IMG/VR virus record: IMGVR_UViG_3300000176_000022
Location: 1-37,594 of that record
Origin: a virus
DNA: 37,594 nucleotides
Strand: one strand, 5' to 3'
This document shows, piece by piece, positions 1 to 37,594 of the stretch; positions within the stretch are counted from its first letter, which is position 1; each line of letters opens with the position of its first letter. A program made the translations under genes and the position numbers. The notes beneath the pieces were generated by a model. That model searched no databases and was not told the DNA's origin. It saw only the letters and a program-made list of their open reading frames with translations.

Positions 1-90
1 AATGCATTTATTGCAAAATACCGCATGATTCCAGATGATTATGCAAAAAAACTTAAAAAAGATCGGGCAAATCGTCCAAAGTCTGTATAA
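1..90 (+). CDS. Possible 3' end of an upstream gene (partial)
   Basis: Reading from base 1 in frame 1 gives 29 codons and a TAA at 88-90. The product is rich in lysine and aspartate and looks like ordinary coding sequence (it contains KYRMIPDDYAKKLKK). The start lies outside the window. Its last 38 bases overlap the 3' end of the opposite-strand endonuclease gene, so the two genes would converge. I do not recognise the family from so short a tail. The fragment could also be a chance open frame; the acidic and basic residue pattern is the only support. Confidence 0.35.
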   Translation, partial: NAFIAKYRMIPDDYAKKLKKDRANRPKSV

Positions 91-679
91 TAACTTCTCT
101 TTTTTTGTAAGGTTTTCTTTTTACACCTATATCACTTCGTGGTTTAGTATTTGGTCCTTTATTTCGTGTTTGTTTATAATCTATATTCTTTTTATATTTC
201 AATCCAACACGAGTGGTAGACCTTTTTTTCATTGCTTCTTCTGGTAATTTTTTACCTAAACAAGCAATGCGTGATTTTGCAGCATGTTCAGGGGATTGCG
301 GTCCTAATTTTTTTCCTTTCATTTTTTTTGAAATTGCTGCACATTGCTCTGGTGTTGCGACCCATTTATTTCCACTTACGCCCTCGCCGCCATCGCTGCG
401 ATTTATTAATATTCCAGTATTATTATTTTTGCGACCATGCCAAGCAATCATACGACGCTCCAGTGCAAACGCACCTAATTCAGTAAGATTACTTTCTAAT
501 ATGATTATTTTGGTTTTATCTTTTGGAACAGGGACATTTTTATGTTGATTCCATGCTCTACTCTTGTATCCTTTGCCAATATAATATGGTGTTCCTGCAT
601 CGGATGTGATAGAGTCTATACTACGAATGTATGCATATACATAATATCCACTTGGTGGATTTTGTTTGGTAAATACCAT
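53..679 (-). CDS. GIY-YIG homing endonuclease
   Basis: Predicted free-standing DNA endonuclease of 208 residues. The GIY-YIG nuclease domain fills the first half: YVYAY at about 13-17, PYYIGKG at 31-37, the conserved Arg at 41, the catalytic-type Glu at 74 in FALERRMIAWHGR, and the NRSDGGEG turn at 93-100. The second half is basic with repeated KKMKGKK / SPEHAAKSR / LPEEAMKKRS segments, which look like NUMOD3 DNA-binding motifs. The frame is open to 769, but I chose the ATG at 679 because a GGGAGG Shine-Dalgarno lies 9-10 bases upstream and the domain starts just after it. It points away from the replication genes and its 3' end overlaps a possible plus-strand gene tail. Such genes spread by cutting alleles that lack them; the target here is not visible. 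Confidence 0.88.
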   Translation of the reverse strand: MVFTKQNPPSGYYVYAYIRSIDSITSDAGTPYYIGKGYKSRAWNQHKNVPVPKDKTKIIILESNLTELGAFALERRMIAWHGRKNNNTGILINRSDGGEGVSGNKWVATPEQCAAISKKMKGKKLGPQSPEHAAKSRIACLGKKLPEEAMKKRSTTRVGLKYKKNIDYKQTRNKGPNTKPRSDIGVKRKPYKKREVIIQTLDDLPDLF

Positions 680-734
680 TGCTGTTGCCCTCCCAGGCGA
701 TAGAGTAGATGGGACTGCGAATCCGTGATCTACA

Positions 735-746
735 CTATTATTTATC
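735..746 (-). promoter_or_regulatory. Candidate late promoter (GATAAATAATAG)
   Basis: On the minus strand the motif GATAAATAATAG resembles the T4 late promoter core TATAAATA and lies about 56 bases ahead of the endonuclease start. A similar GTAAATAATAG stands at 16135 ahead of another gene. This is inferred from motif likeness only; AT-rich DNA makes chance matches common. Confidence 0.25.
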
Positions 747-790
747 ATTTTTATATAGACAAATACCAATAATAGTAATATATTAATAAC

Positions 791-1222
791 ATGACCGTCA
801 AAACCGTCCTAAATCCGTCTAATACAACATTTATAACAACGCCAATCGGTGCTGTTGGCGCAATTGGTTCATCTACAACATATACAATTTCTGGTGGCGG
901 CGGTGGCGGTGGTAATGGCGGCACTGGATATCTATCAAATACTGGTTCTATGAATTGGTCTACTGTAAGCCCAACAGTATCAATAACTAGTAAAGAATTG
1001 CAATTTACACCACAAGATAAAGGTGATGCAATTATTAGAACCAATCACAACGAAATAAATCTTGATAAATTATATAAAACTGTTATGATGATTGCAGATA
1101 AGATGATGATTATCGCAGATGATCCATACTTTACCGAAAAGTATCCTACGCTAAAGGATGCATATGAACAATACCATACCCTATTAGAACTTTACAAGCA
1201 AGGAGAAGAAAGTGGCGACTAG
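791..1222 (+). CDS. Glycine-rich phage protein of unknown function
   Basis: A 143-residue protein in two parts. Residues 1-50 are Ser/Thr/Gly rich with a run of seven glycines at about 36-42, like the linkers of virion proteins. Residues 70-143 are charged and probably helical (NLDKLYKTVMMIADKM, then EKYPTLKDAYEQYHTLLELYK). I cannot assign a family. The C-terminal half resembles short orphan proteins of T4-like phages that often sit near structural genes, but that is an impression. The ATG at 791 has no good Shine-Dalgarno in the AT-rich leader. The 3' end overlaps the next gene by 11 bases, so the two are probably translated together. Confidence 0.7.
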   Translation: MTVKTVLNPSNTTFITTPIGAVGAIGSSTTYTISGGGGGGGNGGTGYLSNTGSMNWSTVSPTVSITSKELQFTPQDKGDAIIRTNHNEINLDKLYKTVMMIADKMMIIADDPYFTEKYPTLKDAYEQYHTLLELYKQGEESGD

Positions 1223-1478
1223 AAATTTTAATGCAGAGGAACGCACGAAACTTAAACAATTGATGAGCGAAAGTATCTCGGTAATGACTGAGGTAGAAGT
1301 GCTTACTGGCGGACTTAACGATACTATTGCTGCAATTGCAGAAGAAATGCAAATTAAACCAAGTCTTCTAAAGAAAGCAATTAAGATGGCGCAGAAGCGT
1401 GACTTTGACAAGGCCCGTGAAGACCTTGATATCATTGAAAGCATTCTTAACAGCACTAACAATTTGGATAGCGAATAA
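1212..1478 (+). CDS. dsbA: Small double-stranded DNA-binding protein, DsbA-like
   Basis: An 88-residue, mostly helical, charged protein. Size, fold pattern (a helix with VMTEVEVLTGGLNDTIAAIAEEM, then a basic IKPSLLKKAIKMAQKRDFDKA segment) and place next to replication genes suggest the T4 DsbA family, which binds double-stranded DNA and is linked to late transcription in T4. The start is a GTG at 1212 with a strong AGGAGA Shine-Dalgarno at 1201-1206; the gene overlaps the preceding stop codon. Only two bases separate its TAA from the polymerase ATG, so it is in one operon with gene 43. The family call rests on likeness remembered from T4-like phages and is not certain. Confidence 0.6.
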   Translation: MATRNFNAEERTKLKQLMSESISVMTEVEVLTGGLNDTIAAIAEEMQIKPSLLKKAIKMAQKRDFDKAREDLDIIESILNSTNNLDSE

Positions 1479-1481
1479 TAA

Positions 1482-4139
1482 ATGGCATATGTAGATGCAT
1501 TACTTGACCGAAAGAATGAAAAAGTATTCGTTGTAGAACGAGTAGATGGCAAGCGCATCTATAAAGATTATCCAATAAATTATGTATTTTACTATGAAGA
1601 TGGCAACGGGAGTTTCAAAAGTATATACGACACTCCTGTTCGCCGTGTAAACTGTCGCAGCAGTCGTGAATTTCACAATGAATTAAAAGCGCATGCTGGC
1701 AAGCGATTGTTTGAATCTGATGTTAATCAGACATTTCGTTGTTTAGCAGAAAACTATCTAGGTAAGGACTCGCCACAACTACAAACAGCGTTTTTCGATA
1801 TTGAGACGGACTTTGATAGCGTCCGTGGATATAGCACCCCAGATGATCCGTTTACTAAGATTACTGCTATCACATTATATCTTGATTGGCTAGACCAATT
1901 AATCACGCTGGCAATGCCGCCAAAAACAATGACAATAGATGAAGCAAATATAATTGCTGCTAAGTTTGATAACACTTTTATCTTTGAAAAAGAAAGTGAT
2001 TTGCTTCTTACATTCTTAGAACTTATTGAAGATGCTGATGTGTTAAGTGGATGGAACAGCGAAGGGTTTGATATTCCTTATACTGTTAACCGTGTTGCGC
2101 GTGTACTAAGCAAAGACGATACTCGTCGATTCTGTTTGTGGAATCAATTTCCAAAAGAACGAGAATATGAAAAATACGGTAAGACTAGCCACACATATGA
2201 TCTAGTAGGACGAGTGCATCTAGATTATATGTTGCTTTATCAGAAGTACACTTATGAAGAACGCCATTCTTACAGCCTTGATGCTATTGGCGAATATGAA
2301 TTAAATGAGCGTAAGACCGCATATGAAGGGTCTCTTGACCAGTTATATAATCGCGACTACGAAACATTTATTCAATATTCTCGTCAAGATGTCGCGCTTC
2401 TCAATAAGTTAGATAAGAAACTTCGCTTCCTTGACCTTGCAAATGAAATTGCGCATGATAATACCGTGCTGCTGCAAACAACTATGGGCGCAGTTGCTGT
2501 AACAGATCAGGCAATTATCAATGAAGCGCATCGCCGTGGCATGGTAGTTCCCAATCGTCGTCCGCGCAGTGATGAAATCAATACACAAGTTGCTGGCGCT
2601 TATGTTGCATATCCTAAAAAAGGATTGCATGATTGGATTGGTGCAATTGACATTAACTCACTGTATCCATCTGTAATTCGTGCACTCAACATGGGTCCAG
2701 AAACAATTATTGGTCAACTGCGTCCTATTATGACAGAAGCGTATCTAAAATCTAAGACCGATGAAGGTAAATCACTTGCTGCTGCATGGGAAGGCTTGTT
2801 TTCTTCGCTGGAATATACTGCAGTTATGAACCGCGAGGTTGGCACAGAGATTACACTAGATTGGACAGACGGCAAGAGTGAAGTTTATAGTGCTGCTCAA
2901 ATCTTTGACATGATATTTGACAACTATGCGCCGTGGGCGTTGAGTGCCAATGGAACTATCTTCAATCTTGAACATCAGGGTATTATTCCAAGTTTGTTAG
3001 AGCGTTGGTATAGCGAGCGCAAAGAATTGCAAGCTAAGAAGAAAGAAGCAAAAGACCCAAAAGAAGTTGCGTTTTGGGATAAGCGTCAGTTGGTTAAGAA
3101 GATTAACTTGAACTCACTATATGGAGCTATTCTTAATGCAGGGTGTCGCTTCTTTGACCAACGCATTGGGCAAAGCACCACGCTATGCGGACGCACGATT
3201 GCCAAGCACATGGATGCGACAGTTAATCAGTTGATTATGGGTTCATATGATCATGTAGGTGAAAGCATTATCTATGGTGATACTGATTCTGTTTACTTCT
3301 CTGCTTGGCCAGCAATCAAAAACGATGTTGAAAGCGGCATGATGGAATGGAACAAGGAAATCTGTGTGCAGTTATATGATTCTATTGGTGAACAGGTCAA
3401 TCTAACTTTTCCAAAGTTTATGTACGAAGCATTTCATACTACGCCAGAACTTGGTTCTATCATCAAGGGTGGTCGTGAACTTGTAGCATCTCGTGGGTTG
3501 TTTATCACCAAGAAACGCTATGCTGTATTAATCTATGATTTGGAAGGGAACCGTCTTGATAAAGATGGCAAGACAGGAAAATTAAAAGCAATGGGGCTTG
3601 ATCTTAAACGGTCGGATACTCCAAAGATTGTACAAGATTTCCTAAGTGATGTATTAAAGAAAGTGCTTGATGGCGCAGATAGAGATGAAATTATTAAACA
3701 TGTTCGTGCTTTCAAGTACACATTTAAAAATCTTCCGAGTTGGGAGAAAGGCACACCAAAGCGTGTTAATAAGTTAACATACTATGGCGATTTAGAAAAA
3801 CGCCAAGGCAGAGCAAACATGCCAGGCCATGTTCGTGCGGCGATTAACTGGAATAATCTACGCAAAATGCATGGTGATTCTCGCAGTCTTGAAGTTGTAG
3901 ATGGCATGAAAACCGTTGTATGCAAACTCAAAGATAATCCACTTGGTTTAACTAGCATTGGTTATCCAACAGATGAGTCTCGTATACCTCAATGGTTTAA
4001 AGATTTGCCGTTTGACCAACAAGAAATGGAAGATACAATCGTAACACAAAAGGTAGACAATCTACTAGGTGTGCTAGATTGGGATATTAGTTCACATACA
4101 AACATCACAAACACTTTTACAAATTTGTTTGAGTTCTAA
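1482..4139 (+). CDS. 43: Family B DNA polymerase with 3'-5' exonuclease (gp43)
   Basis: Replicative phage DNA polymerase of 885 residues, close to the 898 of T4 gp43. It extends primers at the fork and proofreads. Exonuclease motifs: Exo I FFDIETDFD near 104, Exo II LSGWNSEGFDIPY near 187, Exo III YSRQDVALL near 299. Polymerase motifs: motif A DINSLYPSVI near 389, motif B KKINLNSLYGA near 538 and motif C YGDTDSVYF near 597, with the metal-binding aspartates intact. The gene is uninterrupted: no intron, intein or split, although polymerase genes of this kind are common targets. It is preceded by the DsbA-like gene and followed one base later by a methyltransferase and then the clamp it must work with. 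The clamp loader and primase/helicase are not in this window. Confidence 0.98.
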   Translation: MAYVDALLDRKNEKVFVVERVDGKRIYKDYPINYVFYYEDGNGSFKSIYDTPVRRVNCRSSREFHNELKAHAGKRLFESDVNQTFRCLAENYLGKDSPQLQTAFFDIETDFDSVRGYSTPDDPFTKITAITLYLDWLDQLITLAMPPKTMTIDEANIIAAKFDNTFIFEKESDLLLTFLELIEDADVLSGWNSEGFDIPYTVNRVARVLSKDDTRRFCLWNQFPKEREYEKYGKTSHTYDLVGRVHLDYMLLYQKYTYEERHSYSLDAIGEYELNERKTAYEGSLDQLYNRDYETFIQYSRQDVALLNKLDKKLRFLDLANEIAHDNTVLLQTTMGAVAVTDQAIINEAHRRGMVVPNRRPRSDEINTQVAGAYVAYPKKGLHDWIGAIDINSLYPSVIRALNMGPETIIGQLRPIMTEAYLKSKTDEGKSLAAAWEGLFSSLEYTAVMNREVGTEITLDWTDGKSEVYSAAQIFDMIFDNYAPWALSANGTIFNLEHQGIIPSLLERWYSERKELQAKKKEAKDPKEVAFWDKRQLVKKINLNSLYGAILNAGCRFFDQRIGQSTTLCGRTIAKHMDATVNQLIMGSYDHVGESIIYGDTDSVYFSAWPAIKNDVESGMMEWNKEICVQLYDSIGEQVNLTFPKFMYEAFHTTPELGSIIKGGRELVASRGLFITKKRYAVLIYDLEGNRLDKDGKTGKLKAMGLDLKRSDTPKIVQDFLSDVLKKVLDGADRDEIIKHVRAFKYTFKNLPSWEKGTPKRVNKLTYYGDLEKRQGRANMPGHVRAAINWNNLRKMHGDSRSLEVVDGMKTVVCKLKDNPLGLTSIGYPTDESRIPQWFKDLPFDQQEMEDTIVTQKVDNLLGVLDWDISSHTNITNTFTNLFEF

Positions 4140-4140
4140 T

Positions 4141-4977
4141 ATGCACTTGTTAGAAAAACAAACTTATTATAATAATTTAAAAAAAGCCAGAGACCACCAT
4201 CGCGAAGTTGGCGATCAATATACTGAGATTGCTAATTTATTAGATACAGTTTTAGAAAAAATGAATGTTAGCTTAGCATATGACAAGCAAGTGTTAGCTA
4301 TCAACAACCAGACAATATGCGATAAACTTAAGCACCAAACACTAGAGACACGAAGATCATTTATTGAACTGAATAAATTCAATGACAGCGATTTAGAATT
4401 TCTATCAGGAGCGTTAGCTGGCGAAAGTTCATTTAATGCTCCGACTTTAGAATTGTTTCCAGGCTCTGGGCAGTTTTTAGAATTTGCGCTAGCTGCCGAA
4501 CCGCTATATATTGCTGATAGGTTTATAGAAGTATGCGATAGCGCAGCAGAAAGTTTACAAAATAACTTTTATGTAGATCGTAGATTGCGGAAATATAAAG
4601 TAGATTATTTTAGCTTGCGCAGTCTTCCGCAAGGCGTGTTTAAATTAGTATATTGCTTTAATGAATTTTTCTTTGCGGATGAAAAATATATTTTAGCTTG
4701 GAGTAAATTAGTATATAATCTTTTAAGTGAAGGTGGAAAATTTGTATTTAATTTTCTACCAAATGACGAACCGTGGGCTATCGGACACAACCAACGATTT
4801 GAATTTTCAACTATTGATCAACAAATGATAATAAGTGAATTAGAAAAACAAGGTTGGGAACTAGAACAAGTATCAATTCGTCAAACTAAGGCAAGTTATA
4901 TAAAAGTAAAAAAACCAGGCATACCCGACGATAAATTAAAAATAGCTGGTGGTATTGCAGAAATTATTGACTTGTAA
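4141..4977 (+). CDS. Class I SAM-dependent methyltransferase-like protein
   Basis: A 278-residue protein. After about 95 helical residues comes a Rossmann methyltransferase-like region: motif I LELFPGSGQFLEFAL at about 103-117 (glycine-rich SAM loop), an acidic end to the next strand in YIADRF (Asp126), and a motif IV-like VYCFNEFFF at about 169. LLSEGGKFVFNFLPNDEPWA looks like the motif before the substrate loop. The usual DNA methylase catalytic motif (DPPY/NPPF) is absent, so the target could be protein, RNA or a small molecule. An in-frame TTG at 4129 would add four residues; I prefer the ATG one base after the polymerase stop. The clamp promoter lies in its last bases. Placing it between gene 43 and gene 45 is unusual. 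Confidence 0.72.
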   Translation: MHLLEKQTYYNNLKKARDHHREVGDQYTEIANLLDTVLEKMNVSLAYDKQVLAINNQTICDKLKHQTLETRRSFIELNKFNDSDLEFLSGALAGESSFNAPTLELFPGSGQFLEFALAAEPLYIADRFIEVCDSAAESLQNNFYVDRRLRKYKVDYFSLRSLPQGVFKLVYCFNEFFFADEKYILAWSKLVYNLLSEGGKFVFNFLPNDEPWAIGHNQRFEFSTIDQQMIISELEKQGWELEQVSIRQTKASYIKVKKPGIPDDKLKIAGGIAEIIDL

Positions 4978-4995
4978 TAATAACAAGAGTATAAT
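4967..4995 (+). promoter_or_regulatory. Sigma70-type promoter for the clamp gene
   Basis: TTGACT at 4967-4972, a 17-base spacer and a perfect TATAAT at 4990-4995, followed 20 bases later by the clamp ATG with AAAGGT as Shine-Dalgarno. The -35 element lies inside the last codons of the methyltransferase gene. Confidence 0.75.
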
Positions 4996-5015
4996 CTAGA
5001 AAAAGGTAAAAACAG

Positions 5016-5744
5016 ATGAAAGATTTTCTTACAGATATCGTTTCCCACACGCAAGCATTAGGTATCATAGACACGGTAAAGATTACTGGCGATGATACTG
5101 CAACGGCTATTGATAGCGTCAGTGAACAACGCGAAGTAATTGTTAGAGCAAAGTTTAATACAGTTAATCCTAGTTTTAATGGCACATTTGGTATGCCAAA
5201 TCTAGCTAAGCTTAGTACTATTCTTAATATTCCCGAATATAAAGAAAATGCAAACATCACTCTTGTGACACAAGAACGAAACGGAACAACAGTTCCTACT
5301 GGATTGCATTTTGAAAATGCCGCAGGTGATTTCAAAAACGATTATCGTTTTATGTCTACTGAAATGGTAAATGAGAAACTTAAAACGCCTAAGTTTAAAG
5401 GCGCTACTTGGAATATTACTTTTGAACCAACTGTAACAAATATTACCAGACTGAAGTTTCAATCTCAGGCTAACAGCGAAGAAAAGATGTTTACTGCCAA
5501 GACAGAAAACGGTGATCTTAAGTTCTATTTTGGCGACCATTCTACACACGCAGGTAACTTTGTATTCCAAAGCGCAGTAACTGGTAAGTTACTAAAAACT
5601 TGGAGTTGGCCAGTTGGGTTGTTCTTAAGCATCTTGAACCTGCAGGGCGACAAGATTGTTCAATTCAGCGATGATGGTGTAGCACAGATTATGGTTGATA
5701 GCGGTCTTATTAAATATGAATATCTGTTACCCGCAAAGGCATAA
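5016..5744 (+). CDS. 45: Sliding clamp, DNA polymerase processivity factor (gp45-like)
   Basis: A 242-residue protein of the T4 gp45 family (T4: 228). The clamp rings DNA as a trimer, tethers the polymerase, and in T4 also activates late transcription. The pattern fits: short alternating strands throughout, a basic middle portion, and the typical end LQGDKIVQFSDDGVAQIMVD followed by SGLIKYEYLLPAK, where clamps have their last strands. No enzyme motif is expected or seen. It follows polymerase and methyltransferase genes and has its own strong promoter just upstream, so it can be made in excess over the polymerase. The clamp loader genes 44/62, usually adjacent in T4-like phages, are absent from this stretch. 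Confidence 0.85.
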   Translation: MKDFLTDIVSHTQALGIIDTVKITGDDTATAIDSVSEQREVIVRAKFNTVNPSFNGTFGMPNLAKLSTILNIPEYKENANITLVTQERNGTTVPTGLHFENAAGDFKNDYRFMSTEMVNEKLKTPKFKGATWNITFEPTVTNITRLKFQSQANSEEKMFTAKTENGDLKFYFGDHSTHAGNFVFQSAVTGKLLKTWSWPVGLFLSILNLQGDKIVQFSDDGVAQIMVDSGLIKYEYLLPAKA

Positions 5745-5746
5745 CA

Positions 5747-6070
5747 ATGAGCACGATTGAAGATATAGCAGAAAAGCATGATGACTTAACGGTATTTCTT
5801 TCTTGTGAATGCCATTCCCCTGAACATACTATTATTGTTCAAGTTTTTGATTGGGGCGATAATCTGCCCTATAAACCAGATTTTATTGTGAATGTTCAGG
5901 CTTCAAATTACCGTTCATTTTTCAGACGAGTTTGGGCTGCGCTTAAGTATGTTTTTGGCGCAGACTTGATTTGGAATGATGTAATTGTAGATAGGAAGGA
6001 TATTCCTAAACTACAAGCAGCAATTGATCACTATAATAATTTACTTGACAAAGAAAAGAAATCAGACTAA
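5747..6070 (+). CDS. Phage protein of unknown function
   Basis: A 107-residue acidic protein starting two bases after the clamp stop, so probably co-transcribed with it. The first half has short strands (TVFLSCECHSPEHTIIVQVF), then an aromatic-basic stretch RSFFRRVWAALKYVFGADLIW at about 58-78 and a helical, charged end. The combination C-x-C-H-x4-H at about 20-28 could bind metal but is not a motif I can name. Similar short proteins with the VWAALKYVFG segment occur in many phages; no function is known to me. Its last codons contain a candidate -35 element for the next gene. Confidence 0.75.
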   Translation: MSTIEDIAEKHDDLTVFLSCECHSPEHTIIVQVFDWGDNLPYKPDFIVNVQASNYRSFFRRVWAALKYVFGADLIWNDVIVDRKDIPKLQAAIDHYNNLLDKEKKSD

Positions 6071-6073
6071 TAT
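6045..6073 (+). promoter_or_regulatory. Candidate sigma70-type promoter
   Basis: TTGACA at 6045-6050 and TAATAT at 6068-6073 with a 17-base spacer, lying at the very end of the preceding gene. The expected start of transcription is near 6080, right at a hairpin. Confidence 0.5.
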
Positions 6074-6079
6074 AAGAAC

Positions 6080-6100
6080 TATGGTACTGGCAGTTCCATA
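6080..6100 (+). other. Stem-loop in the 5' leader
   Basis: The 21 bases from 6080 fold into a nine-position stem (one T-T mismatch) around a three-base GGC loop. No T-run follows, so it is not a normal terminator. It would form the first bases of an mRNA started at the promoter just upstream and lies 32 bases before the next ATG, so it may protect the 5' end. Confidence 0.5.
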
Positions 6101-6132
6101 ATAATATTAACCTCTAGAAAAAAGAGAAACAA

Positions 6133-6351
6133 ATGATTCGTAATTCAACTGTAAACCGTGTATTCAATGATTTGGATGCATATCGCAATTTCTGCCGTGA
6201 ATATGGGTTCGCCTTTAATGAGGCAGACCTTTACCGTCGCAACACTCCGTATGGTCAATACGAAAAAGTACGGCGTGGTGAATATATTCGAAATAACTGG
6301 GAACTAGATGCTGCATTGATTGTAGAATCTAGCCACAATACTTCACATTAA
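6133..6351 (+). CDS. Small phage protein of unknown function
   Basis: A 72-residue basic protein, rich in Arg, Asn and Tyr (VFNDLDAYRNFCREYGFAFN, then RRGEYIRNNWELDAAL). It starts at an ATG with AAAAAGAGAAA ahead of it as a loose purine-rich ribosome site. I do not recognise a family. The leader carries a hairpin and a likely promoter, so this gene probably opens a new transcription unit that runs through the following overlapping small genes. Confidence 0.7.
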   Translation: MIRNSTVNRVFNDLDAYRNFCREYGFAFNEADLYRRNTPYGQYEKVRRGEYIRNNWELDAALIVESSHNTSH

Positions 6352-6367
6352 TTAATAGGTTCTGCCA

Positions 6368-6646
6368 GTGCCAAACCTAGATGTTTCAGTCTACAACAAA
6401 GACGAAAATAAAATAGCAAGATTTCCACTTGCAAAATTGAATAATACGCCTAGATATGGGCTATGGAATAAACGCAATATAGCGATGTCTCAATTAAAAG
6501 AAATTTTTAATCAGCATGGATTGCGTAACGGACAAGATTATGTATTTCTTCAACTTGATAATGGTACAGAATTACCTGTTATGTTCGCAGATGAAGAGAA
6601 TGTAAGTTTTTTTATGTTGGCTTATGTATGTCAAAAAAACCCTTAA
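6368..6646 (+). CDS. Small phage protein of unknown function, GTG start
   Basis: A 92-residue protein beginning at GTG 6368, with AGG eight bases upstream. The sequence has several short strands (LDVSVYNKDENKIARFPL, DYVFLQLDNGTELPVMF) and looks like a compact globular domain. No family is recognised. The 3' end overlaps the next gene by 19 bases. The GTG start and overlap suggest modest expression coupled to its neighbour. Confidence 0.65.
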   Translation: MPNLDVSVYNKDENKIARFPLAKLNNTPRYGLWNKRNIAMSQLKEIFNQHGLRNGQDYVFLQLDNGTELPVMFADEENVSFFMLAYVCQKNP

Positions 6647-6933
6647 TACTTGAATTTCCAAGCAAATCCCTTACTCAACGACCGATATCAAATGGTTATG
6701 CAATTGATCCAGGCGAGTATATAGAAGGCGGTGCACTTAATGCCAACTATCAAGATGTAGAAGCTGCTTGTATTATCTGCAACGCTATGGGCGAAGCAGG
6801 TTACAGATATAATATAGATTTTACATTTTTAACTTGCGGGGTGGGCAAAGTTCATATACACTTTCTTAATAAAGAAGCGGCAGCACACGCTGCTATGAGA
6901 TTACCTATGCAGAAAGAAAAATACGATGATTAG
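6628..6933 (+). CDS. Small phage protein of unknown function
   Basis: A 101-residue protein. The middle (DVEAACIICNAMGEAGYRYN, then IDFTFLTCGVGKVHIHFLN) suggests an alternating helix and strand fold. Cysteines at about 48, 51 and 70 and a His-x-His are not arranged as a known zinc motif. It starts inside the preceding gene and ends 8 bases inside the cupin gene, so all three are likely translated in sequence. Function unknown. Confidence 0.65.
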   Translation: MSKKPLILEFPSKSLTQRPISNGYAIDPGEYIEGGALNANYQDVEAACIICNAMGEAGYRYNIDFTFLTCGVGKVHIHFLNKEAAAHAAMRLPMQKEKYDD

Positions 6934-7273
6934 TGAAGAAAGAATTTGGGGGCATTTTACAGTGCTATATGATACTGGAAATGTAAAAGTAAAAGAACTT
7001 GTTGTAAAGCCAAGTCATTGCTTAAGTTATCAAAAACATAGTAAACGCAGTGAGTTTTGGGTTGTGAAAAGTGGCGTAGCAAGAGTTGTAAAAAACTTCA
7101 ATGGTGCCTTAGAAAATGATCGAACTGCAGTTTTACAGGTAGGTGAAACTGTTTCAATCCCAGTTGATACTTGGCACCAAATTATTAATATTGGCAAAGA
7201 ACCACTCGTTATTATTGAAACGCAATATGGCGAAGCATGTGAAGAAGATGATATTGAAAGGAAATTCCAATGA
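6926..7273 (+). CDS. Stand-alone cupin, mannose-6-phosphate isomerase type II-like
   Basis: A 115-residue protein that matches the C-terminal cupin half of bifunctional mannose-1-phosphate guanylyltransferase/mannose-6-phosphate isomerase proteins. Signature pieces in order: WGHFTVLYD at about 8-16, VKELVVKPSHCLSYQKHSKR at 22-41 with the Gln-x-His metal ligands, SEFWVVKSGVARV at 42-54, IPVDTWHQIINIG with the second His at about 84, and IIETQYG...EEDDIER at the end. The guanylyltransferase half is missing. By family it could isomerise mannose-6-phosphate and fructose-6-phosphate, feeding sugar-nucleotide synthesis; some small cupins only bind ligands. It is embedded among small phage orphans, overlapping both neighbours by a few bases, and is far from the sugar genes at 19-34 kb. 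Confidence 0.85.
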   Translation: MISEERIWGHFTVLYDTGNVKVKELVVKPSHCLSYQKHSKRSEFWVVKSGVARVVKNFNGALENDRTAVLQVGETVSIPVDTWHQIINIGKEPLVIIETQYGEACEEDDIERKFQ

Positions 7274-7584
7274 TGCGCTGGTTTGATAAATGGTTTCAAA
7301 AGCAAGCAAAGAAGGCTTGGGAAGCAGAACAAAAAGAACAACATAATTTGATATACATGGATGCAAGTCCCAAAACGATAGGAAGAGGCAGTGCAAATAC
7401 AATTGATGCCAGTGGTATTAATATGAAACTTCATGTTGCTAATGGTGGATATATTGTAGAGTTTCATCGTTATGATGATCACAAAGATCGTCCATTTAAT
7501 GAACTTCATGTCATCAATGATGGTGAAGATTTAGGGCAGCGTTTAAGTGAAGTCATCGTTCAGTACATTATAAGTAATAGGTAA
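7270..7584 (+). CDS. Small phage protein of unknown function
   Basis: A 104-residue protein. The N-terminus is amphipathic and basic (MMRWFDKWFQKQAKKAW), then comes a strand-rich part (INMKLHVANGGYIVEFHRYD, NELHVINDGEDL) and a short helix at the end. Two adjacent ATGs (7270 and 7273) overlap the cupin stop, so the precise start is open. Proteins with this N-terminus and a GGYIVEF-like core occur in T4-like phages of aquatic bacteria, function unknown. Confidence 0.7.
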   Translation: MMRWFDKWFQKQAKKAWEAEQKEQHNLIYMDASPKTIGRGSANTIDASGINMKLHVANGGYIVEFHRYDDHKDRPFNELHVINDGEDLGQRLSEVIVQYIISNR

Positions 7585-7847
7585 TGGACGAAGATTTTGA
7601 ATACGATACAGGTCGTGTAATTCCTCGTGATAGTGCTGGTTGGCGTGAATTTGAATTTAACCGTGTCAAAAAAATAAAAGATTTTTTGACGATGGGAAAT
7701 ATTGATCCCGATGATGCATTTTTTAGGGTTCCGTGGCGTGATCAGGCAAAACTCCAACAGCAGCATCCAGCACTTGCAGAAGCTTGGGACCATTATATAG
7801 TTCTGCTATCAATGATATACGAGGAAGAAAATGGAACCAGACCTTGA
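7584..7847 (+). CDS. Small phage protein of unknown function
   Basis: An 87-residue acidic, tryptophan-containing protein (DSAGWREFEFNRVKKIKDFL, VPWRDQAKLQQQHPALAEAW). The ATG shares its first base with the preceding TAA, and the end overlaps the next gene by 17 bases. No motif is recognised. The C-terminal half is probably helical. Confidence 0.65.
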   Translation: MDEDFEYDTGRVIPRDSAGWREFEFNRVKKIKDFLTMGNIDPDDAFFRVPWRDQAKLQQQHPALAEAWDHYIVLLSMIYEEENGTRP

Positions 7848-8052
7848 TATAACGGATGAAGAAGTAGAATATTTGATGTTAAAGTACATCCGTGATCAGA
7901 CCTATGCTGGTCGTGCCGTAATTCCCGCAACGGAAATCTATGAATACTTGCAATGTGAAGCACCTGCCGATGCAGAGCAAATATACATGGTTTTGGTCCC
8001 AGATGCCCTAGAAATCATTAAAAAATACGAAGCTGAACACCCCTTACATTAA
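7831..8052 (+). CDS. Small acidic phage protein of unknown function
   Basis: A 73-residue, strongly acidic protein, mostly helical (DITDEEVEYLMLKYIRDQTY, then YEYLQCEAPADAEQIYMVL). AGGAAGAAA just before the ATG is the ribosome site, inside the previous gene. It closes the 6.1-8.05 kb group of overlapping genes; the next gene has its own promoter. Acidic small proteins of phages are often inhibitors, but nothing specific supports that here. Confidence 0.65.
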   Translation: MEPDLDITDEEVEYLMLKYIRDQTYAGRAVIPATEIYEYLQCEAPADAEQIYMVLVPDALEIIKKYEAEHPLH

Positions 8053-8061
8053 AAATAACCC

Positions 8062-8089
8062 TTGACAAGACCAATAAATATGTTATATT
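8062..8089 (+). promoter_or_regulatory. Early-type promoter, repeated cassette copy 1
   Basis: TTGACA 8062-8067, 16-base spacer, TATATT 8084-8089 with the extended TG at 8081-8082. The downstream TTATAGTCAATTGGAGA is shared with the copies at 12574 and 13504 and contains the Shine-Dalgarno. Confidence 0.85.
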
Positions 8090-8114
8090 AGTTATAGTCA
8101 ATTGGAGAACTACT

Positions 8115-8423
8115 ATGCGCAAGACCCTAGCTATCTTACTTGCAACCGCAACATTAATTACCGCAACAGCGGCCAATGCCGATGACTGGCGTTACCATCA
8201 TGGTCCTCGTCCTGGATATGGCGGTGGTGGTGGTGGCGATTGGGTTGCTCCCCTTGTTGGTGGTTTGATTGTTGGTGGTATTCTAGGCGGCATGGCACAG
8301 CAGAACCAACAGCAGTATTACCCACAGCCACAATATTACCCACAGACATTCTGTCGTTGGGTTCCTATGTATGATGCATGGGGTAATTTCGCAGGTCGCC
8401 AACGCCAATGCTGGCAACAATAA
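8115..8423 (+). CDS. Secreted glycine-rich small protein with signal peptide
   Basis: A 102-residue exported protein. Residues 1-22 form a classical signal peptide: basic MRK, hydrophobic LAILLATATLITATA and a likely cut after ANA. The mature part starts with a His/Gly-rich segment (RYHHGPRPGYGGGGGGDW), then a glycine-zipper-like hydrophobic helix VAPLVGGLIVGGILGGMA at about 43-60, then Gln/Tyr/Pro-rich repeats (QQQYYPQPQYYPQ) and an end with two cysteines. It looks like a bacterial envelope protein and should act in the periplasm or outer membrane. Candidate roles are envelope alteration or superinfection exclusion; neither is shown. It has its own strong promoter and is the only clear Sec substrate in the window. 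Confidence 0.8.
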   Translation: MRKTLAILLATATLITATAANADDWRYHHGPRPGYGGGGGGDWVAPLVGGLIVGGILGGMAQQNQQQYYPQPQYYPQTFCRWVPMYDAWGNFAGRQRQCWQQ

Positions 8424-8432
8424 AGGTATAAA

Positions 8433-8879
8433 ATGGGATTACTCGACAAGCTAATCGGCAAATTAATTAACAAAGACGCTAACGCCTCTTCTGTAACAAC
8501 AGAAAGCGCACCACTAGCCTCTACTCAAACTAGCACAAAACCCAAGAAACCTCGTAAACCAAAAGTAAAAAAGGTTGAAGAGGCACCAGTTGAAGAAAAA
8601 CCAGTAGATGCTCAACCAGAAGTAAAAGTTCTTAAGTTTGATTTTGATCCTGCAAACCCGCAGATTGGGTCTATGGAACTTGATTGGAACGCAGAATTTA
8701 TTGAGATGTTGCGACAAGCTGGTTATCGTGGAGTTAATCCAGAAGCATTGGTAGATGCATGGCTCAATGACATTGCTCGTAATATACTAGCAACTTCACA
8801 GGCCAATGTACAAAATCTTGATGGAAGCCGTTATATCAGTCGCACTGATCTAGGTGACGGCAAAACAGAAGTAAGATAA
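8433..8879 (+). CDS. Phage protein with basic Lys/Pro linker, unknown function
   Basis: A 148-residue protein in three parts: a short N-terminus, a disordered basic then acidic linker at about 30-70 (KPKKPRKPKVKKVEEAPVEE), and a conserved C-terminal domain with ELDWNAEFIEMLRQAGYRG at about 82-100 and VDAWLNDIARNIL after it. The C-terminal domain resembles orphan proteins found in T4-like phages. It starts ten bases after the secreted protein and shares its transcript; AAAGGT is the ribosome site. The linker could bind nucleic acid, which is a guess from charge only. Confidence 0.7.
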   Translation: MGLLDKLIGKLINKDANASSVTTESAPLASTQTSTKPKKPRKPKVKKVEEAPVEEKPVDAQPEVKVLKFDFDPANPQIGSMELDWNAEFIEMLRQAGYRGVNPEALVDAWLNDIARNILATSQANVQNLDGSRYISRTDLGDGKTEVR

Positions 8880-8882
8880 TAC

Positions 8883-8911
8883 TTGACAATTAACCCCTAA
8901 CATACTATATT
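8883..8911 (+). promoter_or_regulatory. Promoter giving a probably leaderless mRNA
   Basis: TTGACA 8883-8888, 17-base spacer, TATATT 8906-8911. The ATG of the RNase H-like gene lies only seven bases after the -10 element, where transcription would normally begin. Confidence 0.75.
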
Positions 8912-8918
8912 AGGTCTT

Positions 8919-9920
8919 ATGAAATATCTTCTCGTAGATACAGCTAATCTGTTCGCTCGTGCTCGTCATAGCAGTGCTCGTGGCGCTGATATGTGGCAGC
9001 GCATTGGTCTTGCGTTGCATGTGACATTCACAAGCATTTTGAAAGCACATCGTCAGCATAAGCCTGACCATATCATCTTTGCACTTGAGTCACGCAGTTG
9101 GCGCAAAGATCATACGGCTAGCTACAAGGCTAATCGTAAAGTAACTAAAGATAAAATGACTGTACGCGAAGCCGAAGAAGACAAAGAGTTTTGGCAGTGC
9201 TATGAAGAGTTGACCAATTGGTTAAATGATCGTACTAATGCAAGCGTTATTAAAGTAGAACAAGCCGAAGCAGATGATATCATTGCTCGTTGGATTGCAC
9301 TGCATCCATCTGATAACCATGTTATTCTTAGCAATGACAGTGATTTTCATCAGTTGTTAGCAGAAAATGTTACTATGTACAATGGGTTAGCCAATCATCA
9401 TATTACCTTAGAAGGCGTATTTGATGACAATAACAAGCCAGTTATTGATAAGCTAACCAAGAAACACAAGACTGTGGGCGACCCTAAGTGGATACTTTTT
9501 GAAAAGTGTATGCGGGGCGATCCTACAGATAATGTGATGTCAGCATGTCCAGGCGTTCGTGTCAAGGGTACAGCCAAGCGGGTTGGACTTACCGAAGCCT
9601 TTGCTGACCGCGACCGTAAGGGCTGGGCGTGGAACAATTTAATGCTACAGCGTTGGGTAGATCATGATGGCGTAGAACATCGCGTTCTTGACCGTTATGA
9701 TGCCAACCGTGTGCTTATTGATCTCACTGCCCAGCCCATAGATATACGGGATAAAATTGATACTGCTTTAATGGCAGTTACTACAAGAGAAAATCGTCAG
9801 ATTGGTACGCAGCTTATTAAATTCTGTGCAAAGTTTGAACTCAACAAGATAAGCGAAAATGTACAGCCTCTGGCAGATGCACTTAGTAAACCACTTATAA
9901 AGGAAACAATACATGCGTAA
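8919..9920 (+). CDS. rnh: RNase H-like 5'-3' nuclease of the FEN family (T4 rnh type)
   Basis: A 333-residue structure-specific 5' nuclease; T4 RNase H (305 residues) removes RNA primers from lagging-strand fragments. Acidic active-site residues are in place: LLVDTANLF with Asp7, the arch entry ALESRSWRKDHTASYKANRK at about 55-74, EQAEADDIIARW with Asp119/120, LSNDSDFHQL with Asp140 and Asp142, and MRGDPTDNV with Asp201 and Asp204. A helix-hairpin-helix-like segment (CPGVRVKGTAKRV) follows. The start is firm because Asp7 belongs to the first strand. The ATG has almost no leader. It overlaps the next gene by 8 bases. It should work with the polymerase and clamp at 1.5-5.7 kb. Confidence 0.92.
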   Translation: MKYLLVDTANLFARARHSSARGADMWQRIGLALHVTFTSILKAHRQHKPDHIIFALESRSWRKDHTASYKANRKVTKDKMTVREAEEDKEFWQCYEELTNWLNDRTNASVIKVEQAEADDIIARWIALHPSDNHVILSNDSDFHQLLAENVTMYNGLANHHITLEGVFDDNNKPVIDKLTKKHKTVGDPKWILFEKCMRGDPTDNVMSACPGVRVKGTAKRVGLTEAFADRDRKGWAWNNLMLQRWVDHDGVEHRVLDRYDANRVLIDLTAQPIDIRDKIDTALMAVTTRENRQIGTQLIKFCAKFELNKISENVQPLADALSKPLIKETIHA

Positions 9921-10122
9921 TTTTTTCGTAAAATATTTTCCGTGGGCAGTTCTCGCGGTTTTTGGATATGAAATTTTTCATTATTGGAATATTGATCAAG
10001 ATCGTGTTTTAATGGACATTGTTGCCGCTATTGGATGGGCATCATTTATTGAAGTTCGTAGTGAATATAATTCGCTATTTGACATGATTGAAGGAAAGAT
10101 TAAAGATGACACTCAAGGCTAA
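9913..10122 (+). CDS. Small membrane protein of unknown function
   Basis: A 69-residue protein with a hydrophobic, aromatic N-terminal half (FFVKYFPWAVLAVFGYEIFH, residues 4-23) and a second mildly hydrophobic stretch (VLMDIVAAIGWASF, about 32-45), followed by a charged tail. At least one membrane span is likely. It starts inside the end of the nuclease gene and ends inside the next gene. Function unknown. Confidence 0.65.
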   Translation: MRNFFVKYFPWAVLAVFGYEIFHYWNIDQDRVLMDIVAAIGWASFIEVRSEYNSLFDMIEGKIKDDTQG

Positions 10123-10585
10123 GAATATTGTAGAAAATCGTTTTTGGATCATTGAAAACGAAAAAGGCGAGCGCATTGGGAACATTGCGCAAACTACTAG
10201 CGGCGTTCGATGCACCGTTAGTGATACCATGGAAGAATTTCCAACTCTACAAGAGATGATGGAAAGAAAAAATATTACTATCTCTAAACGAGCAAAAGAT
10301 TTTAAAAACCCCATTAAGACCAATGAAGTATATGGTTATCCAACCAGTCATACTGCTCATAATCATATTTGGAATGTAAAGTTAAAACTTCCGCTATACA
10401 CTAAGAATGATAAGAGTAGCAGTTTTTATTGTGCAGGTTATTATGTAATTAAATTTGATAATACTTGGACACTTGCGTATTCGCCTAAGTTGATTACTCT
10501 TCAACGATATGAATACTGCGGTCCATTTAAGACTAAGATTGAACAAACAGAACGATTTAGGAATTTAAACAATGAGACCGCCTAA
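10106..10585 (+). CDS. Phage protein of unknown function
   Basis: A 159-residue protein. I chose the ATG at 10106, with AAGGAAAG about ten bases ahead; an in-frame TTG lies at 10088. The N-terminal part (NRFWIIENEKGERIGNIAQT) reads like a short beta domain, the middle is basic (MMERKNITISKRAKDF), and the C-terminal half has many aromatics (YCAGYYVIKFDNTWTLAYSP) typical of a beta-sandwich. No family is recognised. It is in a tight run of overlapping genes. Confidence 0.65.
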   Translation: MTLKAKNIVENRFWIIENEKGERIGNIAQTTSGVRCTVSDTMEEFPTLQEMMERKNITISKRAKDFKNPIKTNEVYGYPTSHTAHNHIWNVKLKLPLYTKNDKSSSFYCAGYYVIKFDNTWTLAYSPKLITLQRYEYCGPFKTKIEQTERFRNLNNETA

Positions 10586-10799
10586 TCTTTTTTGGATAAG
10601 AAAATTTAATGAGCGTGGAAAATCACTTAGTGGAAATAATAAACATCTCATTGATGGCGAAGAACTTCGTAATGTAATAAATGAACTTACAGATTTACTT
10701 GCATACACGCTTGAATTAGAAAGCCAAATTGAAGATTTAAAAAAGAAAATTAATGATAACGAAGTTATTGAAATTGTCATGGAAGGAAAAAATTTTTAA
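10572..10799 (+). CDS. Small coiled-coil phage protein
   Basis: A 75-residue protein. Residues 27-67 form a likely amphipathic coiled coil (EELRNVINELTDLLAYTLEL, then ESQIEDLKKKINDNEVIEI) with heptad-like Leu and Ile. It probably oligomerises. It overlaps the preceding gene by 14 bases. Function unknown. Confidence 0.65.
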   Translation: MRPPNLFWIRKFNERGKSLSGNNKHLIDGEELRNVINELTDLLAYTLELESQIEDLKKKINDNEVIEIVMEGKNF

Positions 10800-10815
10800 C
10801 TGCGCATATTATATT

Positions 10816-10823
10816 GATAAATA
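10816..10823 (+). promoter_or_regulatory. Candidate late promoter (GATAAATA)
   Basis: GATAAATA ends 19 bases before the ATG at 10843, in the only short gap of this run (10800-10842). It differs from the T4 late core TATAAATA in one base. The position fits; the motif alone is weak evidence in AT-rich DNA. Confidence 0.35.
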
Positions 10824-10842
10824 TTAATGCGTAAAATCAACA

Positions 10843-11136
10843 ATGTCAAGACCAAAACCTCAAATTATATTAGAAATAACGAATAAAACTACTTACAAGT
10901 CAGATCAGGTTTTGGCTAGCGAAGGTATTTGGGCTATCTTTTATGATAACAATCCAATTAACTTCAAAACCACTTCTATGTTAGCGCAGTATCCTGGTCC
11001 AAAGTATAAAAAAACAAGTTTTTCAAATCCTGGTCATGCGATCAATCTTTGTAAAAAACTTAACATACAATTTAAAACTACTAAATTTAGCGTAGTGTTG
11101 TTGAACAGTGGACCAACCGTTTACCCAACAAAATAA
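10843..11136 (+). CDS. Phage protein of unknown function
   Basis: A 97-residue basic protein. Strand-rich N-terminus (PQIILEITNKTTYKSDQVLA), a central tryptophan, then YPGPKYKKTSFSNPGHAINL followed by a helix and a last strand (KFSVVLLNSG). The SNPGHAINLCKKLN part looks like a loop plus helix that could bind a ligand. Short proteins of this design recur in T4-like phages; no function is known to me. The end overlaps the next gene by 29 bases. Confidence 0.65.
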   Translation: MSRPKPQIILEITNKTTYKSDQVLASEGIWAIFYDNNPINFKTTSMLAQYPGPKYKKTSFSNPGHAINLCKKLNIQFKTTKFSVVLLNSGPTVYPTK

Positions 11137-11509
11137 AAAATCTAAAACTGAATGGACACATGAGTTATATCATTTAGCCCATGGCGAAGATGCATTTATT
11201 CCAAACATAAATCAAAAAAATATCTATATTCTTTATTGGTACAATAACAATAAAAATTTTGGGTTTAGACTTAATAATACTGCGTTTGAACTAATGCGCA
11301 ATTATGGCTATAAATTTTATGAACATCATATCGATAGACGCAAATATCAAATAAACGGCAAAGAAATTGTGCTGATGGATCGATACCACAATCACCCTTG
11401 GTTTTATCAAATGAGCAAGGGGGAATTATTTCTAATGGATAACGAACTAAGCGTAATGCTGACACTTTGTGACAATAATTTAGGACAAGCCATTCAAAAT
11501 ATGTCTTGA
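11108..11509 (+). CDS. Phage protein of unknown function, GTG start
   Basis: A 133-residue protein rich in Asn, Tyr and His. The frame starts at GTG 11108, overlapping the previous gene. Visible pieces are WTHELYHLAHGEDAFIP at about 16-32, a strand YILYWYNNNKNFGFRLN, and HHIDRRKYQINGKEIVLMDR near 75-94. The HELYHLAH piece has two histidines but does not match the HExxH protease motif. No family is recognised. Its last bases contain the -35 element of the next promoter. Confidence 0.6.
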   Translation: MDQPFTQQNKKSKTEWTHELYHLAHGEDAFIPNINQKNIYILYWYNNNKNFGFRLNNTAFELMRNYGYKFYEHHIDRRKYQINGKEIVLMDRYHNHPWFYQMSKGELFLMDNELSVMLTLCDNNLGQAIQNMS

Positions 11510-11533
11510 CAGATATATAATCCATGCTATATT
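11506..11533 (+). promoter_or_regulatory. Early-type promoter, repeated cassette copy 3
   Basis: TTGACA 11506-11511, 16-base spacer, TATATT 11528-11533 with extended TG at 11525-11526. The leader ATATAAGCAATGGAGA is shared with the copies at 12316 and 12805. Confidence 0.85.
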
Positions 11534-11559
11534 CAAAATATAAGCAATGGAGAAAGGCA

Positions 11560-11679
11560 ATGCGCAGCGCAGAAGCAAGAGAATTAGCAAAACCGCTGTA
11601 TCGTCAGCGAATAGTTCTTGCCAAAAAAGGCAAAGGCAGTTATAATCGCAAGAAGCAAAAGGAAACTAGCAATGACTGA
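11560..11679 (+). CDS. Very small basic protein (39 residues)
   Basis: This 39-residue frame begins at the ATG directly after the conserved leader, with GGAGAAAGG as Shine-Dalgarno, and ends 8 bases inside the next gene. It is highly basic (RQRIVLAKKGKGSYNRKKQK), so RNA or DNA binding is plausible. Placement exactly where all other cassette genes start is the main evidence. It could serve as a leader peptide coupling translation to the 215-residue gene. Confidence 0.65.
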   Translation: MRSAEARELAKPLYRQRIVLAKKGKGSYNRKKQKETSND

Positions 11680-12319
11680 TACCGTTTCTCTCAAAGATGC
11701 CATGACCGCTGCCGTAGCTGCTCAACGGATCAATGGCAAGTATATCAAGCGTTATGATGCCAAAGAAGGTGAATTGGCAAATGGCGCACTTATGCGCGAA
11801 GTTCTTAATCCAGAAATGGTAAACTTTAACCATTTGCCACAAGATATTAATTTGGCCGATGAAATTATTCAATATCTTGACAGCAAAATGATTGAACTTG
11901 TTGCAGGAACTCTTCATGATTATTGGAAGAATTTGGTTCTACTGACCGAACAAAAAGAGATTAATGCCAAGGATTTCAAGACCTTAGCACTGGTTGCCAG
12001 CGTCCCAAACTCCTATAAAAACGCTGTTGATCGGGAAAATTCTCGCGATGAAATTCGCCAAATTTCTGAAAACAGCCGTCATATTGGACAGGTTGGAGAC
12101 AACATCTCCGCAGAAATTACTATTAAATCAGCGGTTTATAGCGCCAATTACAATAAGTGGTACCATACCGCAATTACTGCCGATAATTGCCTTGTTTGCT
12201 TCCCTCTCAGCGAACAACTGGCGCGTGGAACTGTCATTAATTTGACAGCCCGTGTTCACAAGCATGACGACAATAATCAGACCCGTTTGCACTATGTACG
12301 GATCAAAAAAGATGCTTGA
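11672..12319 (+). CDS. Phage protein of unknown function (215 residues)
   Basis: The frame is open further upstream, but the ATG at 11672 follows AGGAAA and overlaps the small basic gene. Residues 1-90 are helical and acidic. Residues 130-215 contain alternating strands (EITIKSAVYSANYNKWYHTA, then NCLVCFPLSEQLARGTVINL, then RVHKHDDNNQTRLHYVRIKK), a pattern that could be an OB-like barrel. A single-stranded nucleic-acid-binding role would fit, but I recognise no family. A cassette-type promoter overlaps its stop codon. Confidence 0.7.
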   Translation: MTDTVSLKDAMTAAVAAQRINGKYIKRYDAKEGELANGALMREVLNPEMVNFNHLPQDINLADEIIQYLDSKMIELVAGTLHDYWKNLVLLTEQKEINAKDFKTLALVASVPNSYKNAVDRENSRDEIRQISENSRHIGQVGDNISAEITIKSAVYSANYNKWYHTAITADNCLVCFPLSEQLARGTVINLTARVHKHDDNNQTRLHYVRIKKDA

Positions 12320-12343
12320 CAACCTTTAAATCCGTGTTATATT
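12316..12343 (+). promoter_or_regulatory. Early-type promoter, repeated cassette copy 4
   Basis: TTGACA 12316-12321, 16-base spacer, TATATT 12338-12343 with extended TG at 12335-12336; leader ATATAAGCAATGGAAAGG. Confidence 0.85.
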
Positions 12344-12373
12344 CATAATATAAGCAATGGAAAGGGATACTCC

Positions 12374-12577
12374 ATGGACCACATCGAAGCCATCCGCATG
12401 GACCTAACCGCCCTAGAAACCACCTATGGACTTTATATGGACACTGGTCGGTATGACGAGGCCAACATGATCTGCAAGGCACTTGATAACAAGTGGAACA
12501 TGCTGGTTGCGGCAATCCGTGCAGAAGACCCACATACCACGGAAGCCGATATCCGCTGCTTTGAAAATAACCCTTGA
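12374..12577 (+). CDS. Small helical acidic protein of unknown function
   Basis: A 67-residue protein, probably all helical (MDHIEAIRMDLTALETTYGL, then RYDEANMICKALDNKWNMLV), acidic overall. It has its own promoter and leader, and the next promoter overlaps its stop. The shape resembles a TPR-like helical hairpin, which suggests a binding protein, but no family is recognised. Codon use has more C at third positions than neighbouring orphans. Confidence 0.65.
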   Translation: MDHIEAIRMDLTALETTYGLYMDTGRYDEANMICKALDNKWNMLVAAIRAEDPHTTEADIRCFENNP

Positions 12578-12601
12578 CAACTCCTAAATCCATGTTATAT
12601 T
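12574..12601 (+). promoter_or_regulatory. Early-type promoter, repeated cassette copy 5
   Basis: TTGACA 12574-12579, 16-base spacer, TATATT 12596-12601 with extended TG at 12593-12594; leader TTATAGTCAATTGATGGAGA. Confidence 0.85.
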
Positions 12602-12630
12602 AAGTTATAGTCAATTGATGGAGAGCACGG

Positions 12631-12801
12631 ATGCGCAATTCTTGGTCATTTTCTCAGTATGTGGAAGAAATCATCACCCTTAGCGAAATCGCTGAAATTC
12701 CTGGCATTGAGGAATCTCGTGCTGCTCTTATCACGGAAATGTGGGCTAAATTTCCTAACGAATGTGTGGCAATTGGTCTCACAGACGGGGTTAAAAAATA
12801 A
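12631..12801 (+). CDS. Very small protein of unknown function (56 residues)
   Basis: An ATG at 12631 follows the conserved leader with GGAGAG ten bases ahead and opens a 56-codon frame ending TAA at 12799-12801. The product is acidic and probably helical (WSFSQYVEEIITLSEIAEIP, then SRAALITEMWAKFPN). It is flanked on both sides by cassette promoters, which makes a real gene likely. No family is recognised. Confidence 0.72.
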   Translation: MRNSWSFSQYVEEIITLSEIAEIPGIEESRAALITEMWAKFPNECVAIGLTDGVKK

Positions 12802-12804
12802 CCC

Positions 12805-12832
12805 TTGACAGCCTTTAAATCTGTGTTATATT
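12805..12832 (+). promoter_or_regulatory. Early-type promoter, repeated cassette copy 6
   Basis: TTGACA 12805-12810, 16-base spacer, TATATT 12827-12832 with extended TG at 12824-12825; leader AATATAAGCAATGGAGAG. Confidence 0.85.
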
Positions 12833-12859
12833 AGTAATATAAGCAATGGAGAGATACAC

Positions 12860-13114
12860 ATGACGCAATCTGAACAAATCTGCTACGGCATGTCCAGAGT
12901 CGATATCCGTGACCAATATATCAACAGCCTCTCTGCCAAAGTGATTGGCATGGAAATGGTTGTCATGAGTATCCTTTCCGATTGTCAGGAAATGATGGAT
13001 AGAAAAAATTCATCAATTCCGTCCCCAAATGTAGATGAATTTATCCGTCAGCAGTTAAATATCGCCAAATTTCTTATAAAAGAAATGATGTTAAATAAAC
13101 CAAAAAGTGCTTGA
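12860..13114 (+). CDS. Small helical protein of unknown function
   Basis: An 84-residue protein rich in Met and Ile (IGMEMVVMSILSDCQEMMDR, then FIRQQLNIAKFLIKEMML), likely two long helices that pair. It has its own cassette promoter; the next promoter overlaps its stop codon. No family is recognised. Phage proteins of this size in early regions often bind host proteins, but this is context only. Confidence 0.65.
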   Translation: MTQSEQICYGMSRVDIRDQYINSLSAKVIGMEMVVMSILSDCQEMMDRKNSSIPSPNVDEFIRQQLNIAKFLIKEMMLNKPKSA

Positions 13115-13144
13115 CAATCCCTAATTCTGTGTTATTGTTATAAT
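13111..13144 (+). promoter_or_regulatory. Early-type promoter, cassette copy 7, variant
   Basis: TTGACA 13111-13116. At the usual 16-base distance stands the poor TATTGT (13133-13138), but a perfect extended -10, TGTTATAAT, stands at 13136-13144, 22 bases from the -35 element. It is the only copy with an altered spacing. Confidence 0.7.
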
Positions 13145-13167
13145 ATAAACAGCAACGGAGATTTCCC

Positions 13168-13494
13168 ATGGATATGCAATCTGGTCTCGCCGCTATCATT
13201 GAAAAGTCCAAAGCCGATTATCTTGCTTGGAATGGCAATCGTACTAGTGATCCAATCGTCGCCAAGATGATTGAAGAATATAATGCCTCCCTCCGCATTG
13301 AAGAAGGCAGCAAGTATTTCAAGATCGTTCAGCGTAATTCGGTGCATTCCTTTGTGGTTAAGAAGGATGGTGGCAAGTTCCGTGCTGGCGATATTTTGAA
13401 ACCTGCCTCTTGGAAGGCTCCTGCTATGAACTTTGCTCGTGGCAATGTTCTTGAAGGTAAACTTGATTGTATCCGTTGGACGGGTGCACTGTAA
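13168..13494 (+). CDS. Phage protein of unknown function
   Basis: A 108-residue protein with a helical N-terminal half (LAAIIEKSKADYLAWNGNRT, then VAKMIEEYNASLRIEEG) and a strand-rich, basic C-terminal half (KYFKIVQRNSVHSFVVKKDG, AGDILKPASWKAPAMNFARG). The C-terminal half ends in DCIRWTGAL, a common ending of small beta domains in phages. Ribosome site CGGAG in the leader. Own promoter, own leader. No function known. Confidence 0.7.
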   Translation: MDMQSGLAAIIEKSKADYLAWNGNRTSDPIVAKMIEEYNASLRIEEGSKYFKIVQRNSVHSFVVKKDGGKFRAGDILKPASWKAPAMNFARGNVLEGKLDCIRWTGAL

Positions 13495-13503
13495 AAAAAG
13501 TCC

Positions 13504-13531
13504 TTGACAGAACAAAATAATATGCTATATT
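13504..13531 (+). promoter_or_regulatory. Early-type promoter, repeated cassette copy 8 (MoxR gene)
   Basis: TTGACA 13504-13509, 16-base spacer, TATATT 13526-13531 with extended TG at 13523-13524; leader TTATAGTCAACTGATGGAGA before the ATPase ATG. Confidence 0.85.
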
Positions 13532-13560
13532 AAATTATAGTCAACTGATGGAGAAACAAA

Positions 13561-14691
13561 ATGGCTAAGAACACTGACACTGCACTTTCCGAAGTGCGCA
13601 CGGTTACCCTCGCTGCTGCAAAGCGTGAGGTCATGGTTTGCGCTCGTCGCAAGCGTCCTGTATTCCTTTGGGGTGCGCCTGGTATCGGTAAGTCCGAACT
13701 CGTTGCAGACCTTTGCGAAAGCATGGGTGGTAAGTTGTATGACTTGCGTCTTGCACTCATGGACCCTTCTGACTTGAAGGGCGTTCTATACTACAATCCT
13801 ACTGTCGGCAATGCTATGTGGAATGCTCCGCCTGATCTGCCATCTGCAGAAGAAGCTGCCAAGTATCCTGTGGTATTCCTATTCCTTGACGAAATGAACA
13901 GTGCTGCACCTGCAACACAGGCTGCTGCTTACCAGTTGGTTCTTAATCGTCGTGTTGGTACTTATGAACTTCCTGACAATGTTGTTATCGTTGCTGCTGG
14001 CAACCGCGATACTGATCGTGGTGTAGTCTATCGTATGCCATCGCCACTTGCTAACCGTTTTGTTCACTTGAACTTGCGTGTTGACTTTGAGTCGTGGAAT
14101 GATTGGGCTATCAACCATGCCATCAACCCTGATGTGGTTGCATATGTCACCTGTAATAAGAATGACTTGTTCAACTTCGATCCTCGCTCGTCAGGTGCAT
14201 CGTTTGCTACGCCTCGCTCGTGGTCGTTTGTCAGCGAACTTCTGCAAGAAGACCTTAACGATACCGAACTCAATGACCTTGTGAGCGGTACGGTTGGTGA
14301 AGGTGTTGCACTCAAGTTTGCTGCCCACCGTAAGGTTGCAAGCCAGATGCCTAATCCTAGTGACATTCTGAACGGTAAAGTCAAGGAACTTCGTACTAAG
14401 GAAATCGGTGCCAAGTACTCGTTGACTGTTTCTATCTGCTACGAACTCAAAGACTCGTTTGTCAATCGCGGTGGAGACAAGATGAAGGAAAGCGATTACA
14501 CTGCATGGCACGGTGAACTGGATAATGTGTTCCGTTTCTTCCTCGATCATATGGACACAGAACTGCAGGTAATGATGCTTGCTACCATCTTGCGCAATTA
14601 CAAGTTGCCAATCAAGACTAGCAAGATGAACAACTACAAGGAATACCATGCAAAGAACGGTGATTATATTCTCGCCGCCGTGCGTGACTAA
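13561..14691 (+). CDS. MoxR-family AAA+ ATPase
   Basis: A 376-residue AAA+ ATPase. Walker A GAPGIGKS at 38-45, Walker B VFLFLDE at 105-111, sensor 1 AAGNRDT at about 145-151 and the arginine-finger region SPLANRF at 160-166. The spacing and the RMPSPLANRFVHL motif fit MoxR/RavA-type ATPases, which act as chaperones that remodel or load metal cofactors together with VWA-domain partners. Exactly such a partner follows. Both have cassette promoters and each is followed by a terminator, so the pair is expressed in parallel rather than as one mRNA. GC content is higher than in most neighbours. Target in the infected cell unknown. Confidence 0.92.
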   Translation: MAKNTDTALSEVRTVTLAAAKREVMVCARRKRPVFLWGAPGIGKSELVADLCESMGGKLYDLRLALMDPSDLKGVLYYNPTVGNAMWNAPPDLPSAEEAAKYPVVFLFLDEMNSAAPATQAAAYQLVLNRRVGTYELPDNVVIVAAGNRDTDRGVVYRMPSPLANRFVHLNLRVDFESWNDWAINHAINPDVVAYVTCNKNDLFNFDPRSSGASFATPRSWSFVSELLQEDLNDTELNDLVSGTVGEGVALKFAAHRKVASQMPNPSDILNGKVKELRTKEIGAKYSLTVSICYELKDSFVNRGGDKMKESDYTAWHGELDNVFRFFLDHMDTELQVMMLATILRNYKLPIKTSKMNNYKEYHAKNGDYILAAVRD

Positions 14692-14693
14692 TT

Positions 14694-14726
14694 CTCGCCC
14701 CATCGTTCTCCATCAGTGAGGGCGAG
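14694..14726 (+). other. Hairpin after the MoxR gene
   Basis: CTCGCCC (14694-14700) pairs with GGGCGAG (14720-14726) around a 19-base loop. It is not followed by a T-run; it lies just before a full terminator and may protect the mRNA 3' end. Confidence 0.5.
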
Positions 14727-14729
14727 TTA

Positions 14730-14767
14730 TAGGGGAGCAGTCCGTGAAACTGCTCCCCTATTTTTTT
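14730..14767 (+). terminator. Rho-independent terminator of the MoxR gene
   Basis: An 11-base-pair stem (TAGGGGAGCAG with CTGCTCCCCTA, loop 14741-14749) followed directly by seven Ts at 14761-14767. The next promoter begins four bases later. Confidence 0.93.
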
Positions 14768-14770
14768 CTC

Positions 14771-14798
14771 TTGACAAACATCTATATTGTGCTATTAT
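14771..14798 (+). promoter_or_regulatory. Early-type promoter, repeated cassette copy 9 (VWA gene)
   Basis: TTGACA 14771-14776, 16-base spacer, TATTAT 14793-14798 with extended TG at 14790-14791; leader GTTATAAACATTGGAGA. Confidence 0.8.
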
Positions 14799-14825
14799 AA
14801 GTTATAAACATTGGAGAACATGATT

Positions 14826-16091
14826 ATGGCTAAAAAGAACCAACCAGGCGCGGGCAAACTCAGTGATACCATCGACCAAAATAAAGACCATGACGCTCGT
14901 CAGGCAATCCTTAAAGCTCGTATTGCTCTTGTGCTCAAGCAACCCTTCTTTGGCAATCTTGCCATGCGGCTCAAACTGGTCAATGCTGATAGTTGGCTGA
15001 CCACTGCTGCTACTGATGGTCGTCACTTCTACTATAACAGTGACTTTATCCTCAAGTTGCCTACCAACCAAATGATGTTCTTGTTCTGTCATGAGTTGCT
15101 TCATTGCGCTTATGACCATATGAACCGTGGTATTGGCAAACAGAAAGACATTGCTAACATTGCAATGGACTATGTAGTCAATGCTGATTGCATCAAGTAT
15201 AACCTTGGTCAAAAAATTACGGTCGTGCCTGTCCTGTATGATCGCAAGTATGATGACTGGAATTTTGAACAAGTTTATGATGACTTGATTAAGAACGCAC
15301 AGAAAATCAATATCGAAGATTTGCTTGACCAATTGCTCGATGACCACCTAGAAGGTAACAGCGGCAAGGGCGAAGGCGATAACGAAGATGACAAAGATGG
15401 TAAGGGCAACGGTCGTCCTAATCCAATGACACCAGAAGAGCGTCAGGCTATCAAGGACGAGTTCAAAGAAGCTATGCTTGCCGCTGCACAATCCGCAGGT
15501 GCTGGCAACACGCCTGGCAATATCAAGCGTATGATCAATGAACTCACGCAACCTAAGATCAACTGGCGTGAACTTATCACACAACAAATCCAGTCTACTA
15601 TCAAGAACGATTACACTTGGACTATTCCTAACAAGAAAATGTTCTCACAGGGTTTTGTTCTGCCTAACATGCGCAAGGATCAAGCTATTGATGTTTGCAT
15701 CGCAATTGATACCAGTGGTTCTATTGGCAATGACCAGTTGAATGATTTCTTTAGCGAAATCAATGGCATCATGCAGTCATATGATGACTACAAGGTTAAG
15801 ATTTGGTGTTTTGATACGCAAATTCATAACCCGGTAGATTATACCACTGCTGATGGCGATGACCTCATCAACTATGAAGCTGCAGGTTTTGGTGGTACTG
15901 ACTTTGATGTAAACTGGAAGTGGATGAAGAACGAAGATGTAAATCCAAAACTCTTTATTGTGTTTACCGATGGCGAACCATACGGTTCATGGGGTGACGA
16001 GAACTATTGCGATACAGTATGGATCATCCATAACAAGTATAACAAGACCATTGAACCACCATTTGGTATCCACGCTTACTACGAAGATTGA
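14826..16091 (+). CDS. Metallopeptidase-like/VWA-domain partner of the MoxR ATPase (DUF2201 type)
   Basis: A 421-residue protein. Residues 30-170 resemble the putative metallopeptidase domain paired with VWA domains (DUF2201): HELLH at 89-93 fits HExxH, with further His and Asp residues (YDHMN, NIAMDYVVNADC) after it. An acidic Gly/Asp-rich linker follows at 175-195. The C-terminal VWA domain has a full metal-dependent adhesion site: DTSGS 295-299, GGTDF 356-360 and TDGEP 381-385. Of three nearby starts I chose ATG 14826, eight bases after GGAGA; ATG 14820 is too close to it. MoxR plus such a protein is a recurrent bacterial pair; copies are also carried by some T4-like phages. Protease activity is not shown. 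Confidence 0.88.
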   Translation: MAKKNQPGAGKLSDTIDQNKDHDARQAILKARIALVLKQPFFGNLAMRLKLVNADSWLTTAATDGRHFYYNSDFILKLPTNQMMFLFCHELLHCAYDHMNRGIGKQKDIANIAMDYVVNADCIKYNLGQKITVVPVLYDRKYDDWNFEQVYDDLIKNAQKINIEDLLDQLLDDHLEGNSGKGEGDNEDDKDGKGNGRPNPMTPEERQAIKDEFKEAMLAAAQSAGAGNTPGNIKRMINELTQPKINWRELITQQIQSTIKNDYTWTIPNKKMFSQGFVLPNMRKDQAIDVCIAIDTSGSIGNDQLNDFFSEINGIMQSYDDYKVKIWCFDTQIHNPVDYTTADGDDLINYEAAGFGGTDFDVNWKWMKNEDVNPKLFIVFTDGEPYGSWGDENYCDTVWIIHNKYNKTIEPPFGIHAYYED

Positions 16092-16094
16092 TAT

Positions 16095-16130
16095 AAAATG
16101 GTGCCGAAAAAAAATCGGCACCATTTTTTT
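16095..16130 (+). terminator. Rho-independent terminator of the VWA gene
   Basis: A 13-base-pair stem (16095-16107 with 16115-16127) around a seven-A loop, ending in a run of Ts to 16130. The leading As could let it work on the other strand too. Confidence 0.92.
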
Positions 16131-16134
16131 ATAG

Positions 16135-16145
16135 GTAAATAATAG
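16135..16145 (+). promoter_or_regulatory. Candidate late promoter (GTAAATAATAG)
   Basis: The motif follows the terminator and ends 18 bases before the ATG at 16164. It matches the minus-strand motif at 735-746 in ten of eleven bases. A promoter must exist somewhere here because the terminator cuts off upstream transcription and no TTGACA element is seen. Confidence 0.4.
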
Positions 16146-16163
16146 ATATCACGGAGAATAAAA

Positions 16164-16394
16164 ATGAGTTATGAAATTACTAATGAACTTGCACCAACAC
16201 AAGATACAAACTTGAGTATTGCAGATATTGGTTTTCTAGTACAGATTATTGAAGTTTGTTCTCAGCGCGGAGCATTTCGTGCCGAAGAACTAGCCACAGT
16301 AGGCGCAGTTTATACTAAGGTAAAGGCATTTGTCGTTGCCAATACACCAGCAACACCTGTTGCTGATCAACCAACAGAGGAAGTAAATCAATGA
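16164..16394 (+). CDS. Small acidic phage protein of unknown function
   Basis: A 76-residue acidic protein: a helical core (SIADIGFLVQIIEVCSQRGA, then FRAEELATVGAVYTKVKAFV) and a disordered acidic C-terminal tail with Pro and Thr. CGGAG is the ribosome site. The stop overlaps the next start (ATGA), so it is translationally coupled to the 221-residue gene, with which it may interact. Short proteins of this type are common beside that gene in T4-like phages as I remember them; function unknown. Confidence 0.7.
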   Translation: MSYEITNELAPTQDTNLSIADIGFLVQIIEVCSQRGAFRAEELATVGAVYTKVKAFVVANTPATPVADQPTEEVNQ

Positions 16395-17056
16395 GTTTTT
16401 TTAAGCATGTTGGCAAAGTCAACAGCAAGAAGGTAATTATCGTACAGCGCCAATTGCCAATGCCAGAAGATCACATGGCAGTTGTTATCTATAGTGACAT
16501 TATGCCAAGCAAGTATCATGATGATGTTATGCAAATTCTTGAAAGTGAAGCTGGGCAATCTGCATTTGAGTTTAGAGATGTTCTACAACGCCGCATGATG
16601 GCCGATGGTCAAAATATGCTTGAAGCATTAAGCAGCGAAGGTTATCTAAAGCGTGTTACAGCTAACAGCGTTATGGTCACTCCAAATGCCAAGAGCAGCA
16701 TGCGCCTTGATGAGCTTAGCAAGTTGTTAAACCAAGTTGGGCGCGGCGACAGTGCAGTAAAGCAACTAGAACGCATGGAAAATCAACAAGGCATGGCTGA
16801 TCCCATGAAGACAGAGGCAACCGATGCGTTTGTTTCAGAAGGCGTAAATCTTACTGATATGGGCATTGAAAAGGCGGTTGCCCCAGTTTCTGCTCCTGCT
16901 GCAGCACCAGATATGACTGCGGTAATGATGCAGATGATGCAAACCATGCAAGCTATGCAGCAACAGTTAAACGAAATTAAGAACCCTAGTCCAGTTAAAA
17001 CAACAGCAAAGGCACCTGCTGTAAAGAAAACCACGAAGACCAAGGCCAGTGCCTGA
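16391..17056 (+). CDS. Conserved T4-like phage protein of unknown function
   Basis: A 221-residue protein. Residues 1-110 form a conserved domain (FFKHVGKVNSKKVIIVQRQL, then EDHMAVVIYSDIMPSKYHDD, and YLKRVTANSVMVTPNAKSSM). Residues 150-200 include an Ala/Pro linker and an unusual Met/Gln-rich helix (MTAVMMQMMQTMQAMQQQL) that should form a coiled coil. The tail is basic (TTAKAPAVKKTTKTKASA). The fold suggests a multimeric DNA- or protein-binding factor. I know similar proteins from cyanophage-like genomes but no function. Confidence 0.75.
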   Translation: MSFFKHVGKVNSKKVIIVQRQLPMPEDHMAVVIYSDIMPSKYHDDVMQILESEAGQSAFEFRDVLQRRMMADGQNMLEALSSEGYLKRVTANSVMVTPNAKSSMRLDELSKLLNQVGRGDSAVKQLERMENQQGMADPMKTEATDAFVSEGVNLTDMGIEKAVAPVSAPAAAPDMTAVMMQMMQTMQAMQQQLNEIKNPSPVKTTAKAPAVKKTTKTKASA

Positions 17057-17360
17057 GTCATATTTTAGTGAAGACTTTTATGATCGCTGGGAACATCTGA
17101 TATCTACTGTCGAAATTTCAGAAGTTCCCATGCGATTTATACGAGAAGTATCAATCGAATTTGATAATAATGAAACAACCGTGTTTGATATTCAACATAT
17201 GATTAATCATGGATATGATGTAAAATTAATTGAAGAAACGGTTGAAGATTTTCTTTCAGAACATGACGATATAATAAGTCAAGTAGATTTTCATATAAAC
17301 ATACCAGCATTGGCAGAAGAAGTTGATGCAAAAACTAATAGATTGTTAGGTGATGATTAA
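17049..17360 (+). CDS. Conserved small acidic phage protein, GTG start
   Basis: A 103-residue acidic protein starting with GTG 17049 inside the preceding gene. Pieces: SEDFYDRWEHLISTVEISEV, then RFIREVSIEFDNNETTVFDI and, at the end, VDFHINIPALAEEVDAKTNR. It reads as a conserved alpha/beta domain of T4-like phages with unknown role. Its end overlaps the DHFR start by 8 bases. A regulator role would fit the size, but there is no direct evidence. Confidence 0.7.
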   Translation: MPESYFSEDFYDRWEHLISTVEISEVPMRFIREVSIEFDNNETTVFDIQHMINHGYDVKLIEETVEDFLSEHDDIISQVDFHINIPALAEEVDAKTNRLLGDD

Positions 17361-17850
17361 GGCAATCTTTGCAGTAGATAAAAACGGCGGTATAGGACAA
17401 GGCGGAAGCCTTCCTTGGCCCTATGACAAGCAAGATATGCAATGGTTTTCTACCAATACCCGCAATCATATTGTAGTAATGGGTAGCAACACATGGCTAG
17501 ACCCAAAGATGCCAAAACCTCTACCAGATCGTTATTGCTGTGTTGTGACTAATCAACCAGTTGATAGTTTTCGTGATGCGCATACTATCATTCATGGCAA
17601 TTATATTGAGCAAAGTTTAGCCGTATTAAAAGCAAATTATCCTGATAAAGATATATGGATTATAGGTGGTGCAAAACTTATTGATAGCACCAAACATTTA
17701 TTTCGACAAATATATATGACTAAATTTGATGATAATTATAATTGTGATGTAAGCGTAGATGTGGTAGACTTATTACAGAATTTCCAAATGGATTGGGAAA
17801 CCTACGGCAAAGATAAAGTATTTCAGGTGTGGAAGCATGTCAAAGTATAA
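17353..17850 (+). CDS. folA: Dihydrofolate reductase
   Basis: A 165-residue DHFR that reduces dihydrofolate to tetrahydrofolate with NADPH, restoring the cofactor spent by thymidylate synthase. Motifs: AIFAVDKNGGIGQGGSLPWP at 4-23, the likely catalytic Asp28 in YDKQDMQWF, VVMGSNTWLD at about 42-51 (NADPH-binding MGxxT region) and IWIIGGAKL near 100 (the paired-glycine motif). A GTG at 17350 would add one residue; the ATG at 17353 is preferred. ThyA lies one gene downstream. The SGNH hydrolase gene sits between the two and overlaps both by 14 bases, so these genes are on one transcript. Confidence 0.93.
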   Translation: MIKAIFAVDKNGGIGQGGSLPWPYDKQDMQWFSTNTRNHIVVMGSNTWLDPKMPKPLPDRYCCVVTNQPVDSFRDAHTIIHGNYIEQSLAVLKANYPDKDIWIIGGAKLIDSTKHLFRQIYMTKFDDNYNCDVSVDVVDLLQNFQMDWETYGKDKVFQVWKHVKV

Positions 17851-18571
17851 TAGATTCTTTGCATTTGGTTGCAGCTTTACAAAATATAAATGGCCGACAT
17901 GGGCGGATATTTTAGGAAAATCATTTCAAGAACATTACAACTTTGGTGAAGACGGCGCTGGTAATTTTTATATTTTTTTGCATATAATGAAAGCTATCAA
18001 TGATTATCAAATTAATAATGATGATTTAGTAATAGTTGAATGGTCTGGATTAACACGAGAAGATAGATTTATCAAGGGCAAATGGAATTTAAGTGGAAAT
18101 GTATATGGTTATCACAATAACGCGCTAGGAAAAAATTTTGTAGAAAATATTTTTGATCCAGAACATTGTTTAATTAGAGATTATACTTTAATAGCAGCCG
18201 CCTATGAATTATTAGAAAAAACAAAATGTAAATTTTTGTTTACATCAATGATGAGCTTAGAAGAGTTTGAAAAACCTTGGACTTCTAAATTGGTTAAAAT
18301 TAAACAATTAGAAGGAAATAACTGGACAAAATCATTTAATAAATATTTGAAACATTTTCTACCATCATTTAAAGAAGTTATTTTTAATAATGACTGGACA
18401 TCTAAGCCGAGACCTCACCATGATTTTCATCCAACTCCATTACAACATTTAGAATTTGTAAAAAAAATATTGATTCCACATATAGACGATGATATAGTGT
18501 TAGACGAAAAATACATAAAAGAAATAACCGTAATAGAAAATAATATTTGGAGTCTAGATGCAAAATTATAA
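17837..18571 (+). CDS. SGNH/GDSL-like hydrolase
   Basis: A 244-residue protein. Block I FAFGCSFT at 8-15 holds the likely nucleophile Ser13, GAGN at 40-43 supplies Gly and Asn, LVIVEWSG at 64-71 is the block III area, and HHDFHPTPLQH at 194-204 gives the Asp196/His198 pair. This is the version seen in phages, with HPTPLQH after the catalytic Asp/His. Such enzymes remove or transfer acetyl and other acyl groups; an O-acetyl sugar is a natural candidate given the sugar genes nearby. It is very AT-rich compared with DHFR and ThyA, and it is inserted between them. No signal peptide, so it acts in the cytoplasm. Confidence 0.82.
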   Translation: MSKYNRFFAFGCSFTKYKWPTWADILGKSFQEHYNFGEDGAGNFYIFLHIMKAINDYQINNDDLVIVEWSGLTREDRFIKGKWNLSGNVYGYHNNALGKNFVENIFDPEHCLIRDYTLIAAAYELLEKTKCKFLFTSMMSLEEFEKPWTSKLVKIKQLEGNNWTKSFNKYLKHFLPSFKEVIFNNDWTSKPRPHHDFHPTPLQHLEFVKKILIPHIDDDIVLDEKYIKEITVIENNIWSLDAKL

Positions 18572-19442
18572 TGAATTATGTAAGAAAATTATTTTAACTG
18601 GACCCCAAAGCATCGATAGAACTGGCGTTGGAACTGTTAGTTTATTTGGCGAACAGTTGCGGTTTAATCTGCAAGAAGGGTTTCCAGCAGTTACAACAAA
18701 AAAACTTGCGTGGAAAAGTGTAGTTAGTGAATTACTTTGGTTTATTGAAGGCAGTGGCGATGAGCGACGATTGGCAGAGATATTATATGGCACAAGAGAT
18801 GAATCAAAGAAAACTATCTGGACTGCAAACGCTAACGCAAGCTATTGGCTTCCAAAGTCTCGTTATCCTGGGGATTTGGGTCGTGTATATGGTGTACAAT
18901 GGCGTCATTGGCGCTATGTAGATCACAATACTCCGCCATTTAAAAGTGGCGCACTAGTTCGCAATTATGATGAAGTAGACCAATTAAAAGATTTAATCGA
19001 TGGTTTGATTGCAGACCCCGCAGGTCGCCGCCACATTATCACGGCATGGAATCCTGGTGAACTAAAAGAAATGGCGCTGCCGCCTTGCCACATGTTTGCA
19101 CAATTTTATATTCGTAACAATATTTTAAGTTGCCAAATGTACCAACGCAGTGCAGATTTATTTTTAGGTGTGCCATTCAACATAGCAAGTTACGCACTGC
19201 TTACCCACTTAGTTGCCAAAACAATTGGTGCACAAGTAGGTGAACTTATTTTGACATTTGGTGATGTTCATATCTATAATAATCATGTTGAACAGGTTAT
19301 GGAACAGTTGAGTCGTAAACCGTATCCTCTTCCATTTCTTGATTTAAGTGATGTAAAAGATATCTGGTCAGCACAGATGGAAGACATTCGACTAATGAAT
19401 TATAGTCATCATCCAGCAATCACAGCAGAAATGGCGGTTTAA
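18558..19442 (+). CDS. thyA: Thymidylate synthase (ThyA type)
   Basis: A 294-residue ThyA that methylates dUMP to dTMP using methylene-tetrahydrofolate. Catalytic Cys177 lies in ALPPCHMFAQF, the phosphate-binding RRH at 157-159, and the YQRSADLFLGVPFNIASYAL signature at about 194-213. The N-terminal RTGVGTVSLFGEQLRF is the usual first motif. Length (E. coli 264) is slightly long because of an insert near 70-105. With DHFR it supports dTMP supply for phage DNA. It overlaps the SGNH gene by 14 bases and is followed after one base by the epimerase gene. Confidence 0.97.
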   Translation: MQNYNELCKKIILTGPQSIDRTGVGTVSLFGEQLRFNLQEGFPAVTTKKLAWKSVVSELLWFIEGSGDERRLAEILYGTRDESKKTIWTANANASYWLPKSRYPGDLGRVYGVQWRHWRYVDHNTPPFKSGALVRNYDEVDQLKDLIDGLIADPAGRRHIITAWNPGELKEMALPPCHMFAQFYIRNNILSCQMYQRSADLFLGVPFNIASYALLTHLVAKTIGAQVGELILTFGDVHIYNNHVEQVMEQLSRKPYPLPFLDLSDVKDIWSAQMEDIRLMNYSHHPAITAEMAV

Positions 19443-19443
19443 T

Positions 19444-20319
19444 ATGCATGTACTAGTTACAGGTGGATTTGGTTTTATCGGCCATCATGTTGTAAGGCGG
19501 TTAAAAGATGCTGGACATGCAGTTACTATCATTGATGATATTCGATTTATCAAGCAAGATTTGTATCTTGCTCGCGGTCGTTATATGGACTTTGCATATG
19601 ATGATTGGATCAATGCAGACTGTGCGAGCACTGTAATTCAAGATGTAGATGTCATCGTTCATTTAGCATGCCATCCTAATCAAGCATCGTTCGCAAGGGA
19701 TGGCGTGGCAGCGTGGAAGAACGCTGTACAAAGCACCCTACATATGTTGACTGCTTATCCTAATGCAAAGATGGTTTATATAAGCAGCAGCATGGTATAT
19801 GGCAACTGGATTGGCACGGTTCAGGAAACTGATCCACTGCGCCCAGTCAATGCCTATGGCAAGGCAAAGTTGGCATGTGAACGATTGGTACAAGACATTG
19901 CCAATGATTGGGTAATCATTCGTCCTACCGCTGTATACGGCAAGAGAGATGATGGCAATCGTGTTATCACCAAATGGTTAAAGGCTGCTGCAGAACATGA
20001 ACCTATTCATGTTGATGATCCTATGGCAAAGCTTGATTTTACCCATGTAGAAGACCTATCACAAGCTATTTGCAATGCTGCTGTTACCCCTGTCAATAAA
20101 GTTATTGCCAATGTCAGCTTTGGTGAAGGGCGATCCCTGTTAGAAGCAGCAAATGTTATTAAAGATTGGACTTGGACCAAGAGTGAAATCATATGCGGTC
20201 GTGACTTAGCAGATGACATGCCTCGTCGTGGTGCAATGGATATCCGTAAAGCAGTGCAGTATCTTGGATATACGCCAAAAATTAATTTGGAAAACGGCAT
20301 CCAAAAACTTATTAAATGA
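19444..20319 (+). CDS. NAD-dependent nucleotide-sugar epimerase/dehydratase (SDR)
   Basis: A 291-residue extended short-chain dehydrogenase. NAD-binding VTGGFGFIGHHVV at 5-17, an acidic end to the next strand (IIDDI), SSSMVYG at 114-120 and the catalytic Tyr138-x3-Lys142 in NAYGKAKLACE. The Ser/Thr before the Tyr is in SSS. It belongs to the UDP-glucose 4-epimerase/dTDP-glucose dehydratase group; the exact sugar cannot be read from sequence. Its stop overlaps the start of the aminotransferase by 4 bases, so the two act in sequence: an oxidised or epimerised nucleotide-sugar followed by transamination. Confidence 0.9.
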   Translation: MHVLVTGGFGFIGHHVVRRLKDAGHAVTIIDDIRFIKQDLYLARGRYMDFAYDDWINADCASTVIQDVDVIVHLACHPNQASFARDGVAAWKNAVQSTLHMLTAYPNAKMVYISSSMVYGNWIGTVQETDPLRPVNAYGKAKLACERLVQDIANDWVIIRPTAVYGKRDDGNRVITKWLKAAAEHEPIHVDDPMAKLDFTHVEDLSQAICNAAVTPVNKVIANVSFGEGRSLLEAANVIKDWTWTKSEIICGRDLADDMPRRGAMDIRKAVQYLGYTPKINLENGIQKLIK

Positions 20320-21422
20320 TTAATTATTATAATCTAACAGAGCAATATGAAGATTGCAGACTTGCCATACTTGGCGGGATGGATAATGTTTATCGCAGCG
20401 GTCAATTCTATAGCGGCGAGGCACATGATCTTTTAGAAAAGTATATTAAAACGCATTATAATGACGCAGAAGTAGTACTTACTAATAGCGGCACCAGTGC
20501 GTTACAAGCCGCTCTGATGGCCTTGTACATCAAACCTGGCACTCGTGTGCTGCTTCCAGCACTGACATATGCTGCTACTGCACAAGCTGTAATAGCGGTT
20601 GGCGGTATACCTACATTTGTTGATATTGATAGCAGTTGGCTAGTAGATATTGATTTGCTAGATGATGCGTATAAAAAATATGGCGACCAGATAAGTGCGC
20701 TTGTCACAGTTGACTTGTATGGACAAGGCGTTGAACTGGATAAGGTTCGTCGTTGGTGCAACAAGCATGATGTTAAATGGATTATCGATGCTGCACATAG
20801 TTTTGGGATATGCTCAGATCAATATGACCAAACTATTGCTGATGCAATTTGCCTAAGTTTTAATCCTCTTAAAAATTTTGGTGGAAGTGGTGGCGGTGCG
20901 CTTATCAGCAAATCTATACATTCAACAATTATGCAAGCAGTGTGCACCGTTGGAAAAACAACTACTGGTTCAAACGGAAATATAGAATTACATGGGCTTA
21001 ACTTTCGTATGCTATCCACACAAGCTGCTACTTTAGTTTATAAAATTTATTATTACGCAGAAATGATTCCAAAAAAGATGGCAATATGCCAATTGTATTA
21101 TAACCATTTTAGAAATTATCCAGACAAAGTAGATTTACCTATTCGCAAACCATGGGGAACATGGAATTATTATTCGTTTTCTATTGCGCCGCAACGACAA
21201 GAAAATGTCAAATCAGCGTTAAAAGAAGCCAACATTCAGTATAGCAGTCACTATGCCAAGGCGCTTAACCGTGAAGATTTTGTAAAGTCTTATGGATACC
21301 AACCATGTCCAACTGCTGAAAACATTACTAATAACCAGCGCGTTATAAGTTTGCCAAGTCACTGGCATCTTTCTGATGCTGATGTTAATGTTATTATTAA
21401 AACTGTTATGGATTCACTGTAA
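20316..21422 (+). CDS. DegT/DnrJ/EryC1-type sugar aminotransferase
   Basis: A 368-residue PLP enzyme. SGTSALQAALMAL at 58-70 is the phosphate-binding segment, IIDAAHSFG at 156-164 holds Asp158 (contacts the pyridine nitrogen) and His161, and Lys186 in SFNPLKNFGGSGGG is the Schiff-base lysine. Such enzymes put an amino group on a keto-sugar nucleotide, as in aminosugars of surface polysaccharides. It pairs with the epimerase upstream. It is the last plus-strand gene; its stop overlaps the 3' end of the opposite-strand 584-residue gene by 17 bases, with no terminator between. Confidence 0.92.
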   Translation: MINYYNLTEQYEDCRLAILGGMDNVYRSGQFYSGEAHDLLEKYIKTHYNDAEVVLTNSGTSALQAALMALYIKPGTRVLLPALTYAATAQAVIAVGGIPTFVDIDSSWLVDIDLLDDAYKKYGDQISALVTVDLYGQGVELDKVRRWCNKHDVKWIIDAAHSFGICSDQYDQTIADAICLSFNPLKNFGGSGGGALISKSIHSTIMQAVCTVGKTTTGSNGNIELHGLNFRMLSTQAATLVYKIYYYAEMIPKKMAICQLYYNHFRNYPDKVDLPIRKPWGTWNYYSFSIAPQRQENVKSALKEANIQYSSHYAKALNREDFVKSYGYQPCPTAENITNNQRVISLPSHWHLSDADVNVIIKTVMDSL

Positions 21423-23160
21423 GACGCAAGTAGTGCTCATACAGCCAATCCCATTCGCTTGTCAACATTAATGCTTCTTCGTTATCGCCACATGCAGCAT
21501 AATATTCTTCGGCGTGTCTAACTGCATACTTTTGCCACATAGAATCTTTGCCTTTAGCAATATTACGCCAAGACCACAGTCGATATTCATTCTCAATACT
21601 TGGATTATTTTTACTAAAATGAAGTATTTTAACAACTTCACGAAATGCTGTACGCCAAGTTAACCAAGGATCATCTTCTAAATTAGTTTCGCTTATGGTT
21701 ATTGGCACGGTCGTGTGGCGTTGAGCTAGTGTCATGTCAAGACCGCCTGTGTTCTTATGCAGTAACTTAGAATGATATGCGATAGGTGCCATATGTCCAT
21801 ATATCAAACCTGTATTAAGATTATGATTATGAAAAATATAATGTTTAGGTTCTTGCCAAAAATCTGGTTGCCAATTTAAATCTTTGAAATTTTCTTTCAT
21901 ATTGCATTTAGCAAAAACTGCAATAAACCAAATAGTATCGCTTCTTATAGCAGCAGTTTTATATGCTTTCAATCTGCCGTTAACGCCACTTAATATTTTT
22001 GCTCTTGGGCATAGCGTTTTTAATTTTATCCAGTTTTCTTCTGCACAACTTTCATCGTTGTGAATAAAAATTACATCCACAGGAATATCAAAACCATATT
22101 CTGGATAGCGCAGCAGATGCGGGTATTCATATATTTCTTTTTCAACAATACAATCACGAGGAACAAGGCAGCTACTATTGCTGCGATTTAAACTAACTAC
22201 TGGTCGTTTTTCCCATAAACAAACATCTGGATAATCTATTACTCCAGTAAAAGAATATAATGTGTATATTGATTTGTTTCTAGGCGAGTTATTTAAATCC
22301 CATGCTAGACAATTTTCACTGACATTATACACGGGCCATCTTTTTCTTTTTACAGGATCATGGGTAAAGTTGTAAGAAGGATTCCATTCGCCAAGATAAG
22401 TTGGAACATGAATTAAAAATGTGTCGCCTTTTTCACATGTGCCGCTTGGCCAGCAATGTATTTGATGCTCTTCGCCTTCTTCTGGCAACCAAGTAAAATT
22501 AAATTCATCATAGTCGCATACATCACTGACTACCCATAGCCAAGGTTTAGTTGCTCGTTTTAAAGCTAACTTCAACGCTTCTTCCATCGTTGTGATTAAT
22601 CGAACTTTATAATCATGGTTTGGTAACGGATGGGTGTTAGTATCGATACAACAAATATCATAGTACAGTCCATCATAAGTTAGGTTAGCGGCATGATATT
22701 TTATATTTGTGCTACTTCTGCTAAGCGTAGTATAGCTCAATCGTTCTTTGCCAAGCATGGTAAATTCATGGTTGTATCCCCAATCCCATACGCTTGGAAA
22801 CCAGTTAAAATTAAAAGTAGAATAGTCTATTAGTGGGTCTTTTTTCCACTGCCATAGTTTGCCATTGGGTTGATATAAGATAGGCAATAAACCGCTATGG
22901 AATACTTTTTCAGTATTGTCAAACTCTTGATTGATTGGCACAAGCCATGTAGTCAGACAGTCTGAATTATCATGACTTGCCCATGCATGCATAAAATGCT
23001 GTTGATGTCGATTTGGAAGATAGCGCCAATTAAAAGAAGAATAATCTACTGCACGATGACAGAGCCATACATATTCAGTTCTGCTGTTTTTCTTGGCTTC
23101 TTCAATTAGCTGTTTAATATCGGTACAATCATCATAATCGTACCAATGTTTATCAAACAT
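21406..23160 (-). CDS. Repeat/GT-A-like fusion protein (glycosyltransferase-like)
   Basis: A 584-residue protein. The N-terminal part carries three copies of a repeat with D-Y-x2-F-(N/E)-x2-W-(L/F)-P followed by a His/Trp stretch: DYSSFNWRYLP near 39, DYSTFNFNWFP near 112 and DYDEFNFTWLP near 217. The C-terminal part (about 368-530) aligns with the 312-residue protein encoded at 30762-31700: VDVIFIHNDES with LDCIFLSYKEP, NTGLIYGHMAPIAY with INGLCYGNGGISSW, and WRTAFREVVKI with WQAGFREGVKL. Where that protein has the metal-binding DGDN, this one has FAKCN, so classical metal-dependent transfer is doubtful. Similar proteins occur in cyanophage-like genomes. It ends the operon and overlaps the aminotransferase gene. 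Confidence 0.7.
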   Translation of the reverse strand: MFDKHWYDYDDCTDIKQLIEEAKKNSRTEYVWLCHRAVDYSSFNWRYLPNRHQQHFMHAWASHDNSDCLTTWLVPINQEFDNTEKVFHSGLLPILYQPNGKLWQWKKDPLIDYSTFNFNWFPSVWDWGYNHEFTMLGKERLSYTTLSRSSTNIKYHAANLTYDGLYYDICCIDTNTHPLPNHDYKVRLITTMEEALKLALKRATKPWLWVVSDVCDYDEFNFTWLPEEGEEHQIHCWPSGTCEKGDTFLIHVPTYLGEWNPSYNFTHDPVKRKRWPVYNVSENCLAWDLNNSPRNKSIYTLYSFTGVIDYPDVCLWEKRPVVSLNRSNSSCLVPRDCIVEKEIYEYPHLLRYPEYGFDIPVDVIFIHNDESCAEENWIKLKTLCPRAKILSGVNGRLKAYKTAAIRSDTIWFIAVFAKCNMKENFKDLNWQPDFWQEPKHYIFHNHNLNTGLIYGHMAPIAYHSKLLHKNTGGLDMTLAQRHTTVPITISETNLEDDPWLTWRTAFREVVKILHFSKNNPSIENEYRLWSWRNIAKGKDSMWQKYAVRHAEEYYAACGDNEEALMLTSEWDWLYEHYLRLTVNP

Positions 23161-24274
23161 ATCGTTTATAACCTGGCATTAGATAGTTAATTTGTCGTTG
23201 CTCGGCATCATCGTCCGCCCAACTATAATCATACACTGCCTTAATACCATCTACCTCAATACTATAGATATCTAACATAGAACTCATCATTTCCCATATT
23301 TTAAAAATGTCATGAGTTCCAAAACTACGCTCTAGATCAACATGTCCAAGTTCTAAGTGCCCAAGGCTTAACATAATATCATTTGAATCAAATCCTTGGC
23401 GATCTAACCATATATAATATTCATCAACTTCTTTTGTATGCCAAGAATGTATCCCATAGATAACATCTCTGCCCCATTCTATGTCAAACTCTCCACTATA
23501 GTATTGCAAATGTGTGATGGCATCACAAGTTGCTTTATCTAAATCAGGTGCATCCTCATCATGAAATACCTCAAATAAAGTTTTACCAATTTGTGTCCAA
23601 TGCATATAAACATGTGCAAATCGACGATCATATCCATTTTCAATAAAACCCTTGCGATGTTCTGGTGTTAGATTATATCGCATGGCATTTAAAAAAGTTG
23701 TTATCTGTGATGGGCGAACCCAATCTGGTGCGTACACTTCTTTACGCAAACTTAAACACAGTGTTTCAATCTCATGACACAAATTATTAATTTGTCTAAT
23801 ACTATATTTTACTTCTGGCGTTGCTAACTTATAATATGGACTAAGATTTTCCACAGTTCCCTGTAGGTGCTCAAAATAATTATGAACAACATTCATGACA
23901 GCATGGTTTGGTCCACCGCCTCGTTTGCCATCTTCATCTATACCAGTAAAAGGCAACATAATATCCGCAGCAGTATAATTGGTACGAATATCAAAAGATG
24001 CTAATCCTTGAGATTGCCAAACGCCCAATTCACTAAATGCCCAGATTCTAGTAGTATGTTTAGATAATTCGCTGGCAAGATAATCTAAATTTCTTTGAGT
24101 TTTAGGCCATCCATGCCAACAATAATTTTTTTCAACAGGACTGTTCTTTGTTAACTCTTTTTTCAACGCATCAACCCAATCTCTTGCTAATTGACTTAAA
24201 TTAGGTTTAATATAATAAGATAATTTATCATCCTTGTTTAAAGGATTTCTTAATGTTACAATTACTTCACTCAT
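23153..24274 (-). CDS. Phage protein of unknown function (373 residues)
   Basis: I chose the ATG at 24274: GGAG lies 6 bases ahead and the ATG overlaps the stop of the upstream radical SAM gene (ATGA). An earlier ATG at 24292 would add six residues. The protein is helical and rich in His, Trp and acidic residues: NHAVMNVVHNYFEHLQGT near 122-139, RQINNLCHEIETLCLSL near 158-174, HVYMHWTQIGKTLFEVFHDE near 221-240 and LGHLELGHVDLERSFG near 302-317. These look like metal- or cofactor-lining helices, but I cannot name a family; only one ExxH is present, so a classical di-iron site is not supported. It is locked in the operon between radical SAM genes and the fusion protein. Confidence 0.75.
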   Translation of the reverse strand: MSEVIVTLRNPLNKDDKLSYYIKPNLSQLARDWVDALKKELTKNSPVEKNYCWHGWPKTQRNLDYLASELSKHTTRIWAFSELGVWQSQGLASFDIRTNYTAADIMLPFTGIDEDGKRGGGPNHAVMNVVHNYFEHLQGTVENLSPYYKLATPEVKYSIRQINNLCHEIETLCLSLRKEVYAPDWVRPSQITTFLNAMRYNLTPEHRKGFIENGYDRRFAHVYMHWTQIGKTLFEVFHDEDAPDLDKATCDAITHLQYYSGEFDIEWGRDVIYGIHSWHTKEVDEYYIWLDRQGFDSNDIMLSLGHLELGHVDLERSFGTHDIFKIWEMMSSMLDIYSIEVDGIKAVYDYSWADDDAEQRQINYLMPGYKRYV

Positions 24275-25572
24275 GATATACTCCGCCACCATGCCAACAC
24301 ACTTGGGCTAGCATTTAAAATATCTTCTATTGTTATTTTAGCATCTTTTCGTATAGATTCCAATTTTAAAATATGTTTTTTTCCTTGAATTGCTTCTCGC
24401 TTGTAGGTATCAGGAAACTGCTCTTCAAAAGTAGGTCGAGTTTTGAGATGTTCTAAGGTGTCCCATAAACTTTGTGTACGATGTGTAATGAGTGGCTTAA
24501 TCCGTTCTTGTATATCCATTAATAGCGGTGCTAGCACCGTTCTAGGCAGTGCCAGTGGACTTAAGAGAATATCAGGAGAAAAAGCAAATACTACTTTGCT
24601 CAATAATGAAACATTAAGATCATCAACGAGACCAATAATATTGGCAAGGTCAAATAAACCAGGTAAAGTAAGAGTAAAGTCAACACGCATTTGGCGAGGG
24701 TTTCGCTGATGCTGTATCCCCTGTCGAAAATCAACGAGCCAATCATTATAATTAAGACCAGTTCTAATATACTCACCTATCGCTCCTGTTCCATCTAAAC
24801 TTGCACATATTTCCCAATGTGGAAAATTGTCTAATAATTCCCATAGCGTACTTTTGTTATCTTTACAATAACTAAGATTTGTATTATATCTTACACGAAC
24901 TTGGTCTGCATAGTCAAGTTCTATTATTCGACGCATGAATGTCCAGTGCTCATCATACAGCAGTGGCTCGCCGCCTACCCAATAGATTTCACGCACGGTT
25001 TTGTTTTCAATAGCCGCACGAAACTCTGGTATGACTATATCACGAGTAAAATCACGAATAGCATGGCGGTTCTTTGGCTGCATCCAATGGTTCTTTGGAT
25101 TTGTTAGATCAATCATATCGTTTTTACGAACTTCAACTTCCCATGCCGAACTTAGCATATCGCCACACATACGACACTTGAAGTTGCATACATTGTTATA
25201 ACGATAGTCCCATGATATAGGCTCTAAGGTTGTGTAGCCATTAGCATCCGTATTAGCCACTGCAGCATCTCGTAGATGACCAAAAAGATGTCCAAAGTAA
25301 TCACGATATACAGAAGTGTTAAGTAACTTTTTATCGCAGACCTCACATGCTGATGGAACTTCACCAGCCAACCATTGCTTTCTAATCGTTCTAATATGTT
25401 CGCCATTCCACCAATCCTTTAATGTGAGCGGCGTAAACTGTCCATCACCACCAGCCGTATCAATATACTGTTTGAAGTTCTGCGCAGGTTCTCGTGACGC
25501 ACAGCACAGTCGCCGTTCACCTTGTGGTGAAATATAGGTGTGCGTAAATGGCGCTAAGCAAAAATCATTCAT
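24271..25572 (-). CDS. Radical SAM protein 5 with N-terminal SPASM-like cysteines
   Basis: A 433-residue radical SAM enzyme. The core has CNFKCRMC with Cys129, 133 and 136 (CX3CX2C, binds the 4Fe-4S cluster that splits SAM) and GGEP at 200-203. Ahead of the core are Cys5, Cys23/24, Cys76 and Cys79 in FCLAPFTHTY, LCCASRE and ACEVCDKK: the order C-x17-CC ... C-x2-C of a SPASM/twitch auxiliary cluster, but placed before the core. The C-terminus (LESIRKD...NASPSVLAWW) is a weak version of the end shared by the five. It overlaps the upstream gene by 8 bases. Substrate unknown; family members modify peptides or sugars. Confidence 0.88.
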   Translation of the reverse strand: MNDFCLAPFTHTYISPQGERRLCCASREPAQNFKQYIDTAGGDGQFTPLTLKDWWNGEHIRTIRKQWLAGEVPSACEVCDKKLLNTSVYRDYFGHLFGHLRDAAVANTDANGYTTLEPISWDYRYNNVCNFKCRMCGDMLSSAWEVEVRKNDMIDLTNPKNHWMQPKNRHAIRDFTRDIVIPEFRAAIENKTVREIYWVGGEPLLYDEHWTFMRRIIELDYADQVRVRYNTNLSYCKDNKSTLWELLDNFPHWEICASLDGTGAIGEYIRTGLNYNDWLVDFRQGIQHQRNPRQMRVDFTLTLPGLFDLANIIGLVDDLNVSLLSKVVFAFSPDILLSPLALPRTVLAPLLMDIQERIKPLITHRTQSLWDTLEHLKTRPTFEEQFPDTYKREAIQGKKHILKLESIRKDAKITIEDILNASPSVLAWWRSIS

Positions 25573-26728
25573 ATCCTATTGCCGCCGCTATTTCTGGATG
25601 ATAATCACTAAATTTTTGTTTGCGTTGAGCATCGCTATTTTTTAATGTTTGAACAAGTTTAGTACAATCACTGCCTTCGCCTTGATTCATAAAAAGTAAT
25701 AGATTAGTAACTTCACTTGAATATGGACCGACATATGCTTTAAATTTACTATTAATAAGTTCTTTTGCAGTATCATTTAATCTGCTAATACTAAAATGCC
25801 AAGCATCATGCAGAACATTAAAATATACATAGTCAAATTTTTGTTGGGCAATCCATTCACACATTTCATCAATATAATAAAAGTTCTGCACATTAGAAGT
25901 CATGCATAATTGTAATTTAATATTTTTATTGTCATCACGAAGATCATACAAGCGTTGAAGATTATCCATTGCCTTGTCCCAATTTGCGCCATATCGTTGA
26001 TATTCAAATCGAGGACCAATATCATCTACACTAACTGCTATCTCAACCATCTTAAAATGAGGCCAAATTTCTAATCCACGCTTTGGAAATGTGGTAAGAT
26101 TAGTATTATAATGAATTTCAATATCCTTGGCATACCCCATTTCAACTGCAATTTCTAAAAGAGTAAAATGCTCGTCAATTAAAAAAGGTTCTCCGCCAGT
26201 AAATTCAAAGTATCGCGAAGTTGCAAGTAATTGTGTTAAATCTTCCCAAAATCTTTTTGCTTCGCGAGGCCAACGACCTTTTTCAAGATTATCTTTAGCA
26301 GTTTGATTGCCATTGTAGATATCAATTTCTTCTTGTGCCCATTTTGAACTACTAAAGCTACCGCATATACGGCACTTAAGATTGCAAATGTTTCCAAGTT
26401 TTAAATCAAGAAAGATAAGACTTCCGTCTGTATTCTGCGTAAACTCTGAATTACCTAATAGTTGCCGCAACCTAGCATGACTATGCATTCTTTTACTAGT
26501 TCTGCCGCTTGCTTCTTCTGCCCAACAACGATTGCAGTTTGCAGGTTTTTCGTTATTTAAAAAACTTTGACGAAGATTATTCATATAAGAACTATTAAAG
26601 GCTTCGGTCAAAGTATTTGTTTTAAGATCAATATCTGGTATTGTTTCATAACTTAAACAGCATACTTTGCATTTACCCATCGGGTCTGCTTCAATAGAAA
26701 CAAATGGCAACACACAGAAATTATCCAT
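25565..26728 (-). CDS. Radical SAM protein 4 with N-terminal SPASM-like cysteines
   Basis: A 387-residue radical SAM enzyme. Core CNLKCRIC with Cys115, 119 and 122, and GGEP at 178-181. N-terminal cysteines: Cys5 (FCVLPF), Cys20, Cys23/24 (KVCCLS), Cys65 and Cys68 (NCNRCW). The section LTEAFNSSYMNNLRQSFLNN between them matches the helix that precedes the last cysteine pair of SPASM domains. Near the end QRKQKFSDYHPEIAAAI is the motif shared by the five. It overlaps neighbours on both sides by 8 bases. The same subfamily as proteins 3 and 5 by its paired CC. Confidence 0.88.
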   Translation of the reverse strand: MDNFCVLPFVSIEADPMGKCKVCCLSYETIPDIDLKTNTLTEAFNSSYMNNLRQSFLNNEKPANCNRCWAEEASGRTSKRMHSHARLRQLLGNSEFTQNTDGSLIFLDLKLGNICNLKCRICGSFSSSKWAQEEIDIYNGNQTAKDNLEKGRWPREAKRFWEDLTQLLATSRYFEFTGGEPFLIDEHFTLLEIAVEMGYAKDIEIHYNTNLTTFPKRGLEIWPHFKMVEIAVSVDDIGPRFEYQRYGANWDKAMDNLQRLYDLRDDNKNIKLQLCMTSNVQNFYYIDEMCEWIAQQKFDYVYFNVLHDAWHFSISRLNDTAKELINSKFKAYVGPYSSEVTNLLLFMNQGEGSDCTKLVQTLKNSDAQRKQKFSDYHPEIAAAIGYE

Positions 26729-28022
26729 TTAAATACCTTAATTCTGGCACAATGTCTAACAATTTTTCTCCACGGATAGTATCTAATTTATTTGTTCTAT
26801 CCCAAAATTTCGGTATAAGATGTGATTTATCATCTGCCATCATAAAGTTAACTGCACTTTCAAAGCCAGTCACGGCTCTTTTTAAATTATCAAGTGGTTT
26901 AAGCCATTCAATATGTTCTAAGTACATTTCTTGGATGTCTACTTTGCATTGAAATGGCAATATATCAATCCTAAAAAAAGGTGCGTCTTGCAAAATATTA
27001 ACATTTAAATCTTGTGGTTTTATGAAACCTTTCTGTACCCAGTCACGATGAAAACTTGGTAGTTGCCAAACATTCATTACACTCAGGGTAGGACTAATAT
27101 AAAAATCAACCTGTGGACATATTCGCAACATTTCTTCACGATTGCGCTCAGTTTGTGCCCAATCAGTGCCTTTACGCATTAATTCTGCCAGCGGACCCAT
27201 TGCATCAAGGCTGGCACCTACACAAACATTAGAAAATTCATTCCACAACTCTAAAACATTTTGTTTTTTGTAGCGAAGTTCACTGAAATTAGTATTGTAA
27301 ATAAGTCTAACCTTATTCATTCCTTTTTTTAATAATGCATTGAGAATTTTATAATGTTCTTCCATTATAAGTGGTTCTCCGCCAGCAAAATAAATGTGTT
27401 CAACATAATCTAAATGTGGCTCTAATTGTTCCCATATATCTAATTGAGTTCTTCCAGCGTATTCTATTCTTTTACTATTTTTTTTAAAATAATCAACACT
27501 TTTTTCAGTCTCTAGCAATTTAACTTGGTCATCATACCAATTGCTACTAAAAATATGACCACAGCTACGGCATCGAAAATTACATAAATTTGAAAAACGA
27601 ATATCCCAGTACGATAAAGTTAAATCTTCAAGATGTCCATCTTCTAGTGTTTTATCAACGCGCTTAATATTATGACCAAATCTTTTGTTACTACTATTGC
27701 GCATGCTGAAAAAACCAGCATCTTCTTGCTCATAACACCTCACGCACGAACCACATTTAGTTTCAGTGACCATGTTAGTTCTAGTTTTTTTCATGGAATC
27801 GTTATTCCAAACTTCTTTTATTGTAGATTCGCGCAAATTACCAACTGGATAATTCATTTCAGAATTGCAACACACATATGCTTGCCCCGTAGGAAATGCA
27901 TGAAGATGTGTCCAAGGCAACATACAAAAAGTTTTACTTTCCATAAGTAAAAATTTTTGTCTTTCGGTTAATTTATTTAAGCTAATAAATTCTGGTGTTC
28001 GGTCATTGTAATCATAAGTCAT
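26721..28022 (-). CDS. Radical SAM protein 3 with N-terminal SPASM-like cysteines
   Basis: A 433-residue radical SAM enzyme. It shows the permuted SPASM module most clearly: FCMLPWTHLHAFPTGQAYVC (Cys33 to Cys51/52), then PVGNLRESTIKEVWNN at 59-74, and KCGSCVRC with Cys90, 93 and 96. Standard SPASM domains have the same elements in this order but behind the radical SAM core. Core: CNFRCRSC with Cys147, 151 and 154; GGEP at 214-217. C-terminal motif LDTIRGEKLLDIVPELRYL. A 30-residue N-terminal extension is specific to this copy. It overlaps both neighbours by 8-11 bases. Confidence 0.9.
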   Translation of the reverse strand: MTYDYNDRTPEFISLNKLTERQKFLLMESKTFCMLPWTHLHAFPTGQAYVCCNSEMNYPVGNLRESTIKEVWNNDSMKKTRTNMVTETKCGSCVRCYEQEDAGFFSMRNSSNKRFGHNIKRVDKTLEDGHLEDLTLSYWDIRFSNLCNFRCRSCGHIFSSNWYDDQVKLLETEKSVDYFKKNSKRIEYAGRTQLDIWEQLEPHLDYVEHIYFAGGEPLIMEEHYKILNALLKKGMNKVRLIYNTNFSELRYKKQNVLELWNEFSNVCVGASLDAMGPLAELMRKGTDWAQTERNREEMLRICPQVDFYISPTLSVMNVWQLPSFHRDWVQKGFIKPQDLNVNILQDAPFFRIDILPFQCKVDIQEMYLEHIEWLKPLDNLKRAVTGFESAVNFMMADDKSHLIPKFWDRTNKLDTIRGEKLLDIVPELRYLNG

Positions 28023-29367
28023 TGTACCATTCTTTCAATTCTGGGAATGTATTAATAAAATCTTTATTGCGCCTCTGGTCGTATTGTTGATAAAATTGTT
28101 TAAAATCTTTCTGCAATACATCCATGGAACTAGCACCAGCATGCGGCGCTTCAGTACTATTTAAGTATTCTACAAGGCGCTTAATATGTTCTATCTCCAT
28201 TTGATGCAACCAATGGTTATCGCCAAGGTTATCTAAAAATTTTTGCAACCTCGTTGCACAACCTTGTTTAATTTCTGCTGGCATAACTAATGGACTCTGG
28301 AAACTTGGAAACCGCAAGATATTAAGAGTAACTGTTAAACTATCACGACCATATGCTTGTTTAAAATCTAACATATGCGCAAGGAAATCAGGAAGTTTGG
28401 TTAAACATAGCCCATTAATAGTTGCCATTACATGCAGTTGCTTTACTGCACCGCTGCTATATAGTTTGACCATATTGTCAAACCACTGATAATAATTTAA
28501 ACCATCACGAATATATTCAGCTTGGGCAGTCATGCTTTCACAACTGGTATAAACTTCAATATCCATACCGCGAACAGCATCTATAAATTCATCTAGCTTC
28601 TTAGGTTCTAATCCAAGATTACTATTGATAGCAATCTTAGTATTACTTTTGCCGCGATTGTTCTTAAACCATTCTAACAGTTTCCAAGTATGTCCGCTCA
28701 TAAGCGGTTCACCGCCCGTAATACGCAACTCACGAAGAGTCTTATGTAGATCACTTTCCCACCATTTAAAGAATGCTTCTACATATGGATTAGTATCGGT
28801 ATATCCATAAAGCTGACTGCCATCATGAGGATGCGTAAAATGATTACGCCCATCGCTGTGAAGCCCGATATAACTGCCATTCGTCTTAATATCTCGGACC
28901 CAGGTCGTGCTAAATGCAGGATTACAATAAGAGCAGGCAAAATTGCAAGTGCGGTCAAAAGCTATCTCCAATGTTCTTAAATTTACATCACTTTCACTTG
29001 GGAGGTTAAATGCTTCATTTAACTCTTCCTCGCTGAATATCATACTTTTATAAGGGCGATCACTGATGGCAGTTGTGCTAGTATCTTCTATGCGCCAGCA
29101 ATATTCACAACCACTTGGTCGTTCACCCTTTTGCATCTGTAGACGCTGTGCTTTCTTTTCTGGTGTATTATGCAGCGCAGCAGGATTATTCATTACCTGT
29201 TCTACGCTTACTTTATGTGGCAGCGGGTGATGACAGCTTGTAGTCTGTCCACTACCTAACCAAATGGTTGCATTGTACCACTTAGCGCCACAAAAAGATG
29301 CACTTTTGCTATCTAACACACGCTGTTTATATTCTTGAAATGTTTCGTCTGGTTTCTTACTTCGCAT
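28012..29367 (-). CDS. Radical SAM protein 2 with N-terminal cysteine module
   Basis: A 451-residue radical SAM enzyme. Core CNFACSYC with Cys141, 145 and 148; GGEP at 218-221. The N-terminal module differs from proteins 3-5: FCGAKWYNATIWLGSGQTTS then CHHPLPH (Cys26 and Cys45, a single Cys instead of CC) and CEYCW (Cys87, Cys90), with PAALHNTPEKKAQRLQMQKG between them. The same pattern is found in protein 1, so these two form a second subfamily. The C-terminus YDQRRNKDFINTFPELKEWY is the shared motif in full. The start at 29367 overlaps the upstream gene by 11 bases; Shine-Dalgarno is weak, so translation is probably coupled. Confidence 0.88.
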   Translation of the reverse strand: MRSKKPDETFQEYKQRVLDSKSASFCGAKWYNATIWLGSGQTTSCHHPLPHKVSVEQVMNNPAALHNTPEKKAQRLQMQKGERPSGCEYCWRIEDTSTTAISDRPYKSMIFSEEELNEAFNLPSESDVNLRTLEIAFDRTCNFACSYCNPAFSTTWVRDIKTNGSYIGLHSDGRNHFTHPHDGSQLYGYTDTNPYVEAFFKWWESDLHKTLRELRITGGEPLMSGHTWKLLEWFKNNRGKSNTKIAINSNLGLEPKKLDEFIDAVRGMDIEVYTSCESMTAQAEYIRDGLNYYQWFDNMVKLYSSGAVKQLHVMATINGLCLTKLPDFLAHMLDFKQAYGRDSLTVTLNILRFPSFQSPLVMPAEIKQGCATRLQKFLDNLGDNHWLHQMEIEHIKRLVEYLNSTEAPHAGASSMDVLQKDFKQFYQQYDQRRNKDFINTFPELKEWYNDL

Positions 29368-30787
29368 TATCTGCCCAATACTTACAGTTGTTATACCAAT
29401 CGCTCATTTCTGGAAATGTTTCAAGAAAATTTGTCTTACGACGAGCATCATGTTCATTAAAGAAACGATAGAAATCTGCTTGAACAACAGTATCATTCTT
29501 TTGATTATCGCGCTTCCAATCTACAACTCGTTGTAATTTGGCAATCTCATAATCTTTGAAGCCATTAAATCTAGTATCCAGAGTTTCAATCTGTGGACGC
29601 ATCCATTCTACAATTTTTTCTAATTTCCAAGTATAACTTTGTGGCAACTGATCTATGCATTGCCAAGCTGGTTCGCGCAAAATAGGAGTATCAAACCAAA
29701 CACGCTGATAAGTTTTGCTGTGTTTAGCACGAAGTTCAAGAATCCATTCTAGCAAATCTTGCAAGCTAGTAACATTAAGAGAGTTCATTGTAATAATAAA
29801 TGTTACGCTATTGCGATAAGGTACATCGGTCAAAAATTTCTCTACATTACTTTTCATTAAAGAAAAATCTAATCCATGACGAGCATATTCGGCGCGTTCT
29901 CCAAATCCATCAATAGAAACAAATTGCATGAAATGTTCTAACACCCCGTTGCCACACATATGCTTGACATAAGTTAGATATTTGTCAAACACATATTCAT
30001 CTTGGCTAAAGTTACTAGTTACATTAAGATGTAAATCTTTCTTTGGATGGGCTAAGACATAATCAAATACGCGATAGGTATTGCGATCCATAAGCGGCTC
30101 GCCACCTGTCATGCGGAAATGTTTTAGGTTAGGGTAGAGTTCTGGCCACCATCGCCAAAACGCATCAACATAAGGATTATCTTCCCTATTCGGTATAGGT
30201 TTACGATCACCCCGAAAGTAAGCAGGACTATTATGACTATTAGAAGTAGGATAAGCACCGTATTCATTAATTTCTTTCATCCAACTACTGCTGAATTGTG
30301 GACTACAATATGAACATTTTAAATTACAAGCACTGTTAAAATTTACTTCTACATAAGCAGGATTTGTATTCCATGTTAAAGGGTCTTGAACCAGAATCTC
30401 GCTAAACTTCTCAGCAGCCCAAGGTTCCCCTGATCTGTAATGTCGGTCGGATAGGTTTCCCGTGGCTTCAACTCGCCAGCAATATGAACATTCTTCTGGC
30501 TTCTCTCCACTAAGCATTCTTGCTCTCTGGGTCTTTTTATGAGCGGTGTTATGGAGCGCACTGGGGTTATTTTGTAACTCATTGGCATCAATCCTATGCA
30601 ACGGTGGGTGATAGCAACTATTAGTATGACCAGTTGTTAGATGCAAACTGGTCTGCTGCCACTTTGCCAGGCAAAGTGCAGGTCCAAGTTTTGTTTGCAT
30701 TTGTTCAGCACTAGACATGAAGTCGCTGTGCAGAACGCCGCTCTCATCAGCAGTAGCCTTATCACCTGAATTGTCTAGCTGTTTCAT
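29357..30787 (-). CDS. Radical SAM protein 1 with N-terminal cysteine module
   Basis: A 476-residue radical SAM enzyme. The frame is open to 30868, but ATG 30787 has AGGA six bases ahead and overlaps the preceding gene by 26 bases, so I start there. N-terminal cysteines: Cys39 (LCLAKWQQT), Cys58 (TNSCYHPPLH), Cys100 and Cys103 (ECSYCW), with PSALHNTAHKKTQRARMLSG between, nearly the same as protein 2. Core CNLKCSYC with Cys154, 158 and 161; GGEP at 228-231. C-terminal HDARRKTNFLETFPEMSDWY. It is the first radical SAM gene translated in the operon. Substrate unknown. Confidence 0.88.
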   Translation of the reverse strand: MKQLDNSGDKATADESGVLHSDFMSSAEQMQTKLGPALCLAKWQQTSLHLTTGHTNSCYHPPLHRIDANELQNNPSALHNTAHKKTQRARMLSGEKPEECSYCWRVEATGNLSDRHYRSGEPWAAEKFSEILVQDPLTWNTNPAYVEVNFNSACNLKCSYCSPQFSSSWMKEINEYGAYPTSNSHNSPAYFRGDRKPIPNREDNPYVDAFWRWWPELYPNLKHFRMTGGEPLMDRNTYRVFDYVLAHPKKDLHLNVTSNFSQDEYVFDKYLTYVKHMCGNGVLEHFMQFVSIDGFGERAEYARHGLDFSLMKSNVEKFLTDVPYRNSVTFIITMNSLNVTSLQDLLEWILELRAKHSKTYQRVWFDTPILREPAWQCIDQLPQSYTWKLEKIVEWMRPQIETLDTRFNGFKDYEIAKLQRVVDWKRDNQKNDTVVQADFYRFFNEHDARRKTNFLETFPEMSDWYNNCKYWADNAK

Positions 30788-31700
30788 GTAATGTCCTAAT
30801 AAAATCTCGCTCTGGAAGCATAATATCAATGTTATAATATGGGCGTTGATGTTTTTTATACCAAGCACTGTGCTCTGGTGAAAGTGTAACGATGTCTAAA
30901 TCTAATCTTTTACGCAAAACATTTCCGTAATGGTCAATATTTTTAAATTGATCATCTGCGGTATCGTCCCATAATTTTTCTAATTTTGTGAAGTCACGAA
31001 CTTCACGATAATCCCAACTATCATCAAACATTGTCATATATGCGCCTTGTCTTGCTCCAAGGATTGCCCATTTTCCAAATTCAACATCTGTGCCAACGCT
31101 GCACCAAATAACCAAATTTTCTCGGTTGCCTTTCCATGCAGCAGTTTCAAATTCTTCAGCAGATGGACGACGACCGCGATCAAGACATAGTTTTACGCCT
31201 TCGCGAAACCCTGCTTGCCATGCTTGTTGTGGACTATAATTTGGAACAGTTGTGCTCCATACATCATGCATTGCCCAATAATCTTTATCATAGCAAAATT
31301 CTACAACGGTTTCATCGCCGCCATCTGTAGCTTCGTGTGTTCGCATATTGGCAACAAAGTCTTTAGTCCAACTGCTGATACCGCCATTGCCATAGCAAAG
31401 ACCGTTTATAGCGTTCTTTGCTCGCCAACGAAATACACAGTGTTCACTGTCTGGCGCAAGGCGTAATCGTTGATTAAAAAATTCAGGATCAGGTTGATTA
31501 TCTCCATCAATTAATATGAATCTATCAGTTTCGCTAGCTAATCCAGCAGCCTTGTGTGCTGCATCACTGCCTTCTATGCCATGGACGCGCTTTGCCCATG
31601 GCGCAATGCTTCGCACAAATGCCCAATTAGCATCCGCATTTGGTTCTTTGTAACTTAAAAATATACAATCTAATTCTGCAATGTCAATAATATTAGTCAT
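30762..31700 (-). CDS. GT-A fold glycosyltransferase-like protein
   Basis: A 312-residue protein with a Rossmann-like start (LDCIFLSYKEPNADANWAFV, about 9-29), a nucleotide-loop-like APWAKRVHGIEGSDAAHKAA and the likely metal-binding DGDN at about 70-73 in RFILIDGDNQPDPEFF. This matches GT-A enzymes that use a DxD motif with a divalent metal and a nucleotide-sugar. Later motifs NAINGLCYGNGGISSW and QAWQAGFREGVKL are shared with the C-terminal part of the 584-residue protein. It lies directly upstream of the first radical SAM gene and overlaps it by 26 bases. Sugar and acceptor unknown. The aminosugar made by the epimerase and aminotransferase is a candidate donor. Confidence 0.72.
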   Translation of the reverse strand: MTNIIDIAELDCIFLSYKEPNADANWAFVRSIAPWAKRVHGIEGSDAAHKAAGLASETDRFILIDGDNQPDPEFFNQRLRLAPDSEHCVFRWRAKNAINGLCYGNGGISSWTKDFVANMRTHEATDGGDETVVEFCYDKDYWAMHDVWSTTVPNYSPQQAWQAGFREGVKLCLDRGRRPSAEEFETAAWKGNRENLVIWCSVGTDVEFGKWAILGARQGAYMTMFDDSWDYREVRDFTKLEKLWDDTADDQFKNIDHYGNVLRKRLDLDIVTLSPEHSAWYKKHQRPYYNIDIMLPERDFIRTLHETARQFR

Positions 31701-32052
31701 AATCCCATCCTATTGCTGCTGGATAATCTGCGTCCACAGCAAATTGATAATCGTTACTAAGTGTATAAAACATAGTTCCGCCTTTTATTAACTTTCTTCT
31801 AGTTGGAAGAGTGACAACTTCTCTTATGATAGTGCCATCTTTTTTAACAAGCCAATCCATAGGCGGTATACCTATATTTTCAGCGGGAAAATCTACCCAC
31901 TGACCTTCCAATTCATCCGCAGATATTATTTCACCGCGCATAGTTTCTGCATTATAATATAAACGATATTTTATTTCAGAAATAGGCGGAACTGAGTTTG
32001 CTAAACCTGCGTCTACTTCATCCCAAAAGCTGTTTTTTGAAGCCATACTCAT
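31693..32052 (-). CDS. Small protein of unknown function inside the glycosyltransferase/radical SAM operon
   Basis: A 119-residue acidic protein; ATGs at 32052 and 32046 are both possible, neither with a good Shine-Dalgarno. Middle: LYYNAETMRGEIISADELEG, then GIPPMDWLVKKDGTIIREVV and a basic TRRKLIKGG. The end is aromatic and acidic (FAVDADYPAAIGWDYD). I recognise no family. Because a radical SAM enzyme needs a substrate and this is the one small orphan inside the block, it is worth testing as a modified peptide or a carrier, but it lacks the Cys-, Gly- or Asn-rich core of known RiPP precursors. Confidence 0.65.
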   Translation of the reverse strand: MSMASKNSFWDEVDAGLANSVPPISEIKYRLYYNAETMRGEIISADELEGQWVDFPAENIGIPPMDWLVKKDGTIIREVVTLPTRRKLIKGGTMFYTLSNDYQFAVDADYPAAIGWDYD

Positions 32053-32860
32053 ATCTATCTATTAATTCATCGGTTACAAATGTTTTAAGATGATAATGTA
32101 GCGGTTTTGTTTGACGATGAAATCCTAACACTACCCCAAAATCATCATGAACTTCTGTATATATTTCTTTAGTCCAATCGGTTATTCGGATTCCTTGCAA
32201 TTGCGGTTTCATGTGAACAAAGCCAAAATTTATATTGTCAAGTGGCATGTTTATAGCACGAGCAGCTATTGCATATACTTCGTCTGTTCTGGGAGTTTCA
32301 TACCTGCAGTTTATTAGATATTCATCTCTATACCAATTCCAATCATCCATTATCATACGCATTGTATCATAAAATTTTTTAGATTGCAAATCATAACTAA
32401 AATATGTCCATGCGCTATAGATATTTGGCAGTAAACTATCGTCAAAAAGTTTTCGTTGACTGCGATTAGTGACTATATCATGATTATATGTATAAACTGT
32501 CTGCGTAAAATTCATTACATATTGAGAATATACATTCCATAACCAACTTACATCACAGGTAAACAACATATCCGCTTCTGTTTTTATAGTTTCTTTATAT
32601 GGACTACATGAAAATACTTGGGATTCGTTTTGCTGCTTTACTTTACTAGTTTCAGCTAAATCTTTTTTAAGAATAATAACTTTATCAAATATTTTTCTGT
32701 GATTATCTGTAACTTGCTCAGCGGTTTCTTTATCTACGATAATACTAAAATTTCTCACATGCGATTGTGTTAATTTACAGCTTAATGCTTGAAGATATGC
32801 CATACGAAGATAATCAACGGCAGTGCTATTCTGTGCGATACAAAGATAACCTTTGCTCAT
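32018..32860 (-). CDS. Glycosyltransferase-like protein
   Basis: A 280-residue protein. The beginning CIAQNSTAVDYLRMAYLQAL and FSIIVDKETAEQVTDNHRKI fits the nucleotide-binding half of a GT-A fold. KTEADMLFTCDVSWLW at about 92-107 could give the acidic metal motif (EAD). The rest is aromatic with HMKPQLQGIRITDWTKEIYT near the C-terminus. Similar proteins appear with glycosyltransferases in T4-like phages of aquatic bacteria, by memory. It overlaps the 119-residue gene by 35 bases and the upstream gene by 4 (ATGA). Confidence 0.6.
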   Translation of the reverse strand: MSKGYLCIAQNSTAVDYLRMAYLQALSCKLTQSHVRNFSIIVDKETAEQVTDNHRKIFDKVIILKKDLAETSKVKQQNESQVFSCSPYKETIKTEADMLFTCDVSWLWNVYSQYVMNFTQTVYTYNHDIVTNRSQRKLFDDSLLPNIYSAWTYFSYDLQSKKFYDTMRMIMDDWNWYRDEYLINCRYETPRTDEVYAIAARAINMPLDNINFGFVHMKPQLQGIRITDWTKEIYTEVHDDFGVVLGFHRQTKPLHYHLKTFVTDELIDRYEYGFKKQLLG

Positions 32861-33621
32861 AGCTGATCCTTATTCATTAAATGTAAATCAACATTAGATA
32901 AACGGTTTGCCCACTGTCTACCTTCATAATAATAAACTAACTTATTATCTTTCCAACTAATATATTCTGACCTGCCGTCGCAATTAATCAATGGATAATT
33001 TTTTAATCCATAGTCTCGTAACCCATATCCACCTGCCAAGTGACATGCGATACTAAAAATATAATCATTTCTAATAGGTTTTGTATGAAAGCCATATAAT
33101 GCCGCATAATATGCATAATGTTTTTGAATACTTTTTGCCATTTCAAATATAGTCATAGCTTCACTAGATTTATTAAAAATCATTACAGTGGCCCAATACA
33201 TAGGTATAGGACTACTATGTATCTTTTCAATTTTTGTTTTGCCTCGTGGTGCTATATCATATATTTCTTTTGCCATTAAAAAATCACGAGAAGATTTAAT
33301 ATGTGGCAATAATGAATTTGTTGAAATATAAAAATCACTATCAATTACGAGAGTACGATCATATAGCGTTAGGTCATATAACTGCGTTCTTACAAGGTTG
33401 TACCAATCTCGTGGAGGATTGTTTATAAAACCTCGTTTATTATTGATTGGTCGTTCAACAATTATTTTATTGTAATCTAAAGTAGCATCATCTGTTATAA
33501 TTGTAACAGGAATGCCTATGTATTTTTTAACACGATTAGCGGCTTCGATTGCCTGTTGCGTATAGTTGACTTCTGCTGTGTCAAACGCAACAATCAGACA
33601 ACCTTCAGAGTTGTTTGGCAT
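32857..33621 (-). CDS. GT-A fold glycosyltransferase-like protein with DSD motif
   Basis: A 254-residue protein; the frame is open from a TTG at 33657, but I take the ATG at 33621. It begins with GCLIVAFDTAEVNYTQQAIE, then IPVTIITDD and, at about 92-100, RTLVIDSDFYIS, the typical DxD strand of GT-A enzymes such as those in glycogenin-like and GT8-like families. PMYWATVMIFNKS and NDYIFSIACHLAGG follow as acceptor-side segments. It starts within the end of the 113-residue gene. Probably transfers a sugar from a nucleotide donor with a metal; donor and acceptor are unknown. Confidence 0.72.
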   Translation of the reverse strand: MPNNSEGCLIVAFDTAEVNYTQQAIEAANRVKKYIGIPVTIITDDATLDYNKIIVERPINNKRGFINNPPRDWYNLVRTQLYDLTLYDRTLVIDSDFYISTNSLLPHIKSSRDFLMAKEIYDIAPRGKTKIEKIHSSPIPMYWATVMIFNKSSEAMTIFEMAKSIQKHYAYYAALYGFHTKPIRNDYIFSIACHLAGGYGLRDYGLKNYPLINCDGRSEYISWKDNKLVYYYEGRQWANRLSNVDLHLMNKDQL

Positions 33622-33946
33622 TGCGAATCTTTGTAAACTCTTCGTATTCTGCGGCAACTTCGTTCATCACTTCAAACCAACGCTGCTGACAAATATATAA
33701 CAGTTCGTGTGGAATAACTTTGACTGGAACATCATAAGCGTCCATCATATAAATTGCACCATCATATAGATGCCAATTTGGACCAGTCCATGCATGTAAG
33801 AAAGCAATAAGTTCTTGGGTCACGATAAACATACCGTCACCATAGTTCACGGTCATTCGTGATTCAATAGCAGTATTGATGTTTTGTTTTGCCAGTTCAC
33901 GGTCATACGCTACTCTGGCTGCATCACGCAATTCTTCTGTATTCAT
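33605..33946 (-). CDS. Conserved phage protein of unknown function, first gene of the minus-strand operon
   Basis: A 113-residue protein: a helical start (ELRDAARVAYDRELAKQNIN), a conserved middle (VNYGDGMFIVTQELIAFLHA), then DVPVKVIPHELLYICQQRWF and a helical end. I know this pattern (VNY-GG-F-V-T-L-F-L and D-Y-P-V-K-V) from T4-like phages near tail fibre genes; no function is established to my knowledge. A strong promoter lies right in front, leaving six bases before the ATG. It separates the tail genes from the glycosyltransferase/radical SAM block and could belong functionally to the tail. Confidence 0.75.
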   Translation of the reverse strand: MNTEELRDAARVAYDRELAKQNINTAIESRMTVNYGDGMFIVTQELIAFLHAWTGPNWHLYDGAIYMMDAYDVPVKVIPHELLYICQQRWFEVMNEVAAEYEEFTKIRNAKQL

Positions 33947-33952
33947 AAAATG

Positions 33953-33981
33953 ATTTTATCGCAGCAGTTAATAAATGTCAA
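33953..33981 (-). promoter_or_regulatory. Strong promoter of the 12.5 kb minus-strand operon, apparently leaderless
   Basis: On the minus strand TTGACA (33981-33976), a 17-base spacer and TAAAAT (33958-33953). Only six bases separate the -10 element from the ATG at 33946, so transcription should begin at or next to the start codon. Confidence 0.72.
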
Positions 33982-33984
33982 TTA

Positions 33985-34917
33985 TTAATATGTGCCTTGA
34001 GTATTAACATTGGCGACACAAGTATATGTTCCCCAAGAGTTTGCTATTTTTCCAGCATTATGTGTTGTATCCCATGGCGGAACAACAACCATATTACAAG
34101 TAAGTGTCCCAGTAACTTGGTCATTTACCACATCCGCAGCAGCATCTCTAAGCGTGACATTGGCAATAAGAGATGCACCAAATCCACCGTTAGTTGAAGT
34201 TCCGCCGCCAGCAAAATCAACTTGAATAAAGTTGTTTGTATAATCTGCTGAACTTGGACTATCAAGCATTTTGAAAAGAGTTGTAAATGAGTTGTTGGAA
34301 AGATTATAATAACCGCTACCAGTTAAGTTTGTAGTTGGAGTAAAACCAGTTCCATTATAACTTGAAGAAGTTGCTCCAAGAGTATATGTTCCAAAACCAC
34401 TTGTCAAGAAAGTATTCCAATAAGTGCTTTTTGTATTTCCGCTAAGTGATGTTCCAGTAAAATTAAGCTGTATATAACCACCAGCGTTAAAGAAATAACG
34501 AAGTTGATCAGCACTTGGAAAGGTAAGATTAAAAGTTCTAGTAGCGTGACCATCCCAAGATGTTGCCAATGATGCTGCAGTAGTTAAGCTTGTGCCCGCC
34601 GCTGCGGTAGTTAATTTATTAGTGATAAGTGAACTGATTTCAGTATCTACTGCACTTAAATATGTAATAATACTACCCGCAGATGGAGATGCTGGAATAC
34701 CAGTAGTATTATTAAACTGATGTTGCTGCATAGTAGACATTGTGCTAATAAGTGTTGTCCATTGAGTAGCAGTTACAATGCTACTGGCGCTGGCGCTGCC
34801 GAGTGCAGTTTGACCATATCCGTTTGAACCGCTACCTGTGCTCCAAAGATTATTAATACCAGTAATACGACTATTATAGTCAGCTAACTGTATTAACCCG
34901 CCACTTAAATACGACAT
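33985..34917 (-). CDS. Phage virion/tail protein (Ser/Thr/Gly-rich)
   Basis: A 310-residue protein. N-terminal DYNSRITGINNLWSTGSGSN and TATQWTTLISTMSTMQQHQF are typical of a family of structural proteins in T4-like phages, where ADYN-x-I...GYGQT and the TQW-x-L motif recur. The rest is Ser/Thr/Gly/Asn-rich beta sequence (NLTFPSADQLRYFFNAGGYI, then FIQVDFAGGGTSTNGGFGAS) without enzyme motifs. It should be part of the tail or a fibre. It follows the 132-residue gene after 22 bases, with a possible late promoter motif (TTAAATAAATAC) just upstream. Confidence 0.72.
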   Translation of the reverse strand: MSYLSGGLIQLADYNSRITGINNLWSTGSGSNGYGQTALGSASASSIVTATQWTTLISTMSTMQQHQFNNTTGIPASPSAGSIITYLSAVDTEISSLITNKLTTAAAGTSLTTAASLATSWDGHATRTFNLTFPSADQLRYFFNAGGYIQLNFTGTSLSGNTKSTYWNTFLTSGFGTYTLGATSSSYNGTGFTPTTNLTGSGYYNLSNNSFTTLFKMLDSPSSADYTNNFIQVDFAGGGTSTNGGFGASLIANVTLRDAAADVVNDQVTGTLTCNMVVVPPWDTTHNAGKIANSWGTYTCVANVNTQGTY

Positions 34918-34939
34918 ATTTTATTTCCCACGGTTGTAT

Positions 34940-35338
34940 TTATTTAATTCCAACCGCAACCTGAATAATTTGAGTACTGTTATCTTGGATATTTTCAATT
35001 GACTTGCCTAGAATACATCCATGAACATATTTCTTTGGATCAAGTTTTTCTCCAACACCAGCAATGCTACTAGTGACTACGCAATCGCCTTTTGAAATTG
35101 GTCCTTGGACGCTGCATGGAACTACTCCCATAACAGCAAAAGTCGAACAAGCGTTTAGCCCAAAATTAGTAAGCGTTAATTCAGCATCTGCTGTAGGATC
35201 AATTGCAATACCCGCGACACGAGGATCGTGTGAAGTTGTACTGATTGTTACATCTCTTTCACCGCCAAAGACAACAATACTTTGTGCTGGTATTTCTTCA
35301 TCATCATGTTGATAAAATGCTACTGATAAACTTGACAT
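34940..35338 (-). CDS. Stand-alone copy of the tail fibre C-terminal domain
   Basis: A 132-residue protein that aligns over nearly its whole length with the last 120 residues of the large fibre gene next to it: IVVFGGERDVTIS with VVEFGGEAEVTIS, RVAGIAIDP with HVAGIVSSK, MGVVPCSVQGPISKGDCVV with VGRVPCKVIGPVRKGNMMV, GCILGKSIENIQDNSTQIIQ with GSVLGKALENINDDSIQIIE, and the ends VAVGIK and VVVGVR. The gene has a good Shine-Dalgarno (AAGGAAA) and starts ten bases after the fibre stop. It may be a separate fibre tip subunit or a trimerisation cap. Confidence 0.82.
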   Translation of the reverse strand: MSSLSVAFYQHDDEEIPAQSIVVFGGERDVTISTTSHDPRVAGIAIDPTADAELTLTNFGLNACSTFAVMGVVPCSVQGPISKGDCVVTSSIAGVGEKLDPKKYVHGCILGKSIENIQDNSTQIIQVAVGIK

Positions 35339-35348
35339 ATTATTTCCT

Positions 35349-37594
35349 TTATCTTACGCCTACTACGACTTCTATTATTTGAATACTATCATCATTAATA
35401 TTTTCTAATGCTTTTCCTAGTACACTGCCCATGTCTGGTTGGGACTTCAACATATCTGGAACAAATGCCTTTGCCATTCCGTTTCCAGCACTAACCATCA
35501 TGTTGCCTTTGCGAACAGGTCCAATTACTTTACAAGGAACACGACCAACAAGTGCAAGAGATACAATGTATTCGGATTCTAAATCATCATTCATAAGATA
35601 AGCTGGTTTACTAGAAACTATACCAGCAACATGTATTGAATTTGGCGTATCGCTAATAGTGACTTCGGCTTCTCCACCAAATTCAACTACTGTTCCTGGC
35701 TTATATACAGCATCTGCTGCATATTTTTCTGCTAAGTCAGCATATTGCGCAGTTGCGGCAGTTGCATAAACAGTACCAAATTTATTTCCGCTTGCACCAA
35801 TATCACCAGTGCCGCTTGTTCCGCTATGAGTAATAGAAGGTACTGTTAAACCAGCAAATGTTGGCGTAGAACTAGTAGTTATACCTTGTATAGTATCTAT
35901 AGTGACAGCGCCAGTGTACGGACCATTTCCAGTTCCGCTGACAGAGATACTTTGCCCACCAGCAACACTTGTTACACCGCCTGTGCCGCCGCCCAATGAA
36001 ACACCATTTGCCCAATAATACGCAGCACTAACCGTAGCAGTATTAGCAACATGGTATGCAGCATACACATTTGCAGTTGTTGCGGTTATGTTTGCACTTG
36101 AAACGACTGAAACAGTTACAGTACCAAGACCAGTGATACCACTTGCGCCAGTGATGTTAGTAGCAGTGAATGTTGGTGCAGCGCCACTAGCTACACTTTG
36201 ATTTAAAGTATAGTTACCGCTCACTGTTAGAGTATTTGTACCATTGTTTACACCAGTTCCGCCATAAGTTGGTCCAATGGCAGTACCATTCCATACACCT
36301 GTTGCGATAGTACCAAGACCAGTGATACCGCTTGATCCAGTAAAATTAGTAGCAGCAAATGTAGGTGCCGCGCCGCTTGCCACACTTTGGTTTAGTGTAT
36401 AACTAGCACCACTTATTGTTAGAGTATTTGTTCCATTGTTTACGCCAGTGCCACCATATTGTGGGTATACAGGAGAAGCATTCCATGCACCTGTTGTAAC
36501 TGTGCCGAGACCAGTGATACCACTTGTGCCAGTAAAGTTTGTGGCCGTAAAGGTAGGAGATGCGCCACTTGCCACACTTTGGTTTAATGTAAAGCTACCA
36601 GTTAGTGTTAATGTGTTAGTACCATTGTTTACGCCAGTACCACCATATGTTGGTCCGATAAGTGTTCCTTGCCAAATACCACTGGTGATTGTTCCAAGAC
36701 CAGTGATGCCGCTTGATCCAGTAAAATTAGTGGCAGCAAAAGTAGGTGATGCGCCACTTGTAATGGCTTGGTTAAGAGTATAGTTTCCGCCTGTTAGTGT
36801 TAGGGTATTTGTGCCATTATTAATGCCAGTGCCGCCGTATGTAGGAGAAATAATAGTAGAATTCCAAGTTCCACCTACTAGCGTACCAACAGTTGTAATA
36901 TTTGGTTGGCTTGCGCTGGCTGCAATTAGCGTACCTTGCAATAGTGCACCGCTGTTTCCGATTAATCCAGCGTTAACGCTAGGCGCAGCTAAAGTTGTAC
37001 TTGAAGTTGATAGTCCAATGTATGTTGTAGTTCCTACTACGGTTAGAGCGCCCTTTACATATAAACTTCCAGCTATACCAACACCACCAGCTACTACCAC
37101 TGAACCAGTTGTTTCGTTTGTTGTCGCAGTGGTTGCTGCTGCAATAATATTTCCGCCACTATAAATGTTACCAGTTGTAACAACAGTAGCGCCATAGTGA
37201 TTTGCGCCGCTATTACCAATCGTACCTGCATAAACTGCTACACCAGTATGTGCATTTGCTTGTACTCCATTGGTAACAGTGAGCGATCCGAGAGTGCCAG
37301 TGCTTGTAATATTAGGTTGAGCAGCAGTTGTCAGTGTGCCTATTAAATTAGTAGTGCTTGCATTACCAATTTGTCCAGCATTAACAGTGTTAACTGTTGC
37401 GGATATACCAGTAAATATTGCACCAGTATTACCAATAGTGCCGCCGTTAATAACTGGAGCAGCAACTGTTCCAGTTGAAGTTACACTAGTAAGTGTACCA
37501 GTGCTAGTAATATTTGGCTGAGCAGCAGTGGTAACTGTTGCTGCATTGTATAATACGCTGCCTACAATTGGACTTGAAACTGTTAAACTGCTTA
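35349..37594 (-). CDS. Tail fibre protein with tandem repeats (5' end outside window)
   Basis: The frame is open from the window edge to a TAA at 35349, so at least 748 codons of a larger protein. The visible N-terminal part is low-complexity Ser/Thr/Ala/Gly with AAQPNITSTGTL repeats. The middle has four tandem units of about 63 residues, each with YGGTG(V/I)NNGTNTLT, a YTLNQ-(S/A)-(V/I) segment, PTF-ATN-TG-SGITGLGT and a W-(N/Q)-(G/S) step. These are triple beta-helix-like fibre repeats. The C-terminus (YADLAEKYAADAVYKPGTVV onward, about 130 residues) is a globular domain like those at the end of phage fibres. It should bind the host surface. A GTG at 37100 is only an internal codon. Confidence 0.88.
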   Translation of the reverse strand, partial: SSLTVSSPIVGSVLYNAATVTTAAQPNITSTGTLTSVTSTGTVAAPVINGGTIGNTGAIFTGISATVNTVNAGQIGNASTTNLIGTLTTAAQPNITSTGTLGSLTVTNGVQANAHTGVAVYAGTIGNSGANHYGATVVTTGNIYSGGNIIAAATTATTNETTGSVVVAGGVGIAGSLYVKGALTVVGTTTYIGLSTSSTTLAAPSVNAGLIGNSGALLQGTLIAASASQPNITTVGTLVGGTWNSTIISPTYGGTGINNGTNTLTLTGGNYTLNQAITSGASPTFAATNFTGSSGITGLGTITSGIWQGTLIGPTYGGTGVNNGTNTLTLTGSFTLNQSVASGASPTFTATNFTGTSGITGLGTVTTGAWNASPVYPQYGGTGVNNGTNTLTISGASYTLNQSVASGAAPTFAATNFTGSSGITGLGTIATGVWNGTAIGPTYGGTGVNNGTNTLTVSGNYTLNQSVASGAAPTFTATNITGASGITGLGTVTVSVVSSANITATTANVYAAYHVANTATVSAAYYWANGVSLGGGTGGVTSVAGGQSISVSGTGNGPYTGAVTIDTIQGITTSSTPTFAGLTVPSITHSGTSGTGDIGASGNKFGTVYATAATAQYADLAEKYAADAVYKPGTVVEFGGEAEVTISDTPNSIHVAGIVSSKPAYLMNDDLESEYIVSLALVGRVPCKVIGPVRKGNMMVSAGNGMAKAFVPDMLKSQPDMGSVLGKALENINDDSIQIIEVVVGVR
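36120..36880 (-). repeat. Four tandem tail fibre repeats of about 190 bases
   Basis: The YGGTG-coding segments lie near 36253, 36447, 36631 and 36827, about 180-198 bases apart. DNA between them is very similar, including the stretches that encode NGTNTLT and GITGLGT, so unequal recombination could change copy number. Boundaries are approximate. Confidence 0.8.

Follow-up and report, generated by a model that had tools for sequence, protein, structure and literature searches.

The window, by which we mean the whole 37,594 nucleotides of the virus record analysed here (IMGVR_UViG_3300000176_000022), carries a minus-strand operon directly behind tail genes. We consider this block, with a probability of roughly 0.55, to be one transcription unit for a glycan assembly and tailoring pathway. 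It comprises u113, GTc, GTb, u119, GTa, five radical-SAM enzymes, u379 with a predicted cyclophilin fold, and repGT, and it faces a plus-strand NAD-sugar epimerase and DegT aminotransferase. The same operon, with three sugar-transfer and about five radical-SAM enzymes, follows the tail genes in hundreds of uncultured phages from fresh and marine waters. Its products probably build and chemically edit an unusual sugar coat, either of the virion or of the infected cell. All genes named in a preliminary description of this DNA are present; u379, u113 and u119 had been missed there.

17837-18571, plus strand: SGNH-like protein, motifs GCSFT ... HPTP
19444-20319, plus strand: NAD-dependent sugar epimerase (PF01370, 6e-34), extended SDR, SSSMVYG...YGKAK
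20316-21422, plus strand: DegT-type sugar aminotransferase (PF01041, 2e-59), catalytic Lys context SFNPLKNFGG
21406-23160, minus strand: repGT, repeats and a C-terminal GTa-like domain without the acidic motif
23153-24292, minus strand: u379, predicted cyclophilin-like fold, long helical insertion
24271-25572, minus strand: rS1, N-twitch radical-SAM protein (NF033640, E 6e-80), hallmark CCASREP motif
25565-26728, minus strand: rS2, N-twitch radical-SAM protein (NF033640, E 5e-100)
26721-28022, minus strand: rS3, N-twitch radical-SAM protein (NF033640, E 2e-115)
28012-29367, minus strand: rS4, N-twitch radical-SAM protein (NF033640, E 7e-90)
29357-30787, minus strand: rS5, N-twitch radical-SAM protein (NF033640, E 3e-98), all Cys ligands present
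30762-31700, minus strand: GTa, glycosyltransferase-like protein with a modelled GT-A fold, invariant DxDN
31693-32052, minus strand: u119, small, fast-evolving protein
32018-32860, minus strand: GTb, second glycogenin-like protein, of the GTc family, EAD motif
32857-33621, minus strand: GTc, glycogenin-like GT8 protein of GT-A class, DSD motif
33605-33946, minus strand: u113, first operon gene, conserved small protein (dN/dS about 0.2)
33953-33981, minus strand: sigma70-type promoter, TTGACA-N17-TAAAAT (11/12 match), between tail1 and u113
33985-34917, minus strand: tail1, conserved upstream of the operon, probably structural, fast evolving
34940-35338, minus strand: tail2, homologue of the C-terminal portion of tail-fibre-like proteins
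35349-37592, minus strand: tail3, repetitive S/T/G-rich, fibre-like (PHROG 22593, 4e-9), cut by the window end

The listed reading frames of GTc and rS5 open at 33657 (TTG) and 30868 (GTG), respectively; the conserved starts are ATG codons at 33621 and 30787.

Gene order, promoter and accessory genes

The order tail2-tail1-u113-GTc-GTb-u119-GTa-rS5-rS4-rS3-rS2-rS1-u379 is held across roughly 100 IMG/VR loci and, because it recurs down to about 45% identity, does not reflect chance. GTb and GTc are present in 80/80 GTa-anchored loci, and all 60 such loci with at least 6 kb downstream carry radical-SAM genes. A search for radical-SAM blocks without sugar genes gave a mixed outcome: GTa, GTb or GTc appear in 60 of 79 radical-SAM-anchored viral loci, and most of the other 19 are cut off before the glycosyltransferase side or carry other sugar genes. 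Exceptions are a two-gene viral locus (L210), in which no sugar gene was recognised, and a Bacteriovoracaceae chromosome (L046) with orthologues of all five radical-SAM genes and no neighbouring sugar genes. The chromosome shows that the five radical-SAM genes can occur independently of the glycosyltransferases. This chromosomal set counts against the pathway reading, as does a locus (L009) in which the radical-SAM genes show no covariation with the exchanged DegT.

The open reading frames of the block overlap (median gaps of -8 to -26 nt), and a promoter was found only before u113. A distance of 6 nt separates its -10 element from the u113 ATG, so that a leaderless mRNA is predicted, and matches of at least 10/12 occur in 52-54% of relatives compared with 1.1-1.7% of random segments. 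Sigma70-type promoters of the same kind also precede replication genes in the window; the window has no copy of the T4 late motif TATAAATA, and a TAAATAC motif is enriched before the tail genes of relatives. Judged from sequence, the conserved promoter is predicted to transcribe the operon apart from the late tail genes. The view of the genes as one unit is borne out by conserved order, overlapping frames, this single promoter of their own and the conserved convergent position of the amino-sugar genes. Decoration of the virion or a change of the host surface had been suggested from adjacency to tail genes: the linkage itself is firm (tail1 lies upstream of GTa in 79/80 loci), but this reasoning loses force because the operon has a sigma70-type promoter of its own. 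A promoter of this type gives no indication of late expression together with the tail proteins, which also counts against the pathway reading.

The epimerase and DegT matches are real. The epimerase is not of the 4,6-dehydratase type, and the window DegT scores below the cutoff of every specific equivalog. DegT occurs in 9/10 large contigs (220-347 kb); in eight it sits at the far end of the block, in convergent orientation. Relatives add carbamoyltransferase, SGNH, MocA and ADI/amidinotransferase-like genes, with the F13 carbamoyltransferase in 48 of the 79 radical-SAM-anchored loci. It is uncertain whether the SGNH-like protein at 17.8 kb belongs to the pathway, as had been suggested: it weakly matches an SGNH family inside the operon of relatives, but the three loci that share it all belong to the same phage. 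The GMP_PMI-type cupin at 6.9 kb, also proposed as a member, has no positional link to the block. Searches of cultured phages with GTa, GTb, tail1 and u379 gave no match, so no cultured host can be read from them, and the only relatives indicated by polymerase B are distant jumbo T4-like phages.

Radical-SAM and glycosyltransferase-like proteins

All five radical-SAM proteins of the window exceed the curated cutoff (170 bits) of the N_Twi_rSAM family NF033640 (269-386 bits; E 6e-80 to 2e-115), in agreement with the preliminary description. They contain the cluster motif CxxxCxxC, intact in 853/854 viral radical-SAM relatives, and GGEP, and the auxiliary-cluster ligands C5, C23, C76 and C79 are invariant among the five. 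Their twitch-like domain is N-terminal and matches the C-terminal part of BtrN; PF13186 matches the N-terminus of rS1-rS3, with rS2 just below cutoff. Across relatives rS1-rS5 form five orthologous groups with low dN/dS (0.06-0.19); a joint alignment of the five paralogues was too diverse for a scan of the collection. The radical-SAM genes are constant among relatives while DegT and tail genes vary, and the synthesis of an unusual sugar is accordingly a conjecture. The earlier pathway idea is partly supported: the genes form a single conserved unit with amino-sugar genes, which may or may not yield an unusual sugar. We know of no substrate for the N_Twi_rSAM family. A literature search on NF033640 found no paper, and one on the family or on radical-SAM enzymes with phage tail genes found no description of the present operon. 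The family also occurs in Bdellovibrionota, Bacteroidota and Elusimicrobia, and bacterial members also lie near GT2, GDSL, carbamoyltransferase and DegT genes. A scan of nine Bdellovibrionota genomes with the phage GTb/GTc profile, run without a positive control, gave no match.

The three glycosyltransferase-like proteins described earlier hold up. The GTb/GTc profile matches glycogenin (4ueg, E 6e-5, covering positions 5-100 only) and most relatives have a DxD-type motif; Pfam GT8 gave no match for the window GTb and GTc. Sequence searches of Pfam and PDB with GTa returned nothing useful. Its AlphaFold model (pLDDT 92.3) resembles B4GALNT1, the PBCV-1 capsid glycosyltransferase and SunS/ThuS (Z 8-9 over residues 4-155), and DxDN is found in 166/167 relatives. 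On this model GTa is a GT-A-fold glycosyltransferase-like protein with a putative catalytic role, since nucleotidyltransferases also have this fold and activity is not proven by it. The proposed repeat/glycosyltransferase fusion, repGT, is homologous to GTa (3e-12) and about 440 to 1345 aa long in relatives; a Pfam search with it gave nothing useful. Its acidic DGDN motif reads VFAK in the window, and the glycosyltransferase domain is therefore probably inactive. For u379, Pfam and PDB sequence searches were equally uninformative and Foldseek alone gave no significant match; the model of residues 4-349 (pLDDT 90.3) aligns to cyclophilins with Z 8-9 over about 140 residues at low Foldseek probability.

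A proposed pathway and its alternatives

In the pathway that we favour, the convergent epimerase and DegT would supply an amino-sugar nucleotide, and GTc, GTb and GTa would assemble a short glycan, with a protein or a carrier as its acceptor. The radical-SAM enzymes might then edit the conserved glycan core in several steps (epimerisation, deoxygenation, oxidation or rearrangement), and carbamoyl, acyl or amidino groups would finish it. The amino-sugar and decoration genes (DegT with epimerase or MocA, carbamoyltransferase, SGNH, amidinotransferase-like) are exchangeable among relatives. A tail or receptor-binding protein is the leading candidate for the acceptor, at somewhat less than even odds, because the operon always follows those genes and encodes no membrane protein (no clear membrane helix was found in any block protein), and because the two families tested for lipid-linked sugar export/transfer are missing from the large relatives. 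GtrA (PF04138) was found in 0/10 contigs of 220-347 kb, which may be incomplete, and no Wzx homologue was found in the same ten. It is tempting to speculate that successive radical-SAM reactions on a self-made glycan or glycoprotein give a chemically novel decoration on receptor-binding tail proteins, although the odds are against so specific an outcome.

The enzymes might instead act early in infection on the O-antigen or capsule polysaccharide of the host surface and thereby block superinfection or change the receptor. Host-surface modification has been suggested for the host-recognition islands of pelagimyophages, where GT8 and radical-SAM cassettes occur (Zaragoza-Solas et al. 2020, PMC7029224). 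The operon's own promoter suggests expression before the late genes, the sugar genes are exchangeable, and bacterial homologues lie near GT2, DegT and GDSL genes. We consider this unlikely given the constant tail-gene linkage, the lack of a membrane protein in the block and the GtrA/Wzx result; host carrier and export machinery would be required, which is possible.

Many SPASM/twitch enzymes act on peptides, and the radical-SAM enzymes could accordingly modify tail-protein residues (epimerisation or cross-links, RiPP-like) while the glycosyltransferases glycosylate the same proteins. The modelled cyclophilin-like fold of u379, the SunS/ThuS peptide glycosyltransferases among the structural neighbours of the GTa model, the adjoining tail genes and the constancy of radical-SAM genes beside variable sugar genes would fit. 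However, a non-systematic look identified no precursor-peptide motif or recognition domain, bacterial relatives often stand alongside DegT, carbamoyltransferase and glycosyltransferase genes, and SunS is one among many GT-A matches of equal Z, which makes peptide modification quite improbable. DNA hypermodification systems also include glycosyltransferases and radical-SAM enzymes, and an operon acting on modified bases of phage DNA would agree with the early-type promoter and a nearby thymidylate synthase. This was set aside as highly improbable after a search for thymidylate-synthase paralogues (PF00303): the window enzyme retains the thymidylate-synthase Asn context PFNIASY, and 7/10 large relatives, whose contigs may be incomplete, lack a PF00303 protein and thus a hydroxymethylase of that family. 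Moreover, linkage is to tail genes and not to replication genes.

Comparison with known systems

Aminoglycoside-type tailoring combines DegT, StrB-type amidinotransferase, TobZ-type carbamoyltransferase and the twitch radical-SAM enzyme BtrN. By analogy, the same tailoring-enzyme classes appear in and around the operon, and its twitch domain resembles that of BtrN; the window differs in having five radical-SAM proteins and an N-terminal twitch domain, and no aminocyclitol pathway genes were seen. In Vibrio phages K566/K567 several N_Twi_rSAM genes are interleaved with two GT8 genes and a weakly matching GT4-like gene. With 22-25% identity only, another gene order and another phage lineage, this cluster is a remote, independent parallel; when the Vibrio phage radical-SAM protein was used to scan viral sequences, nothing matched.

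The host recognition cluster of pelagimyophages, uncultured T4-like aquatic phages, lies between VrlC and gp14 and has tail-fibre genes beside GT8 and radical-SAM cassettes, for which surface modification was proposed (PMC7029224). Its content is hypervariable and not syntenic, and radical-SAM genes are only occasionally part of it (PMC7029224). The window, itself a fragment, shares tail genes next to GT8 and radical-SAM genes, the latter likened by description; in contrast, its operon is ordered and syntenic, with five conserved radical-SAM orthologues and its own promoter. Moraphages are jumbo phages, aquatic and uncultured, whose core genes include several glycosyltransferase orthogroups; their predicted hosts are Bacteroidota (PMC12619734). 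They are likened by description as uncultured aquatic phages with several glycosyltransferases, but no radical-SAM gene is mentioned for them (PMC12619734).

The radical-SAM pathway is conserved as well as thymidylate synthase beside fast-changing tail genes, which suggests an important role in many abundant phages. The operon would help to assign function to the large N_Twi_rSAM family, and sugar or protein chemistry not seen before could emerge from it. Accounts of phage glyco-islands generally present them as variable and optional. Compared with them, the new element, as read from the sequences, is a conserved, ordered operon with five radical-SAM orthologues.

Gene content and proteins of the block

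In the preliminary description a phage pathway making and attaching an unusual sugar was proposed. On the plus strand of the window, an IMG/VR virus fragment of 37.6 kb, genes for DNA polymerase B, an exonuclease, a MoxR-like ATPase, DHFR and thymidylate synthase lie 5' of two amino-sugar genes:

19444-20319, plus, NAD-sugar epimerase
20316-21422, plus, DegT aminotransferase

Opposite these, the minus strand carries, from right to left, the tail genes tail3, tail2 and tail1, followed by the operon u113, GTc, GTb, u119, GTa, rS5, rS4, rS3, rS2, rS1, u379 and repGT. Elsewhere, the first ORF (53-769, minus) has a GIY-YIG-like start (PYYIGKG) and may encode a homing endonuclease, and at 13561-16091 a MoxR-like AAA ATPase gene precedes one for a VWA-like/metallopeptidase-like protein (PHROG 1297 and 1314). 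TATAAATA is absent from the whole window (0 occurrences vs about 5 expected), a possible avoidance.

All five radical-SAM proteins (rS1-rS5) exceed the NF033640 N_Twi_rSAM cutoff, and their alignment retains the core motif C129/C133/C136 with GGEP as well as four N-terminal cysteines for an auxiliary cluster (C5, C23, C76, C79; rS1 numbering). The glycosyltransferase-like proteins GTc and GTb form one family, whose profile relation to glycogenin is weak but clear. For GTa no sequence relative of known structure was found; fold comparison of its confident predicted model points to a GT-A-type domain (residues 4-155), a fold also found in nucleotidyltransferases. Its C-terminal domain is shared with repGT (21406-23160), a tandem of degenerate GT-A-like repeats that has lost the acidic motif in the window phage and ranges from about 440 to 1345 aa among complete-looking relatives. 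The confident model of u379 has a cyclophilin-like arrangement, a resemblance of fold only. In relatives, a family of ~350 aa without a Pfam match (F10; L187, L185 and others) is a frequent operon member between rS5 and rS4.

Conservation and amino-sugar linkage

Virus loci came from three scans, of which that with rS3 gave 32. The profiles of GTa and of divergent rS3 matched at least 595 and at least 597 times, respectively, and the 80 best matches of each were analysed; some contigs came up in more than one scan. The same gene order, annotated with home-made profiles, recurs repeatedly. Among the best 80 GTa-anchored loci, GTb and GTc lie upstream in all 80 and tail1 in 79, and each of the 60 with at least 6 kb downstream holds radical-SAM genes (mean 4.9); because best-scoring loci were taken, these figures describe the clade near the window, not every match. 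GTa, GTb or GTc is found within the flank of 60 of the 79 radical-SAM-anchored loci; most of the remainder begin no earlier than rS5, and sugar genes of other kinds occur in further ones (GT7-type galactosyltransferase, UDP-sugar dehydrogenase). At L210, with two radical-SAM genes, no sugar gene was recognised. The block also occurs on contigs filed in bacterial MAGs as Betaproteobacteria, Verrucomicrobia, Pelagibacter, Rickettsiales and Rhodobacteraceae (L039, L041, L042, L043, L093), which appear to be phage contigs binned in error.

A tree of 139 radical-SAM sequences shows the five groups as monophyletic or nearly so, with a few strays and some weak supports, and 853 of 854 sequences retain an intact core motif. 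Between the window and three relatives, radical-SAM dN/dS is 0.06-0.19, similar to thymidylate synthase, and tail1, tail2, u119, GTb and partly GTc and DegT evolve faster, ratios that are rough, given nearly saturated synonymous sites.

Of ten contigs of 220-347 kb, 9 carry DegT, which in 8 lies at the block's distal end in convergent orientation; at L030, epimerase and DegT lie within the operon on the same strand. A MocA-type oxidoreductase adjoins DegT in relatives. A carbamoyltransferase (F13; 48/79 loci), SGNH-motif proteins (F17) and an amidinotransferase-like protein also occur in or beside relatives' operons. The window epimerase has the motif SSSMVYG and not TDEVYG, the motif of dehydratases, so any 4-keto sugar would need another source.

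Transcription of the operon

Neighbouring genes of the block overlap (medians -8 to -26 nt), except for the tail1-u113 gap (+52). This gap (33947-33984 in the window) contains a predicted, near-consensus sigma70-type promoter, TTGACA-N17-TAAAAT, with its -10 element ending 6 nt upstream of the u113 ATG. Of the distinct tail1-u113 gaps in relatives, 54% score at least 10/12, compared with 1.7% for segments drawn at random from those loci; for 60-nt regions upstream of u113 the values are 52% and 1.1%, and for every other block gene at most 5%. Among 66 loci whose promoter scores at least 9, 56 have a -10 that ends 5-7 nt 5' of the start codon, proximity that predicts a leaderless message. A terminator-like hairpin followed by T precedes the promoter in 36/87. 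Sigma70-type promoters are rare at the tail genes, where TAAATAC, resembling late promoters of T4-like phages, is enriched. Therefore, the operon can be expressed separately from the tail proteins, perhaps earlier. At least six replication/ATPase-region genes (8115-14811, plus) have promoters of the same class as that of u113 within 60 nt upstream (TTGACA-N16/17-TATATT-like).

Proposed pathway and relation to known systems

Gene content and order, the promoter, the intact catalytic motifs and the linkage of amino-sugar genes are observed; what the enzymes do, in which sequence of steps and on which substrate and acceptor, is inferred as follows. Most likely, amino-sugar supply would come first, the three transferases would assemble a glycan and the radical-SAM series would edit it; carbamoyl, acyl or amidino groups might optionally be added. 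That the radical-SAM set evolves slowly next to DegT genes which are exchangeable suggests editing of a constant core and not of the variable sugar; it would also be compatible with a protein as radical-SAM substrate. Alternatively to a tail protein, the glycan might be attached to the host surface, consistent with the early-type promoter and with a precedent proposed for pelagimyophages (PMC7029224). The constant tail linkage, the lack of a clear membrane helix in any block protein and the absence of GtrA or Wzx homologues from the ten contigs of 220-347 kb argue for a tail protein as acceptor.

N_Twi_rSAM proteins are also found in Bacteroidota, Elusimicrobia, Bdellovibrionota and other bacteria. 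Among their immediate gene neighbours, in a small sample of partly related genomes, are GT2 (5/110), GDSL (6), other radical-SAM (10) and carbamoyltransferase (2) genes, none of which ranks among the leading families in a control of distant neighbours. Bdellovibrionota genomes (L046, L292-L304) hold 7-18 matches each, some in arrays with alternating strands; several arrays have DegT or carbamoyltransferase nearby. One Bacteriovoracaceae chromosome carries an rS4-rS1-rS2-rS3-rS2-rS5-rS4 array with no sugar gene among its neighbours; it lies between genes that we take, by eye from their sequence, to be obgE-rpmA and lgt.

In the literature searched, which reached few subscription papers, no description was found of a conserved operon that has its own transcription and encodes five orthologous N-twitch radical-SAM enzymes. 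The operon, with its putative function, is of clear interest. In Vibrio phages K566/K567, two GT8 genes and one GT4-like gene, the latter a weak match, are interspersed with N_Twi_rSAM genes at 22-25% identity, and phage islands combining tail fibres, GT8 and radical-SAM cassettes have already been described (PMC7029224).

What the first reader, a model, noticed from the sequence alone, without database searches (positions are those of the whole stretch)
24271..30787. Five radical SAM enzymes in a row, each with the SPASM-like cysteine module in front of the core
Seen directly: each protein has one CX3CX2C radical SAM motif, a GGEP motif about 65-77 residues later, and an N-terminal set of cysteines (C-x17/18-C(C) ... 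C-x2-C) before the core. In protein 3 the N-terminal order PW, G, CC, GN, W, C-x2-C is that of a SPASM domain, which in known enzymes follows the core. This is a circularly permuted layout repeated five times in a phage. A phage devoting 6.5 kb to radical chemistry suggests a multi-step modification of one substrate or parallel modification of several.
Basis: partly seen in the sequence, partly recalled or inferred. Interest (0 to 1): 0.85.

Follow-up and report, generated by a model that had tools for sequence, protein, structure and literature searches.

The report
Conserved five-enzyme radical SAM phage cassette
Large T4-like phages known almost only from metagenomes carry the same row of five different iron-sulphur radical enzymes, nearly always in the same order and just downstream of tail-fibre-type genes, which suggests a dedicated chemical assembly line, most likely decorating sugars on the virus particle or the host surface, whose product is unknown.

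Summary
Five intact, overlapping genes (30787-24271, minus strand) encode radical SAM enzymes with the auxiliary-cluster module in FRONT of the core. That layout is not unknown: all five pass the cut-off of a curated NCBIfam family, NF033640 (N-terminal twitch radical SAM). The module is twitch-like (one expected cluster); the second half of SPASM is absent from all 394 orthologues checked.

The five are distinct classes (17-31% identical to each other). In 221 de-duplicated viral loci found through four different genes, 124 show the whole region; 102 carry all five, 101 of them in the order A-B-C-D-E, on one strand. The block includes three conserved putative glycosyltransferases, a protein with no known fold and tail-fibre-type genes. 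Nearby genes include carbamoyltransferase, amidinotransferase, APS-kinase-like and SGNH-type proteins. Viral records hold 5-21 such enzymes. Of 50,697 deposited phage records only two related Vibrio phages have recognisable, very divergent relatives.

Best reading: a conserved multi-step radical pathway, probably tailoring a glycan on tail fibres or host surface (substrate inferred; a protein substrate is the main rival). The enzymes are known in kind; the cassette appears undescribed.

The parts
29357..30787 (-). radical SAM enzyme A (first of the five), N-terminal twitch + core; subgroup AB
   Evidence: NF033640 330 bits; all 7 cysteines in 84/84 orthologues
28012..29367 (-). radical SAM enzyme B; subgroup AB (31% identical to A)
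   Evidence: NF033640 302 bits; 7 cysteines in 80/80; identity
26721..28022 (-). radical SAM enzyme C; subgroup CDE
   Evidence: NF033640 386 bits; 7 cysteines in 82/82; AF2 pLDDT 96
27735..27926 (-). N-terminal twitch/SPASM-type module of enzyme C (residues 33-96)
   Evidence: Pfam SPASM E 5e-11, profile 1-66 of 67
25565..26728 (-). radical SAM enzyme D; subgroup CDE
   Evidence: NF033640 335 bits; 7 cysteines in 79/79
24271..25572 (-). radical SAM enzyme E; subgroup CDE
   Evidence: NF033640 269 bits; 7 cysteines in 71/71
23153..24292 (-). conserved partner directly after E (fam3), no known domain; conserved His/Glu/Asp residues
   Evidence: 67/81 loci, same strand; AF2 pLDDT 88 with no PDB fold match; 78/80 loci found with it carry class E
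21406..23160 (-). putative glycosyltransferase-like protein (fam10), last gene of the minus-strand run
   Evidence: 33 loci; no library match; GT reading is inference
30762..31700 (-). putative GT-A glycosyltransferase (fam0), invariant D-G-D-N
   Evidence: 77/81 loci; invariant D65 G66 D67 N68; no library match, so GT is inference
31693..32052 (-). small conserved protein
   Evidence: orthologues or position equivalents in related loci
32018..32860 (-). putative glycosyltransferase (fam1), paralogue of fam2
   Evidence: 71/81 loci; hhalign 99% to fam2; GT is inference
32857..33657 (-). putative glycosyltransferase (fam2), invariant D-x-D
   Evidence: 69/81 loci; D106, D108 invariant; GT is inference
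33605..33946 (-). small conserved protein (fam5) of the tail-fibre block
   Evidence: 62/81 loci
33985..34917 (-). fibre-type, Gly/Ser/Thr-rich conserved protein (fam4)
   Evidence: 63/81 loci; 50 of 51 fam4-found loci with over 8 kb downstream carry cassette enzymes
34940..35338 (-). small protein resembling the C-terminal domain of the fibre-type protein (by eye)
   Evidence: 6 loci
35349..37592 (-). tail-fibre-type repeat protein (fam8), runs off the window
   Evidence: 48/81 loci; C-terminal domain matches virion structural / baseplate-tail pin annotations in PA5oct-type phages
20316..21422 (+). DegT/DnrJ/EryC1/StrS sugar aminotransferase, convergent with the cassette
   Evidence: Pfam E 2e-59
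19444..20319 (+). NAD-dependent nucleotide-sugar epimerase/dehydratase
   Evidence: Pfam E 6e-34; PHROG nucleotide-sugar epimerase

Best explanation
This is a conserved viral biosynthetic cassette. Five different N-terminal-twitch radical SAM enzymes act in sequence on one substrate or one growing structure, together with the flanking putative glycosyltransferases and the novel-fold partner. Each enzyme would use its core cluster and SAM to make a 5'-deoxyadenosyl radical; the auxiliary cluster of the N-terminal twitch would bind the substrate or take up an electron; a further class-specific conserved cysteine could return a hydrogen atom, as in twitch epimerases such as NeoN and HygY. The most likely substrate is a carbohydrate, tailored by epimerisation, dehydrogenation or deoxygenation and then optionally carbamoylated, amidinated, sulphated or acylated. 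Its most likely place is the tail-fibre/receptor-binding apparatus or the host surface glycan. Shown: enzymes, cysteines, five classes, fixed order, linkage to the fibre block, sugar-tailoring neighbours. Inferred: sequential action, carbohydrate substrate, location.
For: Fixed order: 101 of 124 fully viewed, de-duplicated loci have A-B-C-D-E, and all 124 keep the enzymes on one strand. This holds whichever gene was the bait: enzyme C, the fam0 putative GT, fam3 or the fibre-type fam4. Five distinct clades, 17-31% identical within the window; orthologues score about 2-4 times higher to their own class. Invariant cluster cysteines, plus one more conserved cysteine per enzyme (A 75/84, B 79/80, C 76/82, D 76/78, E 70/71). 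Sugar setting: carbamoyltransferase in 61 loci, amidinotransferase in 28, APS-kinase-like P-loop and SGNH-type proteins in some, nucleotide-sugar epimerase and DegT aminotransferase in the window. Deposited Vibrio phage K566: a run of N-twitch enzymes beside a gene matching LPS 3-alpha-galactosyltransferase. Precedent: the radical SAM enzymes BtrN and NeoN act on aminoglycosides and HygY is a twitch epimerase (PMC10991966 and its reference list).
Against: The three putative glycosyltransferases match no library model, and fam0 and fam2 no solved structure, so 'GT' rests on DxD-type motifs read by eye. Some bacterial runs of the same enzymes (L161, L162) lie without obvious glycosyltransferases, and Elusimicrobia fuse these enzymes to TPR-like repeats, which would also fit a protein substrate. 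Many characterised SPASM/twitch enzymes act on peptides (PMC8326336). Fixed order could in part be shared ancestry: the carriers belong to one broad lineage (polymerase 59-85% identical). Cluster geometry was not measured.
Confidence: 0.5

Rival explanations
1. The enzymes modify a protein, not a sugar: the fibre-type protein fam4 or fam8 just upstream is a very large RiPP-like substrate that receives cross-links or epimerised residues from the five enzymes.
For: SPASM/twitch enzymes are prominent in peptide modification (PMC8326336); Foldseek's top matches are anSME and CteB, which modify proteins or peptides; fam4 is tightly linked to the cassette (50/51); TPR-like fusions in Elusimicrobia.
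Against: fam4 has no conserved Cys or strongly repeated acceptor motif (11 invariant positions, mostly Gly, Trp, Asn, Tyr); no leader-like precursor was seen; the neighbours are sugar-tailoring enzymes.
Confidence: 0.25
2. The pathway remodels the host's own surface glycan during infection to block later phages, not the virion.
For: Pelagimyophage authors proposed this for glycosyltransferases in their host-recognition island, where radical SAM cassettes were also noted (PMC7029224).
Against: The cassette is co-directional with, and regularly beside, fibre-type structural genes, which fits late expression and virion modification at least as well.
Confidence: 0.2
3. The five genes are a lineage-specific paralogue expansion with redundant function, kept in order only by common descent.
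For: Carriers share a polymerase lineage; extra copies are present in about a third of complete cassettes (36 of 102) and records hold 5-21 copies.
Against: Five deep classes are each kept in fixed order although the extra copies come and go; class-specific conserved residues differ; bacteria hold members of A, B, C, D and E too (L162).
Confidence: 0.1
4. The enzymes hypermodify the phage's DNA bases.
For: Radical SAM enzymes, glycosyltransferases and carbamoyltransferases occur in phage DNA hypermodification (general knowledge); a thymidylate-synthase gene lies at 18558-19442.
Against: The cassette is linked to fibre-type genes, not to replication genes; the thymidylate-synthase family is found in only 6 of 81 loci.
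Confidence: 0.05
5. Viperin-like nucleotide analogue producers used in defence or inter-phage conflict.
For: Weak matches of the core to viperin models and PADLOC pVip (best E 8e-9).
Against: Matches cover the core only, at 17-27 bits against a cut-off of 180; linkage to fibre-type genes has no place in it; the auxiliary module is not part of the viperin models.
Confidence: 0.02

Closest known systems
NCBIfam NF033640, N_Twi_rSAM (twitch domain-containing radical SAM protein)
   Same: All five match over nearly their full length and above cut-off; same order of module then core.
   Different: A subfamily model of single enzymes, named without a function; it does not describe a five-gene cassette or its partners.
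SPASM and twitch radical SAM enzymes (anSME, CteB, SkfB, BtrN, NeoN, HygY)
   Same: Same radical SAM core; first half of the SPASM cysteine pattern (CX9-15GX4C ... CX2C); nearest solved folds are anSME and CteB.
   Different: Module before instead of after the core; no second-half cysteines; solved structures match by sequence only in the core.
Radical SAM cassettes of the pelagimyophage host-recognition cluster (PMC7029224) and the T4-like contig with 12 radical SAM genes (PMC5332604)
   Same: Radical SAM genes together with glycosyltransferases and tail fibres in marine T4-like phages.
   Different: The passages read mention such genes or count them; they do not report five orthologous N-twitch enzymes in fixed order, nor the module permutation. 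Up to 21 members per record here.
Vibrio phage K566/K567 cluster
   Same: Deposited phages with several N-twitch enzymes and an LPS galactosyltransferase-like match.
   Different: About 22% identical, different gene order, not the A-E set.
Chromosomal runs in Bdellovibrionota (L161, L162, L168, L236)
   Same: Members of classes A-E side by side; L162 has eight.
   Different: Different order, no obvious GT partners or fibre genes; best relatives of enzyme C in the genome scan are 31-43% identical.

Membership tests
NF033640 N_Twi_rSAM | Whole-protein score over the curated cut-off of 170 bits | tested here: met
   269, 335, 386, 302, 330 bits
NF033640 N_Twi_rSAM | Auxiliary-cluster module N-terminal to the core | tested here: met
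   Pfam SPASM N-terminal in three window proteins (one of them just below Pfam's cut-off) and in 68 of 90 aligned members overall; A/B by profile comparison
Radical SAM superfamily | CX3CX2C and GGE motif | tested here: met
   One each in all five; CX3CX2C in every orthologue
Radical SAM superfamily | SAM cleavage by a [4Fe-4S] cluster | not testable with these tools
   Needs purified protein
SPASM domain (7-Cys, two auxiliary clusters) | CX9-15GX4C first half | tested here: met
   A 83/84, B 80/80, C 81/82, D 77/77; E keeps both cysteines but the Gly in only 7/71
SPASM domain (7-Cys, two auxiliary clusters) | CX2CX5CX3C second half | tested here: not met
   0 of 394 orthologues; so twitch-like, not SPASM
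Twitch domain | Four cysteines binding one auxiliary cluster | tested here: inconclusive
   Four invariant cysteines but no coordinates or iron content
Twitch/SPASM in solved enzymes | Module C-terminal to the core | tested here: not met
   N-terminal in all five; PMC8326336 states C-terminal only
Viperin / pVip | Whole-protein score over cut-off 180 (NF038283) | tested here: not met
   At most 27 bits
Glycosyltransferase families for fam0, fam1, fam2 | Match to a Pfam or NCBIfam GT model or a solved GT structure | tested here: not met
   No matches (PDB not searched for fam1); the functional reading stays inference
Carbamoyltransferase (fam6, in related loci, absent from the window) | Carbam_trans_N and _C domains | tested here: met
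   E 3e-38 and 2e-48
Amidinotransferase (fam13, related loci) | Similarity to solved amidinotransferases | tested here: met
   L-Arg:Gly amidinotransferase E 3.5e-19, SxtG, inosamine-phosphate amidinotransferase

The most novel reading that the evidence does not exclude
A viral assembly line of five successive radical SAM reactions builds a previously unknown natural-product-like glycan (or modified protein) on the tail fibres of a large phage lineage, using enzymes whose auxiliary-cluster module is permuted to the front, a layout with no solved structure found here and no assigned function.
Probability: 0.4. Interest if true: 0.9.

Novelty: new variant of a known kind. Interest (0 to 1): 0.72.

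Why it matters
Five ordered radical SAM enzymes in one pathway would be among the densest uses of radical chemistry known to me, and here it is in phages. The tight linkage to fibre-type genes makes a testable claim: the virion or host surface bears an unusual, enzymatically elaborated structure that probably governs adsorption. A chemist gains a family of twitch-first enzymes with no known reaction. Nearly all carriers are metagenomic, with only two divergent deposited relatives, so standard phage collections would miss it.

Tried and rejected
Measuring the distance between the twitch cysteines and the SAM cluster: model coordinates are not given to the Python box. Assigning fam0/fam1/fam2 to GT8 or another GT by Pfam, NCBIfam, PDB profiles and direct comparison with GT8/GT10-bearing bacterial loci: nothing significant. 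Identifying fam3 by fold: no PDB match, best probability 0.11; my thought of a di-metal helical oxidase found no support. fam4 against solved structures and deposited phages: nothing. A genome scan with the five-way alignment failed for lack of conserved stretches and was redone with enzyme C orthologues. Viperin-like defence and DNA hypermodification were considered and ranked low.
Full report
OBSERVATION. The five ORFs are real, intact and overlap by 8-11 bases, as in a translationally coupled run. All five match the curated NCBIfam family NF033640 (N_Twi_rSAM) over nearly their full length and above its cut-off, so the twitch-first layout is already recognised by curators. In protein C the Pfam SPASM model matches residues 33-96 over its full length, and the same stretch matches the C-terminal ends of ordinary SPASM enzymes (NirJ2, WgkB, AhbD), which is direct evidence for a permuted order. 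Proteins A and B have no SPASM hit, but their N-modules align with those of C, D and E in profile comparison (75-98%) while module-against-core controls stay below 1%. A 2021 review states that the SPASM/twitch domain is only C-terminal (PMC8326336), and a full-text search for 'radical SAM', 'circularly permuted' and 'SPASM' found no paper about this layout (its one hit, PMC5332604, is about viral genomes). The library holds open-licence papers only.

CONSERVATION. In 71-84 orthologues of each enzyme the four module cysteines and three core cysteines are invariant, and each class keeps one further cysteine in or after the core at a class-specific place (A C305, B C321, C C302, D C275, E C256; 89-99%). 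CX2CX5CX3C, the second half of SPASM, is absent from 394 of 394. This is a twitch-type module with one expected auxiliary cluster. AlphaFold2 on enzyme C gave pLDDT 96 and pTM 0.91. Foldseek's best solved relatives were the SPASM enzymes anSME and CteB at low TM-scores, as expected for a permuted chain in a sequential comparison. Predicted viral proteins matched at TM up to 0.92, mostly from uncultured phages, plus weaker ones from KVP40 and phi-pp2.

THE CASSETTE. In these loci the five enzymes recur in the window's order. To avoid choosing the answer by the bait, three other baits were used: the adjacent fam0 protein, the downstream fam3 protein and the upstream fibre-type fam4 protein. Pooled and de-duplicated there are 221 loci; 124 show the whole region; 102 have all five, 101 of them in order A-B-C-D-E; the clearly classed enzymes lie on one strand in all 124. 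Several exceptions with the pattern ABcE look like C-D gene fusions (in L075 the fusion is one 851-aa ORF), and some divergent loci have A followed by several C-type copies. A tree puts each class in its own clade (support 1.0, 0.999, 0.47, 0.89, 0.35 for A-E; C and E are weakly supported as single clades, and the best A and D clades leave out one or two members). The loci are the best-scoring ones for each bait, so the frequency applies to close and middle-distance relatives, not to all viruses.

PARTNERS. Families in most loci, all on the cassette's strand: fibre-type fam8 and fam4, small fam5, fam2, fam1, fam0, then A to E, then fam3. fam0 has an invariant DGDN and fam2 an invariant DxD; fam1 and fam2 are paralogues. 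I read the three as GT-A glycosyltransferases, but no library or structure match supports this. fam3 folds with fair confidence (pLDDT 88) and matches no solved fold. fam8's C-terminal domain matches proteins annotated as virion structural or baseplate wedge/tail pin in PA5oct-type phages. Sugar-tailoring neighbours are frequent: carbamoyltransferase (61 loci), amidinotransferase (28), APS-kinase-like and SGNH-type proteins, and in the window a nucleotide-sugar epimerase and a DegT aminotransferase.

CARRIERS. The window is a linear IMG/VR record with family B polymerase, 5'-3' exonuclease and vWA genes. Its polymerase is nearest, at about 45%, to the jumbo phages Atu_ph07, Phosso and GAP32. 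Of 31 long carrier records (66-347 kb), 22 have the T4 gp23 capsid protein and 18 have a polymerase 59-85% identical to the window's, so this is one broad lineage. Records hold 5-21 N-twitch matches each. Among 50,697 deposited phage records only Vibrio phages K566/K567 match enzymes C or A, at about 22-25% identity, with several N-twitch enzymes beside a gene resembling an LPS galactosyltransferase. In bacteria the best relatives of C are 31-43% identical (Bdellovibrionota, Elusimicrobia, Bacteroidota); one Bacteriovoracaceae contig has eight members, including all five classes.

MECHANISM. Shown: the catalytic motifs, the invariant auxiliary cysteines, five separate classes, fixed order, linkage to fibre-type genes and sugar-tailoring neighbours. 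Inferred: that the five act in sequence, that the substrate is a carbohydrate, and where the product ends up. Radical SAM enzymes acting on aminoglycosides (BtrN dehydrogenation; NeoN epimerisation with Cys249 as hydrogen donor; HygY, a twitch epimerase whose cysteine mutation reveals dehydrogenase activity; PMC10991966 text and reference list) give the closest chemical precedent, and the class-specific conserved cysteines would suit it. The main alternative is modification of the fibre protein itself. I give the carbohydrate reading 0.5 and the protein reading 0.25.

NOVELTY. The enzyme family is known and curated; radical SAM genes near glycosyltransferases and fibres have been noted in marine phages (PMC7029224; PMC5332604). 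I found no description of an ordered five-enzyme N-twitch cassette. I therefore file it as a new variant of a known kind with a high interest score, not as categorically new.

Noticed in passing
L162:6040-18036 (Bacteriovoracaceae): Eight N-twitch radical SAM genes close together on a bacterial contig, including members of all five classes, with a sugar-nucleotidyltransferase-like gene nearby (by eye) and a small secreted-looking protein.
   Followed up: partly
L172 and L177 (Elusimicrobia): Tandem N-twitch enzymes fused to long TPR-like N-terminal repeats (564-1128 aa), six in a row on one contig.
   Followed up: no
record of L024 (G011, 346,856 bp) and of L030 (G012, 155,922 bp): 21 and 19 N-twitch radical SAM matches in single viral records.
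   Followed up: partly
window 23153-24292: Conserved partner fam3 has a fairly confident model and no solved fold match; conserved His/Glu/Asp positions look like a metal or catalytic site.
   Followed up: partly
L009, L010, L012, L013, L019 and others: Enzyme C often carries an extra N-terminal stretch of about 130-140 residues of unknown kind.
   Followed up: no
L026:542-2002: A B12-binding radical SAM protein lies upstream of the cassette in some loci, a further class of radical enzyme.
   Followed up: no
window 53-769: Reads by eye like a GIY-YIG endonuclease; not tested.
   Followed up: no
L001 (IMGVR_UViG_3300000553_000171): Enzyme C and the conserved partner fam3 are 100% identical in protein to the window's, and the gene order matches; probably the same virus population.
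   Followed up: no
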